Of a stretch of 64,000 nt of DNA, positions 1 through 64,000 are shown one piece after another; positions within the stretch are counted from its first letter, which is position 1; the number at the start of each line of letters is the position of its first letter. The position numbers were made by a program, and so were the translations under genes. Source of the stretch: an uncultured Eubacteriales bacterium (GTDB lineage Bacteria; Bacillota; Clostridia; Oscillospirales; Oscillospiraceae); the NCBI GenBank assembly GCA_900321275.1, contig ONVI01000003.1, forward strand, positions 23,711 through 87,710. The letters are read 5' to 3'. The notes below the pieces were generated by a model. It was not told where the DNA came from, searched no databases, and was given only the letters and a program-made list of their open reading frames with translations.

Positions 1-6
1 GAGAAC

Positions 7-30
7 GGGCGGCCGGCGTGCCGGCCGCCC
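7..30. terminator. GC-rich perfect stem-loop downstream of mmsB
   Basis: An 11-bp perfect inverted repeat (GGGCGGCCGGC and its complement) separated by 2 nt lies just after the stop codon of the minus-strand permease gene. It is placed as an end-of-operon terminator. Any T-run on the minus strand would lie beyond the window edge, so termination is inferred from the stem alone. Confidence 0.6.
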
Positions 31-40
31 GCAGTTCGTA

Positions 41-1219
41 TCAGCTGTTCTTCTTCTTGGAAACCACGTCGAAGATAACGGCGGCCAGAAGCACAAGGCC
101 CTTGACGACTTTCTGCCAGTTGGCGTCGACGCCCATGATGCTCATGCCGATGTTGATAACGCCCATCAGCAGAGCGCCGATGATGACGCCGGGAACCGTG
201 CCGACGCCGCCGTAGGCGGAGGCGCCGCCGATAAAGCAGGAGCCGATGGCGTCCATCTCATAGTTCTGACCATAGGTGGGCTGTGCGGAGGTCAGACGGG
301 CGATCGTCAGGATACCGGCGAGACCCGCGAGAAGACCCATGTTGGCATAGGCGAAGAAGTAAATCTTTCTGGTGTCGATACCGGAGAGCCTTGTCGCCAC
401 TTCGTTGCCGCCGATGGCGTAGAGATAACGGCCGACGGTGGTTTTGGAGGTGATGTAGGTGTAGATCAGAACCACCGCTACGACCCAGATCAGCGCCATG
501 GGCAGACCCTTGTACTGGGCGAGACGGATCGTGAAGAACATGATGACCGCGACGATGATGATGGACTTGATGAGGGTCACATACATCGGATCGGTCTCAA
601 GACCGGCTTTCTTGCGGGTGTTTGCGCTGCGGAGCGTGAAGAAGAGGTAGATCGCGCAGGTGAGAATACCCACAACCAGGCACAGAATGTTGAACGTGGA
701 GCCTTCTCTGGCGAAGATATCCGGCACATAGCACTTCGCGCCGCCGCCGAAGATCCTGACGAAAGCCTCGTTCTTGACCGGCAGCGTCTTGCCCTGCAGC
801 ACCACGTTGGAAAGGCCGCGGAAGATCAGCATGCCTGCAAGCGTTGTGATAAAGGGCGGAACCTTAACATAGGCGATCCAGAATGCCTGCCAGGAGCCGA
901 TCAGCAGACCGACCGCCAGCATGAGCAGCACGGCGAGCCACATGTTCATGCCCTTGCTCATCATGACTGCGCCGACCGTGCCGACAAAGCAGACCACGGA
1001 ACCGACGGAAAGGTCGATGTTGCCGCCGGTCAGGATGCACAGCAGCATGCCGGTGGCCAGAATGAACACATAGGCGTTCTGGGAGATGATGTTTGTGATG
1101 TTCTGGGGCATGAGGATCTTGCCGTTGGTGCGCCATGTGAAGAAAGCGGTGACAAGCACCAGCGCGATGATCATCGTGTATTTCTGAATAAAGCTCAGAA
1201 CTTTCGTTTTAGTCGTCAT
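41..1219 (-). CDS. mmsB: Multiple-monosaccharide ABC transporter permease (MmsB/GguB type)
   Basis: A 392-residue polytopic membrane protein of the ribose/xylose/galactose-type permease family (BPD_transp_2), forming the inner-membrane channel for a monosaccharide. It shows the family pattern of about ten hydrophobic segments, a [10 protein letters not shown] motif near residue 65 and a late [20 protein letters not shown] stretch. The length of about 390 (rather than 320) fits the XylH/GguB branch. Its start overlaps the stop of the upstream ATPase gene by 4 nt (ATGA), indicating translational coupling. The gene is third in an SBP-ATPase-permease operon. The substrate (xylose, arabinose, glucose or galactose) cannot be read from sequence alone. 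Confidence 0.9.
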
Positions 1220-2769
1220 TGCTTTTTCTCCTTTGCTGCCGAGTCGGTAGCGAGAATGCTCGCCATGATCTTTTCCTGACTGGCCTCTTTCTGCTCGAAC
1301 TCACCCACGATGCGCCCCTCGTTGAGCACGTAGATCCTGTCGCACATGCCCAGAACCTCCGGAAGCTCCGAGGAGATCATGATGACGGATTTGCCCTCCG
1401 CAACCAAATCGTTGATGATGCAGTAGATTTCAAATTTGGCGCCGACGTCGATGCCGCGGGTCGGCTCGTCCAGAATCAAAACGTCCGGATCCGAGTACAT
1501 CCATTTGGCCAGCAGAACCTTCTGCTGGTTGCCGCCGGAGAGATTGCCCACGTTCTGCAGAACGGAGGGCGTCTTGGTGTGCAGCTTGACCCGGTACTCT
1601 TCCGCAACCGCGAGCTCCTTATCCCGGTCGATCACGCCTTTTTTGGAAACGCCCTTGAGATTGGCGAGTGTGGTGTTGATGGAGATCGGGTTCGAGAGGA
1701 TCAGGCCGTTGCCCTTGCGGTCTTCGGTGACATAGGCAAGCCCTGCGTCGATTGCCTCGCGGGGGGAGTGGAGCCTGACTTCCTTGCCGTTGATCTCAAG
1801 GGTGCCGGAGATCTCCGTGCCGTAGCTGCGGCCAAAGAGAGACATGGCAAGCTCGGTTCGTCCCGCGCCCATCAGGCCGGAGAAGCCCACAACCTCACCC
1901 TTGCGCACGTAGAAGGAGACGTCGTCGACGACCTTCTTCTCCGTGTAGATCGGGTGATAGACGTTCCAGTGTTTGACATCCATTGCCACGTCGCCGATCT
2001 TGACGCCGGAGCGCTTGGGGAAGCGGTCCTCGATCGCACGGCCGACCATGCCGCGGATGATGCGGTCCTCGCTGAAATCGTCCTTGCCCTTGGTGAGCGT
2101 TTCAATGGTGTGACCGTCGCGGATGATGGTGATGTCGTCCGCCACATAGGAGACCTCGTTGAGCTTGTGGGAGATGATGATGGAGGTCATACCCTGCTTC
2201 TTGAATTCCAGCAGAAGATCCAGCAGCGCCTTGGAATCCGCCTCGTTGAGGGAGGAGGTCGGCTCGTCCAGGATCATAAGGCGCGCCTTTTTTGCCAGCG
2301 CCTTGGCAATCTCAACCATCTGCTGCTTGCCGACGCCGATGTCCTTGATGAGGGTTGTGGAGGACTCGGTCAGGCCGACGATCTTCAGATATTTTGTAGC
2401 TTCGGCGTGGGTTTTGTCCCAGTCGATGGCGTATTTTTTCCCTTGTTCATTGCCCAGGAACATGTTCTCGCCGATGCTCATGTACGGCACCAGAGCCAGC
2501 TCCTGATGGATTATGACGATGCCTTTGTTTTCGCTGTCCTTGATTTTGGAGAATTTGCATACTTCCCCCTCGTACACAATATCTCCGGAATAGCTGCCGT
2601 AGGGATAGAGACCGCTGAGTACGTTCATCAGCGTGGATTTTCCGGCGCCGTTTTCACCCACCAGCGCGTGGATGCTGCCCTTTTTGACGGCGAGATTCAC
2701 GTCGTCAAGAGCCTTGACACCGGGAAAGGTCTTCGTGATCCCCCGCATTTCCAAAATGTTATCCGACAA
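1216..2769 (-). CDS. mmsA: Multiple-monosaccharide ABC transporter ATP-binding protein (MmsA/GguA type)
   Basis: A 517-residue tandem ABC ATPase with two nucleotide-binding domains, as in the RbsA/XylG/MglA family. Domain 1 has Walker [10 protein letters not shown] (near residue 38) and Walker [10 protein letters not shown]. Domain 2 has a degenerate P-loop ([10 protein letters not shown]) followed by an intact LSGGNQQKV signature and [14 protein letters not shown], typical for the family. The start is TTG at 2769, about 7 nt after a GGAGGGG ribosome site; no better ATG is present. It energises the mmsB permease, with which it overlaps by 4 nt, and lies 138 nt after the binding-protein gene across a strong stem-loop. 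Confidence 0.92.
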
Positions 2770-2849
2770 ATTATCCCCTCCAAATGTGAGAGTTCATCTG
2801 GTATACACCGCCGTATGCGCGGCGAAAAATACAGCACTTTCTTAGACTT

Positions 2850-2877
2850 AGGGCAAGGCGGTTGTCCGCCTTGCCCT
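2850..2877. terminator. Intercistronic stem-loop between binding protein and ATPase genes
   Basis: A perfect 12-bp stem with a TTGT loop sits between the substrate-binding protein gene and the TTG start of mmsA. No T-run follows on the minus strand, so it more likely protects the 3' end of the binding-protein mRNA, or partly attenuates readthrough, than terminates fully. Equivalent stem-loops follow the other three binding-protein genes in this window. Confidence 0.6.
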
Positions 2878-2907
2878 ATAAAACTGATGCGTGGTTAAGC
2901 TGTGTGA

Positions 2908-3957
2908 TCAGGCGAGCTGATCCTCGGTGTAGTAACCGGAGTCGATCACGATCTCCTTGTAGTTGTCAGCCGTGCAGGCGACAGGCTCGCACAGGAAGCT
3001 GGGGATGATGCCGGTGCCGTTGTCGTAAGTCTCGGTGTCGTTCACGGGAGGCTCAGCGCCCTTCATCAGAGCGTCGACCATCTCAACGACCTTGGAGGCG
3101 AGGGTGCGGGTGTCTTTGAAGACGGACATGGCCTGCTTGCCCTCGATGAGGTTCTTCATGATTGCGATGTCGCAGTCCTGACCGGTGATGATGGGGTAAG
3201 CGCCGGTGTAGGAAGCGGCCAGCGCGTTCTCAACGCCCAGAGCGGTGGAGTCGTTGGAAGCAAGAACAGCGTCGAGCTGGGTGCCGTCGGAGTAGTTGGC
3301 GGCGAGGATGTTCTCAAAGCGGGCCTGGGCAGCATCGGTAGCCCAGTTGGCGGTGGCGACGACAGCCTTCTCGGTCTGGCCGGAGGGGCAGACGACCTTG
3401 CCGTTGTCAAGGTAGGGCTGGAGGACGCTCATGGCGCCGTCAAAGAAGAAGTTGATGTTGTTGTCGCCGGGGTCGCCGGTGATGAACTCCATGTTGAAGG
3501 GGCCGGCCGCATTCTCGAGGTCGAGAGCCTTCTCGATGAACTTGCCCTGGGTTACGCCGACGAGCCAGTTGTCGAAGGTGGCGTAGTAGGAGACAGCGTC
3601 AGAGTTCATGATCAGACGGTCATAGGCGATGACGGGGATGCCGGCTTCCTTGGCCTGGGCCAGAACGGTGCCGAGGGAGTCGCCGTCGATGGAGGCGATG
3701 ACCAGAACCTTGCAGCCGTTGGCGATCATGTTCTCAATCTGGGAGACCTGGGTGGCGATGTCGTTGGCGCCGTACTGAAGGTCGACCTGGTAGCCGGCGG
3801 CCTCGAGCTGGGCCTTCATGTTTTCGCCGTCCTGATTCCAGCGCTGGAGATCCTTGGTGGGCATTGCGACGCCGACCAGATTGTCGTCAGCGAACGCGGT
3901 AGCGCCGAGCGCGAGGATCATGCATGCCACGAGAACAAACGCGAGCAACTTTTTCAT
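2908..3957 (-). CDS. chvE: Sugar ABC transporter substrate-binding protein (ChvE type)
   Basis: A 349-residue periplasmic-binding-protein fold (Peripla_BP_4) of the ChvE/XylF branch, capturing monosaccharides for MmsAB. The ATG at 3957 is chosen because it starts a signal peptide (MKKLLAF...) and has AAGGAGG 7 nt upstream; the open frame extends 16 codons further without a ribosome site. The signal peptide ends ATAFA-DD, a signal peptidase I-like site. A cysteine at position 12 sits in an LVAC context but too early in the hydrophobic core to be a convincing lipobox. The mature part has the family pattern (IASIDGDS, PVIAYDRLI, ASNDSTALGVENAL, ITGQDCD). Promoter TTGACA-N17-TAAAAT lies upstream. 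It diverges from the ROK regulator gene. Confidence 0.9.
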   Translation of the reverse strand: MKKLLAFVLVACMILALGATAFADDNLVGVAMPTKDLQRWNQDGENMKAQLEAAGYQVDLQYGANDIATQVSQIENMIANGCKVLVIASIDGDSLGTVLAQAKEAGIPVIAYDRLIMNSDAVSYYATFDNWLVGVTQGKFIEKALDLENAAGPFNMEFITGDPGDNNINFFFDGAMSVLQPYLDNGKVVCPSGQTEKAVVATANWATDAAQARFENILAANYSDGTQLDAVLASNDSTALGVENALAASYTGAYPIITGQDCDIAIMKNLIEGKQAMSVFKDTRTLASKVVEMVDALMKGAEPPVNDTETYDNGTGIIPSFLCEPVACTADNYKEIVIDSGYYTEDQLA

Positions 3958-4018
3958 TTGTGAATCCTCCTTAATAAAATGTTTTTTCGGAAGCTGCCGA
4001 TGCAACTTTCATGAACCC

Positions 4019-4047
4019 ATTTTACGAATAAGCACCCCATCTGTCAA
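4019..4047 (-). promoter_or_regulatory. Sigma-A-type promoter of chvE-mmsA-mmsB
   Basis: Reading the minus strand, TTGACA (4047-4042), a 17-nt spacer and TAAAAT (4024-4019) match the housekeeping consensus, about 60 nt ahead of the chvE ATG. Confidence 0.7.
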
Positions 4048-4136
4048 GAATTTTTTAGTATTTTTTATCGCTTCGTCAATAGCAACGAAAAATAATGGTG
4101 TAGATTGTACAATGTGCCAAGAAACGAAATTACGTT

Positions 4137-4150
4137 AACTAAAGTTAGTT
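4137..4150. promoter_or_regulatory. Candidate ROK-regulator operator AACTA-N4-TAGTT
   Basis: Perfect half-sites AACTA and TAGTT separated by 4 nt lie between the divergent chvE and ROK promoters. The half-site resembles the TTAGTT/AACTAA elements bound by ROK repressors such as XylR. A near-identical site (N5) occurs at 28466-28480 in front of another ROK-linked operon. Binding is inferred. Confidence 0.5.
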
Positions 4151-4162
4151 TTTAAAAGTCGC

Positions 4163-4190
4163 TTGACAGAAGCCGAAATTCTGCTAAGAT
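4163..4190 (+). promoter_or_regulatory. Promoter of the ROK regulator gene
   Basis: TTGACA (4163-4168), a 16-nt spacer and TAAGAT (4185-4190) precede the regulator gene by about 30 nt. The candidate operator at 4137-4150 lies immediately upstream of the -35, consistent with autoregulation. Confidence 0.6.
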
Positions 4191-4224
4191 AAAGAAAAGG
4201 ATATTCAGGGGAGAGGTGAGTACC

Positions 4225-5355
4225 TTGCAGAACGAAGTATATCGGCAGGCGGCTCTGCCTGTCAGAAACCGGATTTACCGTTATATATATGAGGCGAAGG
4301 GGTTTTGTTCACGGCAGGCGGTGGCAAACGCCTGCGGCATCAGCATGCCGACGCTGTATCAGAATCTTTCCGACCTGATGGCGGAGGGACTGGTTTGTTC
4401 CTCCGGGGAGGAACAGTCCACCGGCGGACGCAAGGCACAGGGCCTGGATATCGTACCGGACGCGCGCATCTCGGTGGGCATCGCCGTGTCGGAGCATCAC
4501 CTGCGCCTCATTGCGATGGATCTTCGCCTGCGGGAGATTGCTTATCGAATGCTGCCCTTCAACCTGGTCGAAGAGCTCTCCAAGCCGGACTCCGCAGCCC
4601 TTGCCTTTACCCTGGAGGAATTTTTGAACGAAAACCGGATCGACCGAAGCAGGCTCCTCGGCGTCGGGATCACGATCCCGGGGCTCATCAGCAAAGACCG
4701 CAGCAGCATCTTCAACGTCCCTACCATGAACCTGAAAAACATTCGGATGGATGCGCTGATCCGGGGGATCCCCTATCCGGTCTATGTGGATAACGACGCC
4801 TCCGCCAGCGGCCACGCGGAGTGCTTCCTGCGCGGGGAAAAGGAAAACCTGGCGTATCTGTCGTTGGAATACGGCGTGGGCGGCGCCGTCGTAATCGCGG
4901 GGGAACCCTATATCGGGGACGACGCGAAGAGCGGCGAGTTCGGCCACCTCTGCATCGAGCCGGGCGGCCTGCCGTGTACCTGCGGCATGCGCGGCTGCCT
5001 TGAGCCCTATATCTCACCGCGCAGGATCGAGACCGCCTTCGACGTATCGCTGGAGGATTTCTTCCGGGGCGTGGAGCAGCATAATCCCGAGTATGAGGCG
5101 CTGCTGTACGATATGCTCCGCCACCTCGCAATCGGGATCAACAACATTCACATGACGCTCGACTGCACGGTGGTGCTGGGCGGCTTTCTGTCCGAATACC
5201 TTGCGCCGTATCTGCCGATTCTGCGCCGCTATGTCGCCGCGGGCAGCCCCTTCGAGGATGATGCGGAATTCGTGCAGTTCAGCTCGCTTCGCCGCCATAT
5301 CACGCCGCTCGGCGCTGCGCTGTACTTTATCCGGGAATTTGTCAACGGCGTTTGA
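4225..5355 (+). CDS. ROK-family transcriptional regulator (XylR/NagC-like)
   Basis: A 376-residue regulator with an N-terminal winged helix-turn-helix (about residues 15-75, SRQAVANACGISMPTLYQNLSDL) and a C-terminal ROK sugar-kinase-like domain. The domain carries the zinc-site pattern PCTCGMRGCLE and a GEFGHL motif; the DNDA segment (VYVDNDASASGH) is of the effector-site type. The TTG at 4225 is preferred because the purine-rich GAGAGGTG lies 6 nt upstream; GTG at 4216 would be only 2 nt from its best ribosome site. It diverges from the ChvE/MmsAB transporter and probably represses it in response to the transported sugar. The effector is unknown; xylose is a guess based on XylR. Confidence 0.85.
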   Translation: MQNEVYRQAALPVRNRIYRYIYEAKGFCSRQAVANACGISMPTLYQNLSDLMAEGLVCSSGEEQSTGGRKAQGLDIVPDARISVGIAVSEHHLRLIAMDLRLREIAYRMLPFNLVEELSKPDSAALAFTLEEFLNENRIDRSRLLGVGITIPGLISKDRSSIFNVPTMNLKNIRMDALIRGIPYPVYVDNDASASGHAECFLRGEKENLAYLSLEYGVGGAVVIAGEPYIGDDAKSGEFGHLCIEPGGLPCTCGMRGCLEPYISPRRIETAFDVSLEDFFRGVEQHNPEYEALLYDMLRHLAIGINNIHMTLDCTVVLGGFLSEYLAPYLPILRRYVAAGSPFEDDAEFVQFSSLRRHITPLGAALYFIREFVNGV

Positions 5356-5383
5356 TGAAAACAGCGTGTCCGCGCAATATAAA

Positions 5384-5545
5384 GGAAACGCTGAATAAAT
5401 CCCCGCGCACATCCTGACGGCGAATTTTCCGCCTGACTTTGCCTGAAAAGCTCGAAATACACAAAGTATTCCGTCACTTTTCAGGCTTTGTCAGATGAAA
5501 AATCCACTCGCCAGTCTGCACACGTCGATTTCATCAGCGCTTTCC
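5384..5545. repeat. Repeat family A, copy 1 (about 162 bp hairpin element)
   Basis: An imperfectly palindromic element begins with GGAAACGCTGAATAAATC and ends with GATTTCATCAGCGCTTTCC, which are near inverted complements. The centre folds as GCCTGAAAAG...CTTTTCAGGC around a GAAATAC-acaaa-GTATT hairpin. Close copies occur at 53694-53854, 53969-54129 and 63031-63191. It has no coding capacity, and copies lie in intergenic DNA only, like a MITE or structured-RNA repeat. Confidence 0.85.
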
Positions 5546-5549
5546 AAAG

Positions 5550-5586
5550 GAAACACCGCGTCCCATGTGCCGGGACGCGGCGTTTC
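5550..5586. terminator. Bidirectional terminator between convergent regulator genes
   Basis: GAAACaCCGCGTCCC and GGGACGCGGcGTTTC pair around a 7-nt loop between the converging ROK and AraR-type genes. T-rich DNA follows on the plus side. Confidence 0.75.
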
Positions 5587-5637
5587 TCTATTATTTTAAC
5601 AATTTGTATGGCTGAAAGAATGATTCCTCCTGCAGCC

Positions 5638-6702
5638 TCAGCTGCTCTCCTTCTCATTCAGAACCCACGGTACAAGCTCCGAGGCGCAAACCTCCCCGCG
5701 CAGATGGCGGAAGAGCAGCTCGGCAGCCTGACGGCCGACATTGTGCTGCCCGTGAGAGAGGGAAGTGATGCGGGGGGAGGACATTTCGCTGTAAGGACTG
5801 TTGTCGAAGCTGACGACTGCGACGTCGCCCGGGACGGAGAGGCCGAGCTTCGTCAGGCTGGCCACCAGGCGCGCCGCGATTTCATCGTTGTAGCAGACCA
5901 CAGCGCTGCAGGAGGCGACAAACTCCGCCGCCCAGGCCGCGTCGAAGCCGTCGCGCAGGAAACGATCCTTTTGCTCGGTGCCGTACCAGAGGATGTTCTT
6001 GTCTTCCAGGGGAAGGCCGAGCTCCTGCATGGCGTCAAGGTAGCCGACAAAACGCTGACGGCCCTGGATGTCGTCATACTTGAATATACCGGCGATCTTG
6101 CGGTGCCCCTTCCGATATAAATACTCCACCAGCATACGGCCGCCCGCAACATTGTCGTCCAGTATGGACAGCGTATCGGGGAGCTGCTCAAAGTTACAGT
6201 GCATGAAGACGAGAGGGATGCCCTTGTCCAGAATCTCGTGATAGAGCTTTATATTGGGATTGGGCAGGCCGGTCTTTGTTCCTTCAATCAGAATCCCGTC
6301 AAGCTGATCCATCTCCAGCAGCGTCAGAAGGATGCGCCTCTCGCTGGCAAACTGGTTCTGCGTGGCGAAGAGAAGGGGGGCGCTGTTGTTCTCCGAGCAC
6401 ACCGCCTCAATCTCGCGCAGGATGCTGGGGAAGATGTAGTCGCTGATATAAGTTGTAACGACCGCGATGGACAAGGGACGGCCGGGTACAGGTTCCTTCC
6501 GCTCGCGGATATGCGAGCCGCTTCCCTGACGCCGGTCGATCAGCCGCTCGGTCTCCAGCAGGGACAGCGCCTGACGCACGGTCTGACGGCTTACCTGAAA
6601 GCGGGCGCAAAGCGCCTGTTCCGTGGGAAGCGTCTTTTGATACTTCCCGTCCAGAATGTCGCCCCGCAGGGCCTCTGCAACCATCTGATACTTTGGATTC
6701 AT
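5638..6702 (-). CDS. AraR-like GntR/LacI-type transcriptional regulator
   Basis: A 354-residue chimera of a GntR-type winged helix (residues 1-70, LPTEQALCARFQVSRQTVRQALSLLE) and a LacI-type periplasmic-binding effector domain (about 80-354, with IEGTKTGLPNP and AVVSFDNSPYSEM), the architecture of Bacillus AraR. The ATG at 6702 is chosen because the family begins with this NPKYQ segment and AGGAG lies 9 nt upstream; the open frame runs on to 6951 but without family resemblance. Its predicted promoter (6850-6878) overlaps an ATTTGTAT half-operator, so it is probably autoregulated. It faces arabinose transport genes whose promoters carry AraR-like operators, and is the likely arabinose-responsive repressor of that regulon. 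Confidence 0.85.
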   Translation of the reverse strand: MNPKYQMVAEALRGDILDGKYQKTLPTEQALCARFQVSRQTVRQALSLLETERLIDRRQGSGSHIRERKEPVPGRPLSIAVVTTYISDYIFPSILREIEAVCSENNSAPLLFATQNQFASERRILLTLLEMDQLDGILIEGTKTGLPNPNIKLYHEILDKGIPLVFMHCNFEQLPDTLSILDDNVAGGRMLVEYLYRKGHRKIAGIFKYDDIQGRQRFVGYLDAMQELGLPLEDKNILWYGTEQKDRFLRDGFDAAWAAEFVASCSAVVCYNDEIAARLVASLTKLGLSVPGDVAVVSFDNSPYSEMSSPRITSLSHGQHNVGRQAAELLFRHLRGEVCASELVPWVLNEKESS

Positions 6703-6849
6703 AAGCGGGCTCCTGTCTCCGGGCAGCGCGGCCGCCCGGGAACTCGTCATGATTTCCTGATACACATACGGTACGCCGACAAACGCGCCGCCGCGCGGGA
6801 AAGACGTATTTGCCGGCGCATGCGGAATCATCTGTACAATTCCGGTTGA

Positions 6850-6885
6850 AGTATACTCGAAAACCGGACGATGTTCAATACAAAT
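6850..6885 (-). promoter_or_regulatory. Promoter and half-operator of the AraR-like gene
   Basis: On the minus strand TTGAAC (6878-6873), a 17-nt spacer and TATACT (6855-6850) form a promoter. ATTTGTATTG (6885-6876) runs into the -35, matching half of the AraR operator consensus ATTTGTACGTACAAAT. A second partial site (CTGTACAATT) lies near 6834. The rest of the 500-bp gap 6703-7202 holds only the operators and promoter listed next and no plausible gene. Confidence 0.6.
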
Positions 6886-7031
6886 CTTCCCCTCCGCAGA
6901 GAAAACATACGGACATCCTGTGCCTGATTTGTGCGGAATTATGCAAAGCAACGGAAAAAACAGCAGCGTTAAGTTGCCGCAAAAAGTTCACATCTTTTTG
7001 AAATTATTAAGAAAAAATGAATAAACGCAGA

Positions 7032-7110
7032 ATTTGTATCAAAATTATGTTGAACTGCGAAAAATTTGTATTGTATAAGGGGGAGAAACTTACGGATTGT
7101 GCGTACAACT
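7032..7110. promoter_or_regulatory. Triple AraR-like operator array, site 1
   Basis: Three 16-bp windows resemble ATTTGTACGTACAAAT: 7032-7047, 7064-7079 and 7095-7110. Their centres are 32 and 31 bp apart, about three helical turns. The promoter-proximal copy matches 12 of 16 positions and ends 1 nt before the -35. The arrangement is repeated at 12129-12208, which argues for cooperative repressor binding or looping. Confidence 0.65.
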
Positions 7111-7111
7111 A

Positions 7112-7140
7112 TTGATTTTTTAACCAAAAGGCGCTATCAT
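7112..7140 (+). promoter_or_regulatory. Promoter of the YtfQ-like transporter operon
   Basis: TTGATT (7112-7117), a 17-nt spacer and TATCAT (7135-7140) lie 63 nt ahead of the binding-protein ATG, directly downstream of the proximal AraR-like operator. Confidence 0.65.
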
Positions 7141-7202
7141 GTTAATCGAAGGTCCGAACCAATTCGGAAAAACAAAAAATTTTAAGAAAGAGGTAAAATG
7201 CC

Positions 7203-8180
7203 ATGCGTAAAACGATTGCTCTGCTTCTCACGCTCGTGATGGTCTTCGCTCTGGTCGGCGGCTCCGTCGCCCATGCGGACGATCTCATCAAGGTCGGTAT
7301 CATCAATCTCGACCCGTCCGAGTCCGGCTACCGCCAGGCCAACGTCAAGAACCTGACCGACACCTTCACCAAAGAGAACGGCTACGACGCCACCTTCGTT
7401 ACCGCTCCCACCGCCGACAAGCAGCTCGAGGCCGCCAAGGGCTTCATCACTGCCGGCGTGGAGTACATCCTGGTTTCCGCCGCTGAGACCACCGGCTGGG
7501 ACGACGTCCTTGAAGAGGCCCAGGAGGCCGGCATCAAGGTCTTCCTCTTTGACCGTATGATCGACTGCGATCCCAGCCTCTACACGGCCGCTGTCGTCTC
7601 CGACATGCGCTCCGAGGGCGAGACCGCTGTCGCCTGGCTCGAGAGCCTGAAGCTCGACGAGTACAAGATCCTGCACATCCAGGGCCAGCTGGGCAGCGCC
7701 GCTCAGATCGGCCGTTCCGATCCTCTGACCGAGAAGTGCGAAGCCGAGGCCAACTGGACCATCGTCCGTGAAGGCACCGGCGGCGACAGCTGGGATCCCA
7801 ACGAGGCCCGTAAGATCGCCGAGGCCGCGATCGACGCCGGCGAGGAGTTTAACATTGTCTACGCTGAGAACGACGGCATGGCCGACGGCGTTGTGGCTGC
7901 TCTCGACGCGAAGGGCATCACCCACGGCACCAAGGGCGACGTCATCGTCATGGGCTTTGACTGCAACAAGTGGGCGCTTGAGAAGCTGCTCGCGGGCGAG
8001 TGGAACTATGATGGTCAGTGCAGCCCCTTCCAGGCCGGCGTCATCGATGAGATGATCAAGACCCTGGAGGCCGGCGGCGAGATCGAGGGCCTCAACGAGC
8101 TCAACCAGATCATCTCTGTTGAGAAGGGCTTCGACGCCACCACCATCACCCAGGAAGACATCGACACTTACGGTCTATAA
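7203..8180 (+). CDS. Sugar ABC transporter substrate-binding protein (YtfQ/AraU-like)
   Basis: A 325-residue Peripla_BP_4 protein that resembles the galactofuranose/arabinose binder YtfQ: the signature SESGYRQANVKNLTDTF, ISVSAAETTGW-type region (VSAAETTGWDDVL) and VFLFDRMID are seen in order. The signal peptide (about 26 residues) ends VAHA-DD and contains no cysteine, so no lipoprotein anchor. ATG has AGAGGT 8 nt upstream. It is the first gene of a four-gene importer and is followed by a terminator-like stem-loop. The AraR-like operators and nearby araA/araD suggest an arabinose form as ligand; galactofuranose or another furanose is possible. Confidence 0.88.
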   Translation: MRKTIALLLTLVMVFALVGGSVAHADDLIKVGIINLDPSESGYRQANVKNLTDTFTKENGYDATFVTAPTADKQLEAAKGFITAGVEYILVSAAETTGWDDVLEEAQEAGIKVFLFDRMIDCDPSLYTAAVVSDMRSEGETAVAWLESLKLDEYKILHIQGQLGSAAQIGRSDPLTEKCEAEANWTIVREGTGGDSWDPNEARKIAEAAIDAGEEFNIVYAENDGMADGVVAALDAKGITHGTKGDVIVMGFDCNKWALEKLLAGEWNYDGQCSPFQAGVIDEMIKTLEAGGEIEGLNELNQIISVEKGFDATTITQEDIDTYGL

Positions 8181-8222
8181 TCCGGAGCGCGTGTAAAGCG
8201 TAAACCGATAAAGCAACAAACT

Positions 8223-8270
8223 GCGCGGTGTGGTGCAGTGGAGCAATCCGCGGCCCACACCGCGCTTTTT
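8223..8270 (+). terminator. Terminator/attenuator after the binding-protein gene
   Basis: GCGCGGTGTGG (8223-8233) pairs with CCACACCGCGC (8255-8265), followed by five T. Placed between the binding-protein and ATPase genes, it should end most transcripts and let a fraction read through. Confidence 0.7.
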
Positions 8271-8291
8271 CAAACGACAGGAGATGAACGG

Positions 8292-9797
8292 ATGGAATCT
8301 GAAATCGTATTGACAATGCGCGGGATCTGTAAATATTTCCCGGGCGTGTGCGCACTGGAGGATGTGGATTTCACCCTGCGCAAGGGGACGATCCACGCAC
8401 TGATGGGCGAAAACGGCGCGGGCAAATCCACGCTTATCAAGGTTCTGACCGGCGTCTACCCCATGGATCAGGGAGAAATCCGGATCGACGGGATAGAGGG
8501 AGTGGTCAGCATCCGCTCTCCGCAGGACGCGCAGAACTGCGGCATCAGCACGGTGTACCAGGAGATCACGCTCTGCCCGAACCTCACCGTGGCGGAGAAC
8601 ATGTTCATCGGCCGCACCGAGGGCAGGCGCGTCGACTGGAAGACCATGGACAGACGCGCAGGAGAGCTGCTGGACAGCCTCGGCATTCCCGCCAGACCCC
8701 GGCAGCAGCTCGGCAGCTGCTCGTTGGCCGTGCAGCAGATGGTCGCCATCGCGCGCGCGGTGGACACCGACTGCAAGGTCCTGATCCTGGACGAGCCGAC
8801 CTCCTCCCTTGATGACAAGGAGGTTGAGATGCTCTTCCGCCTGATGCGTGACCTCAAGGCCAGAGGCGTCGGTATTGTCTTTGTCACGCACTTCTTGGAG
8901 CAGGTCTACGCGGTCAGCGACCAGATCACCGTCCTGCGCAACGGCAAGCTCGTCGGCGAGTTCGACGTGAAGGATCTGCCGCAGGTTCAGCTCGTTGAAA
9001 AAATGATCGGCAAGGATCTGGAGGATCTGTCCAATATCAAAAAGCACACGGCGCCGACGGGACAGAACGTACAGCCTCTCTATGAGGCGGAGGGCCTTTC
9101 CAGCACGGAGAGCCGCCCCTTCGACTTCCACATCGCCAAGGGCGAGGTCAACGGCTTCACCGGTCTGCTGGGCTCCGGGCGCAGCGAGAGCGTGCGCGCC
9201 ATCTTCGGCGCGGACCGCGTGACCGGCGGCAAAGTGAAAATCAACGGCAAAGACGTCCATATTGCAAGCCCCCACGACGCCATGAAACAGGGCATCGGCT
9301 ATCTGCCCGAGGACCGCAAGCGCGACGGCATTATTGCGGATCTCTCCGTGCGCGAGAACATCAATCTTGCGCTGCAGGTCATGCAGGGCTTTTTCCACCC
9401 GCTGTCCAAAGCGCAGATGCGCCAGTTTGCGGACGAGTATATCGCGGCCCTTCAGATCAAGACCGCCTCGCAGGACACGCCCATCAAGGCCCTGTCCGGC
9501 GGCAACCAGCAGAAGGTCATCCTGGCCCGCTGGCTGCTGACGCATCCGCAGTACCTGATCCTGGACGAGCCGACACGCGGCATTGACGTCGGCACCAAGA
9601 CCGAGATCCAGAAGCTCGTGCTCAAGCTGTCGGAGGAGGGCATGAGCGTGACCTTCATCTCCTCGGAGATCGAAGAGATGCTGCGTACCTGCTCGCGCCT
9701 GATCGTCATGCGTGACCGCAAGATCGTGGGCGAGCTGACGGGTGACGAGCTCACACAGGCCCATGTGATGAAGACCATCGCGGGAGGTGAAGGCTGA
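8292..9797 (+). CDS. Sugar ABC transporter ATP-binding protein (YtfR-like)
   Basis: A 501-residue tandem ABC ATPase. Domain 1 shows GENGAGKST and [13 protein letters not shown]; domain 2 shows [26 protein letters not shown] and [13 protein letters not shown]. The ATG at 8292 has AGGAG 8 nt upstream; an earlier in-frame start at 8238 would lie inside the stem-loop after the previous gene. It supplies ATP hydrolysis for the two downstream permeases and is separated from the first of them by 1 nt. Confidence 0.92.
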   Translation: MESEIVLTMRGICKYFPGVCALEDVDFTLRKGTIHALMGENGAGKSTLIKVLTGVYPMDQGEIRIDGIEGVVSIRSPQDAQNCGISTVYQEITLCPNLTVAENMFIGRTEGRRVDWKTMDRRAGELLDSLGIPARPRQQLGSCSLAVQQMVAIARAVDTDCKVLILDEPTSSLDDKEVEMLFRLMRDLKARGVGIVFVTHFLEQVYAVSDQITVLRNGKLVGEFDVKDLPQVQLVEKMIGKDLEDLSNIKKHTAPTGQNVQPLYEAEGLSSTESRPFDFHIAKGEVNGFTGLLGSGRSESVRAIFGADRVTGGKVKINGKDVHIASPHDAMKQGIGYLPEDRKRDGIIADLSVRENINLALQVMQGFFHPLSKAQMRQFADEYIAALQIKTASQDTPIKALSGGNQQKVILARWLLTHPQYLILDEPTRGIDVGTKTEIQKLVLKLSEEGMSVTFISSEIEEMLRTCSRLIVMRDRKIVGELTGDELTQAHVMKTIAGGEG

Positions 9798-9798
9798 G

Positions 9799-10872
9799 AT
9801 GCTTAAAAAGAAAAAGATCGCCGACTTCGGACAGCTGCTGATCCCGCTGGTTGCCCTCGCAATCCTGATTATTTTCAACCTCTTCCGGGATCTCAGCTTC
9901 TTCTCCATCGGCATGAAGGTCAACAACAGCGGCAACATTGTATTGACCGGCAACCTCATCAGCATTATCGACAGCGCAAGCGAGCTGGCCATCATCGCGA
10001 TGGGCATGACGCTTGTGACCGCGGCCTGCGGCGGACAGGACATCTCCGTCGGCGCGGTCGGCGCGATTTCCGGCGCCGTCTTCGTCAAGGTGCTGCAGGG
10101 TATGGGGAATATCACCGTCGGCACGGTGATCCTCGCTTTCCTGCTCTGCTGCCTCGCGACGATCTGCTTCAAGCTTTTTAACGGCACGCTGGTCGCTGTA
10201 TTCAAAATCCAGCCCATGATCGCGACGCTGATCCTGTATTCCTGCGGCCGCTCCATCGCATACTGGATCAACGGCGACGCGACGCCTCAGCTCAACAGCC
10301 CCGTCATCAGCTCCCTCGGCATGACGATCCCGGGCGTCCCGGTCCCGACGCCGATTTTCGCGGTGCTCTTTGTGGGCCTGCTCCTTTTCCTGGCTTTCAA
10401 GTTTACCAGCCTGAGCCTCTATACCCAGTCTGTCGGCATCAATAAGGGCGCGGCCCGGCTCAACGGCATCAACCCCACTCTGATCCAGCTTCTGAGCTTT
10501 GTGCTGCTGGGCGTGTGTGTGGCGGTGGCCGGCGTCATCGGCGTGTGCCGTCTCGGCCAGCTCAACCATAAGACGCTGCTCGTCGACATCGAGATGGACG
10601 CGATCCTCGCGGTGGCGATCGGCGGCAACAACCTCGGCGGCGGCAAGTTCAAGCTGAGCGGCAGTATTCTGGGTGCGTATATCATCCAGATGCTGACCAC
10701 GACGCTCTATGCCATGAAGGTTGCGCCTGTGAATATCAAAGCCTACAAGGCCATCGTCATTATCATCATCGTGGTGGCCGGCTCCCCGGTGGTCAAAAGC
10801 AAGGTGACGGCGCTGGTAAACAAAATTCGCACGAAGCGCCGGGCAAGCACAATCCAGAAGGGGGTGAGCTGA
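9799..10872 (+). CDS. Sugar ABC transporter permease (YtfT-like)
   Basis: A 357-residue BPD_transp_2 membrane protein with about ten hydrophobic segments and the conserved ACGGQDISVGAVGAI loop and late GGNNLGGGKFKLSGSILGAY motif. The ATG at 9799 fits the GGGAGGTG site 9 nt upstream better than GTG at 9787. Two permeases in tandem (with the next gene) are expected for the heteromeric YtfT-YjfF channel. Confidence 0.88.
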   Translation: MLKKKKIADFGQLLIPLVALAILIIFNLFRDLSFFSIGMKVNNSGNIVLTGNLISIIDSASELAIIAMGMTLVTAACGGQDISVGAVGAISGAVFVKVLQGMGNITVGTVILAFLLCCLATICFKLFNGTLVAVFKIQPMIATLILYSCGRSIAYWINGDATPQLNSPVISSLGMTIPGVPVPTPIFAVLFVGLLLFLAFKFTSLSLYTQSVGINKGAARLNGINPTLIQLLSFVLLGVCVAVAGVIGVCRLGQLNHKTLLVDIEMDAILAVAIGGNNLGGGKFKLSGSILGAYIIQMLTTTLYAMKVAPVNIKAYKAIVIIIIVVAGSPVVKSKVTALVNKIRTKRRASTIQKGVS

Positions 10873-11961
10873 ATGTCGGGCAATAACAAGAATGTCCACA
10901 GAGAACCCCTGACCGACGCGCAGCTCCTGATGGTCATCAGTATCGGCATCTTCGCTGCCATGTACCTCGGGGCGATGGTCACACTCGGCGGCGGTTTTCT
11001 GAAGGCCCAGCAGATTTTTGACCTGCTGAACGACAACGCGGCGCTCATCATCATCTCCTGCGCCCTGACGGTCGTCATGATCGGCGGCGGCATCAACATC
11101 TCCGTCGGCGGCGTGATCGGCCTGACGGTCATGAGCTGCGCTCTCTTCCTCAATAACTGCACAATTGGGAGCGACTTTGTGACCATCCTGCTGACCTTCC
11201 TGCTCGCGCTCGGCATCGGCCTTGCGTTCGGCCTGCTCCAGGGCTTTTTGGTGAGCTATCTGGAGATTCAGCCCTTTATCGTGACGCTGGCCGGCATGTT
11301 CCTCGCGCGCGGCCTCACAACGATCCTCTCCGTCAACCCTGTCAAGGTGACGCACGCTGGCTTCCTCGCCCTGTCGAAGACCAAGCTGAAAATCTCCTGG
11401 CTCGGCTATGTGGCGCAAAACGGCAATCTCATCCCCGCCAAGATCGAAATCGGCGCGATCGTCGCCGTTGCCGTTGTGCTCATCATGTGGATGGTGCTGC
11501 GCTATTTGAAGCTCGGCCGCAACATCTATGCCCTCGGCGGCAACCGGCAGAGCGCGCTGATGCTGGGCATCAACGTCAAGAAAACCTGCTTTTCAAGCTA
11601 CGTGATCAGCGGTGTGCTGAGCGGGCTTGCGGGCTTCGTGTTCCTTATGCACAAGCCGGCCGGCAACGCCAGCGTCGCCATGCGTAGCGAGATGGACGCG
11701 ATCGCCGCCTCCATCATCGGCGGTACGCTTCTGACGGGCGGCGTCGGCAATGTGATCGGCTCCTTCTTCGGCGCGATGATCCTTGCGACGATCCAGAAGA
11801 TCATCGCTCTCAGTCCGCTCAACGCCTCCTGGTGGCAGGAGATGGCAAACGGCGCCATGCTCGGCTTTTTCATCATGCTGCAAAGCGTCGTCCTCTCCGC
11901 CCGCGCCAAGAGAAGGGGAAAACTTGAGGCGAATCAGCAGGGACACCCGAAAAAAGAATAG
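10873..11961 (+). CDS. Sugar ABC transporter permease (YjfF-like)
   Basis: A 362-residue permease of the same family as the preceding one, immediately adjacent with no gap. The motif GGGINISVGGVIGL (near residue 75) and SIIGGTLLTGGVGNVIGS (near 280) place it in the ribose-type permease family. It completes the SBP-ATPase-permease-permease set. The last 20 residues are charged and probably cytoplasmic. Confidence 0.88.
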   Translation: MSGNNKNVHREPLTDAQLLMVISIGIFAAMYLGAMVTLGGGFLKAQQIFDLLNDNAALIIISCALTVVMIGGGINISVGGVIGLTVMSCALFLNNCTIGSDFVTILLTFLLALGIGLAFGLLQGFLVSYLEIQPFIVTLAGMFLARGLTTILSVNPVKVTHAGFLALSKTKLKISWLGYVAQNGNLIPAKIEIGAIVAVAVVLIMWMVLRYLKLGRNIYALGGNRQSALMLGINVKKTCFSSYVISGVLSGLAGFVFLMHKPAGNASVAMRSEMDAIAASIIGGTLLTGGVGNVIGSFFGAMILATIQKIIALSPLNASWWQEMANGAMLGFFIMLQSVVLSARAKRRGKLEANQQGHPKKE

Positions 11962-12054
11962 CAGGCAGACAAGTACCGTACAAATTCCTCTTTTTTTCCA
12001 GCATTTGCGGCCGGAAAACGGCCCGGCCCTGCGGAATTGTACAATGCGACGAAA

Positions 12055-12095
12055 AACCGGACTTTTTCAAAGCAATGGAAAAGTTCGGTTTTTTT
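12055..12095 (+). terminator. Rho-independent terminator of the YtfQ-like operon
   Basis: AACCGgACTTTT pairs with AAAAGTtCGGTT and runs into seven T. It closes the first importer operon. Upstream, 11962-12050 has a small GGCCGaaaaCGGCC-type hairpin and a TTGTACAA palindrome of unknown role; no gene fits in 11962-12307. Confidence 0.8.
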
Positions 12096-12128
12096 ATATA
12101 ATTCTTTGAAATAATCGAGTTAAAACAG

Positions 12129-12208
12129 ATTTGTATGTATGAGAAAGAAAAAACGTGACAAATTTGTATTGTTGATGCGGTCGAAAATGAGTTTTTGTAA
12201 GTACAACT
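12129..12208. promoter_or_regulatory. Triple AraR-like operator array, site 2
   Basis: Windows 12129-12144, 12162-12177 and 12193-12208 resemble ATTTGTACGTACAAAT. The proximal copy (TTTTGTAAGTACAACT) matches 13 of 16. Centres are 33 and 31 bp apart, and the last ends 1 nt before the -35, the same geometry as at 7032-7110. Confidence 0.68.
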
Positions 12209-12209
12209 G

Positions 12210-12238
12210 TTGACTTTCGTGACAAAAACCACTATGAT
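12210..12238 (+). promoter_or_regulatory. Promoter of the second importer-araABD operon
   Basis: TTGACT (12210-12215), a 17-nt spacer and TATGAT (12233-12238) stand 70 nt ahead of the binding-protein ATG, abutting the proximal AraR-like operator. Confidence 0.7.
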
Positions 12239-12307
12239 ATAGACAGAAAATCCGAATGTGTTCGGATACAAAAGCAGCACACCAAAATACGAAATGGAGG
12301 AAAAAAC

Positions 12308-13429
12308 ATGAAAAAGATCCTGGCACTGGTTCTTGTCCTGACCCTGATGTTCAGCCTTACCGTTCCCGCGTTTGCAGCGGATGACAAGATCAAAATCGGC
12401 ATCTCCATCTGGAGCTCCACCGACACCCTCGGCAGCGAATGCAAGCGCATGATCGACGCGGCGGCGGAAGCCCTCGGCGTTGAGACCCAGTGGGTCGACC
12501 AGGCGCACATCTCCGAGCAGGTCACCGCTTCCGCGGAAACCCTCGCCCTGGCTGACTGCGACGGCATCATCATCTGCAACTCCGCTTCCGCAGAGATGGG
12601 CTCCGTCATCAAGACCTGCGACGAGAACGAGGTCTATGTTGCCCAGTTCTTCCGCGTGATCGATCCCGAGGCCAACCCCGATGAGTATGCACAGGCCTCC
12701 GCTTCTCCCTACTATGTCGGCGCTGTCCATGAGTCCGAGTTCGACAACGGCAAGACGCTCGTCACCATCCTTGGCGACAAGGGCTGCCGCAAGATCGGTC
12801 TCGAAGGCTGGGAGCCGGGCGACGCCACCTTCCTGGGCCGCTGGGAAGGCTACAAGGCCGGCGTTGAAGCCTGGAACACCGCTCACCCCGACGACCAGAT
12901 CGTTCTCCTTGAGCCCCAGTACGGCCGTACCACCACCGACACCGGCCGCGCCACCGCTGAGGCCATCATCGACGCCAATCCCGATATCGACGCCCTGATC
13001 GTCGCCGGCGGCGGCGGCGACACCCTCCTCGGCGCGATCGCCGGCATCGAGGCTCGCGGCCTGACCGGCAAGATCGCCGTTGTCTCCACCGACTTCCTGC
13101 CCGACCTCGACGTCAAGCTCCAGACCGGCGCCATGGCCGCTGAGTCCGGCGGACACTACGCTGACCCCTTCTTCGCCTTCCTGATGGTCTACAATGCCAT
13201 CAAGGGCAACTACCCTGTCGCCACCGACGGCTTCTACGACATGGTCTTCCCCTACATGTACGTTGCTTCCCCCGAGGACTATGCCAACTACGCACAGTAC
13301 TTCACCGGCACTGAGCTGCCCTACTACCCCGAAGAGATCACCGCTCTTGCCGCTCTCGACTACGACGCTCTGGCTCAGGCCTGCGCCGATCTGTCCGTCG
13401 CTGACGTCGTTGCCCGCCACGCGAAGTAA
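12308..13429 (+). CDS. Sugar ABC transporter substrate-binding protein of the ara operon
   Basis: A 373-residue type I periplasmic-binding-fold protein with a signal peptide (residues 1-24, ending PAFA-ADD) lacking any lipobox cysteine. GGAGG lies 9 nt ahead of the ATG. Recognisable features are an early KIGISIWSS strand, DGIIICNSAS, and ALIVAGGGGDTLLGAIAGIEARG near residue 235. It is more diverged from YtfQ/RbsB than the other binder, so I cannot name a closest characterised protein. First gene of an operon that continues into araA, a kinase and araD, so L-arabinose or an arabinoside is the likely ligand. A terminator-like stem-loop follows. Confidence 0.82.
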   Translation: MKKILALVLVLTLMFSLTVPAFAADDKIKIGISIWSSTDTLGSECKRMIDAAAEALGVETQWVDQAHISEQVTASAETLALADCDGIIICNSASAEMGSVIKTCDENEVYVAQFFRVIDPEANPDEYAQASASPYYVGAVHESEFDNGKTLVTILGDKGCRKIGLEGWEPGDATFLGRWEGYKAGVEAWNTAHPDDQIVLLEPQYGRTTTDTGRATAEAIIDANPDIDALIVAGGGGDTLLGAIAGIEARGLTGKIAVVSTDFLPDLDVKLQTGAMAAESGGHYADPFFAFLMVYNAIKGNYPVATDGFYDMVFPYMYVASPEDYANYAQYFTGTELPYYPEEITALAALDYDALAQACADLSVADVVARHAK

Positions 13430-13450
13430 TTCAATCACCGGAAACGGGAT

Positions 13451-13479
13451 GCGGGTCTTTTGACCCGCACCCTTTTTTT
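13451..13479 (+). terminator. Terminator/attenuator after the binding-protein gene
   Basis: GCGGGTC-tttt-GACCCGC followed by ACCC and seven T. The next gene starts 15 nt later with its own AGGAGG, so partial readthrough is expected. Confidence 0.7.
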
Positions 13480-13493
13480 GTAGGAGGCATAAC

Positions 13494-14444
13494 ATGTCAA
13501 AAACGATCGAGAAGCTCAAAGCCAGCAGATATTACGGTCTGATTCTGCTCTGCGCGATGCTTCTTTTCTTCTATGGGATCTTCAAGATCCTGACCCCCTC
13601 GAACTTCGGCTCTCTCAGCAATCTGTATACCTATCTGCAGTCCTCCATCATCTATTCCGTCGGCGGCTGCGGCCTCTATTTCATCGTTGTCATGGGTCTG
13701 TTCGACTTTGCGGTCGGCGCGAACATCGTGCTCTCCTCCATCGTCGGCGTCATCCTGGCGCAGAAGTACGGCTATGCCGGCTTCATTGTCGGATGCCTGG
13801 GCTGCGGCACGCTGATCGGCTTTTTGATCGGCATGCTCTACAACAGCCTGAACGTGCCGTCCATGATCGTCACGGTCGGCCTGATGCTGATCTTCGAGAG
13901 TATCGCGGTCTATGTGGCGGGCGGCGTCAAGCAGACCCTGCCCGAGAACCTGCGCTTCTTCTCTGGCGCGCCCGGCAATATCATCCTGGCGGGTCTCGCC
14001 TTTCTGCTGATGTATTTCATCCTGAACTATACCAAAATCGGCACCTACTGCAACGCCATCGGCTCGAATGAGTTTGTCGCGAAGAACATGGGCATTGACG
14101 TCAAAAAGTACAAGCTCATCGGCTTCATGCTCCTCCACTTCTTTGTCGGCATCATGGCGATCCTTACGGTCTCCTACGGCACGACGATGACGGCTCTCAC
14201 CGGCATGAGCACCATGAGCCGCAACTTCCAGCCCCTCATGGGCACCTTCTTCGGCGTGGCCTTCCGCAAATACAAAATGCCCATCATCGCCATCATCGTC
14301 GGTGAGTTCATCATCACGATCATCTTCAACGGCTTTGTGGCGCTCGGCGCTCCGACGACGGTGCAGAACATCGTCACCGGCGGCGCGCTGCTGGCCATCG
14401 TCTCCCTGACCGCCAGAGGCGCCAAGGGCAGCGTCGTAAAGTGA
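13494..14444 (+). CDS. Sugar ABC transporter permease
   Basis: A 316-residue ribose-type permease with about nine to ten hydrophobic segments; the family loop reads VVMGLFDFAVGANIVLSSIVG (near residue 65). AGGAGG lies 6 nt before the ATG. One of two permeases in this importer, on either side of the ATPase gene. The late glycine motif usual for the family is weakly conserved here (MGTFFGVAFRK), so it may be the more diverged partner of a heterodimer. Confidence 0.85.
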   Translation: MSKTIEKLKASRYYGLILLCAMLLFFYGIFKILTPSNFGSLSNLYTYLQSSIIYSVGGCGLYFIVVMGLFDFAVGANIVLSSIVGVILAQKYGYAGFIVGCLGCGTLIGFLIGMLYNSLNVPSMIVTVGLMLIFESIAVYVAGGVKQTLPENLRFFSGAPGNIILAGLAFLLMYFILNYTKIGTYCNAIGSNEFVAKNMGIDVKKYKLIGFMLLHFFVGIMAILTVSYGTTMTALTGMSTMSRNFQPLMGTFFGVAFRKYKMPIIAIIVGEFIITIIFNGFVALGAPTTVQNIVTGGALLAIVSLTARGAKGSVVK

Positions 14445-14454
14445 GGTGCGGGAT

Positions 14455-15954
14455 ATGAGTGATAAAGTGCTTCTTGTTGCCGAGCATATCGATAAGCGTT
14501 TCGGCATAACCCACGCTGTCAACGACGTCTCCCTCACCATCAACGCCGGCGAGATCCGCGCCCTGATCGGTGAGAACGGCTCCGGCAAGTCCACCTTCTC
14601 TCAGATGCTCTGCGGCATTTATACCATCGGCGGCGGCACCTTCACCCTCGACGGGAAGGAACTCCACTGCCGCAACCAGGTGGAAGCCAACAACGAGGGC
14701 GTCGCGATCATCGTGCAGGAGATGGGAACCCTCTCCGGCCTCACGGTCGCGGAAAATATCTTCCTCGGTCATGAGGAGCCCTTCATGCACATGGGCGTCA
14801 AGGACACCCGCGCCATGAACAAGGCGGCCCAGCGCCTGCTCAACGAGTACGGCTTCGAGCGCGTCAAGGCCTCCGACATGATCGACCTCTACAACTTTGA
14901 GGACCGCAAGCTGGTCGAGATCGTCAAGGCGACTTACATGAAGCCCAAAATCCTGGTTGTCGATGAGACGACGACGGCACTTTCCCAGAACGGACGCTAT
15001 GAGCTGTATAAGATTATGGACGCCATCCGCGCCGACGGCCGCTCGGTCATCTTCATCAGTCATGACCTGGGCGAGGTCCTGACACATACCGACACCATCT
15101 CCGTCCTGCGTGACGGCGAGTATATCGCCACCGTCCAGACCAAGGACATGACCGAGGACGACCTGAAGCGTCTCATGGTCGGCCGCGAGATCGGTACTGC
15201 CTACTACCGTACCGACTATGGCGAGACCATTTCCGGCGAGGTTGTGGTGTCCGTCAAGAATGTCAATGTACCGGGCGAGATTCATGACGTCAGCTTCGAA
15301 CTGCACCGGGGAGAGATCCTCGGCTTCGGCGGCCTGTCCGAGTGCGGCATGCACGAGGTCGGCAAAGCGATCTTCGGCGCCTCCTGGGACCGCACCGGCA
15401 GTGTGACGCTTGCCGACGGAACCCAGATCAACGACATCCCTACCGCCATCAAGCACTCCATTGCCTACGCTTCCAAGAACCGCGACGTGGAATCCATCAT
15501 CATCAACGAGTCGATCCGCAACAATATCGTCCTTCCGTCTCTTGACGATCTGGCCGATCACGGTCTTCTCAACAACAAGAAGCTGACCGCCTTCGCCGAC
15601 AAGTACGCGGCGGAAATGCAGACCAAGATGCAGAATGTCAACCAGTTCGTCTCCGACCTCTCCGGCGGAAACAAGCAGAAGGTCGTTCTGGCGCGCTGGA
15701 TCGGAAAGGGGAGCGATATCCTCGTTCTCGACTCTCCGACCCGCGGCATCGACGTCAAGGTCAAGCAGGCCATCTACGGCTTGATGGCCGATCTCAGGAA
15801 GCAGGGCAAGTCCATCATCATGATCTCCGAGGAAATCCCGGAGCTCCTGGGTATGGCGGACCGTATTCTCGTCATGAAGGACGGTCGGATCAATGGCGAG
15901 TTCCTGCGTGATCCCAACCTGAGCGAAGAAGATCTGATCGCGAAAATGGTGTAA
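14455..15954 (+). CDS. Sugar ABC transporter ATP-binding protein
   Basis: A 499-residue tandem ABC ATPase. Domain 1: GENGSGKST, then ILVVDETTTALSQ, an unusual Walker B with T in place of P (DETTT rather than DEPTS). Domain 2: GLSECGMHEVGKAIFG, DLSGGNKQKVVLARW and LVLDSPTRGIDVK, where the usual DEPTRG is DSPTRG. Both sites are therefore slightly off-consensus, and in domain 2 the catalytic glutamate position is serine. The ATG at 14455 is preferred over GTG 14446 by the GAGGTG site 6 nt upstream. Confidence 0.88.
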   Translation: MSDKVLLVAEHIDKRFGITHAVNDVSLTINAGEIRALIGENGSGKSTFSQMLCGIYTIGGGTFTLDGKELHCRNQVEANNEGVAIIVQEMGTLSGLTVAENIFLGHEEPFMHMGVKDTRAMNKAAQRLLNEYGFERVKASDMIDLYNFEDRKLVEIVKATYMKPKILVVDETTTALSQNGRYELYKIMDAIRADGRSVIFISHDLGEVLTHTDTISVLRDGEYIATVQTKDMTEDDLKRLMVGREIGTAYYRTDYGETISGEVVVSVKNVNVPGEIHDVSFELHRGEILGFGGLSECGMHEVGKAIFGASWDRTGSVTLADGTQINDIPTAIKHSIAYASKNRDVESIIINESIRNNIVLPSLDDLADHGLLNNKKLTAFADKYAAEMQTKMQNVNQFVSDLSGGNKQKVVLARWIGKGSDILVLDSPTRGIDVKVKQAIYGLMADLRKQGKSIIMISEEIPELLGMADRILVMKDGRINGEFLRDPNLSEEDLIAKMV

Positions 15955-15967
15955 GGAGGCGATGAAG

Positions 15968-16939
15968 ATGTCTAATACCGTCAAAAAAGATCAGGAACCT
16001 TCCAAGCTGCGCAGCTTTCTGAACAGCGATACCTTCAAGGGCATGCTGCCCTTCATCGGCCTCGTGGTCATCATTGTCGCCATGAACATCATGACCCAGG
16101 GCAAGATCCTGACGCCCAAGCGTCTGCGTCTTCTGCTCAGCCAGGTCTACTATCCGATGATCGTCGCCACCGGCGTCTTCTTTGTCATGACGCTCGGCTC
16201 CATCGACTTTACGGAGGGCTCCACCCTCGGTCTCGCGTCGATCGTCGTCAGCAAGCTCTCGTTTATCAGCATCCCCCTCGCCATCCTCGGCGGCATTCTC
16301 ACCGGCGCCGCCATCGGCGCGATCAACGGCTTTTTCCATGTGAAGTTCAAGCTTCAGAGCTTTATCATCACCATCTGCACGATGTATCTTTTCCGCGGCG
16401 TCTGCGCCTATCTGACGACCGAGACCGCCGTCCCTGCCAGCGCCGCGATCAAGGCGCTCGACCTGAACTGGCTCAAGATCACGATCACGGTCGGCGTTCT
16501 GCTCGTGGCATGGTTCCTCTTCCGCTTCACCCGCATCGGCAACGACGTCAAGGCCGTCGGCTCCGGCGAGATCGCGGCGCGCTTCTCCGGCGTCAAGACG
16601 GACAGGGTCAAGTTCCTGGCCTTCGTCGCGGCGGGCGCTCTCACCGGTCTTGCCGCCTTCGTCAATGTCGTCAAGGTCGGCTCCATCACCGCCACCGCCG
16701 GCAACCAGCTCGAGACGCAGATCCTCATCTCCCTCGTCCTCGGCGGCCTGCCCATCACCGGCGGCGCGAAGGTGCGCTTCTCCAATATCATCGTCGGTAC
16801 GCTGATGTACACCGTGCTGAATAACGGCCTGGTCATGCTGGGCTACGAGTCCCAGACCCAGCAGCTCATCAAGGGCGTCATCTTCCTGCTTTTCGTCGCC
16901 CTGACCATCGACCGCAAGGCTCTGAAAGTTATCAAGTAA
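15968..16939 (+). CDS. Sugar ABC transporter permease
   Basis: A 323-residue ribose-type permease with the loop FVMTLGSIDFTEGSTLGLASI (near residue 70) and the late LVLGGLPITGGAKVRFSNIIVG motif. The ATG at 15968 is 8 nt from AAGGAGG; an earlier in-frame ATG at 15962 is only 2 nt away. It is followed after 16 nt by araA. Confidence 0.87.
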   Translation: MSNTVKKDQEPSKLRSFLNSDTFKGMLPFIGLVVIIVAMNIMTQGKILTPKRLRLLLSQVYYPMIVATGVFFVMTLGSIDFTEGSTLGLASIVVSKLSFISIPLAILGGILTGAAIGAINGFFHVKFKLQSFIITICTMYLFRGVCAYLTTETAVPASAAIKALDLNWLKITITVGVLLVAWFLFRFTRIGNDVKAVGSGEIAARFSGVKTDRVKFLAFVAAGALTGLAAFVNVVKVGSITATAGNQLETQILISLVLGGLPITGGAKVRFSNIIVGTLMYTVLNNGLVMLGYESQTQQLIKGVIFLLFVALTIDRKALKVIK

Positions 16940-16955
16940 GAGGAGTTCAAAAGAC

Positions 16956-18422
16956 ATGCGTAAATACGAATTCTGGTTTGTCGTCGGCTCGCAGTTTCTC
17001 TACGGGCCCGAAACCCTGGCGATTGTAGACGCCCGCGCAAAGGAAATGGCGGCAGAGCTCTCCAAGGTTCTCCCGTATCCGCTGGTCTACAAGGTGACCG
17101 CCAAGACCAACAAGGAGATTACCGACGTTGTCAAAGAGGCCAACTACCGCGATGAGTGCGCGGGTATCGTGACCTGGTGCCACACCTTCTCCCCGAGCAA
17201 GATGTGGATCGACGGCCTCAGAGATCTGCAGAAGCCCTGGCTCCACTTTGCCACCCAGTACAACAAGGAGATCCCGAATGACGAGATCGACATGGACTTC
17301 ATGAACCTCAACCAGGCCGCCCACGGCGACCGGGAGCACGGCTTCATCGGCGCGCGTCTGCGCAAGCCCAGAAAGATCGTCGCCGGCTACTGGCAGGACG
17401 CCAAGGTTCATAAGCGCATCGGCGACTGGATGAAGGCCGCCGTCGGCGTTGCCGTGTCGAAGGACATGAAGGTCATGCGCTTCGGCGACAACATGCGCGA
17501 GGTCGCCGTCACCGAGGGCGACAAGGTCGAAACACAGATCAAGCTCGGCTGGCAGGTCAACACCTGGGCCGTGGGCGATCTGGTGAAGGAAATGAACAAG
17601 GTCACCGAGGCCGAGATCGACGCGCTCGTCGCCGAGTATGAAAAGGCCTATGACATCGCCACCGACAATACCGCTGCCATCCGCTACCAGGCGAAGGAAG
17701 AGATCGCCATGAAGAAGATGCTGGATCGCGAGGGCTGCAAAGCCTTCTCCAACACCTTCCAGGATCTCTACGGCATGGAGCAGCTTCCCGGCCTCGCTTC
17801 CCAGCACCTGATGGCGCAGGGCTACGGCTACGGCGGCGAGGGCGACTGGAAGGTCAGCGCCATGACCGCCATCTTGAAAGCCATGGGCGAGGGCGGCAAC
17901 GGTGCCTCCGGCTTCATGGAGGACTACACCTACCATCTGGTTGAGGGACAGGAGTACTCCCTCGGCGCGCACATGCTCGAGGTCTGCCCCAGCCTCGCTG
18001 CCGGCAAGCCCCGGATCGAGACCCACCACCTCGGCATCGGCATGAATGAGAAGGATCCCGCTCGCCTCGTCTTCGAGGGCAAGGCCGGCAAGGGCATCGT
18101 CGTGTCGCTCATCGACATGGGCGGCAGAATGAGACTCATCGTGCAGGATATCGAGGCCGTCAAGCCCATTCTCCCCATGCCGAATCTGCCGGTGGCCCGC
18201 GTCATGTGGCGCGCAATGCCGGATCTGACCACGGGCGTGGAGTGCTGGATCACCGCCGGCGGCGCGCACCACACGGTGCTCAGCTACGACGTCTCCGCCG
18301 AGATGATGCGCGACTGGGCGCGGATGATGGATATCGAGTTTGTCCACATCACAAAGGACACAACGCCCGAGAAGCTGGAGGAAGAGCTGCTGGTCAAGGA
18401 TCTGATCTGGAAGTTAAAGTAA
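16956..18422 (+). CDS. araA: L-arabinose isomerase
   Basis: A 488-residue enzyme converting L-arabinose to L-ribulose, cytoplasmic and Mn-dependent. The N-terminus EFWFVVGSQFLYGPETL is diagnostic of AraA. The family glutamate and histidine ligand segments are present (GEGDWKVSAMTAILKAM near 295; GAHMLEVCPSLA near 345; GGAHHTVLSYDV near 440). Length is standard (about 490-500). It sits between the importer and the kinase in one operon under the AraR-like sites. Confidence 0.97.
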   Translation: MRKYEFWFVVGSQFLYGPETLAIVDARAKEMAAELSKVLPYPLVYKVTAKTNKEITDVVKEANYRDECAGIVTWCHTFSPSKMWIDGLRDLQKPWLHFATQYNKEIPNDEIDMDFMNLNQAAHGDREHGFIGARLRKPRKIVAGYWQDAKVHKRIGDWMKAAVGVAVSKDMKVMRFGDNMREVAVTEGDKVETQIKLGWQVNTWAVGDLVKEMNKVTEAEIDALVAEYEKAYDIATDNTAAIRYQAKEEIAMKKMLDREGCKAFSNTFQDLYGMEQLPGLASQHLMAQGYGYGGEGDWKVSAMTAILKAMGEGGNGASGFMEDYTYHLVEGQEYSLGAHMLEVCPSLAAGKPRIETHHLGIGMNEKDPARLVFEGKAGKGIVVSLIDMGGRMRLIVQDIEAVKPILPMPNLPVARVMWRAMPDLTTGVECWITAGGAHHTVLSYDVSAEMMRDWARMMDIEFVHITKDTTPEKLEEELLVKDLIWKLK

Positions 18423-18431
18423 GGAGAAGCC

Positions 18432-19985
18432 ATGGATCTTACAAAAACTGCGCTCGGCATTGAGCTGGGCTCGACCCGCATCAAGGCCGTACTGATCGAC
18501 GAAAAGCACATCCCCATCGCTTCCGGCGATTTTGAATGGGAAAATCAACTGGTAAACGGTATCTGGACCTACTCCATGGACATGGTGCATAAGGGGGTTC
18601 AGACCTGCTTTGCCAATCTCAAGGCCGATGTCAAAGCCAAATTCGGCGCAGAGTTCACCACGGTCGGCGCCATTGGCGTATCCGCGATGATGCACGGCTA
18701 TCTGCCCTTTGACAAGGACGGAAAGCAGCTTGCGGAGTTCCGTACCTGGCGCAACACCATCACCGGCGAGGCAGCCGAAAAGCTCACAAACCTCTTCGGT
18801 TTCAACATTCCCCAGCGCTGGAGTATTGCACATCTCTATCAGGCTATGCTCAACGGGGAGGAGCATGTGAAGAATATTGCCTATCTGACCACGCTGGCGG
18901 GCTATATCCACTGGCAGCTCACCGGCGAGAAGGTCATGGGCGTGGGCGAAGCCTCCGGCATGTTCCCGATCGACAGCACGAAATGCGACTACGACGTGAC
19001 CATGCTCCTGAAGTTCGAAACGCTGACCGGCACCGACCTGCGCACGATACTGCCCAAGGTGCTTCCTGCCGGTGCAAGGGCCGGAACGCTCACCGAGGCG
19101 GGCGCTCGCTTCCTCGATCCGACCGGCACGCTCAAGCCCGGCATTCCCGTGGCCCCCTGCGAGGGCGACGCGGGCACCGGTATGGCGGCGACCAACTCCG
19201 TTCGCGTCCGTACCGGCAACGTCTCGGCGGGCACGTCGGACTTTGCGATGATCGTCACGGACAAGCCCCTCGGCGTCCACCGCGAGATCGACATGGTGAC
19301 CACGCCGGACGGCCTGCCCGTCGCGATGGTTCACTGCAACAACTGCACCAGCGACATCAACGCCTGGGTCAACCTCTTCTTTGAGTTCTGCGATCTCACA
19401 GACGCCGAGGAGAACAAGCCCGAGCTGTATGTAAAGCTGTTCAAAAAAGCGCTGGAGGGCGATCCCGACTGCGGCGGGCTGATGAGCTTCAACTACTTCT
19501 CCGGCGAGGGCGTAACCGATCTGGACGAGGGACGCCCGATTTTTGCCAGAACGCCCGACGCAAAGTTCACCCTGGCAAACTTCATGCGCGCACACATCCT
19601 CTCCGCACTGGCAACGCTCAAGATCGGCCTCGATATCCTGACGAGAACCGAACGCGTGGAGATCGACAAGCTCTACGGTCACGGCGGCTTCTTCAAGACG
19701 CCGGAGGTCGGGCAGCGGATGCTCTCCGCCGCAGTCGGCGCGCCGGTTTCGGTGATGGAGACAGCGGGCGAGGGCGGCCCCTACGGCATGGCCCTGCTCG
19801 CGGCCTACATGCTCTGGAAGCGTGAGGGCGAGAGCCTGCCGGATTATTTGGACAAAAGAGTTTTCGCCGACGCAAAATCCATGACGCTCATGGCGGACGA
19901 GAAGGACGTCGAGGGCTTCAACAGCTTCCTGAGCCGCTACAAGAAGGCCCTGCCGATGGAGAAATGCGCCACGCAGGTTCTCTGA
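18432..19985 (+). CDS. FGGY-family sugar kinase, probable L-ribulokinase
   Basis: A 517-residue ASKHA-fold kinase with N-terminal [17 protein letters not shown] phosphate-1 motif and C-terminal adenosine motif ([25 protein letters not shown]). Located 9 nt after araA and before araD, it very likely phosphorylates L-ribulose to L-ribulose-5-phosphate. Sequence resembles the clostridial FGGY kinases often annotated xylulokinase or ATPase rather than E. coli AraB, so specificity rests on context. Confidence 0.85.
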
Positions 19986-19998
19986 GAAACACAAAAAG

Positions 19999-20031
19999 AT
20001 CAGTCGGCCGGAATTCTCTGGCCGACTGACT
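19999..20031 (+). promoter_or_regulatory. Intercistronic stem-loop before araD
   Basis: AGTCGGCC and GGCCGACT pair around GGAATTCTCT in the 67-nt gap between the kinase and araD. No T-run follows, so it is probably an mRNA processing or stability element rather than a terminator. Confidence 0.5.
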
Positions 20032-20052
20032 GTCAAAGAAAGGGATACCAAG

Positions 20053-20748
20053 ATGCTGGAAGAACTGAAAAAAATCGTCTGTGAAGCGAATCTGCTTTTG
20101 CCGCAGTACGGGCTCGTGACCTTCACCTGGGGCAACGTCTCCGGCATTGACCGGGAACAGGGACTTGTCGTCATCAAGCCCTCGGGCGTGGATTATAACG
20201 GCATGACCCCTGAGGACATGGTGGTAGTCGATCTGGACGGCAAGCGCGTCGAAGGCAAGTGGAAGCCCTCCAGCGATACCGCAACCCATGTGGAGATTTA
20301 CAAAGCTTTCCCGGTACTCGGCGGCGTCATCCACACCCATTCAAGCTTTGCGACATCCTGGGCGCAGGCGGGTAGAAGCATCCCCTGCTACGGCACCACC
20401 CACGCAGACTATTTCTATGGCGACATTCCCTGTGTCCGATGCCTGACGAAGGAAGAGATCGCGGAAGGCTATGAGCGCAATACCGGCGTGCTGATCGTGA
20501 ATGAATTTATCAGGCTCGGACTGGATCCTGTTGCCGTGCCGGGGTGCCTCTGCAAGAATCACGGACCCTTCGCCTGGGGCAAGGATCCCCATGACGCGGT
20601 CCACAATGCGGTCGTGATGGAGGAATGCGCGAAGATGGCTTACCGCTGCGAGCTGATCAATCCGGAGGTAAAACCGGCGCCTCAGGAGCTGCAGGACAAG
20701 CACTATCTGCGCAAGCACGGTAAAAACGCCTACTACGGCCAGGGCTGA
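20053..20748 (+). CDS. araD: L-ribulose-5-phosphate 4-epimerase
   Basis: A 231-residue class II aldolase-fold epimerase giving D-xylulose-5-phosphate. Visible features: TWGNVSGID and [10 protein letters not shown] near the N-terminus, zinc-ligand [12 protein letters not shown] (two histidines near residue 95), KNHGPFAWG (third histidine) and the C-terminal [16 protein letters not shown] carrying the catalytic tyrosine. Length is exactly usual for AraD. Completes araA-kinase-araD. Confidence 0.96.
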
Positions 20749-20764
20749 ACAGAAATGAATACGT

Positions 20765-20913
20765 TTATCCGATAGAACAGTTTGAATCTTTCCGGCCGGA
20801 TTTGAGCCAGGCTTCGTGATCAGACTTGACCATACACAAAGTATGCTCTGCGTCCGCTGCCTTGCCTGACGCAAATCTGTCTCGGAAATCTTTCAAACCG
20901 CCTTATCGGATAA
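20765..20913. repeat. Long imperfect palindrome, possible diverged family A element
   Basis: TTATCCGATA at the left end and TATCGGATAA at the right bound a 149-bp imperfect palindrome with inner pairs such as CAGGC/GCCTG. The central hairpin CATACacaaaGTATG shares the ATAC-acaaa-GTAT core with repeat family A, although the ends differ. It lies between araD and a convergent operon. Confidence 0.6.
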
Positions 20914-20928
20914 TAGTATAATAACAGA

Positions 20929-20969
20929 ACACGGCCATGAACCGATCAAACTTCGGTTCATGGCCGTGT
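20929..20969. terminator. Strong bidirectional terminator
   Basis: A 17-bp perfect stem (ACACGGCCATGAACCGA and its complement) with a 7-nt loop separates convergent araD and the MalG-type permease gene. Confidence 0.8.
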
Positions 20970-20980
20970 CACTTATATCG

Positions 20981-21841
20981 TTATCCCTTGACCGCGCCGC
21001 TGGTCATACCGGCGATGATCTGCTCCTGGAAGATGATATAGCCCAGGATGGAGGGGATAATGGAAATCACGATAGCTGCGTACATGGAGACGTAGTCCGT
21101 GGAAAACTGGTTGGTAAAGTAACGGATACCAACCTGCACGGTGCGCAGCTTCTCGGACGAGACGATGAGGTTTGCGAACACAAACTCATTCCAGCAGGTC
21201 AGAAATTCAAAGGTCGCGGCAGTGACGATGCCCGTGCGGCTCAAGGGCAGGATCAGGTAGAAAAAGCGCCCGAAGAAACCGCAACCATCGATGTACGCTG
21301 CCTCCTCCAGCTCCATCGGGACAGAGTCCATCAGGCCGCGGATGAGGAAGGTGGACATCGGGATACCGATCGCACAGTAAAGCAGGATCATGCCGCCGTA
21401 GGTGTTATAGAGCCCCAGTTTGTTGATGATAACAAAGTAGGGAACCATCAGCGCGTTCAGTGGTACAAGGATGCCCGCTGTGAAGAGCGTGAAGATCTTC
21501 TCGCGCCCCTTGAAGCGGAAGCGGGAGATGCAGTACGCGCCCATGCTGGCGATAATGACGTTGACGGCAGTAGCGGCCAGACCCACGAAGACGGAGTTCA
21601 AGAGCATCCGACCGAGACCCGCGACGGCTAGAGCGTTGACATAGTTCTGCCACTGGGGAACCTTCGGCAGCGCGAAGGGAGAGCCCGCGAGGAACTCAAA
21701 GTTCGTTTTCAGTGAGGAAATGATCAGCCAGATCAGGGGGAAGAGGGTGTAGACCGCGAAGAAGATAATCAGAATCCAGCGGATGATTGCCAGAAGCAGA
21801 TCCTTCCCGTGCAGGGGGGCATGGATTTTATTCTCGCTCAT
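20981..21841 (-). CDS. Carbohydrate ABC transporter permease (MalG type)
   Basis: A 286-residue inner-membrane permease of the CUT1/MalG family with six hydrophobic segments and the EAA loop EEAAYIDGCGFFGRFFYLILPLSRTG (near residue 180). Starts overlap the MalF-type gene stop by 4 nt (ATGA). Partner of the next gene in importing an oligosaccharide or glycoside. The operon has no ATPase gene, so a shared MsmK-like ATPase elsewhere must energise it. Position beside the sulfoquinovosidase gene makes sulfoquinovosyl glycerol or SQ a plausible cargo (inference). Confidence 0.9.
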   Translation of the reverse strand: MSENKIHAPLHGKDLLLAIIRWILIIFFAVYTLFPLIWLIISSLKTNFEFLAGSPFALPKVPQWQNYVNALAVAGLGRMLLNSVFVGLAATAVNVIIASMGAYCISRFRFKGREKIFTLFTAGILVPLNALMVPYFVIINKLGLYNTYGGMILLYCAIGIPMSTFLIRGLMDSVPMELEEAAYIDGCGFFGRFFYLILPLSRTGIVTAATFEFLTCWNEFVFANLIVSSEKLRTVQVGIRYFTNQFSTDYVSMYAAIVISIIPSILGYIIFQEQIIAGMTSGAVKG

Positions 21842-22758
21842 TTCACAGCCCTCCTTGCTTTTTTGAGGGCGCGGAGCTGTTTTGCCTGTTCGCTGCGCCC
21901 TTCAAAGAGCTTGCGGATGCAGACAATGAAGATGACCCCCACGATGATGAGCACCACGGCGGAGGCGCTGGCCACACCGTAGTTGGTGTCCTGCATCTTC
22001 TTGTACATGTACAGCACAATGGTGGACGTGGTGTTGGCGGGCTGACCATTCGTGAGCATGTAGACCTGCTCAAACTGTCTGAGGCCCATGACGCTCGCCA
22101 AGGTGATGCACGTCAGCAGGGAAGTGTTTTTTATCAGCGGGATGGTGATGTAGATCGCCTGCTGAAAATCCGTCGCCCCGTCGATAACCGCCGCCTCGTA
22201 GTAGGAGCTGTCGATCGTGGTGATGTCCGCCATCATGATGACCATGTAATAGCCGATGTAGAACACCCAGTAGATCAGCACGGCGGGGAAGGCTGTCTCT
22301 ATCGTTCCCAGCCAGTCCCGCGCGAGATGCCCGAGGCCGACTGCGCGAAGCAGACCGTTGAGAAGGCCAGTGTCCGCGCTGTAAATGGCGCGCCACAAGG
22401 TGGCCAGCGCAATGCCGGAAATGACCTGCGGGAAGAAGTAGACCGTGCGGAAGAACTTCCATCCCTTTGGCTTGCGTGAGAGGATGATTGCCATCACCAT
22501 CGCCAGCGGCACCTGGATGAAGCCCGCGACCAGCGCCCAGATCACGTTGTTGATAACCGAACGGGTGAAAGCCTTGTCCTTATAGAGCAGCAGATAATTC
22601 TTGAAGCCTCTGGCAATGGGGGCGGAAATGCCGTTCCATTTCAGAAAGCTGACTACGACCACGTAGATGACGGGAATTATGAAGAAGATCACCATGACCA
22701 CGATTGCCGGGAGCAGAAAAGCGATCAGGGGACCTCTGTCAGAGCGTTCAAGTTTCAA
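21838..22758 (-). CDS. Carbohydrate ABC transporter permease (MalF type)
   Basis: A 306-residue MalF-family permease with six hydrophobic segments and an EAA loop (YYEAAVIDGATDFQQAIYITIPLIK). The start is TTG at 22758 with AGGAGGTGGG 4-10 nt upstream. It follows the binding-protein gene across a strong stem-loop and overlaps the MalG-type gene by 4 nt. Confidence 0.9.
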   Translation of the reverse strand: MKLERSDRGPLIAFLLPAIVVMVIFFIIPVIYVVVVSFLKWNGISAPIARGFKNYLLLYKDKAFTRSVINNVIWALVAGFIQVPLAMVMAIILSRKPKGWKFFRTVYFFPQVISGIALATLWRAIYSADTGLLNGLLRAVGLGHLARDWLGTIETAFPAVLIYWVFYIGYYMVIMMADITTIDSSYYEAAVIDGATDFQQAIYITIPLIKNTSLLTCITLASVMGLRQFEQVYMLTNGQPANTTSTIVLYMYKKMQDTNYGVASASAVVLIIVGVIFIVCIRKLFEGRSEQAKQLRALKKARRAVK

Positions 22759-22788
22759 AAACCCACCTCCTATGGATCAAAGAAGAAA

Positions 22789-22816
22789 ACAGGCTGCGGT
22801 TTTCACCGCAGCCTGT
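22789..22816 (-). terminator. Attenuator stem-loop after the family 1 binding-protein gene
   Basis: ACAGGCTGCGGT pairs perfectly with ACCGCAGCCTGT around a 4-nt loop; on the minus strand TTTTC follows. It lies between binding-protein stop and permease start and should reduce readthrough to the permeases. Confidence 0.7.
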
Positions 22817-22830
22817 CAGCGGATCAACAA

Positions 22831-24105
22831 TTATTCGGCCAGCTCGATGGCAGTCTGGAGCTGATCAACAAAGCCCTCTTCGTCAATCTGGTTCAAAACC
22901 AGGGCGGAGACGGCGGCAGGGAACTCCGTGGAGAAGGCCGTCGGGAAAGCGCCGTTGACGTGGAGGATGGTGTAGCTTGCGTTGTTGGAAATCTCGGTGA
23001 ACTTCTGGGAGATCAGAGAGGTTTCGGGAGACGGGGTGTATTTAATGAAGAACATTGCGCCGGAGCTGAGCGCCCACTCGGAGACGCGCTCAGGATCGGA
23101 GATGTACTGCAGGAACTTGACAACGGCTGCTTCCTTCGCGGGATCATCCTGCTTGGCAGCGGCCAGGAAGCCCTGAACGGTGGTCACAAGACCCTTGCCG
23201 TCGCCCTTACCGCCTTCGTAAACGGGATTGGTGGCAACGTCGCACACGTCGGCGAGCTTCACGCCGTCAACGGCGTTGTCATCCTTGTAGAGGTTGGCAA
23301 TCCACCAGGGGCCGTTGAGGTAAACGGCAGTGTCGCGGGCGATGAAATGGCCATTGACATCGGAGGCGGTGGCGGAAACGGCGCCGTCGAAGGTATAGTT
23401 GTACATTTCCTTGAGGACCTTGGCGGCCTCAACAAAAGCGGGGTTATCCAGACCGTCGGCATAGACATCCTTACCGCCAATGGCTTCCACGATCAGCGAG
23501 TACCAGAGCATGGAGGACCAGGCGTTGTCGCCCGCCATCTGACCCATGGCGTTGAAGCCTGCAGCCTTGACGTCCTTGCACATCTGGAAGAACTCGTCAT
23601 AGGTAGCGGGGAAGTGATCCCAACCGGCAGCCTTCAGAATCTCAACATTATAGACGAGGGGGAACACAGCGGCCTCGAAGGGGAGGATGCTGACCTTGCC
23701 GTCGACAGACCAGGCGTCAAATGCGCCGTCAGTGAAGTTCTCACCCCAGCCCTCATTCAGGTAGGGAGTCAGATCCATGAACTTGCCGGATTCCGCGTAA
23801 GCCTTGATATCAAAGGTGGTGTCCAGCACGCAGAGGTCAGGGGCGTTGCCCGTGGTGATGGTGGTGCGGATCTTGTCACGGTAGGCCTGATAGTCGGTCT
23901 GTTCCTCGACGACGACCTTGATCTTGCCGGCGTTCTCTGCGTTAAAGTCCTCGATCATCTTGGACATGTAGGCGGCCTTGGAGTCGGTGCCGACCCAGAT
24001 GCTGGGGAAGTTGATGATGATCTCATCATCAGCGTACGCGGGCATGGAAGCGACCAGGCCGAATACCATGACCAGAGTCAGAAGCAGAGCGAAGGTTTTT
24101 TTCAT
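22831..24105 (-). CDS. Extracellular solute-binding protein family 1 (SQ or SQ-glycoside binder candidate)
   Basis: A 424-residue SBP_bac_1 (maltose-binding fold) protein. The ATG at 24105 starts the signal peptide and has AAGGAG 9 nt upstream; the open frame extends 6 codons further. The signal peptide ends MPAYA-DD with no cysteine. Family signs: NAPDLCVLDTTFDIKAYAESGKFMDLTPYL near residue 100, and AVYLNGPWWIANLYKDD near 265. Its operon delivers two MalFG-type permeases and sits next to the GH31 sulfoquinovosidase-like gene, comparable in logic to SmoF-type sulfoquinovosyl glycerol binders; ligand is inferred. Confidence 0.85.
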   Translation of the reverse strand: MKKTFALLLTLVMVFGLVASMPAYADDEIIINFPSIWVGTDSKAAYMSKMIEDFNAENAGKIKVVVEEQTDYQAYRDKIRTTITTGNAPDLCVLDTTFDIKAYAESGKFMDLTPYLNEGWGENFTDGAFDAWSVDGKVSILPFEAAVFPLVYNVEILKAAGWDHFPATYDEFFQMCKDVKAAGFNAMGQMAGDNAWSSMLWYSLIVEAIGGKDVYADGLDNPAFVEAAKVLKEMYNYTFDGAVSATASDVNGHFIARDTAVYLNGPWWIANLYKDDNAVDGVKLADVCDVATNPVYEGGKGDGKGLVTTVQGFLAAAKQDDPAKEAAVVKFLQYISDPERVSEWALSSGAMFFIKYTPSPETSLISQKFTEISNNASYTILHVNGAFPTAFSTEFPAAVSALVLNQIDEEGFVDQLQTAIELAE

Positions 24106-24185
24106 GATTACTCTCCTTTTCATTTTTTTAATTAACAGTTTTAATCAATTGCTTTAATAAAAAAGCACTTGACTGGTACACAATT

Positions 24186-24214
24186 ATTATAGTGAGACCA
24201 TACAGCTTTGTAAA
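24186..24214 (-). promoter_or_regulatory. Promoter of the MalFG-type importer operon
   Basis: On the minus strand TTTACA (24214-24209), a 17-nt spacer and TATAAT (24191-24186) lie about 80 nt ahead of the binding-protein start. The importer can thus be transcribed separately from the GH31 operon upstream. The 207-bp gap holds nothing else recognisable. Confidence 0.7.
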
Positions 24215-24312
24215 GCCCCCTTTGCCTTACAAAACGTAGATTTTGAACCTTGAAATTTGTCAATCATGCACAAAAGAAACGGAGATATGCAAAAAACTAT
24301 AACACAGCTTTA

Positions 24313-26325
24313 TCAGTTTTGACGATTCTGCTGTATGGCGTTCAATTCGGCAAAGAGAGGCGCGAAGGGAGAGGCAGCACGATAGAACACGGGGGGCTGT
24401 CCCAGCGGAGCGGGGACAGTGACGCGGCCGCCCGTATAGCGCTCGCCGCTCCAGAGCTGTATCCATTCGCCGGAAGGAAGCCACAGTGCACGGGTATCGG
24501 CACCGGCCTCAACCACTGGGGCCACCAGCACGTCCGGGCCGAGAAGGTAGCTGTACAGCTTTTGATCCCAGGCCTCCGGTGCGTCTGGATCGGCCAGAAA
24601 GAGCGGGCGCATCACGGGCAGGGAGCGTTCCGTGTTCTCGCTTACGCAGAATGCAAGGTAGGGGAGCAACGCGTCGTGCAGCCGGGAAAGCCGCGCGGCG
24701 GCTGCGATGATACGCTCGCTGTCGTAGAGCTGCACATTGGAATCCGGACGGTTGCCCTCGTGAGTGCGGATGACCGGTGTAAAGCAGGCAAATTCCAGCC
24801 AGCGCAGCAGCAGTTCCTCATCCCGATGGAGATGGAAGAGCGTAGTGTAGCCGCCCGCATCGCAGGTGTGCAGGCCGTAGCCCGACATGCCGAGCGTCAG
24901 CGCCGCAGTGACGACGGAGGGGAGACCGTCGTCCTCCGACCAGTCGACGTTCTGATCGCCGCCCCAGATGAGGGTGGCGTATCGCTGGCTGCCCGCCGCG
25001 CCCGCGCGCATAAAGAACACGCATTCGCCGAGCTTGCCAGCTTCCTCCACAGCCTCGCGGTTGCATTTGGCCCAGAGCATCGGCCAGGCGTTATGCAGTT
25101 TAAGACCGCTGCCGCCCGCGCAGACCGCGTCCGCCGGGAGATATTCACCGAAGTCCGCCATCCAGCCCTTGAAGCCCAAGCCGATGAGATTCTTCTTGAT
25201 GACGTTTTTGTACCATTCAAACGCGGCGGGCATGCTCAAATCGACCACGCCGCAGTCATATTCACCAAAGTCAAACAGATAGTCCGAGCCGTCGGCGCGC
25301 TTGACGAAATAGCTCTTTTCCGCGGCCTCGCGGAAGAGCACGCCGCCCTCCACCAGATAGGGGTTGATATAGCCCATCCAGGCAGTCCCGGCGTCTCCTG
25401 CGATGACCTGGTCAAGACCGGGGTAGAGCTCGCGATTCCAGCGCCAGTCCCATTGCAGGCGCTTGCCGAAGGAAGTGACGCGCTTGCCCTCCCAATCCTG
25501 AATCCAGACCGCGGAGACGTCCACGCCACCCTTCCGGCAGCGCTCCGCCATCTCAAGGGCACGCGCTGTCCCGCCCTGTACGCCGAGCCAGATCCCCTTC
25601 ATTGCCCAATCGGGCAGTGCGAGCTGACGCCCAAGCAGCGCGCCGAGCCTGTCCAGCAGCTCCGCATAGGAAGCGCCGCAGCTGAGGACGAGGCGCATTT
25701 GCGGCGTCCAGAGCATGAGCTCGTGATAATCTGCTTCGCGGAAATCAAGCTCCGCATATTCGTAGTTTTCCAGATGCGCAAAGTACAGGCGCGAGGAGAC
25801 GAAGGTAGGCTGGGGAAAGAAGGTGGTGTAATAGTCCCCGCCGCTGCCGTCTAAGGCGTCGGCCAGGCGCGTGATCTCGCTCAGCTTATTGCGGCCAACA
25901 CCCTGTTCCCGCGTCCAGATGGGGTAATTGCGCCCACGCAGATCGAGTGCGGAAAACTGCTCACCGCCGCCGGTCACATGCTCGCCGGGCTCAGCGTGCA
26001 TCCGCAGCCAGAGGCGGTTGACGCGCACATCGCCGCAGCTTCCATCCAGCCGCAGCAGGCCGTTCGCCTCGGTGAAGGAGAGCCGGTATTCGCCGTCCAG
26101 CGCGGGGTGGGAAAAACGCAGGCACTCGCCGTCCGCGCCGAGAAAACGCAGCGCCAGGCGCTCATCCAGGCGGTCGCGAATCGTAAAGTTGCCGCGGAAC
26201 ATGGAGATGTCCTCGCGCCCCATGCCGAGAAAGAGCGCGGGAGCTTCCGGGGTGTGGCGCAGCAGGAGCCGGTCGTCATACCGGAGCTCCAGCGCGCCGG
26301 GAGCAGGATATTGAAAATGGAACAT
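24313..26325 (-). CDS. GH31 glycosidase, probable sulfoquinovosidase (YihQ-like)
   Basis: A 670-residue GH31 enzyme predicted to release sulfoquinovose from its glycosides (EC 3.2.1.199 activity). The nucleophile segment GWMADFGEYLP puts Asp at 391; acid/base GGDQNVDWS puts Asp at 457. The residues that read the sulfonate in E. coli YihQ (Gln288, Arg301, Trp304, Tyr508) all have counterparts: Gln276 in IQDWEGKR, Arg289 and Trp292 in FGKRLQW, and Tyr493 in GGYTTLF. This combination is diagnostic of the sulfoquinovosidase subgroup against plain alpha-glucosidases. No signal peptide, so it acts in the cytoplasm after uptake. It is the last gene of a minus operon with DUF624 and isomerase genes. 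Confidence 0.9.
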   Translation of the reverse strand: MFHFQYPAPGALELRYDDRLLLRHTPEAPALFLGMGREDISMFRGNFTIRDRLDERLALRFLGADGECLRFSHPALDGEYRLSFTEANGLLRLDGSCGDVRVNRLWLRMHAEPGEHVTGGGEQFSALDLRGRNYPIWTREQGVGRNKLSEITRLADALDGSGGDYYTTFFPQPTFVSSRLYFAHLENYEYAELDFREADYHELMLWTPQMRLVLSCGASYAELLDRLGALLGRQLALPDWAMKGIWLGVQGGTARALEMAERCRKGGVDVSAVWIQDWEGKRVTSFGKRLQWDWRWNRELYPGLDQVIAGDAGTAWMGYINPYLVEGGVLFREAAEKSYFVKRADGSDYLFDFGEYDCGVVDLSMPAAFEWYKNVIKKNLIGLGFKGWMADFGEYLPADAVCAGGSGLKLHNAWPMLWAKCNREAVEEAGKLGECVFFMRAGAAGSQRYATLIWGGDQNVDWSEDDGLPSVVTAALTLGMSGYGLHTCDAGGYTTLFHLHRDEELLLRWLEFACFTPVIRTHEGNRPDSNVQLYDSERIIAAAARLSRLHDALLPYLAFCVSENTERSLPVMRPLFLADPDAPEAWDQKLYSYLLGPDVLVAPVVEAGADTRALWLPSGEWIQLWSGERYTGGRVTVPAPLGQPPVFYRAASPFAPLFAELNAIQQNRQN

Positions 26326-26338
26326 AGCTTCCTCCCAA

Positions 26339-26956
26339 TTATTCGTTATACCAGTCGTCAGGCCGACCCTGACCGACGGAGAGCGCGCGCAGGGCAGGCT
26401 CGATGGAAAAGCTCATCAGCAGACACAGCGCCCCCGGCAGCAGCGGCGCGATCTGCGGAAGGAGCCAGCAGACGAGCCCCACCAATACGATTTCAAAGAA
26501 AATCAGCAGCGTCTGCTTCCAATTACGGAGCGCGAGATAGACGGCGAAGCGCACTGTGCCCATCAATGTGTTTTCAAAACGCGAGAGAAAGGCAAAAATC
26601 CAGGGCATCACCATCACAATCGGCAAAAGCAGCAGGCGGGAAAAGGCATAGAGAAAATCCCCGCGCTGTATGCCCATCTGCGAAAAGGCGACGATGTCCA
26701 GAAGTCCAATCCCCAGTGCCGCAAGACATAAAAGCCACAGCAGCGTCGCCTGCCGGAAGTTTTTACGGAAGGCGCGGAAGAAAAAGCGGGTCGGCTCCGG
26801 GATATCATGGCGCACGCATTTGACCATTGTGTAGTACAGCGCTGTGGAGGCCGCGCCGACCGTGACGACCGGCAGGGAACACAGCAGCCACAAAATGCCC
26901 AGCCATACAATGTCAATCAGAGCAGTGAGCGCCTCATGGAGCCTGGATTCTTTCAT
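26339..26956 (-). CDS. DUF624 (YesL-like) membrane protein
   Basis: A 205-residue protein with about five hydrophobic segments (residues 12-40, 75-95, 105-130, 145-190). The N-terminal pattern (LTALIDIVWLGILWLLCSLPVVTVGAASTALYYTMVK) is the hallmark of DUF624. Such genes accompany MalFG-type ABC importers in Firmicutes; their molecular role is unknown. It overlaps the isomerase gene stop by 4 nt and precedes the GH31 gene by 13 nt. Confidence 0.85.
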   Translation of the reverse strand: MKESRLHEALTALIDIVWLGILWLLCSLPVVTVGAASTALYYTMVKCVRHDIPEPTRFFFRAFRKNFRQATLLWLLCLAALGIGLLDIVAFSQMGIQRGDFLYAFSRLLLLPIVMVMPWIFAFLSRFENTLMGTVRFAVYLALRNWKQTLLIFFEIVLVGLVCWLLPQIAPLLPGALCLLMSFSIEPALRALSVGQGRPDDWYNE

Positions 26957-28329
26957 ATCTCCTTATTGCGGTAGAAGTCGGCATCGACGGTGTATCGGCA
27001 GACCTCAAAGCCGTACATCTCCGCCAGCGTTTCGAGCGTACGGGCATGCAGGCCCTTGATGACCACAAAATGCGGCTCGAAGCCGTCCAGCACGCTCCGC
27101 TCCACGAGCGCGCGACTGTCGCTGAAGGTTCTGACGACGATGGAGGTGCCGATGAACTGCTTGGGCTTGTCCAGCGCTTCGCCCTCGGCGATGAAGAAGC
27201 GGAAGGTGCCGTCCGGCTCACGGCCGACGCGAAAGATGGTGGCTTCGGGGAAGGCCTCGCAGCCGAAGTCCATCGCGGGGCCGATCTTGCGGTTCGGGTG
27301 CACGCCGACGACAGCGCCGGTATCGTGCCGCGCCAGCGAGCAGGCCGCCGCGCCGCAGTGCCAGAAGGTCACGGTGTTTTCGCCCTCGTCCAGAGAGACG
27401 GGATCGCCGAAGAAGACGGGCTCGTGGGAAAGCTGCATGCCGATCCACATGGACAGCGCGCCGTAGATATCGGCCTCGCAGGCGGCGGCGACGCCCTCGT
27501 CATTGAGCATGGAGAGAACTGTGCACACCGGGGTGCCGAAGGCGGTGAAGAAGTCCGGCCAGCAGCGGGAGGCCAGCGCCCCGATGTTGTGGTTCTTTAT
27601 ATAGGAACGATACGCTTCCAGCAGGCGGGCATGGTCACGGATGTTGTTCTCCGGGGTCTTGTCGAGACCGGCGGTGACCTTTTCGGTCTCGGCTATGGCG
27701 GAATCCAGCTCGGAATCGGCGAGCTTCTTCGCCTCGTCGATCAGCTCTCTGGCCTCAACCGCTTCCAGCTCCACGCCGAAGGTGTTCATCAGCTCGCTGT
27801 CCAGCGCGCGGCCGAAGCCGAAGCCCTGGGGGGTATGGCCGACAGCCGCCATTTTAAGGCTGCGCATCTCCTTCTTGACCCGCGCGGCGGCAACGCCGGC
27901 CTTCACGGCCGCGACCGTCTCCTCTTCCTCCGGCGCGCCGAAGACATAGGAGAAGGGGCGGTAATCGAAGGCGCGCAGCGTGTTGGCAGCGGAGTAGGCG
28001 CCGGTCAGGGAATTGAGGCGCAGGCGTCCGCCGTCGATCACCGGCTCGCGCAGCGTCCAGAGCAGCACCGGGCAGTCGAAGCGGCGCAGCACCTCGGACA
28101 TGTAGGCGGCGTTGGCAAAGGTCAGATTCTGGAATACAATAAGGTCGGGCTGGAGACCCTGCATGTAATCGCGCAGCTTGTCGAGACTCAGCAGCATCTC
28201 ACCGGGCACGACGAAATTCCCGTCGATCCCGCGCAGAAGCCTGATTGAGCGCTCAAACTGATCCTGGGCGCTTTCGAGATGGAAGGTGGGGACGCCCACC
28301 GGAATGTAAACAGGTGTAAAGCTCATCAT
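26953..28329 (-). CDS. L-fucose/L-arabinose isomerase-family protein, candidate sulfoquinovose isomerase
   Basis: A 458-residue protein with the fold signature of L-fucose/arabinose isomerases: an N-terminal Rossmann-like part (LQPDLIVFQNLTFANAAYMSEVLRRFDCPVLLW), a middle region with CWPDFFTAFGTPVCTVLSMLNDEGVAAACEADIYGALSMWIG (Cys/Glu-Asp metal-site segment) and a C-terminal HCGAAACSLA. These are the residues typical of the family's metal site. Beside a YihQ-like glycosidase and a split transketolase, SQ to 6-deoxy-6-sulfofructose is the expected reaction, the step I recall as SqvD/SftI in described pathways. AGGAGG lies 6 nt upstream of the ATG; a second ATG follows at 28326. First gene of the minus operon. 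Confidence 0.8.
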   Translation of the reverse strand: MMSFTPVYIPVGVPTFHLESAQDQFERSIRLLRGIDGNFVVPGEMLLSLDKLRDYMQGLQPDLIVFQNLTFANAAYMSEVLRRFDCPVLLWTLREPVIDGGRLRLNSLTGAYSAANTLRAFDYRPFSYVFGAPEEEETVAAVKAGVAAARVKKEMRSLKMAAVGHTPQGFGFGRALDSELMNTFGVELEAVEARELIDEAKKLADSELDSAIAETEKVTAGLDKTPENNIRDHARLLEAYRSYIKNHNIGALASRCWPDFFTAFGTPVCTVLSMLNDEGVAAACEADIYGALSMWIGMQLSHEPVFFGDPVSLDEGENTVTFWHCGAAACSLARHDTGAVVGVHPNRKIGPAMDFGCEAFPEATIFRVGREPDGTFRFFIAEGEALDKPKQFIGTSIVVRTFSDSRALVERSVLDGFEPHFVVIKGLHARTLETLAEMYGFEVCRYTVDADFYRNKEI

Positions 28330-28367
28330 GATGATCCTCCTGTATGAATTATTTAACAGCGTGAATA

Positions 28368-28396
28368 ATCATAGCTTCCCGCGGCACGAATGTCAA
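28368..28396 (-). promoter_or_regulatory. Promoter of the isomerase-DUF624-GH31 operon
   Basis: On the minus strand TTGACA (28396-28391), a 17-nt spacer and TATGAT (28373-28368), about 40 nt from the isomerase start. Confidence 0.75.
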
Positions 28397-28440
28397 GCGT
28401 ACTTTTATTTTCAGGCAAAATTTTTTTCTTCAATTTCCTA

Positions 28441-28469
28441 TTGACAAAGCGCGGCGGCGGTACTAAACT
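28441..28469 (+). promoter_or_regulatory. Promoter of the transketolase operon
   Basis: TTGACA (28441-28446), a 17-nt spacer and TAAACT (28464-28469), 68 nt ahead of the TTG start. The operator below overlaps the -10. Confidence 0.7.
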
Positions 28470-28480
28470 ACACATTAGTT
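28466..28480. promoter_or_regulatory. Candidate ROK operator AACTA-N5-TAGTT
   Basis: Perfect inverted half-sites overlapping the -10 and start site of the transketolase promoter, a position suited to repression. The half-sites equal those at 4137-4150 near the other ROK gene. The likely binder is the ROK protein encoded at 32868-34088 in the same operon. Confidence 0.55.
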
Positions 28481-28537
28481 AGATCTTTTAATCAAATTTT
28501 TCATTATCAAACATTCTTCGTCAGGAGGAGATCAAAG

Positions 28538-29362
28538 TTGAACTACGATCTGAAAGAAGTCTGCAAGGATATCCGCTGTGATATCATGACCTGCATCGGG
28601 CATCTCGGCGTCGGCCACATCGGCGGCTGCCTTTCCGTCACCGAGCTGCTGGCTGTCCTCTATTTTGAGGAGATGAACATTGACCCGAAGAACCCCAGAA
28701 TGAAGGGGCGCGACCGCTTCGTGTGCTCCAAGGGTCACGCCGGCCCTGCCGTGTATGCGGCGCTTGCCAACCGCGGCTACTTTGATAAGAAAGAGCTGCT
28801 CACTCTCAACCAGGGCGGCACCAACCTGCCCAGCCACTGCGACATGAACCGCACCGTCGGCATCGACATGACCACCGGCTCCCTGGGTCAGGGCTTCAGC
28901 TGCGCCGTGGGCGTGGCGCTCGGCTCCAAGCTCGAGGAGGACGGCGCGACAATCTACGCCCTCATCGGCGACGGTGAGAGTCAGGAAGGCCAGATCTGGG
29001 AAGCCGCGATGTTCGCCGCCTCCAAGAAGCTGGACAACCTCATCGCCTTCACCGATTACAACAAGCTGCAGATCGACGGCACCGTGGCCGAGGTCAACGA
29101 CATCGCGCCTCTCGCCGACAAGTGGGCCGCCTTTGGATGGAACGTCATTGATGTGGAAGACGGCAACGACGTCGAGCAGGTTTCCGAGGCTGTCAAGCAT
29201 GCCAAGCTCGGCATCGGCAGCGGCAAGCCCACCATGGTGATCCTCAATACGGTCAAGGGCTGCGGCGTGCAGTGGATCGTGGATCTGGGCTCCGGCAACC
29301 ACAACACCAAAGTCAGCGAGGAGCAGGCCAAGGCCGCCATCGCGGAGATCAGGGGGGAATAA
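28538..29362 (+). CDS. Transketolase N-terminal (TPP-binding) subunit, SqwG-like candidate
   Basis: A 274-residue protein equal to the pyrophosphate-binding half of transketolase. Motifs in order: GHLGVGHIGGCLSVTELL (residues 20-40), RDRFVCSKGHAGPAVYAAL (62-80), GSLGQGFSCAVGVALG, and TPP/Mg site GDGESQEGQIWEAAMFA near 145. Start is TTG at 28538 with AGGAGG 9 nt upstream. The partner half is the next gene, 3 nt away. Two-subunit transketolases also serve ordinary pentose metabolism; the neighbouring SQ-type genes suggest cleavage of 6-deoxy-6-sulfofructose and 4-deoxy-4-sulfoerythrulose with glyceraldehyde-3-phosphate as acceptor (inference). Confidence 0.92.
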   Translation: MNYDLKEVCKDIRCDIMTCIGHLGVGHIGGCLSVTELLAVLYFEEMNIDPKNPRMKGRDRFVCSKGHAGPAVYAALANRGYFDKKELLTLNQGGTNLPSHCDMNRTVGIDMTTGSLGQGFSCAVGVALGSKLEEDGATIYALIGDGESQEGQIWEAAMFAASKKLDNLIAFTDYNKLQIDGTVAEVNDIAPLADKWAAFGWNVIDVEDGNDVEQVSEAVKHAKLGIGSGKPTMVILNTVKGCGVQWIVDLGSGNHNTKVSEEQAKAAIAEIRGE

Positions 29363-29365
29363 GAA

Positions 29366-30289
29366 ATGGAAATGAGAGCTGTTTACGCGGGCTGCCTTGC
29401 CGAACTGATGGAAAAGGACCGCCATGTCTGCGTCCTGGACGCCGACCTTGCCAAGGCCAGCGGCACCCGTAATCTCTATGAGCGCTTCCCGAAGCAGATG
29501 TTCGACTGCGGCGTTGCCGAGCAGGACATGGCCTCCATCGCGGCAGGCCTTGCTAGCTACGGTTTTAAACCCTGGATCGAGACCTTTACGCCCTTTGCCA
29601 CCCGCCGTATCTGCGACCAGATGACGATCTCCATCTCCTACGCGAAGAGCAACGTCAAAATCGTCGGCACCGACCCCGGCATCTCTGCCGAGCTCAACGG
29701 CGGCACGCACATGAGCCTGGAGGACGTGGGCGTCGTCCGCTCCATCCCCGGCATGGTGATCTTTGAGCCGGTTGACGCCGTGCAGCTTCGCGCGGCCATG
29801 CCCGTTCTGAACGCCTATGAGGGTCCTGTCTACGTCCGCCTGTTCCGCAAGGAGCTGCCCGACGTCTTCCCGGCGGACTATAAGTTCGACCTCTTCAAGG
29901 CCGATGTCCTGCGCAAGGGCAAGGATCTCTCGATCTTCGTCACCGGCTTTTTGACCAGGGACGTCGTCGACGCCGCCGAGACGCTCAAGGCTGAGGGCAT
30001 CGACTGCGAGGTCATCAATGTCCACACCATCAAGCCCATCGACCGTGAGACCGTGATCGCCTCCGCCCGCAAGACCGGCGCCGTGCTGACCGTGGAGAAC
30101 CACAACGTCATCGGCGGCCTCCACTCCGCCGTACTCGAGGCGCTGGCCGAGGAGAAAATCCCCGCCGTCGCCGTCGGCGTGCAGGACCGCTTCGGCGAAG
30201 TCGGCAAGATCCCGTATCTGCGCGAGGTGATGGGTCTGACCATGGAGGACATCCTCGCCGCCGCCAGAAAGGCCGTCAAGCTTAAATAA
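29366..30289 (+). CDS. Transketolase C-terminal (pyrimidine-binding) subunit, SqwH-like candidate
   Basis: A 307-residue Pyr plus C-terminal domain half of transketolase. It shows MFDCGVAEQDMASIAAGLASYG (catalytic Glu of the pyrimidine domain near residue 55), NGGTHMSLEDVGVVRSIPGM near 115 and the C-terminal VENHNVIGGLHSAVLEAL. Pairs with the preceding subunit. Confidence 0.92.
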   Translation: MEMRAVYAGCLAELMEKDRHVCVLDADLAKASGTRNLYERFPKQMFDCGVAEQDMASIAAGLASYGFKPWIETFTPFATRRICDQMTISISYAKSNVKIVGTDPGISAELNGGTHMSLEDVGVVRSIPGMVIFEPVDAVQLRAAMPVLNAYEGPVYVRLFRKELPDVFPADYKFDLFKADVLRKGKDLSIFVTGFLTRDVVDAAETLKAEGIDCEVINVHTIKPIDRETVIASARKTGAVLTVENHNVIGGLHSAVLEALAEEKIPAVAVGVQDRFGEVGKIPYLREVMGLTMEDILAAARKAVKLK

Positions 30290-30311
30290 GCCAGAATCAG
30301 AAACAAAACCC

Positions 30312-30336
30312 GGCCTTCCCCAAAACGGGGAAGGCC
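30312..30336 (+). promoter_or_regulatory. Intercistronic stem-loop before the RpiB-like gene
   Basis: GGCCTTCCCC pairs with GGGGAAGGCC around a 5-nt loop in the 86-nt gap between transketolase and isomerase genes. There is no T-run; probably an mRNA stability element. Confidence 0.55.
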
Positions 30337-30375
30337 ATTCATAAATAATATAAATACTATCTGGAGGACAGTATC

Positions 30376-30852
30376 ATGAAAATTGCCATCGGCAGCGACA
30401 AATCCGGATTCTCCGCGAAGGAAGCCATCCGCGCCTATCTCGTTGAGGCAGGCATCGAGTTCGACGATCTCGGCACTGTGAGCCTTGATGAAGTCCACCC
30501 CTACTACCAGGTCGCAAGCGAAGTCGCGCCCAAGGTGCAGGACGGCACCTATGACCGCGCGGTTCTGATCTGCGGCACCGGCGCTGGCATGAGCGTCGTC
30601 GCGAACAAGTACAAGGGCGTTCACGCCGTCGCGTGCGAGGGCGTCTACTCCGCGAAGATGGCCCGCGCCATCAACAACGCCAAGGTGCTGTGCATGGGCG
30701 GCTGGATCGTCGGCCCCGAGATGGCCGTGGAGATGGTCAAGACCTTCCTCGCCACCGACTGGTGCCAGGATCTGGAGGATTGGCGCGCCGCGAACATGCA
30801 CAAGTTCGCTGTCAAGGTCGCCGAAATCGAGGACGCGTGCTATGGCAAATGA
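30376..30852 (+). CDS. RpiB/LacA-LacB-family isomerase, SqwI-like candidate
   Basis: A 158-residue member of the ribose-5-phosphate isomerase B family. The catalytic ICGTGAGMSVVANKYKGVHA segment (Cys near residue 72) is intact. Two phosphosugar-site histidines differ: the usual SDHAGF is SDKSGF (His to Lys at 9), and the usual REHNDANVL is RAINNAKVL (His to Ile near 103). Loss of these argues against a standard pentose phosphate substrate and fits a sulfonated sugar; in the sulfo-TK pathway a RpiB-like enzyme interconverts 4-deoxy-4-sulfoerythrose and sulfoerythrulose. It overlaps the next gene by 11 nt. Confidence 0.88.
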   Translation: MKIAIGSDKSGFSAKEAIRAYLVEAGIEFDDLGTVSLDEVHPYYQVASEVAPKVQDGTYDRAVLICGTGAGMSVVANKYKGVHAVACEGVYSAKMARAINNAKVLCMGGWIVGPEMAVEMVKTFLATDWCQDLEDWRAANMHKFAVKVAEIEDACYGK

Positions 30853-31939
30853 GTTTGTCTACGCCCAGCCGGTCAAGATGTTCTTCGGCGAGGGCAAATT
30901 TGCTCAGCTCGGGAGTGTCCTGGATGAGCTCGGCGTCTCCCGCTGCGTGATCGCCTGCGGAAAGCATTTCGCCCCCACCGCCCAGGCTATGATGGAAAAG
31001 GATCCCCGCATCGTCGCCGTCTTCGGCGGGGTGGAGCAGAACCCGCAGCTCTCCGGCGTCATTGAGACCACGCGCCTTGCCCGTGAGCATAAAGCCGACG
31101 CCGTCATCGGCATCGGCGGCGGCAGCTCCATCGACACCGCAAAGTTCGCGGCAGCCATCGCCCTCGACGGACATGAGGCCATCGAGTACTACCGTGGGGA
31201 GCGCCCCTTCCCGACCGAGCGCCTGACCATTATCGCCGTCCCGACCACCGCCGGCACCGGCAGCGAGGTGACGCAGGTCTCCGTCGTCTCCCACAATACC
31301 GAGAAGAAGACCATCAACAACCCTGCCTTCATGCCGAAGGCCGCGATCGTCGATCCCGCGCTCATGCTCACCGTGCCGCCACGCACCACCATGAACACCG
31401 GACTTGACGCCATGGCCCACGCGCTGGAGGGCTACTGGAGCAAGAACCATCAGCCCATCCCCGACCTCATGGCCATCGAGGCCGTGCGCCTGATCCTCGC
31501 CAATCTTGAGACCGCTTTCCGCGACGGCTCAAACATGGAGGCGCGCTCCAATATGGCGATGGCGTCCCTGCTGGGCGGCCTGAGCTTTGCCCTGCCGAAG
31601 ACTGCCGCAAGCCATGCCTGCAGCTATCCGCTCTCCGAGGACTATCATCTGCCCCACGGCGAAGCCTGCGCCTTCACGCTTGACAGCCTCGTGCGCATCA
31701 ACGCGGACGAGCGCCTTGAATATCTGGCAAAGGCAGTCGGCCTGAAAAACACCGCCGAGCTTGCCGAGAAGATCCGTGCTTTCAAGGAGATGGCGGGCCT
31801 GCGCTCGAAGCTCTCCGATCTGGGCGAGGTCGATCTGGACAAGCTCTGCCGTGACTGCGCCGCGCATCCCCTGATGAACAACAACCCCGTCAAGATGACG
31901 GAGGAGAAGCTGCGGGAGATGTTTGAAGCTCTGAAATGA
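30842..31939 (+). CDS. Iron-containing alcohol dehydrogenase, candidate sulfolactaldehyde reductase
   Basis: A 365-residue group III alcohol dehydrogenase. Nucleotide-binding IGIGGGSSIDTAKFAAA lies near residue 85; the four metal ligands are visible as Asp and His in GLDAMAHALEGYW and two His in SHACSYPLSEDYHLPHGEACAF. Within a sulfo-TK-like operon it would reduce 3-sulfolactaldehyde to 2,3-dihydroxypropane-1-sulfonate and regenerate NAD. The family alone does not fix the substrate; glycerol, lactaldehyde or butanol-type substrates are alternatives. Confidence 0.88.
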   Translation: MANEFVYAQPVKMFFGEGKFAQLGSVLDELGVSRCVIACGKHFAPTAQAMMEKDPRIVAVFGGVEQNPQLSGVIETTRLAREHKADAVIGIGGGSSIDTAKFAAAIALDGHEAIEYYRGERPFPTERLTIIAVPTTAGTGSEVTQVSVVSHNTEKKTINNPAFMPKAAIVDPALMLTVPPRTTMNTGLDAMAHALEGYWSKNHQPIPDLMAIEAVRLILANLETAFRDGSNMEARSNMAMASLLGGLSFALPKTAASHACSYPLSEDYHLPHGEACAFTLDSLVRINADERLEYLAKAVGLKNTAELAEKIRAFKEMAGLRSKLSDLGEVDLDKLCRDCAAHPLMNNNPVKMTEEKLREMFEALK

Positions 31940-32850
31940 GAGATAATCTGAAATACACCCTGATGATTCCGGGGATGGTGATCTCCTGGTCGATATACTA
32001 CGCGGTCAGCAAGGTCATGGTAAACGCGACGGGCTCCGCGCTGCTGGCGGGCTTTCTGCTGCGCTCGGCCGCGCTGGTGTTCCTGACCATACAGCTGCTG
32101 GCGGACGGGAGCTTTTCGCGCCTCTTCCACCAGGGGAAGGCTGTGTTCATCCTCGTGCTCATCGGCGTTTTCGGCTTTCTGTTGGATCTGTTCGCAAACC
32201 TCGGCTATGCAAACGGCTCCCTCTCCACCGGCACGGCGCTTTTGAAGACGGACGTGCTGATGGTGAATCTCGCCACTGTGTTCCTCTATAAGAAGAAGCT
32301 GTATTTCTCCGACTGGGTGGGAACCGTCATCATGCTCATCGGCGTGCTGCTGGTGCTGGGCGTGGACTTTGACGGGATGGAGCTGCACGTGACCGATCTG
32401 TACTTCCTGCTCTCCGCTGCCTGCGTTACCGCCAACGCCTTCATCATCAAGGCCGCGCAGGAGAAATACCACGAGGACGCGGACATGATTTCCTATTATA
32501 ATAATCTCGTCGTGCTGCTGCTCTTCGGCTTCAGCGCGGCGGCCGCGGGGCATTTTAAGCCCGGCTGGCTGGATAGCGTCAAAAACCTGTGGTGGCTGAT
32601 CGCCCTCGGCGGTCTTGCCCAGACGGGAATCTATTTCTTCTACTACCGCAATCTCAAGCACTTCGAGGTCTGGATTGTGAAGCTTTACCTGCTGCTCATG
32701 CCGGTGGTGAGCTGTTTTATCGGCGTCTTCTTCCTCCATGAGGAGCTGACGCCCAAAAAGCTGCTGGGTATCCTTGTCGTGCTGGCCGGCGCCGCCGTCA
32801 TTCTGATGCGCGGCAAGATCAACCATGAGAAGGCTCAGCCGAATAGCTGA
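31936..32850 (+). CDS. EamA/DMT-family permease, candidate sulfonate exporter
   Basis: A 304-residue protein with about ten hydrophobic segments in two EamA repeats (roughly residues 5-135 and 155-295), as in drug/metabolite transporters. Overlaps the dehydrogenase stop by 4 nt, so it is co-translated with the pathway. Import is already served by the ABC system, so export of the C3 sulfonate product is the more likely role. This is inferred from position only. Confidence 0.85.
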   Translation: MRDNLKYTLMIPGMVISWSIYYAVSKVMVNATGSALLAGFLLRSAALVFLTIQLLADGSFSRLFHQGKAVFILVLIGVFGFLLDLFANLGYANGSLSTGTALLKTDVLMVNLATVFLYKKKLYFSDWVGTVIMLIGVLLVLGVDFDGMELHVTDLYFLLSAACVTANAFIIKAAQEKYHEDADMISYYNNLVVLLLFGFSAAAAGHFKPGWLDSVKNLWWLIALGGLAQTGIYFFYYRNLKHFEVWIVKLYLLLMPVVSCFIGVFFLHEELTPKKLLGILVVLAGAAVILMRGKINHEKAQPNS

Positions 32851-32867
32851 CGGAAGGAGAACATGCC

Positions 32868-34088
32868 ATGCCCTTTGAAGGCGACAATATGATGGGCGTC
32901 AAGCGCAACAACCGCAGCGCGACGCTCCGCATTCTCCATGAAAAGGGCGACATGTCCCGCAAGCGCCTGGCAGAGTATATGAAGCTCACGCCGCCCGCGA
33001 TCACCAAAATCGTGGCGGAGATGCTGCAGGAGGGGCTCCTGCGTGAGGGCAGCGCCGTGTCGAGCGGCGCCGTCGGCAGGCGGGAGATCCTTGTGGAACT
33101 CAACACCCACGCCGCCTGCGGCCTCGGCGTTCTGATCAATCTGCGCCAGGCAATCCTCTCGGCGACCTGGCTGGACGGAAGCGTGATCTTTTCGGAGGAA
33201 ATTATCCTGCCGCCCCGCGCCCCGGCAAGGGAAACGGTCGAGCGCCTTGCCGCGCGACTCATGGAGCTTGTGGAGGAAAACCTGCTCGCCAAAGAGCGGA
33301 TCGTCGGCCTTGGGATTGCCGTGCGCGGCATCACGATCAGCAATCGCCGCGGCGTTAACGACAGCTTCGGAGCCCTTGCGGAGGAGAACGTGCCCCTGTG
33401 CGACTGGTTTGAGGAGCTGACGGGGCTGAGGTGCATGCTGGCAAATAACGTGCGTGCCCTGCTTGCGGCGCAGATGTTTCTCTCCAAGGACGAGGCCTGC
33501 GGCTCCCAGTTCTTTCTGCGCTGCGTGGACGGCATCGGCGCCGCCCTCTCCATCGACGGAAAAATCTGGCACGGCGTGACGCTCCAGTGCTCGGAAATCG
33601 GTCATATCCCCGTGGTACGGCGGGGCGGCAAGCCCTGCTCCTGCGGCAAGAGCGGCTGCCTGGAGACGATCGCGTCTCCCTCTGCCATTTTGGAGGAAGC
33701 CAACGCTGTCCTCTCGCCGGAGAAGACGCCGGTGCTCTGGAAAATCGTACAGGGGAAAGAGACGCGGAAGGTTGCGCTGGACGACGTGTTCAGCGCCGCC
33801 TCCAGCGGGGACGACGGCGCGGCGACCATTGTCGATACCGCCGTGCATGCCCTCGGCGGCGCGGTCAAATCCGTCATCTATCTCATTGATCCCGGCAAGA
33901 TCGTCCTTTACGGCAGAATGTTCGACAACGATTATTTCCTTGCCCACTTTTTCAGCGAGATGCGGGAGGGAATGGATACCCGGCACAATGTCACCATTGA
34001 GAAAAGCCGCTTCAACCACCAGTTGGAGGATAAAGCGGCCTGCCTGCTTGCGGTGCAGGATTACTATGATAACGGAGGCATCCTTTGA
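32868..34088 (+). CDS. ROK-family transcriptional regulator of the SQ-type operon
   Basis: A 406-residue ROK repressor: helix-turn-helix near residues 20-65 (SRKRLAEYMKLTPPAITKIVAEML) and ROK domain with CSEIGHIPV and zinc-site PCSCGKSGCLE (near 258-268). AAGGAG lies 9 nt upstream of the ATG. As sixth gene of the operon it is the probable repressor acting on AACTA-N5-TAGTT at 28466-28480, with SQ or a pathway intermediate as inducer. Confidence 0.88.
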   Translation: MPFEGDNMMGVKRNNRSATLRILHEKGDMSRKRLAEYMKLTPPAITKIVAEMLQEGLLREGSAVSSGAVGRREILVELNTHAACGLGVLINLRQAILSATWLDGSVIFSEEIILPPRAPARETVERLAARLMELVEENLLAKERIVGLGIAVRGITISNRRGVNDSFGALAEENVPLCDWFEELTGLRCMLANNVRALLAAQMFLSKDEACGSQFFLRCVDGIGAALSIDGKIWHGVTLQCSEIGHIPVVRRGGKPCSCGKSGCLETIASPSAILEEANAVLSPEKTPVLWKIVQGKETRKVALDDVFSAASSGDDGAATIVDTAVHALGGAVKSVIYLIDPGKIVLYGRMFDNDYFLAHFFSEMREGMDTRHNVTIEKSRFNHQLEDKAACLLAVQDYYDNGGIL

Positions 34089-34756
34089 TGAACAAGATTT
34101 TGAATACGCTGCGGAAGAAAAATCCCGATATCGACATCCTCCCCGTAACAGATGAACGCTTCAAGTACTACGGACGCGTTCTCGGCGGGCGGGACGAGGC
34201 GCTGTCTGCGGCGCTGTCTGCAACGGAGATCCCGGCGGAGGGCAATCTGTACCGCGCTTCGGTGGAATCGCTGGAGAGCGTTCCCGTTATCGCCGATGTT
34301 CGGCGCGTCGCCTTCGGTGAGATGGAGACGCAGGCCGGCTTCTGCAACGGCCGCGGCTATACGCTCAACGCGCTGGAATACCATAAATGCAGCGAGGTCA
34401 ACTACACGACCACCGGGCTGGTGCTGCTGCTGGCGCTGCCCCGGGATGTGGAGGACGGGCGTCTGGATTCTTCCTCCGTTGTCGGTTTCTATCTGCCGCC
34501 CGAGACGCTGATTGAGGTACTCCCCGGCGTTCTGCATTTCGCGCCCTGCCGGATAAGCGAGGAGGGCTTCAACTGCCTGGTCGTGCTGGAAAAGGGCGTC
34601 AACAGCCCGATCGACCGCGTGGATACCGGCGCGCCCGGAGAAGAAAAGCTTCTCTGGATGCGTGGGAAATGGATGACCTGCCACCCGGATTCTCCCCAGG
34701 CGCAGAAGGGCGCTTTCGTCGGCATCACCGGCGAGAACCTGACATTGAAGATCTGA
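34088..34756 (+). CDS. DUF4867-family protein
   Basis: A 222-residue soluble protein without a known function. It has a cupin-like beta-rich look: LEYHKCSEVNYTTTGLVLLLAL (His and Glu typical of a metal or acid-sugar site, near residue 100), VGFYLPPETLIEVLPGVLHFAPC. The ATG overlaps the ROK stop (TGATG) with GGAGG 9 nt upstream; TTG at 34085 is less likely. Terminal gene of the operon. A sugar mutarotase, lyase or sensor role in SQ metabolism is possible but unproven. Confidence 0.75.
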   Translation: MNKILNTLRKKNPDIDILPVTDERFKYYGRVLGGRDEALSAALSATEIPAEGNLYRASVESLESVPVIADVRRVAFGEMETQAGFCNGRGYTLNALEYHKCSEVNYTTTGLVLLLALPRDVEDGRLDSSSVVGFYLPPETLIEVLPGVLHFAPCRISEEGFNCLVVLEKGVNSPIDRVDTGAPGEEKLLWMRGKWMTCHPDSPQAQKGAFVGITGENLTLKI

Positions 34757-34822
34757 AATAAAAATGCAGGGGGCCGATCCCCGGATCGACCCGCCGAACA
34801 ACGTTGATTCGCGTATAACGGC

Positions 34823-35037
34823 GGGCCGATGTGGGCATCGGCCCCCAAGCTGTCGACAAAGTGTCGACAGCTTGAGAGACAAAAATGGGAACTTCCGAAA
34901 AAGTTCCCATTTTTGCACGGATTGTACGTGAAGGGGGACTCCCCGTCCCCCTTCACAGATTCCCCTTGCAAGACCAACTTGGTTTGCAAGGGTTTGTCTA
35001 CAGTCTGCGGGCCGATGTGGGCATCGGCCTCTTTTTT
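34823..35037. repeat. Array of six hairpins between convergent genes
   Basis: Consecutive inverted repeats: 34823-34844 (8-bp stem), 34847-34873 (12 bp), 34881-34914 (14 bp, A/T ends, a good bidirectional terminator), 34928-34956 (12 bp), 34963-34992 (9 bp plus inner 3) and 35009-35029 (7 bp plus T-run). The first and last share the 20-nt core GCCGATGTGGGCATCGGCC, forming direct repeats. No ORF. The array fills nearly the whole gap between the DUF4867 and metF genes. Confidence 0.85.
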
Positions 35038-35041
35038 GTAT

Positions 35042-35959
35042 TCACGAAAGCATATCCCGCCGGATTTCCTCCATAATGCGCACAATCAGCGCTGTGCGTG
35101 AAAACGGCGTGATCAGATAGTAACCATCCACAAAGGGGGCCATGCGGCGGGCTATCGCGGACGAGATCTCCACGGCCAGCTCCTCACCCCTCGCGCGGTC
35201 TGCGCCCTCGTAGAGGGCGATTGTCTCCTCGTCGACCGCAATGCCCGAAATCTCACGGTTGAGATAAAGCGCGTTTTGACGGCTGACGATCGGCAGAATG
35301 CCGCCCACGATTTTTCCACTGAGCGTTTCCCTTGCAAGCATGAGATTTTCCATCGCTTTGTCTGTGAGAACCGGCTGGGTAAAGAAGCCGAGCGCGCCGT
35401 TTTCCTCTTTCTCTTTCGCAAGCTCCAGCTGAATCGAAAAGCTCTGCGCGTTCACGTTCAGCGCCGCGAAAATGTGAAGCGGCGCGGGCAGCTTCTCCCT
35501 GTTCATATTGTCGACAAACCTGATGAGCTCGCGTGAGTTTTTGAAGTTGTATACACCCTTGATTTCCTCGCGCAGCTCGGCGAGGATCGGATCGCCGGTG
35601 ACGATCAGAATGCTGCCGACACCCTCCGCGCTGAGACCCAGCAGCAGCGCCTGCAGGGCGTTGCGGTTCCGGTCGCGGCAGGTCAGATGCGGCATGACGT
35701 TCATGCCCAGCTCCCGCTTGACCCGGCATACAGCGAGACTCGCGTCAATCCTGGGCAGGGCGAAAGGGCAGTCGGCCACGGTAAGCAGTTCCGCGCCGCC
35801 GTCGCGCAGCATGCGCGCGCCGGTCAGAAAACCGCTCATGTCCGCGCCCGCGGGGGAGTCCAGCTCTACGGCGAAGGGACGGCGCGCCGGGTCGCACAGC
35901 GCATCCCAGAAGGGATCGGGGCGCATCGGCTTTGTTCCGCTGCTTTCATGTTCGTTCAT
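35042..35959 (-). CDS. metF: Methylenetetrahydrofolate reductase
   Basis: A 305-residue TIM-barrel MTHFR that makes 5-methyl-THF for MetH. Typical pieces: FAVELDSPAG (N-terminal strand with Glu), PHLTCRDRNRNALQALLLGLSAEGVGSILIVTGDP and GFFTQPVLTDKAMENL. The ATG at 35959 overlaps the metH stop by 4 nt and has GAGGTG 5 nt upstream. The upstream-extended frame is antisense-like and rejected. It is fused by operon to metH and the reactivation protein. Confidence 0.92.
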   Translation of the reverse strand: MNEHESSGTKPMRPDPFWDALCDPARRPFAVELDSPAGADMSGFLTGARMLRDGGAELLTVADCPFALPRIDASLAVCRVKRELGMNVMPHLTCRDRNRNALQALLLGLSAEGVGSILIVTGDPILAELREEIKGVYNFKNSRELIRFVDNMNREKLPAPLHIFAALNVNAQSFSIQLELAKEKEENGALGFFTQPVLTDKAMENLMLARETLSGKIVGGILPIVSRQNALYLNREISGIAVDEETIALYEGADRARGEELAVEISSAIARRMAPFVDGYYLITPFSRTALIVRIMEEIRRDMLS

Positions 35960-38301
35960 CCCAGCACCTCTTTTGCAATGTCCGCGCTCTGCTTGGCGTC
36001 CTTCGCGTAATAATCCGCGCCGATCTCGGCGGCGTATTCGGGGGTCAGCACCGCGCCGCCGACCATGATTTTGCATAGATGGCCGCTCCGACGCAGGGCC
36101 TCGATGGTTTTTGCCATGCTCGGCACCGTGGTGGTCATCAGTGCCGACAGACCGACAAGCTTTACATTTTCCCGAACGACGGCTTCCACGATCTTCTCCG
36201 GCGGAACGTCCCGCCCCAGGTCGAGAACTGTGTAGCCGTAGTTTTCCAGCACGACGCGCACGATGTTTTTTCCGATGTCATGGATATCCCCCTGCACGGT
36301 GGCAAGTATGATCTTTCCCTTGGAGACCGACTTTCCGCCGCGCTGCGCGATCCGCTTTTTGATGATTTCAAAGCCCTCGCATGAGGCGCCCGCCGCCTTG
36401 ATGAGCTGCGGCAGAAAAATCTCCTGCTTTTCATAGCGCTCCCCGACCCGGTCGAGGGCGGGGATCAGCAGCCTGTTGACGACCTCCAGCTCGTCCATAT
36501 CCGAAAGAGCGGCCTCGGTGAGCGCTGCCGTCTCCCTGCCGAGACCGCGCATGACAGTGTCGGAGAGGCTTGCCGCGCCGCGCTTTTCCGCTGTCGGCGC
36601 GGCGGGCGCATCGGCAAAGCGGCGGATATACGCCTCGCTGTCCCTGTCCTGGCCGGAGAGCACCCGATAAGCCGCAACCGTATCCATCACGGTGCGCTGG
36701 TTCGGGTTGATAATAGGAAAATCCAGCCCGGCATAGAGCGCCTGGCTCAAAAAACAGGCGGTGATCGTCTCGCGGGAAGGGAGACCGAAGGAGATGTTGC
36801 TCACGCCGAGCACGGTTTTAAGGCCCAGCGTCTCCCTTATATAGCGGAGTGCCTGCAGCGTCTGCACGGCCTGATCCTGCTGGGCCGAAACGGTGAGCGT
36901 CAGACAGTCGATCAGAATGTCGCTTTTCGGGATCCCGCAGGCAAGGGCGGCGTCCATGATCCGACGGGCGATATTGACGCGCCCCTGCCAGTCGGGGGGG
37001 ATCCCGTTTTCATCCATGCACAGTCCCACAACGGCGGCGCCGTATTTTTTGCACAGCGGAAGAATCGAATCGAGAACCTCCTTCTTCCCGTTGACGGAGT
37101 TGACGATCGCTTTGCCGTTATAGACGCGCAGACCGGCTTCGATGGCGGCGGGATCTGCAGAATCAATCTGCAGAGGCAGATCGACGGCCTCCTGAACGGC
37201 CCGCACCACATCCCGCATCAGCGCCGCCTCATCCATGCCTGGGAGACCGACATTGACGTCCAGAATATCCGCACCGGCGTCCTGCTGCTCGATAGCCTGA
37301 CGGACGATGTAGTCGAGATCGTGTTCCCGCAGTGCCTGCTGGAAACGCTTTTTACCGGTGGGATTGATCCGCTCGCCGATCACGCGCACACCATCTGACT
37401 CCGCCGTATTCACAGAGGAGCAGACGCCGCTGCGCTTCGGCGGGAAGGGAACAGCGGGAGCCAAGCCTTCAAAGCCCTCCCGCAGTGCGCGGATAAAGTC
37501 CGGCGTTGTGCCGCAGCAGCCGCCGATCATGGAAACGCCGAGGCCGGGCGCTTCTTCCATGGCCGCGGCGAACTCCGCGGGCGTGATCCCATATTCTCCC
37601 GAGGCGGGGTCGGGCAGTCCCGCGTTGGGTTTCAGAATAATCGGCAGATCCGTCCACTCCCGAAGCTCCCGCACCAGGGGCATCAGCTCCTTCGGGCCGA
37701 GACTGCAGTTGAAGCCCAGCGCGTCCGCGCCGAGCCCGGTGAGCGTCAGCGCCATGGACGAGACTGTCACGCCCAGAAAGCTCCGGCCTGTCGCCTCGAA
37801 GGTCATGGTCACCCAGACCGGCAGACGGCTGTTCTCCTTCGCGGCCAGGACCGCGGCTTTGACCTCGTACAGGTCGCTCATGGTTTCGATGACAACAAGG
37901 TCGGCGCCGGCGTTTTCTCCGGCGACAATCAGTTCCTTAAATAGTTCATAGGCTTCGTCGAAGGAGAGATCGCCCAGCGGCTCCAGCAGACGCCCGATGG
38001 GGCCGATGTCCAGCGCGACCTTTACGTCCCGACCCGCCGCCGCTTCGCGCGCGCAGCGCACCGCGCCCGTGACAAGCTCCGCCGGACTGTGGCCGCAGCC
38101 TGCGGCTTTCAGGCGGTTCGCCCCAAAGGTGTTGGTATAGAGCACACGGCTGCCCGCTTCCACATAGCGCCGATGGATAGCGGCAACGGTCTCGGGATGC
38201 GTCAGATTCCAGAGCTCCGGGAGCTGACCCGCGGGAAGCCCGGCGGCCTGAAGCATGGTGCCCATCGCGCCGTCAAGAATCAGCATCTTCTTATCTGCCA
38301 C
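35956..38301 (-). CDS. metH: Cobalamin-dependent methionine synthase, lacking the activation domain
   Basis: A 781-residue protein with, in order, homocysteine methyltransferase domain (DGAMGTML at 10; zinc ligands near IGGCCGTTPDF about 265), pterin-binding domain (GERINPTGKKRF near 310), cobalamin cap and B12-binding domain (IHDIGKNIV near 675, the His-bearing DxHxxG). The normal C-terminal activation domain is absent and is encoded separately by the next gene upstream. The start is GTG at 38301, with GGAAGGAG 8 nt upstream, and overlaps that gene by 11 nt. Confidence 0.93.
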   Translation of the reverse strand: MADKKMLILDGAMGTMLQAAGLPAGQLPELWNLTHPETVAAIHRRYVEAGSRVLYTNTFGANRLKAAGCGHSPAELVTGAVRCAREAAAGRDVKVALDIGPIGRLLEPLGDLSFDEAYELFKELIVAGENAGADLVVIETMSDLYEVKAAVLAAKENSRLPVWVTMTFEATGRSFLGVTVSSMALTLTGLGADALGFNCSLGPKELMPLVRELREWTDLPIILKPNAGLPDPASGEYGITPAEFAAAMEEAPGLGVSMIGGCCGTTPDFIRALREGFEGLAPAVPFPPKRSGVCSSVNTAESDGVRVIGERINPTGKKRFQQALREHDLDYIVRQAIEQQDAGADILDVNVGLPGMDEAALMRDVVRAVQEAVDLPLQIDSADPAAIEAGLRVYNGKAIVNSVNGKKEVLDSILPLCKKYGAAVVGLCMDENGIPPDWQGRVNIARRIMDAALACGIPKSDILIDCLTLTVSAQQDQAVQTLQALRYIRETLGLKTVLGVSNISFGLPSRETITACFLSQALYAGLDFPIINPNQRTVMDTVAAYRVLSGQDRDSEAYIRRFADAPAAPTAEKRGAASLSDTVMRGLGRETAALTEAALSDMDELEVVNRLLIPALDRVGERYEKQEIFLPQLIKAAGASCEGFEIIKKRIAQRGGKSVSKGKIILATVQGDIHDIGKNIVRVVLENYGYTVLDLGRDVPPEKIVEAVVRENVKLVGLSALMTTTVPSMAKTIEALRRSGHLCKIMVGGAVLTPEYAAEIGADYYAKDAKQSADIAKEVLG

Positions 38302-38980
38302 AGCTTTTCCTCTCCTTCCTGAACGCGCAGTCCTGAAAATGCGCGCAGCTTTCACAGCCGCGGGGCCTCTGCTCCTGCGGCTCGTCCGCAACGCCGATGA
38401 AGGCGGTCACGCTCTTCTGCGGGATCATCAGGCCGCCGGCTGTGAGGCTGACCCCGATGCGCCGCTCAAGCTCCAGAATACGGAAGATCGTCTCCTGCTC
38501 GGAGAGCGGAAGATCACCGTAGCCCGGACTGAAGCGTTCGGTCAGACAGCGCGGCGAGAGCGTTTCGGCGAGATCCGCGCAAAGATTGTCACAGACGTTC
38601 TCGATAGCGGCGCTTCCAACGGCGTCCAGAATCACGGCGTCGGCCATGTCCCTCTTCTGCGCGCGGCGGATCAGCGCCTCCGCCTCCGCGCCCAGCGTCG
38701 CCGCCATCAGGACGACCTGATCGCAGCCGCGGAGATAATCGCGGATATCCTGCCCGCCCGGGCGGTAGTCCGTCCCGGCGAGCGTCCCGTCCGGCAGCAG
38801 ATCAAACAGCCGCCAAAGGGCGCGGGGTCGGGCGGTTTGCAAAAGAAGGCGTTCGCAGCGCTCAAGATCCGCGCACAGCGCATCCGGGGCGATACTCCCG
38901 CGATAGCCCATGTAACGGAGCGCCTCGTTCCGGTCGATCCCGGACAGCCTTGCTTCCACGCCTCCCGCGCCCCCTTTCAC
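38291..38980 (-). CDS. Methionine synthase activation-domain protein (stand-alone)
   Basis: A 229-residue protein with the Met_synt_B12 activation signature RFSPGYGDLPLSEQ and QKSVTAFIGV (SAM/reactivation region), ending in a cysteine-rich CESCAHFQDCAFRK tail that may bind metal. It would reactivate oxidised cob(II)alamin on the truncated MetH. The start is uncertain: GTG at 38980 has no ribosome site, GTG at 38959 follows a G-rich stretch. Promoter TTGACA-N18-TACAAT (minus, 39028-38999) is only about 15 nt upstream, so the mRNA may be nearly leaderless. Confidence 0.85.
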   Translation of the reverse strand: MKGGAGGVEARLSGIDRNEALRYMGYRGSIAPDALCADLERCERLLLQTARPRALWRLFDLLPDGTLAGTDYRPGGQDIRDYLRGCDQVVLMAATLGAEAEALIRRAQKRDMADAVILDAVGSAAIENVCDNLCADLAETLSPRCLTERFSPGYGDLPLSEQETIFRILELERRIGVSLTAGGLMIPQKSVTAFIGVADEPQEQRPRGCESCAHFQDCAFRKERKSCGR

Positions 38981-38998
38981 GCTCAGTTATGATATTGT

Positions 38999-39028
38999 AT
39001 TGTATATGATCGAAACGTGCCTTGTCAA
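38999..39028 (-). promoter_or_regulatory. Promoter of the methionine synthase operon
   Basis: On the minus strand TTGACA (39028-39023), an 18-nt spacer and TACAAT (39004-38999). An extended -10 (TGCTATAAT, near 39087-39095) on the plus strand probably serves the divergent lysoplasmalogenase-like gene. No SAM riboswitch was seen in this gap. Confidence 0.6.
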
Positions 39029-39186
39029 TTCCGACTTGTCCGGCGAAGTATGATTGTTCTAAAAAACTCGTAAAGTCCGGGAAGGCATGCTATAATGCAA
39101 ACGGCAATAAAAATGCCTGAGAGAAAGCAAAAAGAAAAAAGGTGAACGGAAGAAGCGGATCGATTTGTGCAAGAGAGGGGAAAGCC

Positions 39187-39843
39187 ATGTTTGCGCTGAT
39201 ACCGGGATGTCTTGTTTTCATGGGATTGTTTATCTGGCTGCAGCGAAAAAACTGCGCCGTTCCCGCCCTGTTTATGAAGGGACTTGCGTCCCTGTGCTTT
39301 GTGACGCTCGGAATCCTGTGCAATGCGGGGGCGGAGAGCGGAAAGCCGATTGTATTGGGCCTGATTCTCGGATGCATTGCGGATGTGCTGCTCGGCCTGC
39401 GCGCGGTGTTCGTGAAGCGGAAAATAGTCTTTTTCCTCGCCGGGGGCGTCGTTTTCCTGTGCGGACACTTTGCGTATCTCGCAAGTGCCTGGCCCCGGGT
39501 GGAGAACAAAGTCCTGTGCATACTTGCGAGCGGTCTGCTGGCAGCGCTGCTGCTGTTCTGGCTGTACGGAAAGATCACGGCCGACAGAGCGCTCAAGGCC
39601 TTCGGCGCCGTCTATTTCGGCATCTTCGTGCTCTTATGCTGCGCGGCGGTAAGCAACGGGGTGACAGCGCCGTCTGACTTTACGCTTCTGTTTGCCTCCG
39701 GTATCCTGCTGTTTCTGTGCAGCGATTTGATTCTCAATCTGCACAGCTTCGGCCCGCTGAAGGATTTCCGCTTTCGCGTTCTGTACAGATGTCTGTACTA
39801 TATCGGTCAGCTGACGATCGCGGTGAGCCTCCTGTTTCTCTGA
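39187..39843 (+). CDS. YhhN/TMEM86-family membrane protein (lysoplasmalogenase-like)
   Basis: A 218-residue protein with about eight hydrophobic segments. Family motifs are GLILGCIADVLL near residue 60 and CSDLILNLHSFGP...YYIGQ near 175-205, whose Asp residues line the putative active site. Bacterial relatives hydrolyse lysoplasmalogens, which fits an anaerobe with plasmalogen lipids. The ATG at 39187 has GAGGGG 6 nt upstream; the frame opens earlier at 39142 but without hydrophobic or family signal. Confidence 0.8.
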   Translation: MFALIPGCLVFMGLFIWLQRKNCAVPALFMKGLASLCFVTLGILCNAGAESGKPIVLGLILGCIADVLLGLRAVFVKRKIVFFLAGGVVFLCGHFAYLASAWPRVENKVLCILASGLLAALLLFWLYGKITADRALKAFGAVYFGIFVLLCCAAVSNGVTAPSDFTLLFASGILLFLCSDLILNLHSFGPLKDFRFRVLYRCLYYIGQLTIAVSLLFL

Positions 39844-39869
39844 TACGGGAAAAAGCCGTTGTTTTCCAC

Positions 39870-39898
39870 TTGCGGGATGTAAATAGAAATGCTATAAT
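39870..39898 (+). promoter_or_regulatory. Promoter of rbfA-nrnA-truB-ribF
   Basis: TTGCGG (39870-39875), 17 nt, TATAAT (39893-39898) with TG at the extended position. About 140 nt of leader follow, holding a small GCTC-tttt-GAGC hairpin. Confidence 0.6.
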
Positions 39899-40041
39899 AA
39901 AAAAACAGGACTTCCGCATCATGTCAAGCACGCGGAAGCATATTCTGTATCGGAACGCTCTTTTGAGCAAATCAACGCCTGATAAGACGCAAGGGTGCCG
40001 AGCAATCAGATCCGGCGCCCCCTTCGTATGGAGAGAATACC

Positions 40042-40410
40042 ATGTCATCCAACAAAATCGCAAGAATCAACGACGACATTCAGCGCGTCGTCTCCTCCAA
40101 GCTCCGCGATATCAAGGATCCGCGCGTGCAGCAGGGCATGATCAGCGTCACCCGCGTGGAGACGACGGGCGACCTGCGCTACAGCAAGATCTGGCTTTCG
40201 GTGATGGGCCTGGAGAACGAAAAGGAATTTCGCCGGGGCATCAAATCGGCCTCCGGCTGGCTGCGCAGGGAAGTCGGGTCTGTGCTGAATCTGCGCTACA
40301 CGCCTGAACTTGTATTTGAGCTGGATCACAGCATCGAATACGGTGCGCACATCAATGATCTGATCAGCTCGCTGGATATCAGACAGGACGGGGACTCGAA
40401 CGATGAATGA
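40042..40410 (+). CDS. rbfA: 30S ribosome-binding factor A
   Basis: A 122-residue KH-like protein for 16S rRNA 5' end maturation. N-terminal RINDDIQRVVSSKLRDIKDPRVQQGMISVTRVETTGDLRYSKIW and C-terminal LRYTPELVFELDHSIEYG are diagnostic of RbfA. It overlaps nrnA by 8 nt. The usual upstream nusA-infB genes are absent here; the cluster begins at rbfA under its own promoter. Confidence 0.95.
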   Translation: MSSNKIARINDDIQRVVSSKLRDIKDPRVQQGMISVTRVETTGDLRYSKIWLSVMGLENEKEFRRGIKSASGWLRREVGSVLNLRYTPELVFELDHSIEYGAHINDLISSLDIRQDGDSNDE

Positions 40411-41338
40411 TAAAGACTGCGCAAAGCTTCTTCTGACGCATGAGGATATCCTGATCGTCACGCACAGAAACCCGGACGGCGATACTTCCGCCAGCGCCGC
40501 CGCCCTGTGCAGCGCACTGAGACGCGGCGGACGCAGGGCCTGGCTCTTCCCAAATCTGCAGATGAGCCGGAAGCTGAAGCGCTACTGCGAAAAGTTCTTC
40601 GCGCCCGAGGATTACAAGCCGAAGTATGTGGTCGCCGTGGACGCGGCGGATGAAAAGCTCCTGTGCGAGGGCTTTGAGGGAAAGGTCGATCTGTGCATCG
40701 ATCACCACCCCTCCAACACGTATTACGCCGTGCAGAGCCTCGTTCGCCCCGAAAGGGCCTCCTGTGCCGAGGTCGTGATGCAGATCATGCTGGAAATCAA
40801 CGCCGATCTCACGAAGGAGGAGGCGACCCTCCTCTACATCGGCCTGTCTACCGACACGGGCTGCTTCCAGTACGGCAACACCGACGAAGCGGCCTTCCTC
40901 GCGGCGGCGGAGCTTATGCGCGCCGGTGCGGAGAATCTGGAGGTCAACACGATCTTTTTCCGCAAGGTCTCCGAGGCGAGACTCAAGCTGGAGAGTATGA
41001 TCTACAACAATATCCGGTTTTATCGAAACGGAGCCATCGCCGTTGCTATTGTGACGCAGGATATGCTGCGCGAGGCAGGCGCGGAGGAGGAAGATCTGGA
41101 CAATCTGGCCGCGCTCGCCGGACGCTGTGAGTCCAGCCGTGTGAATATCACCATCCGCGAGAAAGAGGACGGGAGCTGCCGCGTCTCCGTGCGCTCGTTT
41201 CGGGACGTCGACAGCTGCGCGATCTGCGCCGTTTTCGGCGGCGGCGGCCACGCCATGGCTGCGGGCTGTACCGTCAAGGGAAGCCCCGAGCATGTGCGCG
41301 ATCTGATGGTGCGCGTGACGGAAGAGCTCTGGCAATGA
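40403..41338 (+). CDS. nrnA: DHH-family bifunctional oligoribonuclease/PAP phosphatase
   Basis: A 311-residue DHH/DHHA1 phosphoesterase that degrades nanoRNAs and pAp. Motifs: HRNPDGDTSASAAAL (first metal site), VVAVDAAD, CIDHHPSN (DHH), GLSTDTGCFQYGNT, and C-terminal FGGGGHAMAAGC (GGGH of DHHA1). Standard length. Overlaps truB by 4 nt. Confidence 0.93.
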   Translation: MNDKDCAKLLLTHEDILIVTHRNPDGDTSASAAALCSALRRGGRRAWLFPNLQMSRKLKRYCEKFFAPEDYKPKYVVAVDAADEKLLCEGFEGKVDLCIDHHPSNTYYAVQSLVRPERASCAEVVMQIMLEINADLTKEEATLLYIGLSTDTGCFQYGNTDEAAFLAAAELMRAGAENLEVNTIFFRKVSEARLKLESMIYNNIRFYRNGAIAVAIVTQDMLREAGAEEEDLDNLAALAGRCESSRVNITIREKEDGSCRVSVRSFRDVDSCAICAVFGGGGHAMAAGCTVKGSPEHVRDLMVRVTEELWQ

Positions 41339-42204
41339 ACGGCATCCTCCTGATCGACAAGGAGCCGGGCTGGACCAGCAGCGACGTGGTGGTAAAGCTC
41401 AAGGGCATCCTGCGCGAACGCCGCATCGGCCACGCCGGGACGCTCGACCCCATGGCGACGGGACTGCTGACGGTCTTCGTCGGCCGGGCTACCCGCGCGG
41501 TACAGTTCGCCGAACACGACGCGAAGCGCTATCTTGCGTCCCTGCGCCTCGGCGTGACGACCGATACCCAGGATATCACCGGGAACATATTGGAAACAAA
41601 ACCCGTCCAAATCGCAGAAGAAGAACTTGAGAACGTACTGCGCATGTTTCGGGGAGAGATTGAGCAGATCCCGCCCATGTACTCCGCCGTCCAGGTCGGC
41701 GGCAGGCGCCTTTATGACATCGCCCGCAAGGGGGGAACCGTAGAGCGCGCGCCGCGCCCCGTCACGATCCATGAACTGAAGCTTCTGGGGCGGGATGGGG
41801 AGGACTGGCTGCTGGATGTGCGCTGCTCCAAGGGTACCTATATCCGCACGCTGTGCCATGATATCGGGCAGCGCCTCGGCTGCGGCGGCTGCATGAGCGC
41901 GCTGCGGCGAACGGAAGCCGGCGGCTTTTCCGTCTCCGGCGCCGTGACCATCGGCGAAATGCAGCGCCTGAAGGACGAGGGGAGCGCGGGGGAACGGCTT
42001 CTCCCGGTGGATACGCTCTTTTTCCGGGAAACGGCCTGCGCCGCGACCAGGGAAGAGGAGAGACGCATCCGTTGCGGAAACGATTATAAAACGGAGCTTC
42101 CGGACGGCGTTTATCGCGTATACGGAGAATCCGGCGCCTTTCTCATGCTCGGCAGGGCGGAGGCGGGCGTTATGAAGACAATAAAAAGCTTTTTTGAGGT
42201 ATGA
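41335..42204 (+). CDS. truB: tRNA pseudouridine(55) synthase
   Basis: A 289-residue TruB. GILLIDKEPGWTSSDVV at the start, GHAGTLDPMATGLLTVFVG with the catalytic Asp near 40, KRYLASLRLGVTTDTQDITG, and CSKGTYIRTLCHDIGQRLG. Standard order between rbfA/nrnA and ribF. Confidence 0.96.
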   Translation: MNGILLIDKEPGWTSSDVVVKLKGILRERRIGHAGTLDPMATGLLTVFVGRATRAVQFAEHDAKRYLASLRLGVTTDTQDITGNILETKPVQIAEEELENVLRMFRGEIEQIPPMYSAVQVGGRRLYDIARKGGTVERAPRPVTIHELKLLGRDGEDWLLDVRCSKGTYIRTLCHDIGQRLGCGGCMSALRRTEAGGFSVSGAVTIGEMQRLKDEGSAGERLLPVDTLFFRETACAATREEERRIRCGNDYKTELPDGVYRVYGESGAFLMLGRAEAGVMKTIKSFFEV

Positions 42205-42210
42205 TCGGAC

Positions 42211-43113
42211 ATGGAAGAATTCAGGCGCGCCATCGCCATGGGCTTCTTCGACGGCGTCCATATCGGACATGGTGCGCTGCTCAGAAAGACGACGGAACGC
42301 GCGGCAGAGCTGGGCGTCGTTCCCACGGTGCTGTCCTTTGACGTACACCCCGATAAGCTGGTGACGGGCCAAGACGTTCCGCTTATCAACAGCGCTTCCG
42401 ACCGGGAGGAGATCATTCGCCGCTGCTACGGCATCAATGAGATGGTCTTTCTCCATTTTGACAAGCGGATCATGCACATGCCCTGGCAGGAGTTTGCCGA
42501 CAATGCCATCCGCGAATTACGCCTTGCCTGGATCGTGGTGGGGCATGACTTCCGTTTCGGCTACCGAGGGGAAGGGACCGCGGAAAAGCTCAAAACCTAT
42601 TGCGAGGAAAAGGGGATCGGCTGCGATATCATTCAGGCCGTCCGGCTCGACGGCAGGATCGTGAGCTCCACCTACATCCGCACGCTCATCGCCGACGGGG
42701 ACATGGAGCAGGCGGCCCGCTATCTCGGCCATCCGCACACGCTGCGGGAAACGGTGCGGGAGGGCTTTCATCTGGGCACCGGCCTCGGTGCTCCCACGAT
42801 CAACATGAATTTCCACGAGGGGGTCATTATTCCGCGTCACGGCGTCTATGCTGCCAGAGGGTTTCTGGCGGACGGCACGTCGTACGACGCGGTGGCGAAC
42901 ATCGGCGTGCGGCCTACCGTGAGCGACGGGGAGCATGTGAATGTTGAGAGCCATCTGATCGGTTTTTCCGGCAATCTCTACGGGCAGCAGGTGCGCGTAG
43001 AGTTCTATAAGTTCCTCCGTCCCGAGGTGAAATTCGAGGACGATGAGGAGCTGGCCCGGCAGATCCGCCGTGATATTGTTTCAGCCGGAGAATACTTACG
43101 GCAGATAATTTGA
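42211..43113 (+). CDS. ribF: Bifunctional riboflavin kinase/FAD synthetase
   Basis: A 300-residue RibF: N-terminal nucleotidyltransferase (MGFFDGVHIGH HxGH-type at residue 10; VVGHDFRFGYRGEG near 110; VSSTYIRTLI near 150) and C-terminal riboflavin kinase (GTGLGAPTINM, HGVYAARG, NIGVRPTV, VESHLIGFSGNLYG). Makes FMN and FAD. It ends the rbfA cluster. Confidence 0.95.
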   Translation: MEEFRRAIAMGFFDGVHIGHGALLRKTTERAAELGVVPTVLSFDVHPDKLVTGQDVPLINSASDREEIIRRCYGINEMVFLHFDKRIMHMPWQEFADNAIRELRLAWIVVGHDFRFGYRGEGTAEKLKTYCEEKGIGCDIIQAVRLDGRIVSSTYIRTLIADGDMEQAARYLGHPHTLRETVREGFHLGTGLGAPTINMNFHEGVIIPRHGVYAARGFLADGTSYDAVANIGVRPTVSDGEHVNVESHLIGFSGNLYGQQVRVEFYKFLRPEVKFEDDEELARQIRRDIVSAGEYLRQII

Positions 43114-43154
43114 ATCCGGTTTCAGCATCGCAACGGTGCGGAGAGGAGTAAATC

Positions 43155-44168
43155 ATGAATGAAGACAGATCTGTAGGAAGAGAAGTGCAGCGGAAAAAAA
43201 GGCATTCCTTTTGGTGGGTTTGGGTTCTGCTGATCCTGATCGCCTTCGGCGGCGGCGTCATTGTGGGCCTGAAGCTGAATACCATGCCGCTGCCCAATGA
43301 GATGAAAGACCGGCTTTATCCCGTGCTGGAGTCCTATATCCCCGGCTCCACCGCGGTGCATGCTCCCGCGGCGCCCGCGCCCGTCCCGACACCCGCGCAG
43401 GAGATCGCTGCCGAAGCCGAAGCCCTGCCCGCGCCGGAAGAGACGGCTGTGCCGGCGGAGACCGCAGCGCCCGAAGCCGTAGAGACCTCCGCGCCCGAGA
43501 GTACGCCTGCGCCGACGGAGAAGCCCGAGGTGCTGGTGATGGAGGCGGCAGAGACTTTCAACACGAGTGAGGGCGCTGCCCTTGCGGACAGACAGACTCC
43601 CGCAGAAAAGAAGTATGTCGGCGTCAGCGCTGCGCTGAAACGCGCCCTCGAGCAGGCAAAAGTCGATGAGGAGGACGCGGACGTCAGCGGCGTTCTCCGC
43701 ACAAAGGATGAAGACGGCAATCCTGTTTACAAGGTCAGCTTCAAAAGCGGCGAATACAGTTATGATTATATAATCGACGCTGTCAGCGGCGAAGTGGTGA
43801 GCTGGGAGAAATCCGGCTTTTCCCACGTGGAGTCCATGACATACGCGGCGACCTTCGCGGAGGAACCCGTGACCGAGACAGAGGCGGCGGCAATCGCGGA
43901 GACGCCGGCAGCCGAAGCGGTCGAAGTACCGGCAATCTCCGCCGCGCCTGTGCCCGCAAAGATTAAAATCACGGAAGAGCGGGCAAAAGAGATCGCCTAT
44001 GAGCATGCCGGGGTAAAGGCCACGGAGGTCAGACGTGTCACCGCGCGCCCGGAGTTCGATGACGGCCTTGAATGCTACGACGTGGATTTCATGACTGCGG
44101 ACGGCCGTTACGAGTACAAGATCGAGGCCTACACGGGCGAGATTCTGGAGTTCGAGCAGGAGCGCTGA
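43155..44168 (+). CDS. Membrane-anchored protein with two PepSY domains
   Basis: A 337-residue protein with one N-terminal transmembrane segment (residues 18-39, after a lysine/arginine-rich cytoplasmic start), then an Ala/Pro/Glu-rich linker (about 65-135), a first PepSY-like domain (about 155-215, ending AVSGEVVSW) and, after a second Ala/Glu linker, another (about 270-335, ending AYTGEILEFEQER). The C-terminal part is extracytoplasmic. PepSY domains often inhibit or regulate proteases at the envelope; specific function unknown. It follows ribF by 41 nt. Confidence 0.75.
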   Translation: MNEDRSVGREVQRKKRHSFWWVWVLLILIAFGGGVIVGLKLNTMPLPNEMKDRLYPVLESYIPGSTAVHAPAAPAPVPTPAQEIAAEAEALPAPEETAVPAETAAPEAVETSAPESTPAPTEKPEVLVMEAAETFNTSEGAALADRQTPAEKKYVGVSAALKRALEQAKVDEEDADVSGVLRTKDEDGNPVYKVSFKSGEYSYDYIIDAVSGEVVSWEKSGFSHVESMTYAATFAEEPVTETEAAAIAETPAAEAVEVPAISAAPVPAKIKITEERAKEIAYEHAGVKATEVRRVTARPEFDDGLECYDVDFMTADGRYEYKIEAYTGEILEFEQER

Positions 44169-44190
44169 GCGCCTGATCGGGAAACAAATG

Positions 44191-44243
44191 AGGCCGTCGG
44201 AGGGAACGGCGCATCATGCGCCGCGCTGTCCGACGGCCTTTCC
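44191..44243 (+). terminator. Rho-independent terminator after the PepSY gene
   Basis: AGGCCGTCGGA pairs with TCCGACGGCCT, enclosing a nested GGCGCAT-c-ATGCGCC hairpin, then TTTCCTGTTT. Confidence 0.8.
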
Positions 44244-44330
44244 TGTTTGTTTACACATTTTTGATGGACGCGGGCCTTTCCCGTGTGATATGATAAACAA
44301 CCGCAAGCCGGATAAACATGATAAAGGTAC

Positions 44331-44399
44331 TCCGCGAGGGATGAAAAAGACCATCCCCCGAAGGGATGATCTTTTTCATGGCACCCACGGGAGGATTCG
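44331..44399 (-). repeat. Duplicated tRNA-Arg 3' end plus terminator
   Basis: 69 nt nearly identical to 44506-44574: the last 23 nt of tRNA-Arg including encoded CCA, followed (minus strand) by its hairpin terminator (GATCATCCCTTC...GGGATGGTC with T-run). The rest of the tRNA is missing here. Together with the intact copy this forms a direct repeat 175 nt apart. Confidence 0.8.
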
Positions 44400-44404
44400 C
44401 ATGC

Positions 44405-44488
44405 ATCGTTTGCCTTGCGTGGGACGGCAAACGATAGAGGTATTCGCCGGTGTGCGCACCGGCTCATGCACAGGCCCCCGGCCTGTGC
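44405..44488. repeat. Three perfect hairpins between the tRNA-end duplicates
   Basis: 44405-44435 (ATCGTTTGCC stem, 10 bp), 44447-44462 (CCGGTG-tgcg-CACCGG) and 44468-44488 (GCACAGGCC-ccc-GGCCTGTGC) stand in a row. They have no coding capacity and resemble the hairpin array at 34823-35037. Confidence 0.8.
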
Positions 44489-44514
44489 GAGAATTATTCG
44501 AATCCTCCGCGAGG

Positions 44515-44553
44515 GATGAAAAAAGACCATCCCCGAAGGGATGATCTTTTTCA
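44515..44553 (-). terminator. Terminator of tRNA-Arg
   Basis: On the minus strand, just past the CCA end, AAAAAGATCATCCC-ttcgg-GGATGGTCTTTTTTC folds as a hairpin with T-rich 3' arm. Confidence 0.75.
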
Positions 44554-44630
44554 TGGCACCCACGGGAGGATTCGAACCTCTGGCCTGCCGCTTAGGAGGC
44601 GGCCGCTCTATCCTGCTGAGCTACGTGGGC
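44554..44630 (-). tRNA. tRNA-Arg (anticodon CCU)
   Basis: A 77-nt cloverleaf on the minus strand: acceptor GCCCACG/CGTGGGT (first pair G-U), D arm AGCTCAGCAGGATAGAGC, anticodon stem GCCGC/GCGGC with loop CTCCTAA giving anticodon CCT, T arm around GGTTCGAATCC, discriminator G and encoded CCA. Reads AGG. A promoter TTGACA-N17-TAAAAT lies at 44676-44648 (minus). Confidence 0.95.
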
Positions 44631-44647
44631 AAATCACAAGCCTATAT

Positions 44648-44676
44648 ATTTTACAGCAGAACAGAGGCAATGTCAA
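44648..44676 (-). promoter_or_regulatory. Promoter of tRNA-Arg
   Basis: On the minus strand TTGACA (44676-44671), 17-nt spacer, TAAAAT (44653-44648), 18 nt from the mature tRNA 5' end. Confidence 0.7.
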
Positions 44677-44703
44677 CATAAGATTGCACGGAAGGGAAAA
44701 CCT

Positions 44704-47634
44704 ATGCTCAAACTCAGCAATATCAGGAAGGATTACGAGGCCGGCGACGCTGTTGTCCATGCCCTCAAGGGCATAGATCTGGAATTCCGGGAGAACGAAT
44801 TCGTCGCCATCCTCGGTCATTCCGGCTGCGGCAAGACCACCATGCTCAACATCATCGGCGGTCTGGACCATTACACCGACGGCGACCTGATTATCAACAA
44901 CAAATCCACCAAGCGCTTTACGGACGCCGACTGGGACGCTTACCGCAACCATTCCATCGGCTTTGTCTTCCAATCCTATAACCTGATCCCGCACCAGACG
45001 GTGCTGGCAAATGTGGAGCTTGCCCTGACCCTCTCCGGCGTCGGCCCCTCCGAAAGACGCCAGCGGGCGAGTGAGGCACTGGCCAAGGTGGGGCTGGGCG
45101 ATCAGCTCCACAAGAAGCCGAGCCAGATGTCCGGCGGCCAGATGCAGCGCGTCGCTATCGCCCGCGCCCTGGTGAACAACCCCGATATTCTCCTCGCGGA
45201 CGAGCCGACCGGCGCTCTCGATACCGAGACCTCCGTACAGATCATGGATCTTCTCAAGGAGATCTCCAAAGACAAGCTCATCATCATGGTCACCCACAAC
45301 CCGGAGCTCGCCATGGACTACGCCAGCCGCATCATCCGTCTCAAGGACGGCGTCATCACCGATGACAGCGACCCTTACGACTCCGGCACCGGCGACACGG
45401 CGCAGTCTGTCCGCACCGCGCGCAAGGACAGAACCTCCATGAGCTTCTTTACGGCGCTGGCTCTCTCCACCAACAACCTGCTGACCAAGAAGGCGCGCAC
45501 CGTCCTTACCGCCTTCGCCGGCAGCATCGGCATCATCGGCATTGCGCTGATCATGTCGCTGTCCAACGGCATCCAGAAATACATCGACAAGGTGCAGGAG
45601 GATACGCTGTCGAGCTACCCGCTCACCATCCAGGCCGAGACGGTGGACATAACCAGCATGATGACTTCCCTCATGGGCGTGCAGGCAGAGGCGGAAGAAA
45701 ACCAGCACGAAAAGGACGCCGTCTATTCCAGCACGATCCTGTATGACATGATGAACTCCATGGTCTCGGCCGAGAAGCAGACGAACAACCTCAAGGCCTT
45801 TAAAAGATATATCGAAAACACGGACGCGGAGATCTCCTCGCACATCAGCTCCATCCAGTATTCCTATGACATGAACATGAACATCTATGCCGAGGACAGC
45901 GACGGGGAGCTTGTCAAAACCGACGTGACGGAGCTGATGCAGCGCGCCATGAGCGCAACCTTCGGCGGCGACTACAGCACCTATTTTGCCACCTTCGGTT
46001 CCGCCTACAACATGATGAACGCCTGGCAGGAGATGCTGCCCGGCGATAACGGCGAGACGATCAATCCGCTCCTGCGCAGCCAGTACGATCTGCTCTACGG
46101 CAAATGGCCGGAGAATTACGACGAGGTCGTTTTGGTCGTCGACAAGAACAACGAGGTCTCGGACCTGGTGCTCTACGCCCTCGGCCTTAAATCCAGCGGC
46201 AATCTCTCGGAGGACATGGAGACCTTTATCAATCAGGAAAACCTCAATACCGAGCTGGAGAGCTGGAGCTATGAAGATATCTGCAAGATGGTTTTCCGCT
46301 ATATCTACCCCGCGGACGAATACCAGTACGACGAGGAAACGGAGGAGTATATCAGCGTGGCGGACGGCGATATCGGTCTGCGCACGCTTTTCAACAACGG
46401 CCTGCCCATCCGGATCGTGGGCATCATCCGTCAGAATGAGGACGCCACCGCCGGCATGATGTCCACCGGCGCGGTGGGCTATACCCATAAGCTGGTGGAG
46501 TACGTGGTGGGCGAGGCGGAAAAGAAGGAGCTTGTCAACCGCCAGCTGGCAAACCCGGAGACAGACGTGCTCAACGGCCTGCCCTTCCTCGACGAAAACG
46601 ACGAGGCGGTGACCAAAGCCCGCAAGATAGAGGCTGCGAAGGATTACATCGCCAATGCGGACGAGGAAAAGCTGGGCAAGCTCTATGTGGAGTATATGAC
46701 CGTCCCGGAGGATGATTATATCGAAGAGCAGCTGGACGAGCAGATGAAGGATACCACCCGCAAGGATATCGAGGATATGGTGCTGGAGTACTATCCCCAG
46801 TATTCCTCCTTCCTCAAGGAAATGGACGACGATACGCTTTTTGATTATGTGCGCCGAATGATCTCCGAGCAGGTAAAGGAGGCGTACGCCGTCCGGATGC
46901 GCGACATGTACGGCTACCTCTCCGACAGTGAGCTCGCCAAAGACTTTGAGCTGCTGAGCCTGGAGGACGACGATTATATCTGGCTTTACGAGAACGCAAT
47001 GCCGCCGGTATACTCCGACAGCACCCTGCGCAAGAATCTCAAGGCCCTCGGTTACGTTGACCTTGAAAACCCCAGCATCATCAACATCTACGCCTCGAGC
47101 TTCGAGGACAAGGACGCGATCGCCAAGGCGATCACGGCTTACAACGACAGTGTGGACGAAGAGGATCAGATCGAGTATACCGATCTTGTCGCGCTGCTGA
47201 TGAAGTCCGTGTCCTCCATCATCAAAGCCATCAGCTATGTTTTGATCGCGTTTGTGGCGATCTCTCTGGTCGTCTCGTCCATCATGATCGGCATCATCAC
47301 CTATATCAGCGTGCTTGAGCGCACAAAGGAAATCGGCATTCTGCGCGCAATCGGGGCCTCCAAGCGCGACGTCTCCCGCGTCTTCAACGCCGAGACCTTT
47401 ATCATCGGTCTCTTTGCTGGACTCATCGGCATCGGGATCACCCTGATTCTGAATATCCCCATCAATATTGTGGTCAAGGATCTCACCGGGATCGCAAATC
47501 TGCGGGCAAAGCTTCCGCTGCTCGGCGCGCTGGGGCTTATCGCGGTGAGCGTGCTGCTGACCTTTGTGGCGGGGCTTATCCCCTCGGGCCTGGCCGCGAA
47601 GAAGGATCCGGTGGAGGCACTGCGCAGCGAGTAA
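44704..47634 (+). CDS. ABC transporter ATP-binding/permease fusion (MacB/FtsX type)
   Basis: A 976-residue fusion. Residues 1-225: ABC ATPase with [24 protein letters not shown] and [12 protein letters not shown]. Residues about 255-285: first transmembrane segment ([26 protein letters not shown]). About 290-830: large acidic extracytoplasmic domain. About 840-970: three C-terminal transmembrane segments with the FtsX pattern [19 protein letters not shown]. Such proteins act in mechanotransmission or efflux of peptides and lipoproteins rather than classical transport. Stand-alone gene with GGAAGG before the ATG; substrate unknown. Confidence 0.9.
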
Positions 47635-47693
47635 ACATTCCTGTCGCGCAAACGTATTGTATCAATATCATTTCATCGTTTACAAAATAGTCA

Positions 47694-47722
47694 TTGACTT
47701 TGAAGCTTTTCAGGCGTATAAT
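47694..47722 (+). promoter_or_regulatory. Strong promoter of the unidentified RNA
   Basis: TTGACT (47694-47699), exactly 17 nt, then consensus TATAAT (47717-47722). The next open frame with a ribosome site is about 370 nt away, so the transcript is mostly non-coding. Confidence 0.75.
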
Positions 47723-47728
47723 ACGCAT

Positions 47729-48012
47729 CACTGGAGATGGGCGGCATCCCATCGGTGTGATCGGCACCTTAACCCGGAGAGCATGACCAATTTCCTTGCG
47801 AGCCGCCGGCGGCTTCGTAGCCGGAGGTTGACCGGGCAACAACAGTCAGGGCATCGACTTATAGAACGCCCGGCTGAAAACCGATTGAATCGCCCGCCTC
47901 ATGCGCCGAAGCTGCGCGGGGCGAGGCGTGTTTCCGGCAACTCCAAGCTTGTTACATAACATCATATGGATTGCTAATTGACCCCTTCCTTTGCGGAAGG
48001 GGTCGTCTTTTA
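47729..48012 (+). ncRNA. Unidentified structured non-coding RNA, about 284 nt
   Basis: Bounded by a consensus promoter and a perfect terminator (GACCCCTTCC...GGAAGGGGTC then T-rich, 47980-48011). Inside are many local pairings: GATGGG/CCCATC, GGTG/CACC, CCCGG/CCGGG enclosing CCGGC/GCCGG, CAGGGC/GCCC-CTG and CGCC/GGCG around a GCGC hairpin. No ORF or ribosome site of note. It lacks the diagnostic motifs I know for RNase P, SRP RNA, tmRNA and common riboswitches. 6S RNA and the raiA-type RNA remain candidates. The next gene has its own promoter, so it is not simply that gene's leader. Confidence 0.6.
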
Positions 48013-48022
48013 TGGAAAACAC

Positions 48023-48051
48023 TTGACAAACGGGCAAACGAAAACGATAAT
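48023..48051 (+). promoter_or_regulatory. Promoter of the YczE-like gene
   Basis: TTGACA (48023-48028), 17-nt spacer, GATAAT (48046-48051), directly after the terminator of the structured RNA. Confidence 0.7.
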
Positions 48052-48091
48052 AACCAAATATAACGCCCACCCTCGGCGGGACTTCCCGGAG

Positions 48092-48781
48092 ATGAAGCAA
48101 ACAATGAAAAACGAGCTGCGCGAAAACCGCTCTGTAAGGGCGATTGTTTTGAATATGCTGATCGCGGCCGCCAGCCTCTTTCTCAACGGCTTCGGCATCT
48201 ATCTGACCATTCAGGCCAATATCGGCGCGGGGCCCTGGGATGTGCTCAGCCTGGGCGTGTCCAAAGCGCTCGGTATCCTCTACGGCACGGCCTCTATCGC
48301 CATTTCCTTTGCCATCCTCGGTATGGATATCCTCCTGCGGGAGCCGATCGGCATCGCCATGTTTATTGACGCCGTCGTGGTGGGCAAGTCCGTGGACTTC
48401 TTCAATTCCATCAACGCCGTGCCGACGTGCAAGTCGATCTGGATTGGCATCCCCGTCATGCTTCTGGGACTTGTCATCATGGGCTATACGCAGTATACAT
48501 ACATGATCGCATCCCTGGGCTGCGGCCCGCGGGATACGCTGCTGGTCGGCCTTGCCAAACGGGTAAAGCGCATACCCATCGGCGCGGTGAGCATCGCGAT
48601 CCTGAGCCTTGCCACTCTGATCGGCTGGCTGCTGGGCGGCCCCGTCGGCATCGGTACGCTGATCTGCGCCTTCTGCACGGGTCCCATTATGCAGATGGCC
48701 TTCTTGAGCGTCCGCTTCGACGCCACGCGCGTGCATCATCAGCGCCTGCGGGATTCGTTCAGAGTCGTGCTGTCACGGTGA
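48092..48781 (+). CDS. YczE/YitT-like multi-pass membrane protein
   Basis: A 229-residue protein with five to six hydrophobic segments (from about 18 on). Features typical of the YczE family: NGFGIYLTIQANIGAGPWDVLSLGVSKALG (residues 30-60), GCGPRDTLLVGLAKR near 148 and a conserved PVGIGTLICAFCTGP late. Function unknown. ATG at 48092 or 48104; neither has ideal Shine-Dalgarno spacing. Ends with 9 nt overlap of the convergent methyltransferase gene. Confidence 0.75.
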   Translation: MKQTMKNELRENRSVRAIVLNMLIAAASLFLNGFGIYLTIQANIGAGPWDVLSLGVSKALGILYGTASIAISFAILGMDILLREPIGIAMFIDAVVVGKSVDFFNSINAVPTCKSIWIGIPVMLLGLVIMGYTQYTYMIASLGCGPRDTLLVGLAKRVKRIPIGAVSIAILSLATLIGWLLGGPVGIGTLICAFCTGPIMQMAFLSVRFDATRVHHQRLRDSFRVVLSR

Positions 48782-49564
48782 GGCTTTCCGAGCCTTGACC
48801 AGAAACAGCGGAGTGGAGGCGAAGTTCAGCTTCTCTTCCTCCGACCAGAGCTTCCGCCAGATATCCTCGTCCGCCTCGGCCTTGAGCCCGAGCTTTTCCA
48901 GAACCGCCAGATCCCAAGCGGGACGGCGGATCGCGGAGAGCGGTACGCGGCGGGCGATATCCTCCATCACGTTGAAATTCTCGCCCACGTTCTGATCCCA
49001 TACGCCCTGCTCGGCGCTGTTGACCCTGTCGCGTTCAAAGGCCGTCTGCGCCGACTCGTCGAAGAGATAGGCGTACCAGTTGGCGTCAAAATTCAGCAGC
49101 AGTCCGCCGGGGTTCAAGACCCGCGCCCATTCGGCGTAAGCGCGCGCTGGGTGCGGCAGATTCCAGGTGAGATTGCGGCTGATCACTGCGTCAAAGCACT
49201 GCGCGGGGAAGGTGAGGGCTTCCGCGTTCATTTCCATGAAACAGATCTCGCCGGAGAGTGCTCCGGCGTTTTTCTTTGCCTCTTCGAGCATGGCGGGCGT
49301 CAGGTCGATCGCCGTCACGGCGTAACCCAGCTCACGGAGCAGGATCGCAAAGAAGCCCGGTCCGGTGCCGACCTCCAGAACCCGCAGCTCTTCCGAGCGG
49401 CATGCGGGAAAATGCCGCGCGATCTCCTCACGCAGACAGCTTCTCCAGCGCTCCCGCTGGATTGTGGCAAGCTCCAGCCTGTTGACCTCGGAATAACCCG
49501 CCGCACGGCCTGTCCAGTATTCCCGGTTTTCTTCAAGAATCGTTTTATTCCCCATTGCAATCAT
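48773..49564 (-). CDS. Class I SAM-dependent methyltransferase
   Basis: A 263-residue Rossmann-fold methyltransferase with motif I VLEVGTGPGFFAILL (near residue 62), motif II AIDLTPAMLEEAKK, and FDAVISRNLTWNLPHPARAYAEWARVLNPGGLLL (motifs IV-VI). Small-molecule type; the substrate cannot be predicted. The RNA leader contains a 12-bp stem-loop (49566-49601) next to the start codon. Confidence 0.85.
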   Translation of the reverse strand: MIAMGNKTILEENREYWTGRAAGYSEVNRLELATIQRERWRSCLREEIARHFPACRSEELRVLEVGTGPGFFAILLRELGYAVTAIDLTPAMLEEAKKNAGALSGEICFMEMNAEALTFPAQCFDAVISRNLTWNLPHPARAYAEWARVLNPGGLLLNFDANWYAYLFDESAQTAFERDRVNSAEQGVWDQNVGENFNVMEDIARRVPLSAIRRPAWDLAVLEKLGLKAEADEDIWRKLWSEEEKLNFASTPLFLVKARKASP

Positions 49565-49565
49565 A

Positions 49566-49601
49566 GCAATACCCCGCGCCCAAACAGGTGCGGGGTATTG
49601 C
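49566..49601. promoter_or_regulatory. Stem-loop between secG and the methyltransferase gene
   Basis: GCAATACCCCGC and GCGGGGTATTGC, 12 bp perfect with 12-nt loop, 2 nt from the methyltransferase start and 54 nt past the secG stop. No T-run follows on the minus strand. It could end secG transcripts or mask the methyltransferase start. Confidence 0.55.
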
Positions 49602-49655
49602 GTCGGTCATTTTTTTAAAACGCCGTCCGAACGGATGTCTTTTTCACGATCCGAA

Positions 49656-49892
49656 TCAGATCAGGTTCAGAATCAGGGTCAGGATAACGAAGGCAAGGGC
49701 AAACCACTTGGTCGCCTTGGCGAGCTTCGCGTCCAGCGTCTTGGCCTCTCCCTTGGAGAGGAAGGTCTCCGCGCCGCCGGAGATGGAGCCGGACAGACCG
49801 GCGCTCTTGCCGCTCTGCATAAGCACGATGACGGTGACGGCCAGACCGGACAGAACCTGAAGAATGGTGAAAAAGATAGTAAGACCAGACAT
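49656..49892 (-). CDS. secG: Preprotein translocase subunit SecG
   Basis: A 78-residue two-TM protein: hydrophobic segments at about 3-25 and 56-76, central LMQSGKSAGLSGSISGGAETFL motif diagnostic of SecG. The ATG at 49892 has AAAGGA 9 nt upstream; a TTG at 49901 is less likely. Promoter TTGAAA-N17-TATACT lies upstream on the minus strand (49964-49936). Confidence 0.92.
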   Translation of the reverse strand: MSGLTIFFTILQVLSGLAVTVIVLMQSGKSAGLSGSISGGAETFLSKGEAKTLDAKLAKATKWFALAFVILTLILNLI

Positions 49893-49935
49893 TATTTTCA
49901 ATCCTTTCGATTTGTCACATTTTTAGAGCCTTGTC

Positions 49936-49964
49936 AGTATAGCACAGGGCTTTGCACTTTTCAA
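49936..49964 (-). promoter_or_regulatory. Promoter of secG
   Basis: On the minus strand TTGAAA (49964-49959), 17 nt, TATACT (49941-49936). Confidence 0.7.
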
Positions 49965-49996
49965 GCTTTTTTTATTATTTTTTACGGTTTCATCAT

Positions 49997-50147
49997 AAAC
50001 ACCCATGCGTCATAAATCGCACCATGACGCATGATAGCTTATAACGCATTGGTGTTTTTTCGCATCTGTTTCGGTTGCCGCGCCAGCGGCGAGAAACAGG
50101 CGCTTGAATCATATATTTACTGTGCAAGCGGAGCTTTCACAGTAAAT
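49997..50147. repeat. Repeat family B, copy 1 (about 151 bp)
   Basis: Three hairpins in fixed order: a long imperfect palindrome from AAACACCCATGCGT to ACGCATTGGTGTTT, a GTTTCggttGCCGC...GCGGCgaGAAAC stem and TACTGTG...CACAGTA. A second copy, over 85% alike by eye, is at 57385-57534. Both are intergenic and upstream of a minus-strand gene. Confidence 0.85.
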
Positions 50148-50169
50148 AGTCCCGGACAGAACAAAACCC

Positions 50170-50679
50170 TCACAGATACGGCCTGAGAGCGGTCTCCCAT
50201 GCGCGTGTCAGTTTTTCCAAAGACCAGGCGGCGTTGGCCGGACTGGTGGAGGGAAGGCAGGCGGCCGGGCATCCGCAGGCAGGCTCCATATATTGACGGT
50301 ACATCTCCCAGGATTTCTTCCCGTTGCAGAAAACCTGCCGGATATCCGCGGCGGAAAAGATGGGGCTGAGGTCATTCGGGATCACCTGTCCGATGCTTGC
50401 GTCGGAGGAGCCCTCGATCTCGCAGCGGGCGATGGTATCCCACAGTGCAATTCCGTTTCGCAGCAGCATATCGCGCTTTTCCGGGATATCCTTCGGCGTC
50501 TCGCAGCCGAGCACACCCGCCATCACCCGCCAGAAGCGGTTTTGCGGATGGCCGTAGAAAAAGCGCTGCTCCCGTGACTTTACCGAGGGGAAGGAGCCGA
50601 GGATCAGAATCCGGGAATTGCCGTCATAGAGCGGCGGAAAGGGGTGTTGAATGGTTTCCCGCATGGCATTCGTGCTCAT
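50170..50679 (-). CDS. Uracil-DNA glycosylase-fold DNA-deoxyinosine glycosylase
   Basis: A 169-residue UDG-superfamily repair enzyme, family 6 (hypoxanthine-DNA glycosylase) type: motif 1 ILGSFPSVKSRE near residue 27, FYGHPQNRFW, and C-terminal motif LPSTSPANAA. Excises deaminated adenine. Its ATG overlaps the stop of the GGDEF-like fragment (ATGA), so it is translationally coupled to that damaged gene. Confidence 0.85.
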   Translation of the reverse strand: MSTNAMRETIQHPFPPLYDGNSRILILGSFPSVKSREQRFFYGHPQNRFWRVMAGVLGCETPKDIPEKRDMLLRNGIALWDTIARCEIEGSSDASIGQVIPNDLSPIFSAADIRQVFCNGKKSWEMYRQYMEPACGCPAACLPSTSPANAAWSLEKLTRAWETALRPYL

Positions 50680-51527
50680 AAAGCGTCCGGCTCAACCGGC
50701 TTGCCGTCCCGGTCGAGCTCCTGATACGTGAAGGAGCAGTAACCCGGACGGATGATCTGGTTTCCCGTGATGTAGTAGCGCAGCTCCGTTTTCTTGTAAT
50801 AAAGGGTGTCGACGATGGTCTCGCCGAGAAGAGCGGCCCTGCGGGCCATATCGTACCAGCTCTCATCAAGATCCGGGAAAAGCTCCCGCACGCTGCGGCC
50901 CAGCATTTCCTCCAGAGGATTTCCGGCGCGGCGTTCGAAAAGATGGTTGGCATAGAACAGCGTGGCGTCCGTGACCTTCCGGCTGCGATCGGCGTGAACC
51001 TGATAGACCGCGTACGAAATGGGAAGATTGTCGTAAAGCCGGAAGAAATCGGAGCTGCGCGACTGACGGTTTCCGACCGGCACGTGGTCGTCGTGGTCGG
51101 CCAGCAGACGCATCTCGGCGCTCTGCGCCAGCTCGTCCAGATCCTCAAACTCGGAATACAGCGCGTAACCGAGAGAGAGGTACAGGGTGACCGCCATGCC
51201 GTCGACCTCCTGAATGCTGTCGGCGACCCGCTTGATCATGCCGCGGATCTCCGAAAGCTCGCGCCTGTCACGAATCTGATGCAGGATCACAAACTCATAG
51301 CCGTTGATGCGGCCGACGGAAGAGGTGAGGCCGAACATTTTCCTGAGCCGATCGCCCAGCACGGCGATCAGCTTGTCGCCGAAGTCATATCCGTATTGAT
51401 GGTTGACGGCGCTGATGTCGTCGATGGATACATGCAGCCGCATGAAGTCCGTGCCGCGCAGGTAGTACTCATCCTGAAAGGCATGAATCTGTTCGGAAAG
51501 GCCGCGGGAGTTGAGAAGACCCGTCAT
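50676..51527 (-). pseudogene. C-terminal fragment (degenerate GGDEF and PAS) of a frameshifted EAL-GGDEF protein
   Basis: This 283-residue piece continues, in another frame, the protein encoded at 51572-53563. Residues about 1-115 form a GGDEF domain whose signature is NGYEF (SVGRINGYEFVIL), so diguanylate cyclase activity is unlikely. Residues about 145-280 look like a PAS domain (FFRLYDNLPISYAVYQV). The frame is open and coding-like well before its first ATG, back to about 51733, showing the two pieces were one gene. Confidence 0.8.
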
Positions 51528-51571
51528 CTCGTCCCGACTCGCGGTTTCAAGCCCCCGGACGTCGTTGACGG

Positions 51572-53563
51572 TCAGAAGACCTCTGTCAATAAAACAGCCG
51601 AGCAGACCGACAATATCGCCCGCCTCGTTGAAAAGCGGCGTCTTGTTGGCAAGGATCTCCCGGTTTTCCCCGTTGGATATGCAGCGGCCGGGGATGTTGT
51701 GTGTGGTGATGCCCTCGTTGATGACGCGAAGGGATGGACATGCCAGCCCAGCTCCTCGTCCGTTTTGCCGATCACGTCCTGATCGGAGCCGAAGCCGTAG
51801 TATTCCAGAAAACCGCGGTTGACGCCGAGGAAGCGCCGCTCACGATCCTTCCAGAACATGCGCACAACATCGGACTGAATCAGGTTTTTCCACAGCATTT
51901 CGGGCGGACAATTGTTTTCGTCCGCATTTTCCGTTTCGCAGAGACGGAAGGGGGCGAGCTCGGCGCGCGCGTCGTGGATCAGCTCCAGCAGGATGCCGGG
52001 GCGGTAACGCATGACAATGAACTGCTTCCAGTCGTACTGTCCGTCGCTCACCAGGCAGCGGAAGCATCCGGAAATCGCGTTGTGGCCGGAGGCGTTGAGC
52101 CGCGCATCGAGGGTGGAGATATCATAGAACTGCAGGATGCGCTCCTGATCCTCCCGGAAAACCTGCGTGCGGGCAAAATCCACCGCCAGCGCCGCGATAC
52201 CCTCGCGCCCCTTGGTGAGGTAATCCGTCCGCCCGACATACAGGGGCGTGATGCAGTCCTTCTCCAGGTCGATCAGGGTAATGCGGTCGAAAAGCGTATA
52301 GAGCTGGCGAAGCCCCTCGTCAAGATGCGTGGTACTCGCCGCCTGGGAAGCCTGGGAGAGGTTATTGAGCTGCATCAGCACGCAGAAAGCGCCGCGCCGT
52401 CTTGCAACGCACCTGGTTTTCAGCTCGTAATACTCATCGTGTGAGACAAACAGCATCCGCCCCAGACCCTTGTCGCGGGTGCTCTTGAGAAGATTGACCA
52501 CGCGCTCCGGCATCAGCGCGAGCGCAAGCGTGGCGCCCGGTTCCGCATTGCGGAAATCCTCCTGCAGAAGCTCGGCCCCGCGCAGATTCTGCTCAAAGGC
52601 GGTGTTGGAGAAGAGCAGAGAGAAAAAATCCCGGCGCATTTCCACCAGCGCCAGCGGAATGCTGTTGAGCTGACGGGCTGTGACGAGCTGTTTTCTCTCC
52701 TTCTGATCGAGGAGGGGCAGGGAGCTGAGAAAATCAATGCGGCCCAGATCGTCATAGTATTTCCGGTGCAGCGGGAGCTCAACGGCGACGCCCTTTTCCC
52801 GCAGATGCTCAAGCGCCTTCGCGTAGGGCATCGGCGCGCCGAAGTAGTAACCCTGCACCTTCTCGCAGCCGATATCGCGGAGGTAGAGGAATTGCTCCTC
52901 CGTCTCAACGCCCTCGGCCAGCGTATGAATATCGATCTCCTTCGCCATGTGGATGATCGATGTCAGGATACGGCGGGAGCGGCGGTCGAGGGAGCTGAGG
53001 AAGCGCATATCCAGCTTGAGCTCGTCAAAAGAATAATCCTTGAGCATGTTGAGCGAGGAATAACCGCTGCCGAAATCGTCCATCCAGACTTGATAACCGG
53101 CCTCGTGGAAGCGGTCAACCACCTCGTGCATCAGTCCCTCCTGCTCGCCCAGAATACTCTCGGTGATTTCAATATAGAGAAAATCGTGCGGGATCTGAAA
53201 GGCGCTGACCTGCTGGTCCACCACGGAGAAGATATCGCAGCAGCTGAAGTCCAGGCGCGACAGGTTGACGGACACGGGAATCGGCGTCTCCCCGCTGTCG
53301 ATACTGCGGCGGAGCTGACGGCAGACCTCGCGGATAATATGGCTGTCCAGAAGATGGATGCGCTTGTCCTGCTCCAGCACGGGGATGAACTGATCAGGGC
53401 GCAGTATCCCAAACTCGGGATCGACCCAGCGCGCCAGAGCCTCGAAGCTGCACAGCCGCCCGGAGATCGTGCGGATCACGGGCTGATAATAGGCCTGGAT
53501 ACTGCCGTTTTGAAGCGCCGAATCGAAGCCGGCGCGTATAAACTGTTTCAGACTCTCTTTCAA
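51572..53563 (-). pseudogene. N-terminal fragment (EAL and PAS) of a frameshifted c-di-GMP protein
   Basis: The TTG start (AAAGGAG 7 nt upstream) opens an EAL phosphodiesterase domain (residues 1-255) with an intact active site: FEALARW, VNLSRLDF, EITES, MDDFGSGYSSL, LKLDMRF, AEGVETEEQ. A long middle region of unrecognised fold and a PAS domain (about 560-615) follow. After GWHVHP the frame leaves the coding sequence because one base is missing near 51733 (CCCTTCGCG where CCCTTCCGCG would keep frame); the last 45 residues are out-of-frame. The EAL part could still act alone to degrade c-di-GMP. Promoter TTGACA-N17-TATAGT at 53658-53630 (minus). Confidence 0.82.
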
Positions 53564-53629
53564 GGGATGCTCCTTTCAAAAGCATGGTTGTCAGGGTGAC
53601 TGAAAAAACCCCGAAAGCGGGTTCGGCTT

Positions 53630-53658
53630 ACTATACAGGAACGTGCCGCACCTGTCAA
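53630..53658 (-). promoter_or_regulatory. Promoter of the EAL protein gene
   Basis: On the minus strand TTGACA (53658-53653), 17 nt, TATAGT (53635-53630). Confidence 0.7.
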
Positions 53659-53693
53659 CCGGAAAAGCGGAAGTTTTACAGCTTATTTATAAA

Positions 53694-53854
53694 GGAAACG
53701 CTGAATAAATCCCCGTGCACATCCTGACGATGTGTTTTCCGCCTGACTTTGCCTGAAAAGCTCGAAATACACAAAGTATTCCTTCGCTTTTCAGGCTTCG
53801 CCAGACAAAAAATCCACTCGCCAATCTGCACACGTCGATTTGATCAGCGCTTCC
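53694..53854. repeat. Repeat family A, copy 2
   Basis: 161 bp, very close to copy 1 in sequence and orientation (GGAAACGCTGAATAAATC to GATTTGATCAGCGCTTCC). It lies between the EAL gene and copy 3. Confidence 0.85.
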
Positions 53855-53932
53855 ATAACCGTACTTTCTCCATAGGTTTTTCCAGGCATGACCAAAAATC
53901 CGGAACCGGATCATGATTCGCCGCAAAAACGC

Positions 53933-53962
53933 TTGAAGAAAGCGTGCAGGATATGCTATTAT
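53933..53962 (+). promoter_or_regulatory. Candidate promoter ahead of repeat A copy 3 and the VanX-like gene
   Basis: TTGAAG (53933-53938), 18 nt, TATTAT (53957-53962). The predicted start site coincides with the first bases of repeat copy 3, so the repeat would form the 5' leader of the dipeptidase mRNA. Confidence 0.45.
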
Positions 53963-53968
53963 TTTTCA

Positions 53969-54129
53969 GGAAACGCTGAATAAATCGCCGCGCACGTCTT
54001 GACGGCATCTTTTCCGTCTGATTTTGTCTCGAAATCTTGATGTACACGAAGTACATCTGCGATTTCTCACCTTCATCAGGCGAAAAATCTGCTCGTCAAT
54101 CCGCACACTTCGATTAATTCAGCGCTTCC
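53969..54129. repeat. Repeat family A, copy 3 (diverged, covarying)
   Basis: 161 bp. Ends match the family, but the central stems differ in both arms together: GATGTAC-acgaa-GTACATC replaces GAAATAC-acaaa-GTATT, and CGAAATC/GATTTC replaces the GCCTGAAAAG pairing. Paired changes indicate conserved RNA or DNA structure. Confidence 0.8.
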
Positions 54130-54157
54130 CCAAAACGCCGAAAAGGAAAAGACAACC

Positions 54158-54802
54158 ATGAGAAAAGACCCCCATGACGCCTCCGGCTTTGTGCTGCTCT
54201 CGGATATGATCCCGCATGTCGTGCAGGAGATCCGCTATTTTACCACCTACAATTTCATCGGCGACAGGATCGACGGCTATGAGGAGCCGATCGCTCTGCT
54301 GACGAAGGAAGCCGCCCGCGCGCTCAAGGCCGTCAGCAGCGAGATGATGGTGAAGGGATTCCGCCTCAAGATCTATGACGCCTACCGGCCCGAGACGGCG
54401 GTCCGGCACTTCATCCTCTGGGGCCTTGAGGACGGAGATGTGCGCATGAAGCCCTTCTTTTACCCGGATCTGGATAAGGAACTCCTTTTTTCCAGCGGGT
54501 ATATCGCGCGGCGCTCCAGCCACAGCCGAGGCAGCACGGTGGATCTGACGCTGCTGGACATGATGACGGGGAAGGAGCTGGATATGGGCAGCCCCTTCGA
54601 CTTCTTCGGCGACGTCTCCCATCCCGATTACCGCGGCATCACGCCCGAGCAGTTTGACAACCGCATGTTTCTGCGCGAGGCCATGCTGCGAAACGGCTTT
54701 GTGCCCTTTGATACCGAGTGGTGGCACTTCACCCTCCGGGACGAGCCCTATCCCGACACTTATTTCGATTTCCCGGTGACGATGGATTCGCTGCGGAAAT
54801 AG
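54158..54802 (+). CDS. VanX-like D-alanyl-D-alanine dipeptidase
   Basis: A 214-residue zinc dipeptidase of the VanX/DdpX family. Zinc ligands appear as SSHSRGSTVDL (SxHxxGxxxD near residue 125) and EWWHFTLRDEPYP (Glu-x-x-His near 190), plus IYDAYRPETAVRHF. No signal peptide is evident, so cytoplasmic. No vanHA-like partners are nearby; a housekeeping peptidoglycan-recycling role is more likely than vancomycin resistance. Confidence 0.88.
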   Translation: MRKDPHDASGFVLLSDMIPHVVQEIRYFTTYNFIGDRIDGYEEPIALLTKEAARALKAVSSEMMVKGFRLKIYDAYRPETAVRHFILWGLEDGDVRMKPFFYPDLDKELLFSSGYIARRSSHSRGSTVDLTLLDMMTGKELDMGSPFDFFGDVSHPDYRGITPEQFDNRMFLREAMLRNGFVPFDTEWWHFTLRDEPYPDTYFDFPVTMDSLRK

Positions 54803-54816
54803 ATACAAAAAATCTC

Positions 54817-54845
54817 TTGACACTTTAACGCTTTAGTGCTATGAT
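54817..54845 (+). promoter_or_regulatory. Promoter of the T-box leader
   Basis: TTGACA (54817-54822), 17 nt, TATGAT (54840-54845). Transcription would start near 54852, just at the T-box 5' end. Confidence 0.75.
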
Positions 54846-54851
54846 CCACCC

Positions 54852-55105
54852 ATAAACCGAAGAGCGGGAGGAGTACTCCGCAAGCTGTTTTCTTTCAGAG
54901 AGCTGCCGGGTGGTGCGAGGCGGCGGAAAATGCACGGAGGAATGGACCCGCGAGGGCGAACAGAACGGGGGCAACCCTCAGTATGGGAGACGGAGCCGGC
55001 GATCCGTTATCATAGGGCCGGCGTGTGATTGCACGCATGAGTGGGCGCGTTCGCGCCAAGCCGGGTGGTACCGCAGGAGCTTATCGCTCTTGTCCCTGCG
55101 TTTTT
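54852..55105 (+). promoter_or_regulatory. Tryptophan T-box riboswitch with terminator
   Basis: Stem I elements AGAGAG and GGGTGGTGCGAG are present; the specifier loop reads GAA-TGG-A with TGG at 54943-54945, the Trp codon. The T-box sequence GGGTGGTACCGC (55064-55075) can pair with the tRNA acceptor end. The competing terminator is CGCAGGAGC-ttatc-GCT...CCTGCG with five T (55072-55105). A second hairpin (55107-55135) precedes the ribosome site. Uncharged tRNA-Trp should allow expression of the downstream TrpB-like gene. Confidence 0.92.
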
Positions 55106-55160
55106 GCAGAGGCAAGGGCTTTTGTTTTGCCTCTGACATCTAAGAAAAGGAGCGATCCCC

Positions 55161-56537
55161 ATGTCCGAAAACAAAGTCCCCTACAAAACCTATCTTGAAG
55201 AGAACGAGATTCCGAAAGCCTGGTACAATCTCCGGGCCGACATGAAGGTAAAGCCCGCGCCGCTGCTCAATCCCGGCACCGGCAAACCCCTTACGGCAGA
55301 GGAGCTCACTCCCATCTTCTGTGAGGAGCTGGTGAAGCAGGAGCTGGACAACGACACCGCATATTTTCCCATCCCGGATGATATCCTGGAATTTTATAAG
55401 ATGTACCGCCCCTCGCCGCTGGTGCGCGCCTACTGCCTGGAGAAGGTGCTGGACACCCCGGCAAAGATCTACTACAAGTTTGAAGGCAACAACACCTCCG
55501 GCAGCCACAAGCTCAATTCCGCCATCGCCCAGGCCTTCTATGCCAAGAAGCAGGGGCTCAAGGGTGTCACCACCGAGACCGGCGCCGGCCAGTGGGGCAC
55601 GGCCCTGTCCATGGCCTGTGCGTATCTGGGGCTGGACTGCAAGGTCTTCATGGTCAAGATCAGCTATGAGCAGAAGCCTTTCCGCCGCGAGGTCATGCGC
55701 ACCTACGGCGCCAGCGTCACGCCTTCTCCCTCCATGGAGACGGAGGTCGGCAGGAAGATCCTGGCCGAGCATCCCGGCACCACCGGCTCCCTCGGCTGCG
55801 CCATCTCCGAGGCTGTGGAGGTCGCCACAAAGAATCCCGGCTACCGCTACGTGCTGGGCAGCGTTCTGAACCAGGTGCTTCTGCATCAGAGCATTATCGG
55901 CCTGGAGACCAAGGCTGCTTTTGACAAGCTCGGCGTCAAGCCCGACATCATCATCGGCTGCGCGGGCGGCGGCTCCAATCTTGGCGGCCTGATTGCCCCG
56001 TTTATGGGGGAGAAGCTGCGCGGCGAGGCCGACTACCGTATCATCGCGGTGGAGCCCGCCTCCTGCCCGAGCTTCACCCGCGGCAAATTTGCCTACGACT
56101 TCTGCGACACCGGCATGATCTGCCCGCTGGCCAAGATGTACACGCTGGGCAGCGGCTTCATCCCCTCGCCGAACCACGCGGGCGGCCTGCGCTTCCACGG
56201 CATGTCCACCACCCTGAGCCAGCTCTACCATGACGGCTTCATGGAGGCCCGCGCGGTGGAGCAGACCTCCGTCTTCGAGGCGGCGGAGCTCTTCGCCCGC
56301 TCTGAAGGCCTTCTCCCCGCGCCGGAGAGCAGCCACGCCATCCGCGCCGCCATCGACGAGGCGCTCAGGTGCAAGGAGACAGGGGAGGAGAAGAACATCC
56401 TCTTCGGCCTCACAGGTACCGGCTACTTCGACCTCAAGGCCTACGAGCAGTATAACGACGGCAAGATGACCGACTACATCCCCACGGATGAGGATCTGGC
56501 GAAGGGCTTCGCGGGACTGCCCAAAATCGATGCGTAA
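55161..56537 (+). CDS. TrpB2-type tryptophan synthase beta subunit
   Basis: A 458-residue PLP enzyme of the TrpB2 branch, longer than standard TrpB (about 400), making Trp from indole and serine. PLP lysine lies in NNTSGSHKLNSAIAQAF (near residue 112), followed by TETGAGQWGTALS, GCAGGGSNLGG (phosphate loop near 275) and SGFIPSPNHAGGLRFHG. No trpA or other trp genes are adjacent, so it may salvage indole, which is abundant in the gut. Expression is controlled by the Trp T-box. Confidence 0.92.
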   Translation: MSENKVPYKTYLEENEIPKAWYNLRADMKVKPAPLLNPGTGKPLTAEELTPIFCEELVKQELDNDTAYFPIPDDILEFYKMYRPSPLVRAYCLEKVLDTPAKIYYKFEGNNTSGSHKLNSAIAQAFYAKKQGLKGVTTETGAGQWGTALSMACAYLGLDCKVFMVKISYEQKPFRREVMRTYGASVTPSPSMETEVGRKILAEHPGTTGSLGCAISEAVEVATKNPGYRYVLGSVLNQVLLHQSIIGLETKAAFDKLGVKPDIIIGCAGGGSNLGGLIAPFMGEKLRGEADYRIIAVEPASCPSFTRGKFAYDFCDTGMICPLAKMYTLGSGFIPSPNHAGGLRFHGMSTTLSQLYHDGFMEARAVEQTSVFEAAELFARSEGLLPAPESSHAIRAAIDEALRCKETGEEKNILFGLTGTGYFDLKAYEQYNDGKMTDYIPTDEDLAKGFAGLPKIDA

Positions 56538-56551
56538 AGGAAGGAACGGCA

Positions 56552-56743
56552 TTGTCGAACGAGAAGAAAATGTTAAAGGACGAAAAGCTTGAAAACGTGA
56601 GCGGCGGCGCGATCCGCCCGAAATACGTCAGCAGCTTCTTCTGCGAAAAGTGCGGAAAGACCATCCGCCTCAACGGCGTCTACACGCTGGAGCGGGCGAA
56701 GGAAGAGCATGAGCGGAAGGAACACAGCGGAAAGAAGAAATAA
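56552..56743 (+). CDS. Small protein with double-glycine-type leader and CxxC motif
   Basis: A 63-residue protein starting at TTG (AAGGAA 10 nt upstream), 14 nt after the trpB2 gene and so in the same T-box transcript. Residues 7-19 read MLKDEKLENVSGG-A, the LxxVSGG leader motif of class II bacteriocins and other exported peptides cleaved by C39 peptidases. The following 43 residues hold CEKC, which could be half of a zinc ribbon, and a Lys-rich tail. No C39 transporter is nearby. Whether the leader is used is unknown. Confidence 0.6.
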   Translation: MSNEKKMLKDEKLENVSGGAIRPKYVSSFFCEKCGKTIRLNGVYTLERAKEEHERKEHSGKKK

Positions 56744-56750
56744 GATTAAA

Positions 56751-56784
56751 AACGGGGGAACAGGGCGTGCCTGCTCTCCCGTTT
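56751..56784 (+). terminator. Terminator of the trpB2 operon
   Basis: AACGGGgGAaCAGG pairs with CCTGcTCtCCCGTT around a 5-nt loop, ending in TTT. Confidence 0.65.
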
Positions 56785-56835
56785 CAACTTGCCGATCCTA
56801 TGCCTGATGACAGCGCGTTTTTCCGCTGCTGCTGA

Positions 56836-57360
56836 TTAAATCACGTCGATCTGGCAGCTTTTCATGGTTTCCAGCGCGGCCTCGTGCAGCGCGGGGGTGA
56901 CCCCGGCGCAGCAGGCGGAATCCACCGCAATCGGCGCTTCCGGGAAAAATGCCTTCAGGATCAGGGCGTTGCTCACCACGCAGATGTCGGTGCACAGGCC
57001 GATGAGCTCAATCGTGAAATCCTCGCCGTCGGCAAATTCGGCCATCAGCCGCGGCAGCGCCGTGGAGCCGAAGGTGTACTTCTGCAGCCTGGCGTGCGGC
57101 TTTTCCTCAATTGCGGCGGCTATCGCCCCGTTGAGCTCCCAGCCCGGCGTGCCGTAGATGCAGTGCGGCACCGGCAGCTTTTTGCCCTCGGCGGTCTCAA
57201 GATAATCCTCAAAGTGGGTGTCGAAGGTGACGAACAGCTCCCCATCAAAGCCGCGGATCTTTTCCACAGCGGCGGGAATGATGGCCTGCGCCTCCTTGCT
57301 GCCCAGCGCGCCGTCCACAAAATCCTTCTGCATATCGACAACGACAAGAAAATGCCTCAT
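56836..57360 (-). CDS. Isochorismatase-family cysteine hydrolase, nicotinamidase-like
   Basis: A 174-residue protein with the catalytic triad visible as Asp in VVVDMQKDFVDGALG (residue 9), Lys in HARLQKYTFGSTAL (near 90) and Cys in ELIGLCTDICVVSNAL (near 125), the pattern of nicotinamidase/pyrazinamidase-type hydrolases. Nicotinamide to nicotinate in NAD salvage is the most likely reaction. The ATG at 57360 has AAGGGAG upstream; the longer frame runs into repeat B and is rejected. Confidence 0.85.
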   Translation of the reverse strand: MRHFLVVVDMQKDFVDGALGSKEAQAIIPAAVEKIRGFDGELFVTFDTHFEDYLETAEGKKLPVPHCIYGTPGWELNGAIAAAIEEKPHARLQKYTFGSTALPRLMAEFADGEDFTIELIGLCTDICVVSNALILKAFFPEAPIAVDSACCAGVTPALHEAALETMKSCQIDVI

Positions 57361-57384
57361 GATGTTTCTCCCTTTCTGCTGATT

Positions 57385-57534
57385 AAACACCCATGCGTTA
57401 TAAATCGCACCACGACGCATGAAAGCTCATAACGCGTGGATGTTTTTCGCATCTGTTTCGGTTGCCGCGCCAGCGGCAAGAAACAGGCGTTTGAATCAAA
57501 TGTTTACTGTGGAAGCGGAGCTTTCACAGTAAAT
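57385..57534. repeat. Repeat family B, copy 2
   Basis: 150 bp matching 49997-50147 with the same three hairpins. Substitutions in the first palindrome (CATAAC/TTAT variants) largely keep pairing. Lies 25 nt upstream of the nicotinamidase-like start. Confidence 0.85.
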
Positions 57535-57655
57535 GGCTTTGCTGCATTTTACCCGAAAAAAACGCGGATGGCAAGTCCGAATCCGGAAAAAGAACCCGGT
57601 TTTCCGCGCAGTTATTCTTTCCAAAAAAACCATCAAATCTTTCTCTCTCCGGGGC

Positions 57656-57684
57656 TTGCAGGCGTCCGATGGCTGTGTTATAAT
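57656..57684 (+). promoter_or_regulatory. Promoter of the surface protein gene
   Basis: TTGCAG (57656-57661), 17 nt, TATAAT (57679-57684), 65 nt ahead of the ATG. Confidence 0.7.
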
Positions 57685-57748
57685 TAACATAACATGTCAA
57701 AACCGACAGTTATGAACATACCAGACTTCGCAATGGAGATTGATAGAG

Positions 57749-59032
57749 ATGAAAAAACTGAGAGAGAGAGTCGTTGTCACCCTTGCGCTTGCCCTGTGCA
57801 TCGCGTTTGTGCTCCCCGGGCTGTGCGCCTCGGCGGAAAATATCGGCACCTATCCCGTGGGGGAGGAGATGGGCTGGATCACGTTTTATGAAAGCCGCCT
57901 GCCCATCATCAACTGTGTGCTCAACTCCGGCAATCTCCCTGCCAACGTGGAAATGTACTGGGACGAGAACGGCGTCTATCTGACCGGCGTTCCCGAGACG
58001 ATGGGCTCCTTTGTCGCCGAGTATTATGTGTTTACGGACGAGGGCGTTTCCCCCGCTTATGTGAGCTTCACCGTCGGCGCTGAGGCTACCCCCGTGCCCA
58101 ACCAGAATATTGTCATTACCAAGAGCCCTACGGGGGAGCATGTTGAGGTCGGCGGTACGGCCAAATTTGTCGCGCGCGCCCAGAATGCCGAGCGGATCGT
58201 GTGGCGCATCGTCAGCAACGATACCACCACCACCGTCAAGGCGGCCGACGGGCCGCAGTATTTCCCCGGCCTGCAGGTGAGCGGGCTTGACAGCGCGACG
58301 CTGGTTCTCGGCAACATCCCGCAGAGCATGGACGGCTGGCGCGTGGAGGCCCAGTTCTGGAACGGCAACAAGCATGCCGAGTCCTACGGCGCCGAAATCA
58401 CCATTGTTGACGGAAACGGCGTTCCTGTCCGTCAGGCTGTTACACCCACGCCCGCACCCATCATCACGCCCGCGCCGACCTTCGTGCCGCCCTCGCTGAG
58501 CGGGAACGATCTGCCCGTCGACAGCGAAGCCAGAACTGCCAATATCATGATCCAGCCTCAGGGAGTGGAGCTGCTGCCCGGTGAGAACTATACGCTCTCG
58601 GTGATTGCGACCTCGCCCAATAACGGCACGCTCAGCTACCAGTGGTACAGCGCCGCGACCAACAACCGCAGCGCGGCCCTGCCCATCAGCGGCGCTTCCG
58701 ACGCCTCCTATACCATCAACCAGACCGACGGCACCGCCTACTACTGGGTCGCCGTCTGGAACACCAGGGACGGCGCGCGCAGCCAGGCTGTGTATTCCGA
58801 CGCTGCGCAGGTCACCATCGTCGTGCCCGCAACGCCCACGCCCATTCCCACGCCCACGCCCACGCCTACGCCCGCGCCGCGCCCCGCAACGCCCTCCAAC
58901 ATCAGCTTCCAGCTCGTGCTGTTCGGCATTATCGGCGTGCTTGCGCTCGTCGCGCTCATCGGCGTTGTGATCTATCTGCGCGCGGACGCCAAGCAGAAAG
59001 CCGCAGAAGAGGAAGAGGATAAAAGAAAATAA
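57749..59032 (+). CDS. Secreted, membrane-anchored protein with Ig-like domains
   Basis: A 427-residue protein: signal peptide (1-30, ending CASA-EN), an N-terminal beta domain (30-110), Ig-like region (115-210, IVITKSPTGEHVEVGGTAKFVARAQ), a Pro/Thr linker (220-250), a second Ig-like domain (265-365, LSYQWYSAATNNRSAALPISGASDASYTI, the Ig pattern with Tyr-Gln-Trp), a TP-repeat linker, one transmembrane helix (about 388-410) and a Lys/Glu tail. It is a cell-surface protein of unknown partner. Confidence 0.78.
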   Translation: MKKLRERVVVTLALALCIAFVLPGLCASAENIGTYPVGEEMGWITFYESRLPIINCVLNSGNLPANVEMYWDENGVYLTGVPETMGSFVAEYYVFTDEGVSPAYVSFTVGAEATPVPNQNIVITKSPTGEHVEVGGTAKFVARAQNAERIVWRIVSNDTTTTVKAADGPQYFPGLQVSGLDSATLVLGNIPQSMDGWRVEAQFWNGNKHAESYGAEITIVDGNGVPVRQAVTPTPAPIITPAPTFVPPSLSGNDLPVDSEARTANIMIQPQGVELLPGENYTLSVIATSPNNGTLSYQWYSAATNNRSAALPISGASDASYTINQTDGTAYYWVAVWNTRDGARSQAVYSDAAQVTIVVPATPTPIPTPTPTPTPAPRPATPSNISFQLVLFGIIGVLALVALIGVVIYLRADAKQKAAEEEEDKRK

Positions 59033-59037
59033 AAGAT

Positions 59038-59079
59038 GAATAACAGAGCGTTCCCCGATTCCGGAGCGCTCTGTTATTC
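59038..59079 (+). terminator. Terminator after the surface protein gene
   Basis: GAATAACAGAGCG pairs perfectly with CGCTCTGTTATTC (13 bp) around a 16-nt loop, 5 nt after the stop codon region. Confidence 0.75.
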
Positions 59080-59160
59080 TGCTGCGCGGTAAAGGAAAGA
59101 ATTTCCTTGGCATAGAATGATGGTAAAAAAATACAAGCCTGAAAAAGGAGGCTTACCTAT

Positions 59161-60639
59161 ATGAAACAGGATCTGCTCGATCTGCTCAGGGAGCGCGGAC
59201 GCGGTGAAATGCCAAAGGTGCTTCTGGCAGCGGCGGAGTGCGCGCCCCTGTCCAAAACCGGCGGACTTGCGGATGTGATCGGCATCCTGCCGAAGGAGCT
59301 CAAAAGGCTCGGCGTCGACGCCCGCGTCATTACCCCGTACCACCGCTGCATCAAGGACAGCTGCGCGTCCGAGGTGGAGCATCTCTTTGATTTCCGGATC
59401 TGGCTCGGCTGGCGAAACGCCTATGTGGGTATCGAGAGGATCATCTGCAACGGCGTTACCGTTTACCTCGTTGATAACGAGGACTATTTCAACGACGCGA
59501 TCTATCGCGGCGGCCTGCGGGAGGGGGAGCAGTATTCCTATTTCACCCGCGCCGTGCTGGAGGCTCTGCCCCGGCTTGACTTTGCGCCGGATGTGATCCA
59601 CTGCAACGACTGGCACACCGCCATGATGCCGATGCTGGGGCATATCCAGTACCGGGGAAGGATGCAGGATCATGTCAAATATCTGCTGACGATCCACAAT
59701 ATCGCTTTCCAGGGGAATTTCGGCTTTGATTTTGTCCAGGATATGTTCGGCGTCGATCCCTGCTATTACACGCCGGAATTTCTTGAGCTCAACGGCAGCG
59801 CCTCCTATCTGAAGGCGGGCTGCGTCTTTGCCGACCGCATCAATACCGTCAGCCCCAGCTATGCCTCGGAGATCAAGACGCCCGCGTTCGGCTTCGGGCT
59901 GGAGGGCGTTCTCAACGCAAGACGTGCCGTGCTCTCGGGCATCATCAACGGTATTGACCGGGACTTTTTCAATCCGGAGACCGATCCCGCCCTGCCCGCC
60001 CGCTTCAGCGCGAAGGACAGGAGCGGCAAGGCGGCCTGCAAGAGCATGCTGCAAAAGGGAATGGGGCTGGAGCAGCGCCCGGATGTACCGCTGTTCGCCA
60101 TGGTTACCCGCATGACGGAACAGAAGGGCTTCGATCTCGTGGTCTGTGTGCTGGACGATATGATGTGCCGGGAGGATATGCAGTTCATGATCCTCGGCAC
60201 AGGGGATGAACGCTTTGAAAAGTTTATGGCCGCAGCCGAAAACCGCTATCCCGGCAAGCTGAGCGCCTATATCGGGTATAAGGAGGAGCTGTCCCATCTC
60301 GTCTACGCCGCAAGCGATTTCTTCCTTATGCCCTCGCGCTTTGAGCCCTGCGGCCTGAGCCAGATGATCGCCATGCGCTACGGTTCCGTGCCCATCGTGA
60401 GAGAGACGGGGGGCCTGCGCGACACGGTAATCCCCTATAATCGCTTTCCGGTGGAGGGCGACGGCCTCTCCTTCATCAACTTTGACGCCTGGGAAATGCG
60501 GGACGCCATGCGTCTTGCCATGGCGTGCTACAAGGATCAGGAAATCATGGACGGTCTCATCGGCCGCGCCATGCGGAAAAAATTCGGCTTTGAAAACTCG
60601 GCCGAGGAATACGCGAGATTGTACTTATGGATGCTGTAA
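59161..60639 (+). CDS. glgA: Glycogen synthase (ADP-glucose type)
   Basis: A 492-residue GT5 enzyme elongating alpha-1,4-glucan. The ADP-glucose loop KTGGLADV is at about residues 31-38, HCNDWHTAMMPML near 155, and the C-terminal PSRFEPCGLSQMIAMRYGSVPIVRETGGLRDTV near 395-425. An extra 16 residues precede the usual MPKVLLAAAECAP start; AAGGAGG 10 nt before 59161 supports the longer form. It overlaps the GH13 gene by 13 nt. No glgB/C/D/P genes are in the window. Confidence 0.94.
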   Translation: MKQDLLDLLRERGRGEMPKVLLAAAECAPLSKTGGLADVIGILPKELKRLGVDARVITPYHRCIKDSCASEVEHLFDFRIWLGWRNAYVGIERIICNGVTVYLVDNEDYFNDAIYRGGLREGEQYSYFTRAVLEALPRLDFAPDVIHCNDWHTAMMPMLGHIQYRGRMQDHVKYLLTIHNIAFQGNFGFDFVQDMFGVDPCYYTPEFLELNGSASYLKAGCVFADRINTVSPSYASEIKTPAFGFGLEGVLNARRAVLSGIINGIDRDFFNPETDPALPARFSAKDRSGKAACKSMLQKGMGLEQRPDVPLFAMVTRMTEQKGFDLVVCVLDDMMCREDMQFMILGTGDERFEKFMAAAENRYPGKLSAYIGYKEELSHLVYAASDFFLMPSRFEPCGLSQMIAMRYGSVPIVRETGGLRDTVIPYNRFPVEGDGLSFINFDAWEMRDAMRLAMACYKDQEIMDGLIGRAMRKKFGFENSAEEYARLYLWML

Positions 60640-63011
60640 AAGACAAAATCTATACCGTCTATTTCGGCGGGAAATACTCTGAGGACTGGTCGGAGGACTA
60701 TACCCTCTCCGTCCACTATGAAAACCGCCGGCAGGTGAAGGCCATGCGTGTGGACGGACGCTGGATCCCCGTGGACGGAGACCCGCAGATCTGCGCCCTG
60801 CTGCTCTCGCCGTTCTGCCCGCAGCTGATGCAGGATTACTTTCAGGCGTCGGCCTCAGTCTATGCAGCCATTCATGACTGCCTCGCCCGCGGCTCAAAGC
60901 TGGAACGCCTCCGCGAAAACTTCCAGGCGACGGGGATGCCGCTTGCCGCGCCGGAGCTGATGCGCATTCTGATGGACGACTGCGGCCTGCGCCTTGAGCT
61001 TGCCTACCGCATCACCGCGGCCTGCTGCGACGATCTGAGCTGTACCGGGGTCCAGCCGCAGTATATCAAGGCTTATCAGCCGCGCACCGCCCATGTTGTC
61101 AGTATCCTTCGCCGCACGGTGGATGCTGTGCCCGCGCTCATCCATGATACCCGCCTTCTCGAGTACCGCAGCCATTACGGCGCGGTGCGCGTGGGCTGGG
61201 ATCTTCGCCTTGCCTTTCGCTGCCGCGGCGGGCGCATCACCCGCGCGGAGCTCGTGCTCTGGGGCGACGATTTTGAGCACAGCTGGTCCATGGAGCGGGA
61301 CGGCGACGTCTATTATCTGAACATGCCCCTGCCGGAGCAGCCGAAGGCCCTCTGGTATGCCTTTTATGTGGAGACGGAGAGCAGCGCCCACTGGCTGTGC
61401 CCGGATGAGACGGGCTACTTCGGGCAGATCTGCCCCCGCAGGGAGAGCGGCTTCCGCCTGACGGTGTACGCGCCGGACTTCCAGACGCCCGCCTGGTTCC
61501 GCCGCAGCATCATGTACCAGATTTTCCCGGATCGTTTTGCTTTCTCAAACGACGATACCGCCGAAAAGGGAATCGCTTATCATGTGAGCCTGGGACAGTC
61601 CCCCGAGCTGCACAAGAGCCTGGACGAACCCGTGCGCTATCTGCCGCGCAGCTTTGAGCAGTTTTACCACCCGGACGATTTTTACGGCGGCACCTTCAAG
61701 GGCATCGAGGCAAAGCTGCCCTATCTGAAGAATCTCGGCGTGAGCTGCATCTATCTCAACCCGATTGTGGAGGCACGCTCAAATCACCGCTACGACACCT
61801 CCGATTATACCAAGCCCGACCCCATCCTCGGCACGACGGAGGATTTTGAGCACCTGTGCGCGGCGGCGAAGGAACAGGGCATCCGTATCCTGCTCGACGG
61901 CGTCTATTCCCACACCGGCTGTGACAGCATCTATTTCGACCGCTACGGCAATTACGGCGGAAACGGCGCCTGCAGCGGGCCGGAGTCCCCCTATTTCTCC
62001 TGGTATGATTTCCATCATTTTCCGGACGAGTACCGGAGCTGGTGGGGCTTTGACGACCTGCCCGAGGTGAATGAACACGATCCCCGCTGGCTGCGGTATG
62101 TCGTCACCGGCAAAGACAGCATCATGAAGCTCTGGCTCCGCCGCGGCGCCTCCGGATGGCGGCTCGACGTGGCGGATGAGCTGCCGGACGATGTGCTTTC
62201 GACCATGCGCAAGGCCGTCAAGGAGACGGATTCCGACGCCCCCATCATCGGCGAGGTCTGGGAGGATGCCGTCATCAAGGAGAGCTACGGCTCCAGACGC
62301 CAGTACGCGCTGGGCACGGCCCTCGACTCGGCGATGAACTATCCGCTGCGCTCCGCGGTCATGGCCTTCGCACATTTCGACATGAACGCGTATGAGCTGC
62401 GGGATTTCCTGATCGGTCAGCAGATGAATTACCCCTGGCCCTTCTATTATTCGCTGATGAATCTCATGGGCTCCCACGATGTTCCAAGACTGAAAACCGT
62501 TCTGGCCTGTCCGTTCAATCTGCGCACGCTCAGCCGGGAGGATCAGCTTGCCGTGACATATACGCAGGAAGAGCTGGATCGCGCGGAAAAGCTGGAGAAG
62601 ATGTGCGCGGCCCTGCAGTTCAGTCTTCCCGGCGTCCCCAGCATCTACTACGGGGATGAGCAGGGGATGGAGGGCGTAGGCGATCCCTTCAACCGCGCCC
62701 CCTTCAAGGAGGGAAGCAAGGACCTGCACGAATGCTATGCCCGCCTGGGCGCTCTCAGGAACAGCGCGGCGGCCCTCTCCACGGGCAGGGCGCTCTTCTT
62801 TGCCGACAACAGCGAGGTGCTCCTGGTTCTGCGCTATATCACCGACGGAAAGGACATCTTCGGCGAAGAGAGCGAGAACAGCGTTTGGCTCTGTGTCGTC
62901 AACCGCACGGATGCTGAAAGGCCTTACAGCGTGGATTGCAGCGCAGCAGGGCTCGGCGTCTATTCCGGAATCGCGCAGCCGATTTCGGGTGAAATCATAA
63001 AGCTTGGATAA
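60627..63011 (+). CDS. GH13 alpha-glucan hydrolase with a glycogen-phosphorylase-like N-terminal segment
   Basis: A 794-residue fusion. Residues about 60-165 resemble the middle of GT35 glycogen phosphorylase: MQDYFQASASVYAAIHD, PLAAPELMRILMDDCGLRLELAYRITAAC compare with the phosphorylase QEYF and PALAIPELMRILVDEEGL-type stretch. The PLP-binding C-terminal half is missing, so it cannot phosphorolyse. About 170-285: Ig-like domain as in neopullulanases. About 290 on: GH13 barrel with YQIFPDRF, GWRLDVADEL (Asp nucleophile), IIGEVWEDA (Glu acid/base) and MGSHDVPRL (third Asp). Translationally coupled to glgA; probably intracellular glucan debranching or maltodextrin hydrolysis. Confidence 0.85.
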   Translation: MDAVKDKIYTVYFGGKYSEDWSEDYTLSVHYENRRQVKAMRVDGRWIPVDGDPQICALLLSPFCPQLMQDYFQASASVYAAIHDCLARGSKLERLRENFQATGMPLAAPELMRILMDDCGLRLELAYRITAACCDDLSCTGVQPQYIKAYQPRTAHVVSILRRTVDAVPALIHDTRLLEYRSHYGAVRVGWDLRLAFRCRGGRITRAELVLWGDDFEHSWSMERDGDVYYLNMPLPEQPKALWYAFYVETESSAHWLCPDETGYFGQICPRRESGFRLTVYAPDFQTPAWFRRSIMYQIFPDRFAFSNDDTAEKGIAYHVSLGQSPELHKSLDEPVRYLPRSFEQFYHPDDFYGGTFKGIEAKLPYLKNLGVSCIYLNPIVEARSNHRYDTSDYTKPDPILGTTEDFEHLCAAAKEQGIRILLDGVYSHTGCDSIYFDRYGNYGGNGACSGPESPYFSWYDFHHFPDEYRSWWGFDDLPEVNEHDPRWLRYVVTGKDSIMKLWLRRGASGWRLDVADELPDDVLSTMRKAVKETDSDAPIIGEVWEDAVIKESYGSRRQYALGTALDSAMNYPLRSAVMAFAHFDMNAYELRDFLIGQQMNYPWPFYYSLMNLMGSHDVPRLKTVLACPFNLRTLSREDQLAVTYTQEELDRAEKLEKMCAALQFSLPGVPSIYYGDEQGMEGVGDPFNRAPFKEGSKDLHECYARLGALRNSAAALSTGRALFFADNSEVLLVLRYITDGKDIFGEESENSVWLCVVNRTDAERPYSVDCSAAGLGVYSGIAQPISGEIIKLG

Positions 63012-63030
63012 TCCTTCTGCCAACATATAG

Positions 63031-63191
63031 GGAAACGCTGCATAAATCGCCGCGCACGTCTTGACGGCATCTTTTCCGCCTGACTTTGCCTGAAAAACTT
63101 GAAATACACAAAGTATTCCTGCGCTTTTCAGGCTTCGTCAGCCAAAAAATCTGCTCGCCCATCCGCACGCTCCGATTTCATCAGCGCTTCC
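63031..63191. repeat. Repeat family A, copy 4
   Basis: 161 bp, GGAAACGCTGCATAAATCG to CGATTTCATCAGCGCTTCC, with the GCCTGAAAAAC...GCTTTTCAGGC and GAAATAC-acaaa-GTATT stems. Sits between the GH13 gene and the nrdR promoter. Confidence 0.85.
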
Positions 63192-63283
63192 ATAGCCATT
63201 ATCAAACAGGGGAGGAAAAAACTCCCCTGTTTGGTTAAAATTACTGAAATCATGAATTATCGGTGGATTCAGACGAGAAATAC

Positions 63284-63312
63284 TTGAAATTATACAAGCG
63301 CTTGTATATAAT
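63284..63312 (+). promoter_or_regulatory. nrdR promoter with an 18-bp perfect palindrome in the spacer
   Basis: TTGAAA (63284-63289), 17 nt, TATAAT (63307-63312). TATACAAGCGCTTGTATA (63291-63308) is a perfect palindrome filling the spacer, a position where a bound dimer would block polymerase. It does not look like a classical NrdR box. Confidence 0.7.
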
Positions 63313-63359
63313 CTTCGCCGGAAACAGAAGATATAGTATGGCATACAGGAGAGAGAGAA

Positions 63360-63815
63360 ATGAAGTGTCCGTTTTGCGGTTATACCGAGAGCAAGGTGAT
63401 CGACTCCCGCCCCGCGGAGGAGAGCACAACGATCCGCCGTCGGCGAGAGTGCCTTGCCTGCCAGAAGCGTTTTACCACCTATGAGATTATCGAGCGCCTG
63501 CCCCTCGTCGTCGTCAAGCGCGACGGCAGCCGTCAGTCCTTTGACAAGGTCAAGCTCATCAACGGCATGGTGCGCGCCTGTGAAAAGCGCCCTGTCTCCC
63601 TTGCCACACTGGAGGGAATTGCCGACGATATCGAGCAGGAGCTTCAGAGCAATCTGGAGCGCGAGATCAGCACCGTCGAGATCGGCGAGATGGTCATGTC
63701 CCGCCTCAAGAATGTGGATGAAGTGGCTTATGTCCGCTTTGCCTCCGTCTATCGCAGCTTCAAGGACATCAACACCTTCATGGAAGAGCTGACCAAGCTC
63801 CTCACCGAAAAATAA
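63360..63815 (+). CDS. nrdR: Transcriptional repressor NrdR
   Basis: A 151-residue repressor of ribonucleotide reductase genes. N-terminal zinc ribbon ([17 protein letters not shown]...[17 protein letters not shown]) and ATP-cone ([21 protein letters not shown] and [16 protein letters not shown]) are complete and of standard length. Confidence 0.97.
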
Positions 63816-63817
63816 GA

Positions 63818-64000
63818 TCAGAAGATACTGCCGGGTCTGACATGCTCCATGTCGGCGATGCAGTCAAGATGATAGTGCAGCCGCTCAAAGGCAGCCGGCA
63901 CGGCGCGGTATTCGCCGCCCTTGAGCGCCTGGAGCGTTTCGTAAAACACGTCGCTGGTCTCGTCCAGCTCCGGATGGCGCAGGACGATCTGCGTATAGTC
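63818..64000 (-). CDS. Unidentified protein, C-terminal 60 residues only
   Basis: An open minus-strand frame enters at the window edge and stops at TGA (63820-63818), 2 nt past the nrdR stop. The visible tail (VLRHPELDETSDVFYETLQALKGG... ending HVRPGSIF) is codon-rich and coding-like but I do not recognise the family. The start lies outside the window. Confidence 0.6.
   Translation of the reverse strand, partial: DYTQIVLRHPELDETSDVFYETLQALKGGEYRAVPAAFERLHYHLDCIADMEHVRPGSIF

Follow-up and report, generated by a model that had tools for sequence, protein, structure and literature searches.

The question raised by this locus is whether two divergent gene runs, read in a first-pass annotation as a sulfoquinovose (SQ) island that exports a C3 sulfonate, encode a complete sulfo-transketolase (sulfo-TK) pathway, and in which product that pathway would end. 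The window, i.e. the whole 64,000-nucleotide stretch analysed, comes from an uncultured Eubacteriales bacterium that is probably a rumen dweller and whose genus we infer, from the relatives of the locus, to be Ca. Limivicinus. Gene content, family membership, key residues and synteny were computed here, and the catalytic steps are all carried over from published relatives. Judged in this way, the island is very probably a complete sulfo-TK system of the isethionate-producing type.

Layout and conservation of the island

The genes form two divergent runs, 20981-28329 on the minus strand and 28538-34756 on the plus strand, and every gene listed is an intact ORF:

20981..21841, minus: MalG-like ABC permease, presumed SQ/SQ-glycerol importer (PF00528; strand run of YihQ/SqvD)
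21838..22758, minus: MalF-like ABC permease (PF00528)
22831..24123, minus: extracellular solute-binding protein (PF13416/PF01547; signal-like N-terminus by reading)
24313..26325, minus: YihQ-type GH31 sulfoquinovosidase (PRK10426; PDB 5aed; no signal peptide evident by reading)
26339..26956, minus: DUF624/MusI-like membrane protein (PF04854; NF052431 MusI family below cut-off)
26953..28329, minus: putative SqvD/SftI sulfoquinovose isomerase, FucI-like (NF048012, below cut-off)
28330..28537, no strand: divergent intergenic region, presumed promoters/operator (sequence read)
28538..29362, plus: SqwG, TPP-binding half of the putative split sulfofructose transketolase (PF00456, E 6e-48)
29366..30289, plus: SqwH, pyrimidine-binding/C-terminal transketolase half (PF02779 and PF02780; D103, N111)
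30376..30852, plus: SqwI, putative RpiB-like 4-deoxy-4-sulfoerythrose isomerase (PF02502, LacAB_rpiB)
30842..31939, plus: SqwF-like Fe-ADH, presumed sulfoacetaldehyde reductase (PF00465)
31936..32850, plus: EamA-family permease, candidate isethionate exporter (PF00892)
32868..34088, plus: ROK-family transcriptional regulator (PF00480 and a MarR-type HTH)
34085..34756, plus: DUF4867 protein SqvB/SftX, putative SQ ring opening/mutarotation (PF16161; PDB 9gyy)

Pfam and NCBIfam profiles confirmed the families of the 13 cluster genes and bear out the gene list of the first-pass annotation (GH31, isomerase, split transketolase, RpiB-like protein, Fe-ADH, EamA, ROK, importer). The MalFG-type importer claimed there is indeed present and shares the strand run of the GH31 gene, with MalG closing the interval at 20981. 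The genes for the DUF624/MusI-like protein and DUF4867 had gone unnamed. An L-arabinose operon and sugar importers neighbour the island. The search of the intergenic region for an operator palindrome found none; the sole inverted repeat reported in it is a ribosome-binding-site-like pair, TCCTCCTG/CAGGAGGA.

Chance does not account for the association of these genes: SqwG, SqwH and SqwI each have a tblastn match, in divergent orientation to SqvD, in 57/57 testable relatives. These are the loci that reach 6.5 kb or further on the SqwGHI side, among 80 loci that were the best of 432 with an SqvD relative. The Fe-ADH is found in 52 of the 57, EamA in 48, ROK in 36 and DUF4867 in 30. The importer is less well kept, with MalG in 20/53 and MalF in 16/53 relatives read far enough. 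A different product fate in relatives that lack the Fe-ADH was considered, since a 779-residue gene that follows SqwI in two relatives (L151, L152) resembled a glycyl-radical enzyme in length. This idea was dropped: Pfam places the L151 protein in the GH36 (melibiase) family, and its L152 counterpart shares the same NCBIfam match. No PFL-like glycyl-radical enzyme was found in the genome that carries the window.

Uptake, hydrolysis and isomerization

In the proposed order, the ABC importer would bring in SQ or SQ-glycerol, cytosolic YihQ would release SQ, DUF4867 would aid the opening of the SQ ring, and SqvD would convert SQ to sulfofructose; the ROK protein would regulate the island. The importer substrate, the exporter, the regulator ligand and the role of DUF4867 are tentative assignments. 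Of the 30 PDB sequences that match the solute-binding protein at 1e-5, none is named as SQ-binding.

The window YihQ scores 865.8 bits against PRK10426 (cut-off 553), and its top PDB match is E. coli YihQ (5aed, E 2e-223). Alignment to 5aed reveals that Q276, R289, W292 and Y493 (sulfonate-binding) are kept, as are D391 and D457 (catalytic). We take these Gln, Arg, Trp and Tyr residues of the E. coli enzyme to bind the sulfonate, and the two Asp residues to be catalytic. For the isomerase, NF048012 is the sole NCBIfam match (E 4.4e-118), at 394.8 bits under an equivalog cut-off of 700; the isomerase of the L078 cluster likewise falls under it (372.2 bits). E285, D309 and H420, presumably the metal ligands by analogy with FucI, are unchanged in 10/10 aligned sequences.

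The DUF4867 protein matches PF16161 with 205.1 bits (cut-off 28.7; E 1e-60) and PDB 9gyy with E 4.7e-48. SqvB/SftX, as this family is called, is a known sulfoglycolysis-associated protein (PMC9594981), and relatives of it also occur in non-sulfo sugar clusters (PMC11968277).

The split transketolase and its sugar-head residues

SqwGH would transfer C1-C2 of sulfofructose to glyceraldehyde-3-phosphate, yielding xylulose-5-phosphate and sulfoerythrose. SqwI would isomerize sulfoerythrose to sulfoerythrulose, and a second cut by SqwGH would release another xylulose-5-phosphate together with sulfoacetaldehyde. That xylulose-5-phosphate is the carbon passed into metabolism, as the first-pass annotation had it, agrees with this route. 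Its recycling to acetyl-phosphate by phosphoketolase was ruled out, PF09364 having no match in the genome. A second RpiB-type gene of the same genome, on contig C17, is 42% identical to SqwI, which is thus an extra paralogue by sequence, alongside a housekeeping-type RpiB.

The sulfofructose-transketolase motif has been published as RAFDR versus RSFHR, with Asp at the sulfofructose position (PMC11659671). Window SqwH reads R-A-F-D-R: D103 replaces the phosphate-site His, and N111 replaces an Asp. The D/N pair is shared by 10/10 other SqwH proteins of the genus, by the bifurcated cluster L078 and by 4/4 mid-type clusters, while 10/12 other transketolases of the genus have H/D at these positions. 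The exceptions are L249, another transketolase of the genus that carries D/N, and the distant cluster L080, which is without it. The Ala of RAFDR is Ser in 2/11 SqwH proteins of the genus and Met in L078 and the four mid-type clusters, and 4/12 other transketolases have Ala. The motif is therefore diagnostic in part, and the Asp with its linked Asn splits the groups better than the Ala. The linked Asn does not figure in the motif account given in the accessible part of PMC11659671. The D/N pair of SqwH may mark sulfosugar as opposed to ordinary transketolases in metagenomes.

Fate of the sulfonate

In the published pathway, the second transketolase cut gives sulfoacetaldehyde, which SqwF reduces to isethionate, a C2 product (PMC9594981, PMC12890257). 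The window Fe-ADH would do the same, and export would perhaps be by the EamA permease. Against NCBIfam this Fe-ADH ranks PsrA first, which we take to be phosphonoacetaldehyde reductase, and SarD, a sulfoacetaldehyde reductase, sixth; both scores lie below the cut-offs. It is 34% identical to the L078 Fe-ADH across 317 residues. No TauE-type SqwE exporter lies among the cluster genes, where an EamA permease is found instead. SqwE presumably belongs to the TauE/SafE family, of which one gene (PF01925) was found in the genome, on contig C54; SqwE is counted as accessory and inessential to the sulfo-TK pathway. A literature search found no paper tying isethionate export to EamA proteins.

The end product originally proposed, DHPS made from sulfolactaldehyde, has to be replaced, since published sulfo-TK pathways end in C2 compounds. 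A C3 sulfonate could still arise from a sulfo-TK core or from a bifurcated transketolase/transaldolase system as in Faecalicatena. Such bifurcated clusters are known (PMC11659671), L078 has two transaldolase-family genes adjoining SqwGHI, and the genome holds four matches to PF03446, the sulfolactaldehyde reductase family, at 26-36 bits (Pfam cut-off 21). However, none of the 13 cluster genes encodes a transaldolase, and PF00923 has 0 matches in the genome (93.4% complete), while the same search was positive in 10/14 control genomes. A transaldolase-made C3 branch is unlikely because no transaldolase is detectable, and we hold the C3 reading as a whole to be highly improbable. Slightly less improbable, though still very unlikely, is that sulfoacetaldehyde is oxidized to sulfoacetate by the SqwD/SqwKL variant of Acholeplasma. 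That variant exists in Firmicutes (PMC12890257), and the Fe-ADH is absent from 5/57 testable relatives, so that another fate of sulfoacetaldehyde is possible in those. Yet the 13 cluster genes include neither a CoA-acylating aldehyde dehydrogenase nor a CoA ligase, and they do include an Fe-ADH with PsrA as its best NCBIfam model.

The least likely reading is that the GH31, the FucI-like isomerase, the transketolase and the RpiB act on some ordinary sugar or on a pentose and are unrelated to sulfosugars. The adjoining arabinose operon and sugar importers would suit it, as would the DUF4867 relatives in non-sulfo clusters (PMC11968277). It is opposed by the conserved sulfonate-binding residues of YihQ, the NF048012 match, the D/N pair of SqwH and the separate housekeeping-type RpiB. 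The first-pass assignment to transketolase-type SQ catabolism is upheld by the YihQ residues, the sulfofructose-type Asp and Asn of SqwH and the constant company of SqwGHI in the relatives.

Isethionate formation from SQ, the plant sulfolipid sugar, can feed sulfite-respiring bacteria. The earlier suggestion that the island supplies sulfite-reducing gut bacteria still fits, with isethionate in place of a C3 sulfonate as the expected product.

Relation to known systems

An isethionate-producing sulfo-TK pathway and its transcription have been reported in rumen bacteria including Oscillospiraceae, with isethionate as the microcosm product (PMC13219744). A legend there, covering four genomes, names YihQ, SftI/SqvD, SqwGH, SqwI, SqwF and SftX (DUF4867), as in the window, for Ca. 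Limivicinus sp900317375 and other rumen systems; the likeness is one of gene names. The pathway is already published, rumen Oscillospiraceae included, and the window adds a well-supported uncultured member.

By its description, Clostridium sp. MSTE9 has the same enzyme set (SqvD, SqvB, SqwGH, SqwI, SqwF, SqwE), DUF4867 included, but the window has an EamA permease in place of its TauE-type SqwE (PMC9594981, PMC12890257). The Faecalicatena bifurcated sulfo-TK/sulfo-TAL cluster shares SqvD, SqwGHI, an Fe-ADH and the SqwH sugar-head Asp with the window, which lacks its transaldolase genes (PMC11659671). L078 looks like this type, and the window proteins are 34-58% identical to its counterparts. 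The sulfo-TAL (sulfo-SFT) system of Agathobacter (Eubacterium) rectale has SqvD/SftI and DUF4867 in common with the window, but there a transaldolase cut leads to C3 sulfonates (PMC11968277).

SqwGH as a possible sole transketolase

SqwGH is the sole transketolase found in the assembly (93.4% complete), so that sulfoglycolysis and the pentose phosphate pathway may share a single enzyme. The evidence for this is suggestive only. Since no other transketolase was found for either route, the idea that xylulose-5-phosphate joins the pool of the arabinose operon gains weight. In the genus, no transketolase besides SqwGH was found in 20/68 SqwG-bearing genomes, and 4/33 SqwG-lacking genomes show none (p 0.08, or 0.04 among genomes at least 85% complete). 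The first count, 26/68, was lowered to 20/68 because six genomes carry another Transket_pyr protein; this PF02779 correction covered the 26 SqwG-bearing genomes of that first count.

We regard it as a real possibility, somewhat short of an even chance, that SqwGH has replaced the housekeeping transketolase here, and perhaps also in as many as 30% of SqwG-bearing relatives. It would then run the non-oxidative pentose phosphate pathway as well as cleaving sulfofructose, despite the Asp at the phosphate-site His. If so, SqwGH would serve pentose use and the supply of erythrose-4-phosphate, and a 'specialist' sulfosugar island would be tied to essential metabolism. A review (PMC9594981) raises the question whether SqwGH takes other pentose-phosphate ketol acceptors, and the finding of a sole transketolase now opens this question to testing. 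Should SqwGH accept them, a cell that lost the island would be left with no pentose phosphate pathway.

Loss of the housekeeping enzyme by whole clades was considered and rejected on the first labels (25 'sole' among 67 rows of the SqwG gene tree), which are unclustered: 20 changes against a shuffled mean of 20.3, with 247/500 shuffles as low. The PF02779-corrected labels (19/67) give 14 changes against 16.7 (24/300 as low), with 8 against 10.0 (20/300) at ≥80% completeness and 7 against 8.8 (31/300) at ≥85%. The corrected label is thus at most weakly clustered on the tree.

Gene content and setting of the island

Two divergent runs of genes, with all ORFs intact as read from the sequence, fill the sulfoquinovose (SQ) island at 20981-34756. 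Gene families were assigned with Pfam and NCBIfam.

Genes of the island, each run from its innermost gene outwards
26953-28329, minus strand: SQ isomerase (SqvD/SftI), innermost
minus strand, second from the centre: DUF624/MusI-like membrane protein, between SqvD and the GH31 gene
minus strand, third from the centre: YihQ-type GH31
minus strand, fourth from the centre: solute-binding protein (SBP)
minus strand, fifth from the centre: MalF
minus strand, outermost: MalG; run ends at 20981
plus strand, in this order: SqwG and SqwH (split transketolase), SqwI (RpiB-like), Fe-alcohol dehydrogenase (Fe-ADH, SqwF-like), EamA permease, ROK regulator, DUF4867 protein (SqvB/SftX); run ends at 34756

The island is real and very probably does what published sulfo-transketolase (sulfo-TK) islands do, with isethionate as the product; we infer the roles of the transporter, the exporter, the regulator's ligand and DUF4867. 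On its left lie AraA domains, an FGGY kinase nearest XylB and a class II aldolase (Pfam/NCBIfam), which read as an L-arabinose operon if the aldolase is taken as AraD.

Substrate

With 865.8 bits the GH31 protein passes the cut-off of NCBIfam PRK10426 (553); among solved structures, E. coli YihQ (5aed) is its closest match, at E 2e-223. In the alignment it keeps all six residues that we take to bind sulfonate (Q288, R301, W304 and Y508 in YihQ; Q276, R289, W292 and Y493 here) or to act in catalysis (D405 and D472; D391 and D457 here). The sole NCBIfam match of the isomerase is the SQ isomerase model NF048012 (E 4.4e-118), at 394.8 bits and so under the cut-off of 700, as is the SqvD of another cluster, L078 (372.2 bits). 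Residues E285, D309 and H420 are invariant in all ten aligned isomerases, the window's among them, and the E285-to-D309 spacing presumably matches the FucI metal site.

Route

PMC11659671 gives RAFDR in sulfofructose transketolase versus RSFHR in ordinary transketolases. We aligned 29 SqwH-type sequences, locating the columns via that paper and the yeast transketolase numbering. The window's SqwH reads R-A-F-D-R. The motif Asp (D103), together with an Asn replacing Asp eight residues on (N111), occurs in the window, 10/10 other genus SqwH, L078 and 4/4 mid-type clusters. Other transketolases of the genus carry His and Asp at these positions in 10 of 12 cases; L249 has Asp/Asn and L246 neither, and L080, a more distant cluster with an SqvD relative, also lacks both Asp and Asn. 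The motif Ala is less telling, being Ser in 2/11 genus SqwH and Met in L078 and the four mid-type clusters, and present in 4/12 others. A pattern scan found the D/N pair in 74 of the best 80 of 432 loci, the other 6 giving no match. SqwI is a second RpiB-family protein, 42% identical to a housekeeping-type RpiB on contig C17.

Four genomes of the same genus (G491, G495, G513 and G005; loci L250, L251, L252 and L253) hold a diverged SqwGHI-like set (SqwG 55-56%, SqwI 44-54%), with the D/N pair in 4/4 SqwH. L250 also has SqvD (65%), Fe-ADH (40%), EamA (39%) and a YihQ piece (53%), and L251 an Fe-ADH (41%). The L249 transketolase (G504:C19:8500-11700), 48% identical to SqwG, has Lys replacing the first Arg, and its genome has no close SqwG; it is possibly another sulfosugar enzyme.

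End product

The first-pass annotation expected sulfolactaldehyde and DHPS, a product that must be revised: in the reviews PMC9594981 and PMC12890257, the second transketolase cut gives sulfoacetaldehyde, which SqwF reduces to isethionate or which, in an alternative variant, is oxidised to sulfoacetate, and profile searches of the island's own genome found no transaldolase. Neither did they find a PFL-like glycyl-radical enzyme able to split isethionate. The genome has four matches to PF03446, the family of sulfolactaldehyde reductases (26.4-36.1 bits, cut-off 21).

The top NCBIfam model for the Fe-ADH is PsrA, which we take to be phosphonoacetaldehyde reductase (218.2 bits, cut-off 423.7); SarD, sulfoacetaldehyde reductase, comes sixth (173.7 bits, cut-off 700). 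The L078 Fe-ADH also has PsrA as its top model (232.2), with SarD in fourth place (217.0). This ranking would fit an anionic C2 aldehyde as substrate, as compatibility rather than proof.

In L078 (G207:C112), which resembles the Faecalicatena bifurcated cluster, SqwGHI and Fe-ADH are accompanied by YihQ, two genes of the transaldolase family and a TctA-family transporter showing a weak match to TctC. Two loci without Fe-ADH (L151:2788-5127 and L152:4371-6710) have a GH36-type gene after SqwI.

Conservation among relatives

SqvD was searched in 99 genomes: the window's own, 60 others of the genus and 38 from elsewhere in the order. A close copy or piece occurs in 37 of the 60, counted from the match table (best piece 62-91% identical); in the 38, the most similar piece among the matches listed is 46% over 54 residues. 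At 1e-40 the isomerase family has matches in 21 of 391 genomes of the class, the window's own among them, and all of these stay below the cut-off.

A scan of named genomes supplied the best 80 of 432 loci with an SqvD relative. They are titled Ruminococcaceae, Oscillospiraceae, Clostridiales, Clostridia and similar metagenome assemblies; the site, where the title gives one, is ruminant gut (goat, sheep, cattle, yak, water buffalo, roe deer). Names with RUG presumably denote rumen genomes.

Genes found, at set identity thresholds, within the best 80 of 432 loci
SqwGH side (57 loci with at least 6.5 kb, 23 shorter left out): SqwG, SqwH and SqwI 57; Fe-ADH 52; EamA 48; ROK 36; DUF4867 30
YihQ side (53 loci with at least 7.5 kb, 27 shorter left out): YihQ 24; DUF624 16; SBP 15; MalF 16; MalG 20

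From these counts, the conserved core is SqvD-SqwGHI-FeADH-EamA, and the sulfoquinovosidase and importer vary. Among 20 genus loci analysed at length, 17 have Fe-ADH; it is absent from L049 and L050, and L039 ends before its position.

PMC13219744 reports a sulfo-TK pathway with isethionate as end product in cow rumen Caproiciproducens, Ca. Limivicinus and Sphaerochaetaceae, with sqwG, sqwH and sqwI highly transcribed while SQ is degraded; of 313 Ca. Limivicinus genomes, 35.5% have the pathway. Habitat and family indicate that the window's genus is probably Ca. Limivicinus or a near relative. The pathway type is therefore already known, also in rumen bacteria, and the island adds one more case.

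SqwGH as the only transketolase found

In the own genome PF02779 (Transket_pyr) matches SqwH and one DXS, nothing else, and a profile search found no phosphoketolase. Transaldolase was likewise not found. SqwGH is thus the only transketolase found in this assembly (estimated 93.4% complete), despite an adjoining operon that should make Xu5P. G489, its sister on the SqwG tree (SqwG 97%), is in the same state. According to PMC9594981, SqwGH is untried with other pentose phosphate acceptors. The point was not found in titles or abstract starts of the open-access literature searched; it is the possible novelty here, and the part that merits experiment.

Across the genus, SqwG was found in 68 of 101 genomes searched, counting G026, where it is incomplete at a contig end. 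A further N-half transketolase was lacking in 26/68, versus 4/33 SqwG-lacking genomes (Fisher p 0.0098). PF02779 was then applied to 27 candidates (the 26 and G501), excluding one SqwH and one protein of at least 571 aa, taken as DXS, per genome. Six (G010, G011, G055, G502, G510, G524) had a further protein over the cut-off, which leaves 20/68. The 4/33 comes from the SqwG search, and a PF02779 recheck could only lower the 4; in the remaining 42 SqwG genomes the second transketolase was counted from SqwG-search matches. A post hoc relabelling counted G501 (SqwI at a contig end) and G002 as SQ genomes and set three mid-type genomes aside.

Genomes without a further transketolase, SqwG-bearing (post hoc: SQ) versus others
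Corrected, all genomes: 20/68 vs 4/33, p 0.080
Corrected, at least 80% complete: 12/49 vs 2/26, p 0.119
Corrected, at least 85% complete: 11/35 vs 1/20, p 0.039
Corrected, at least 90% complete: 6/21 vs 1/16, p 0.113
Post hoc relabelled, all genomes: 21/70 vs 3/28, p 0.067
Post hoc relabelled, at least 80% complete: 13/50 vs 1/22, p 0.050
Post hoc relabelled, at least 85% complete: 12/36 vs 0/17, p 0.005
Post hoc relabelled, at least 90% complete: 7/22 vs 0/13, p 0.031

Housekeeping-type RpiB served to control for gaps in the assemblies: it is absent in 6/68 SqwG genomes vs 0/33 others; 19 SqwG genomes lack the second transketolase alone vs 5 lacking RpiB alone (p 0.0066). Completeness alone, assuming one further transketolase per genome, predicts 10.9 missing, and 20 are seen (P 0.0035). 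On the SqwG tree the sole-transketolase label is at best weakly clustered, which counts against SqwGH being truly alone and would be expected from assembly gaps or from frequent gain and loss.

Flanking sequences

To the right of the island lies an MTHFR domain protein (family scan) and, by reading alone, a methionine synthase-like ORF. The gap between the DUF4867 and MTHFR genes (34757-35041) holds palindromic repeats around GGGCCGATGTGGGCATCGGCCC, whose 5 matches in the window (3 sites, both strands counted; 0.02 expected) all fall there; they may be terminators or a dispersed repeat. Ahead of the arabinose operon, 7203-16939 encodes two sugar ABC importers side by side. One most resembles the galactofuranose YtfR/YtfT/YjfF type, and the ATPase of the other is nearest the xylose type; all these NCBIfam matches lie below the family cut-offs. 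Outside the window, about 2.6 kb beyond its left edge (G000:C26:19196-21096; L001, L003), another DUF4867 gene shares 41% identity with the window copy. It adjoins an isomerase distantly resembling SqvD (25%) and a match of FGGY kinase type (24%), and the group is apparently a sugar cluster of its own.
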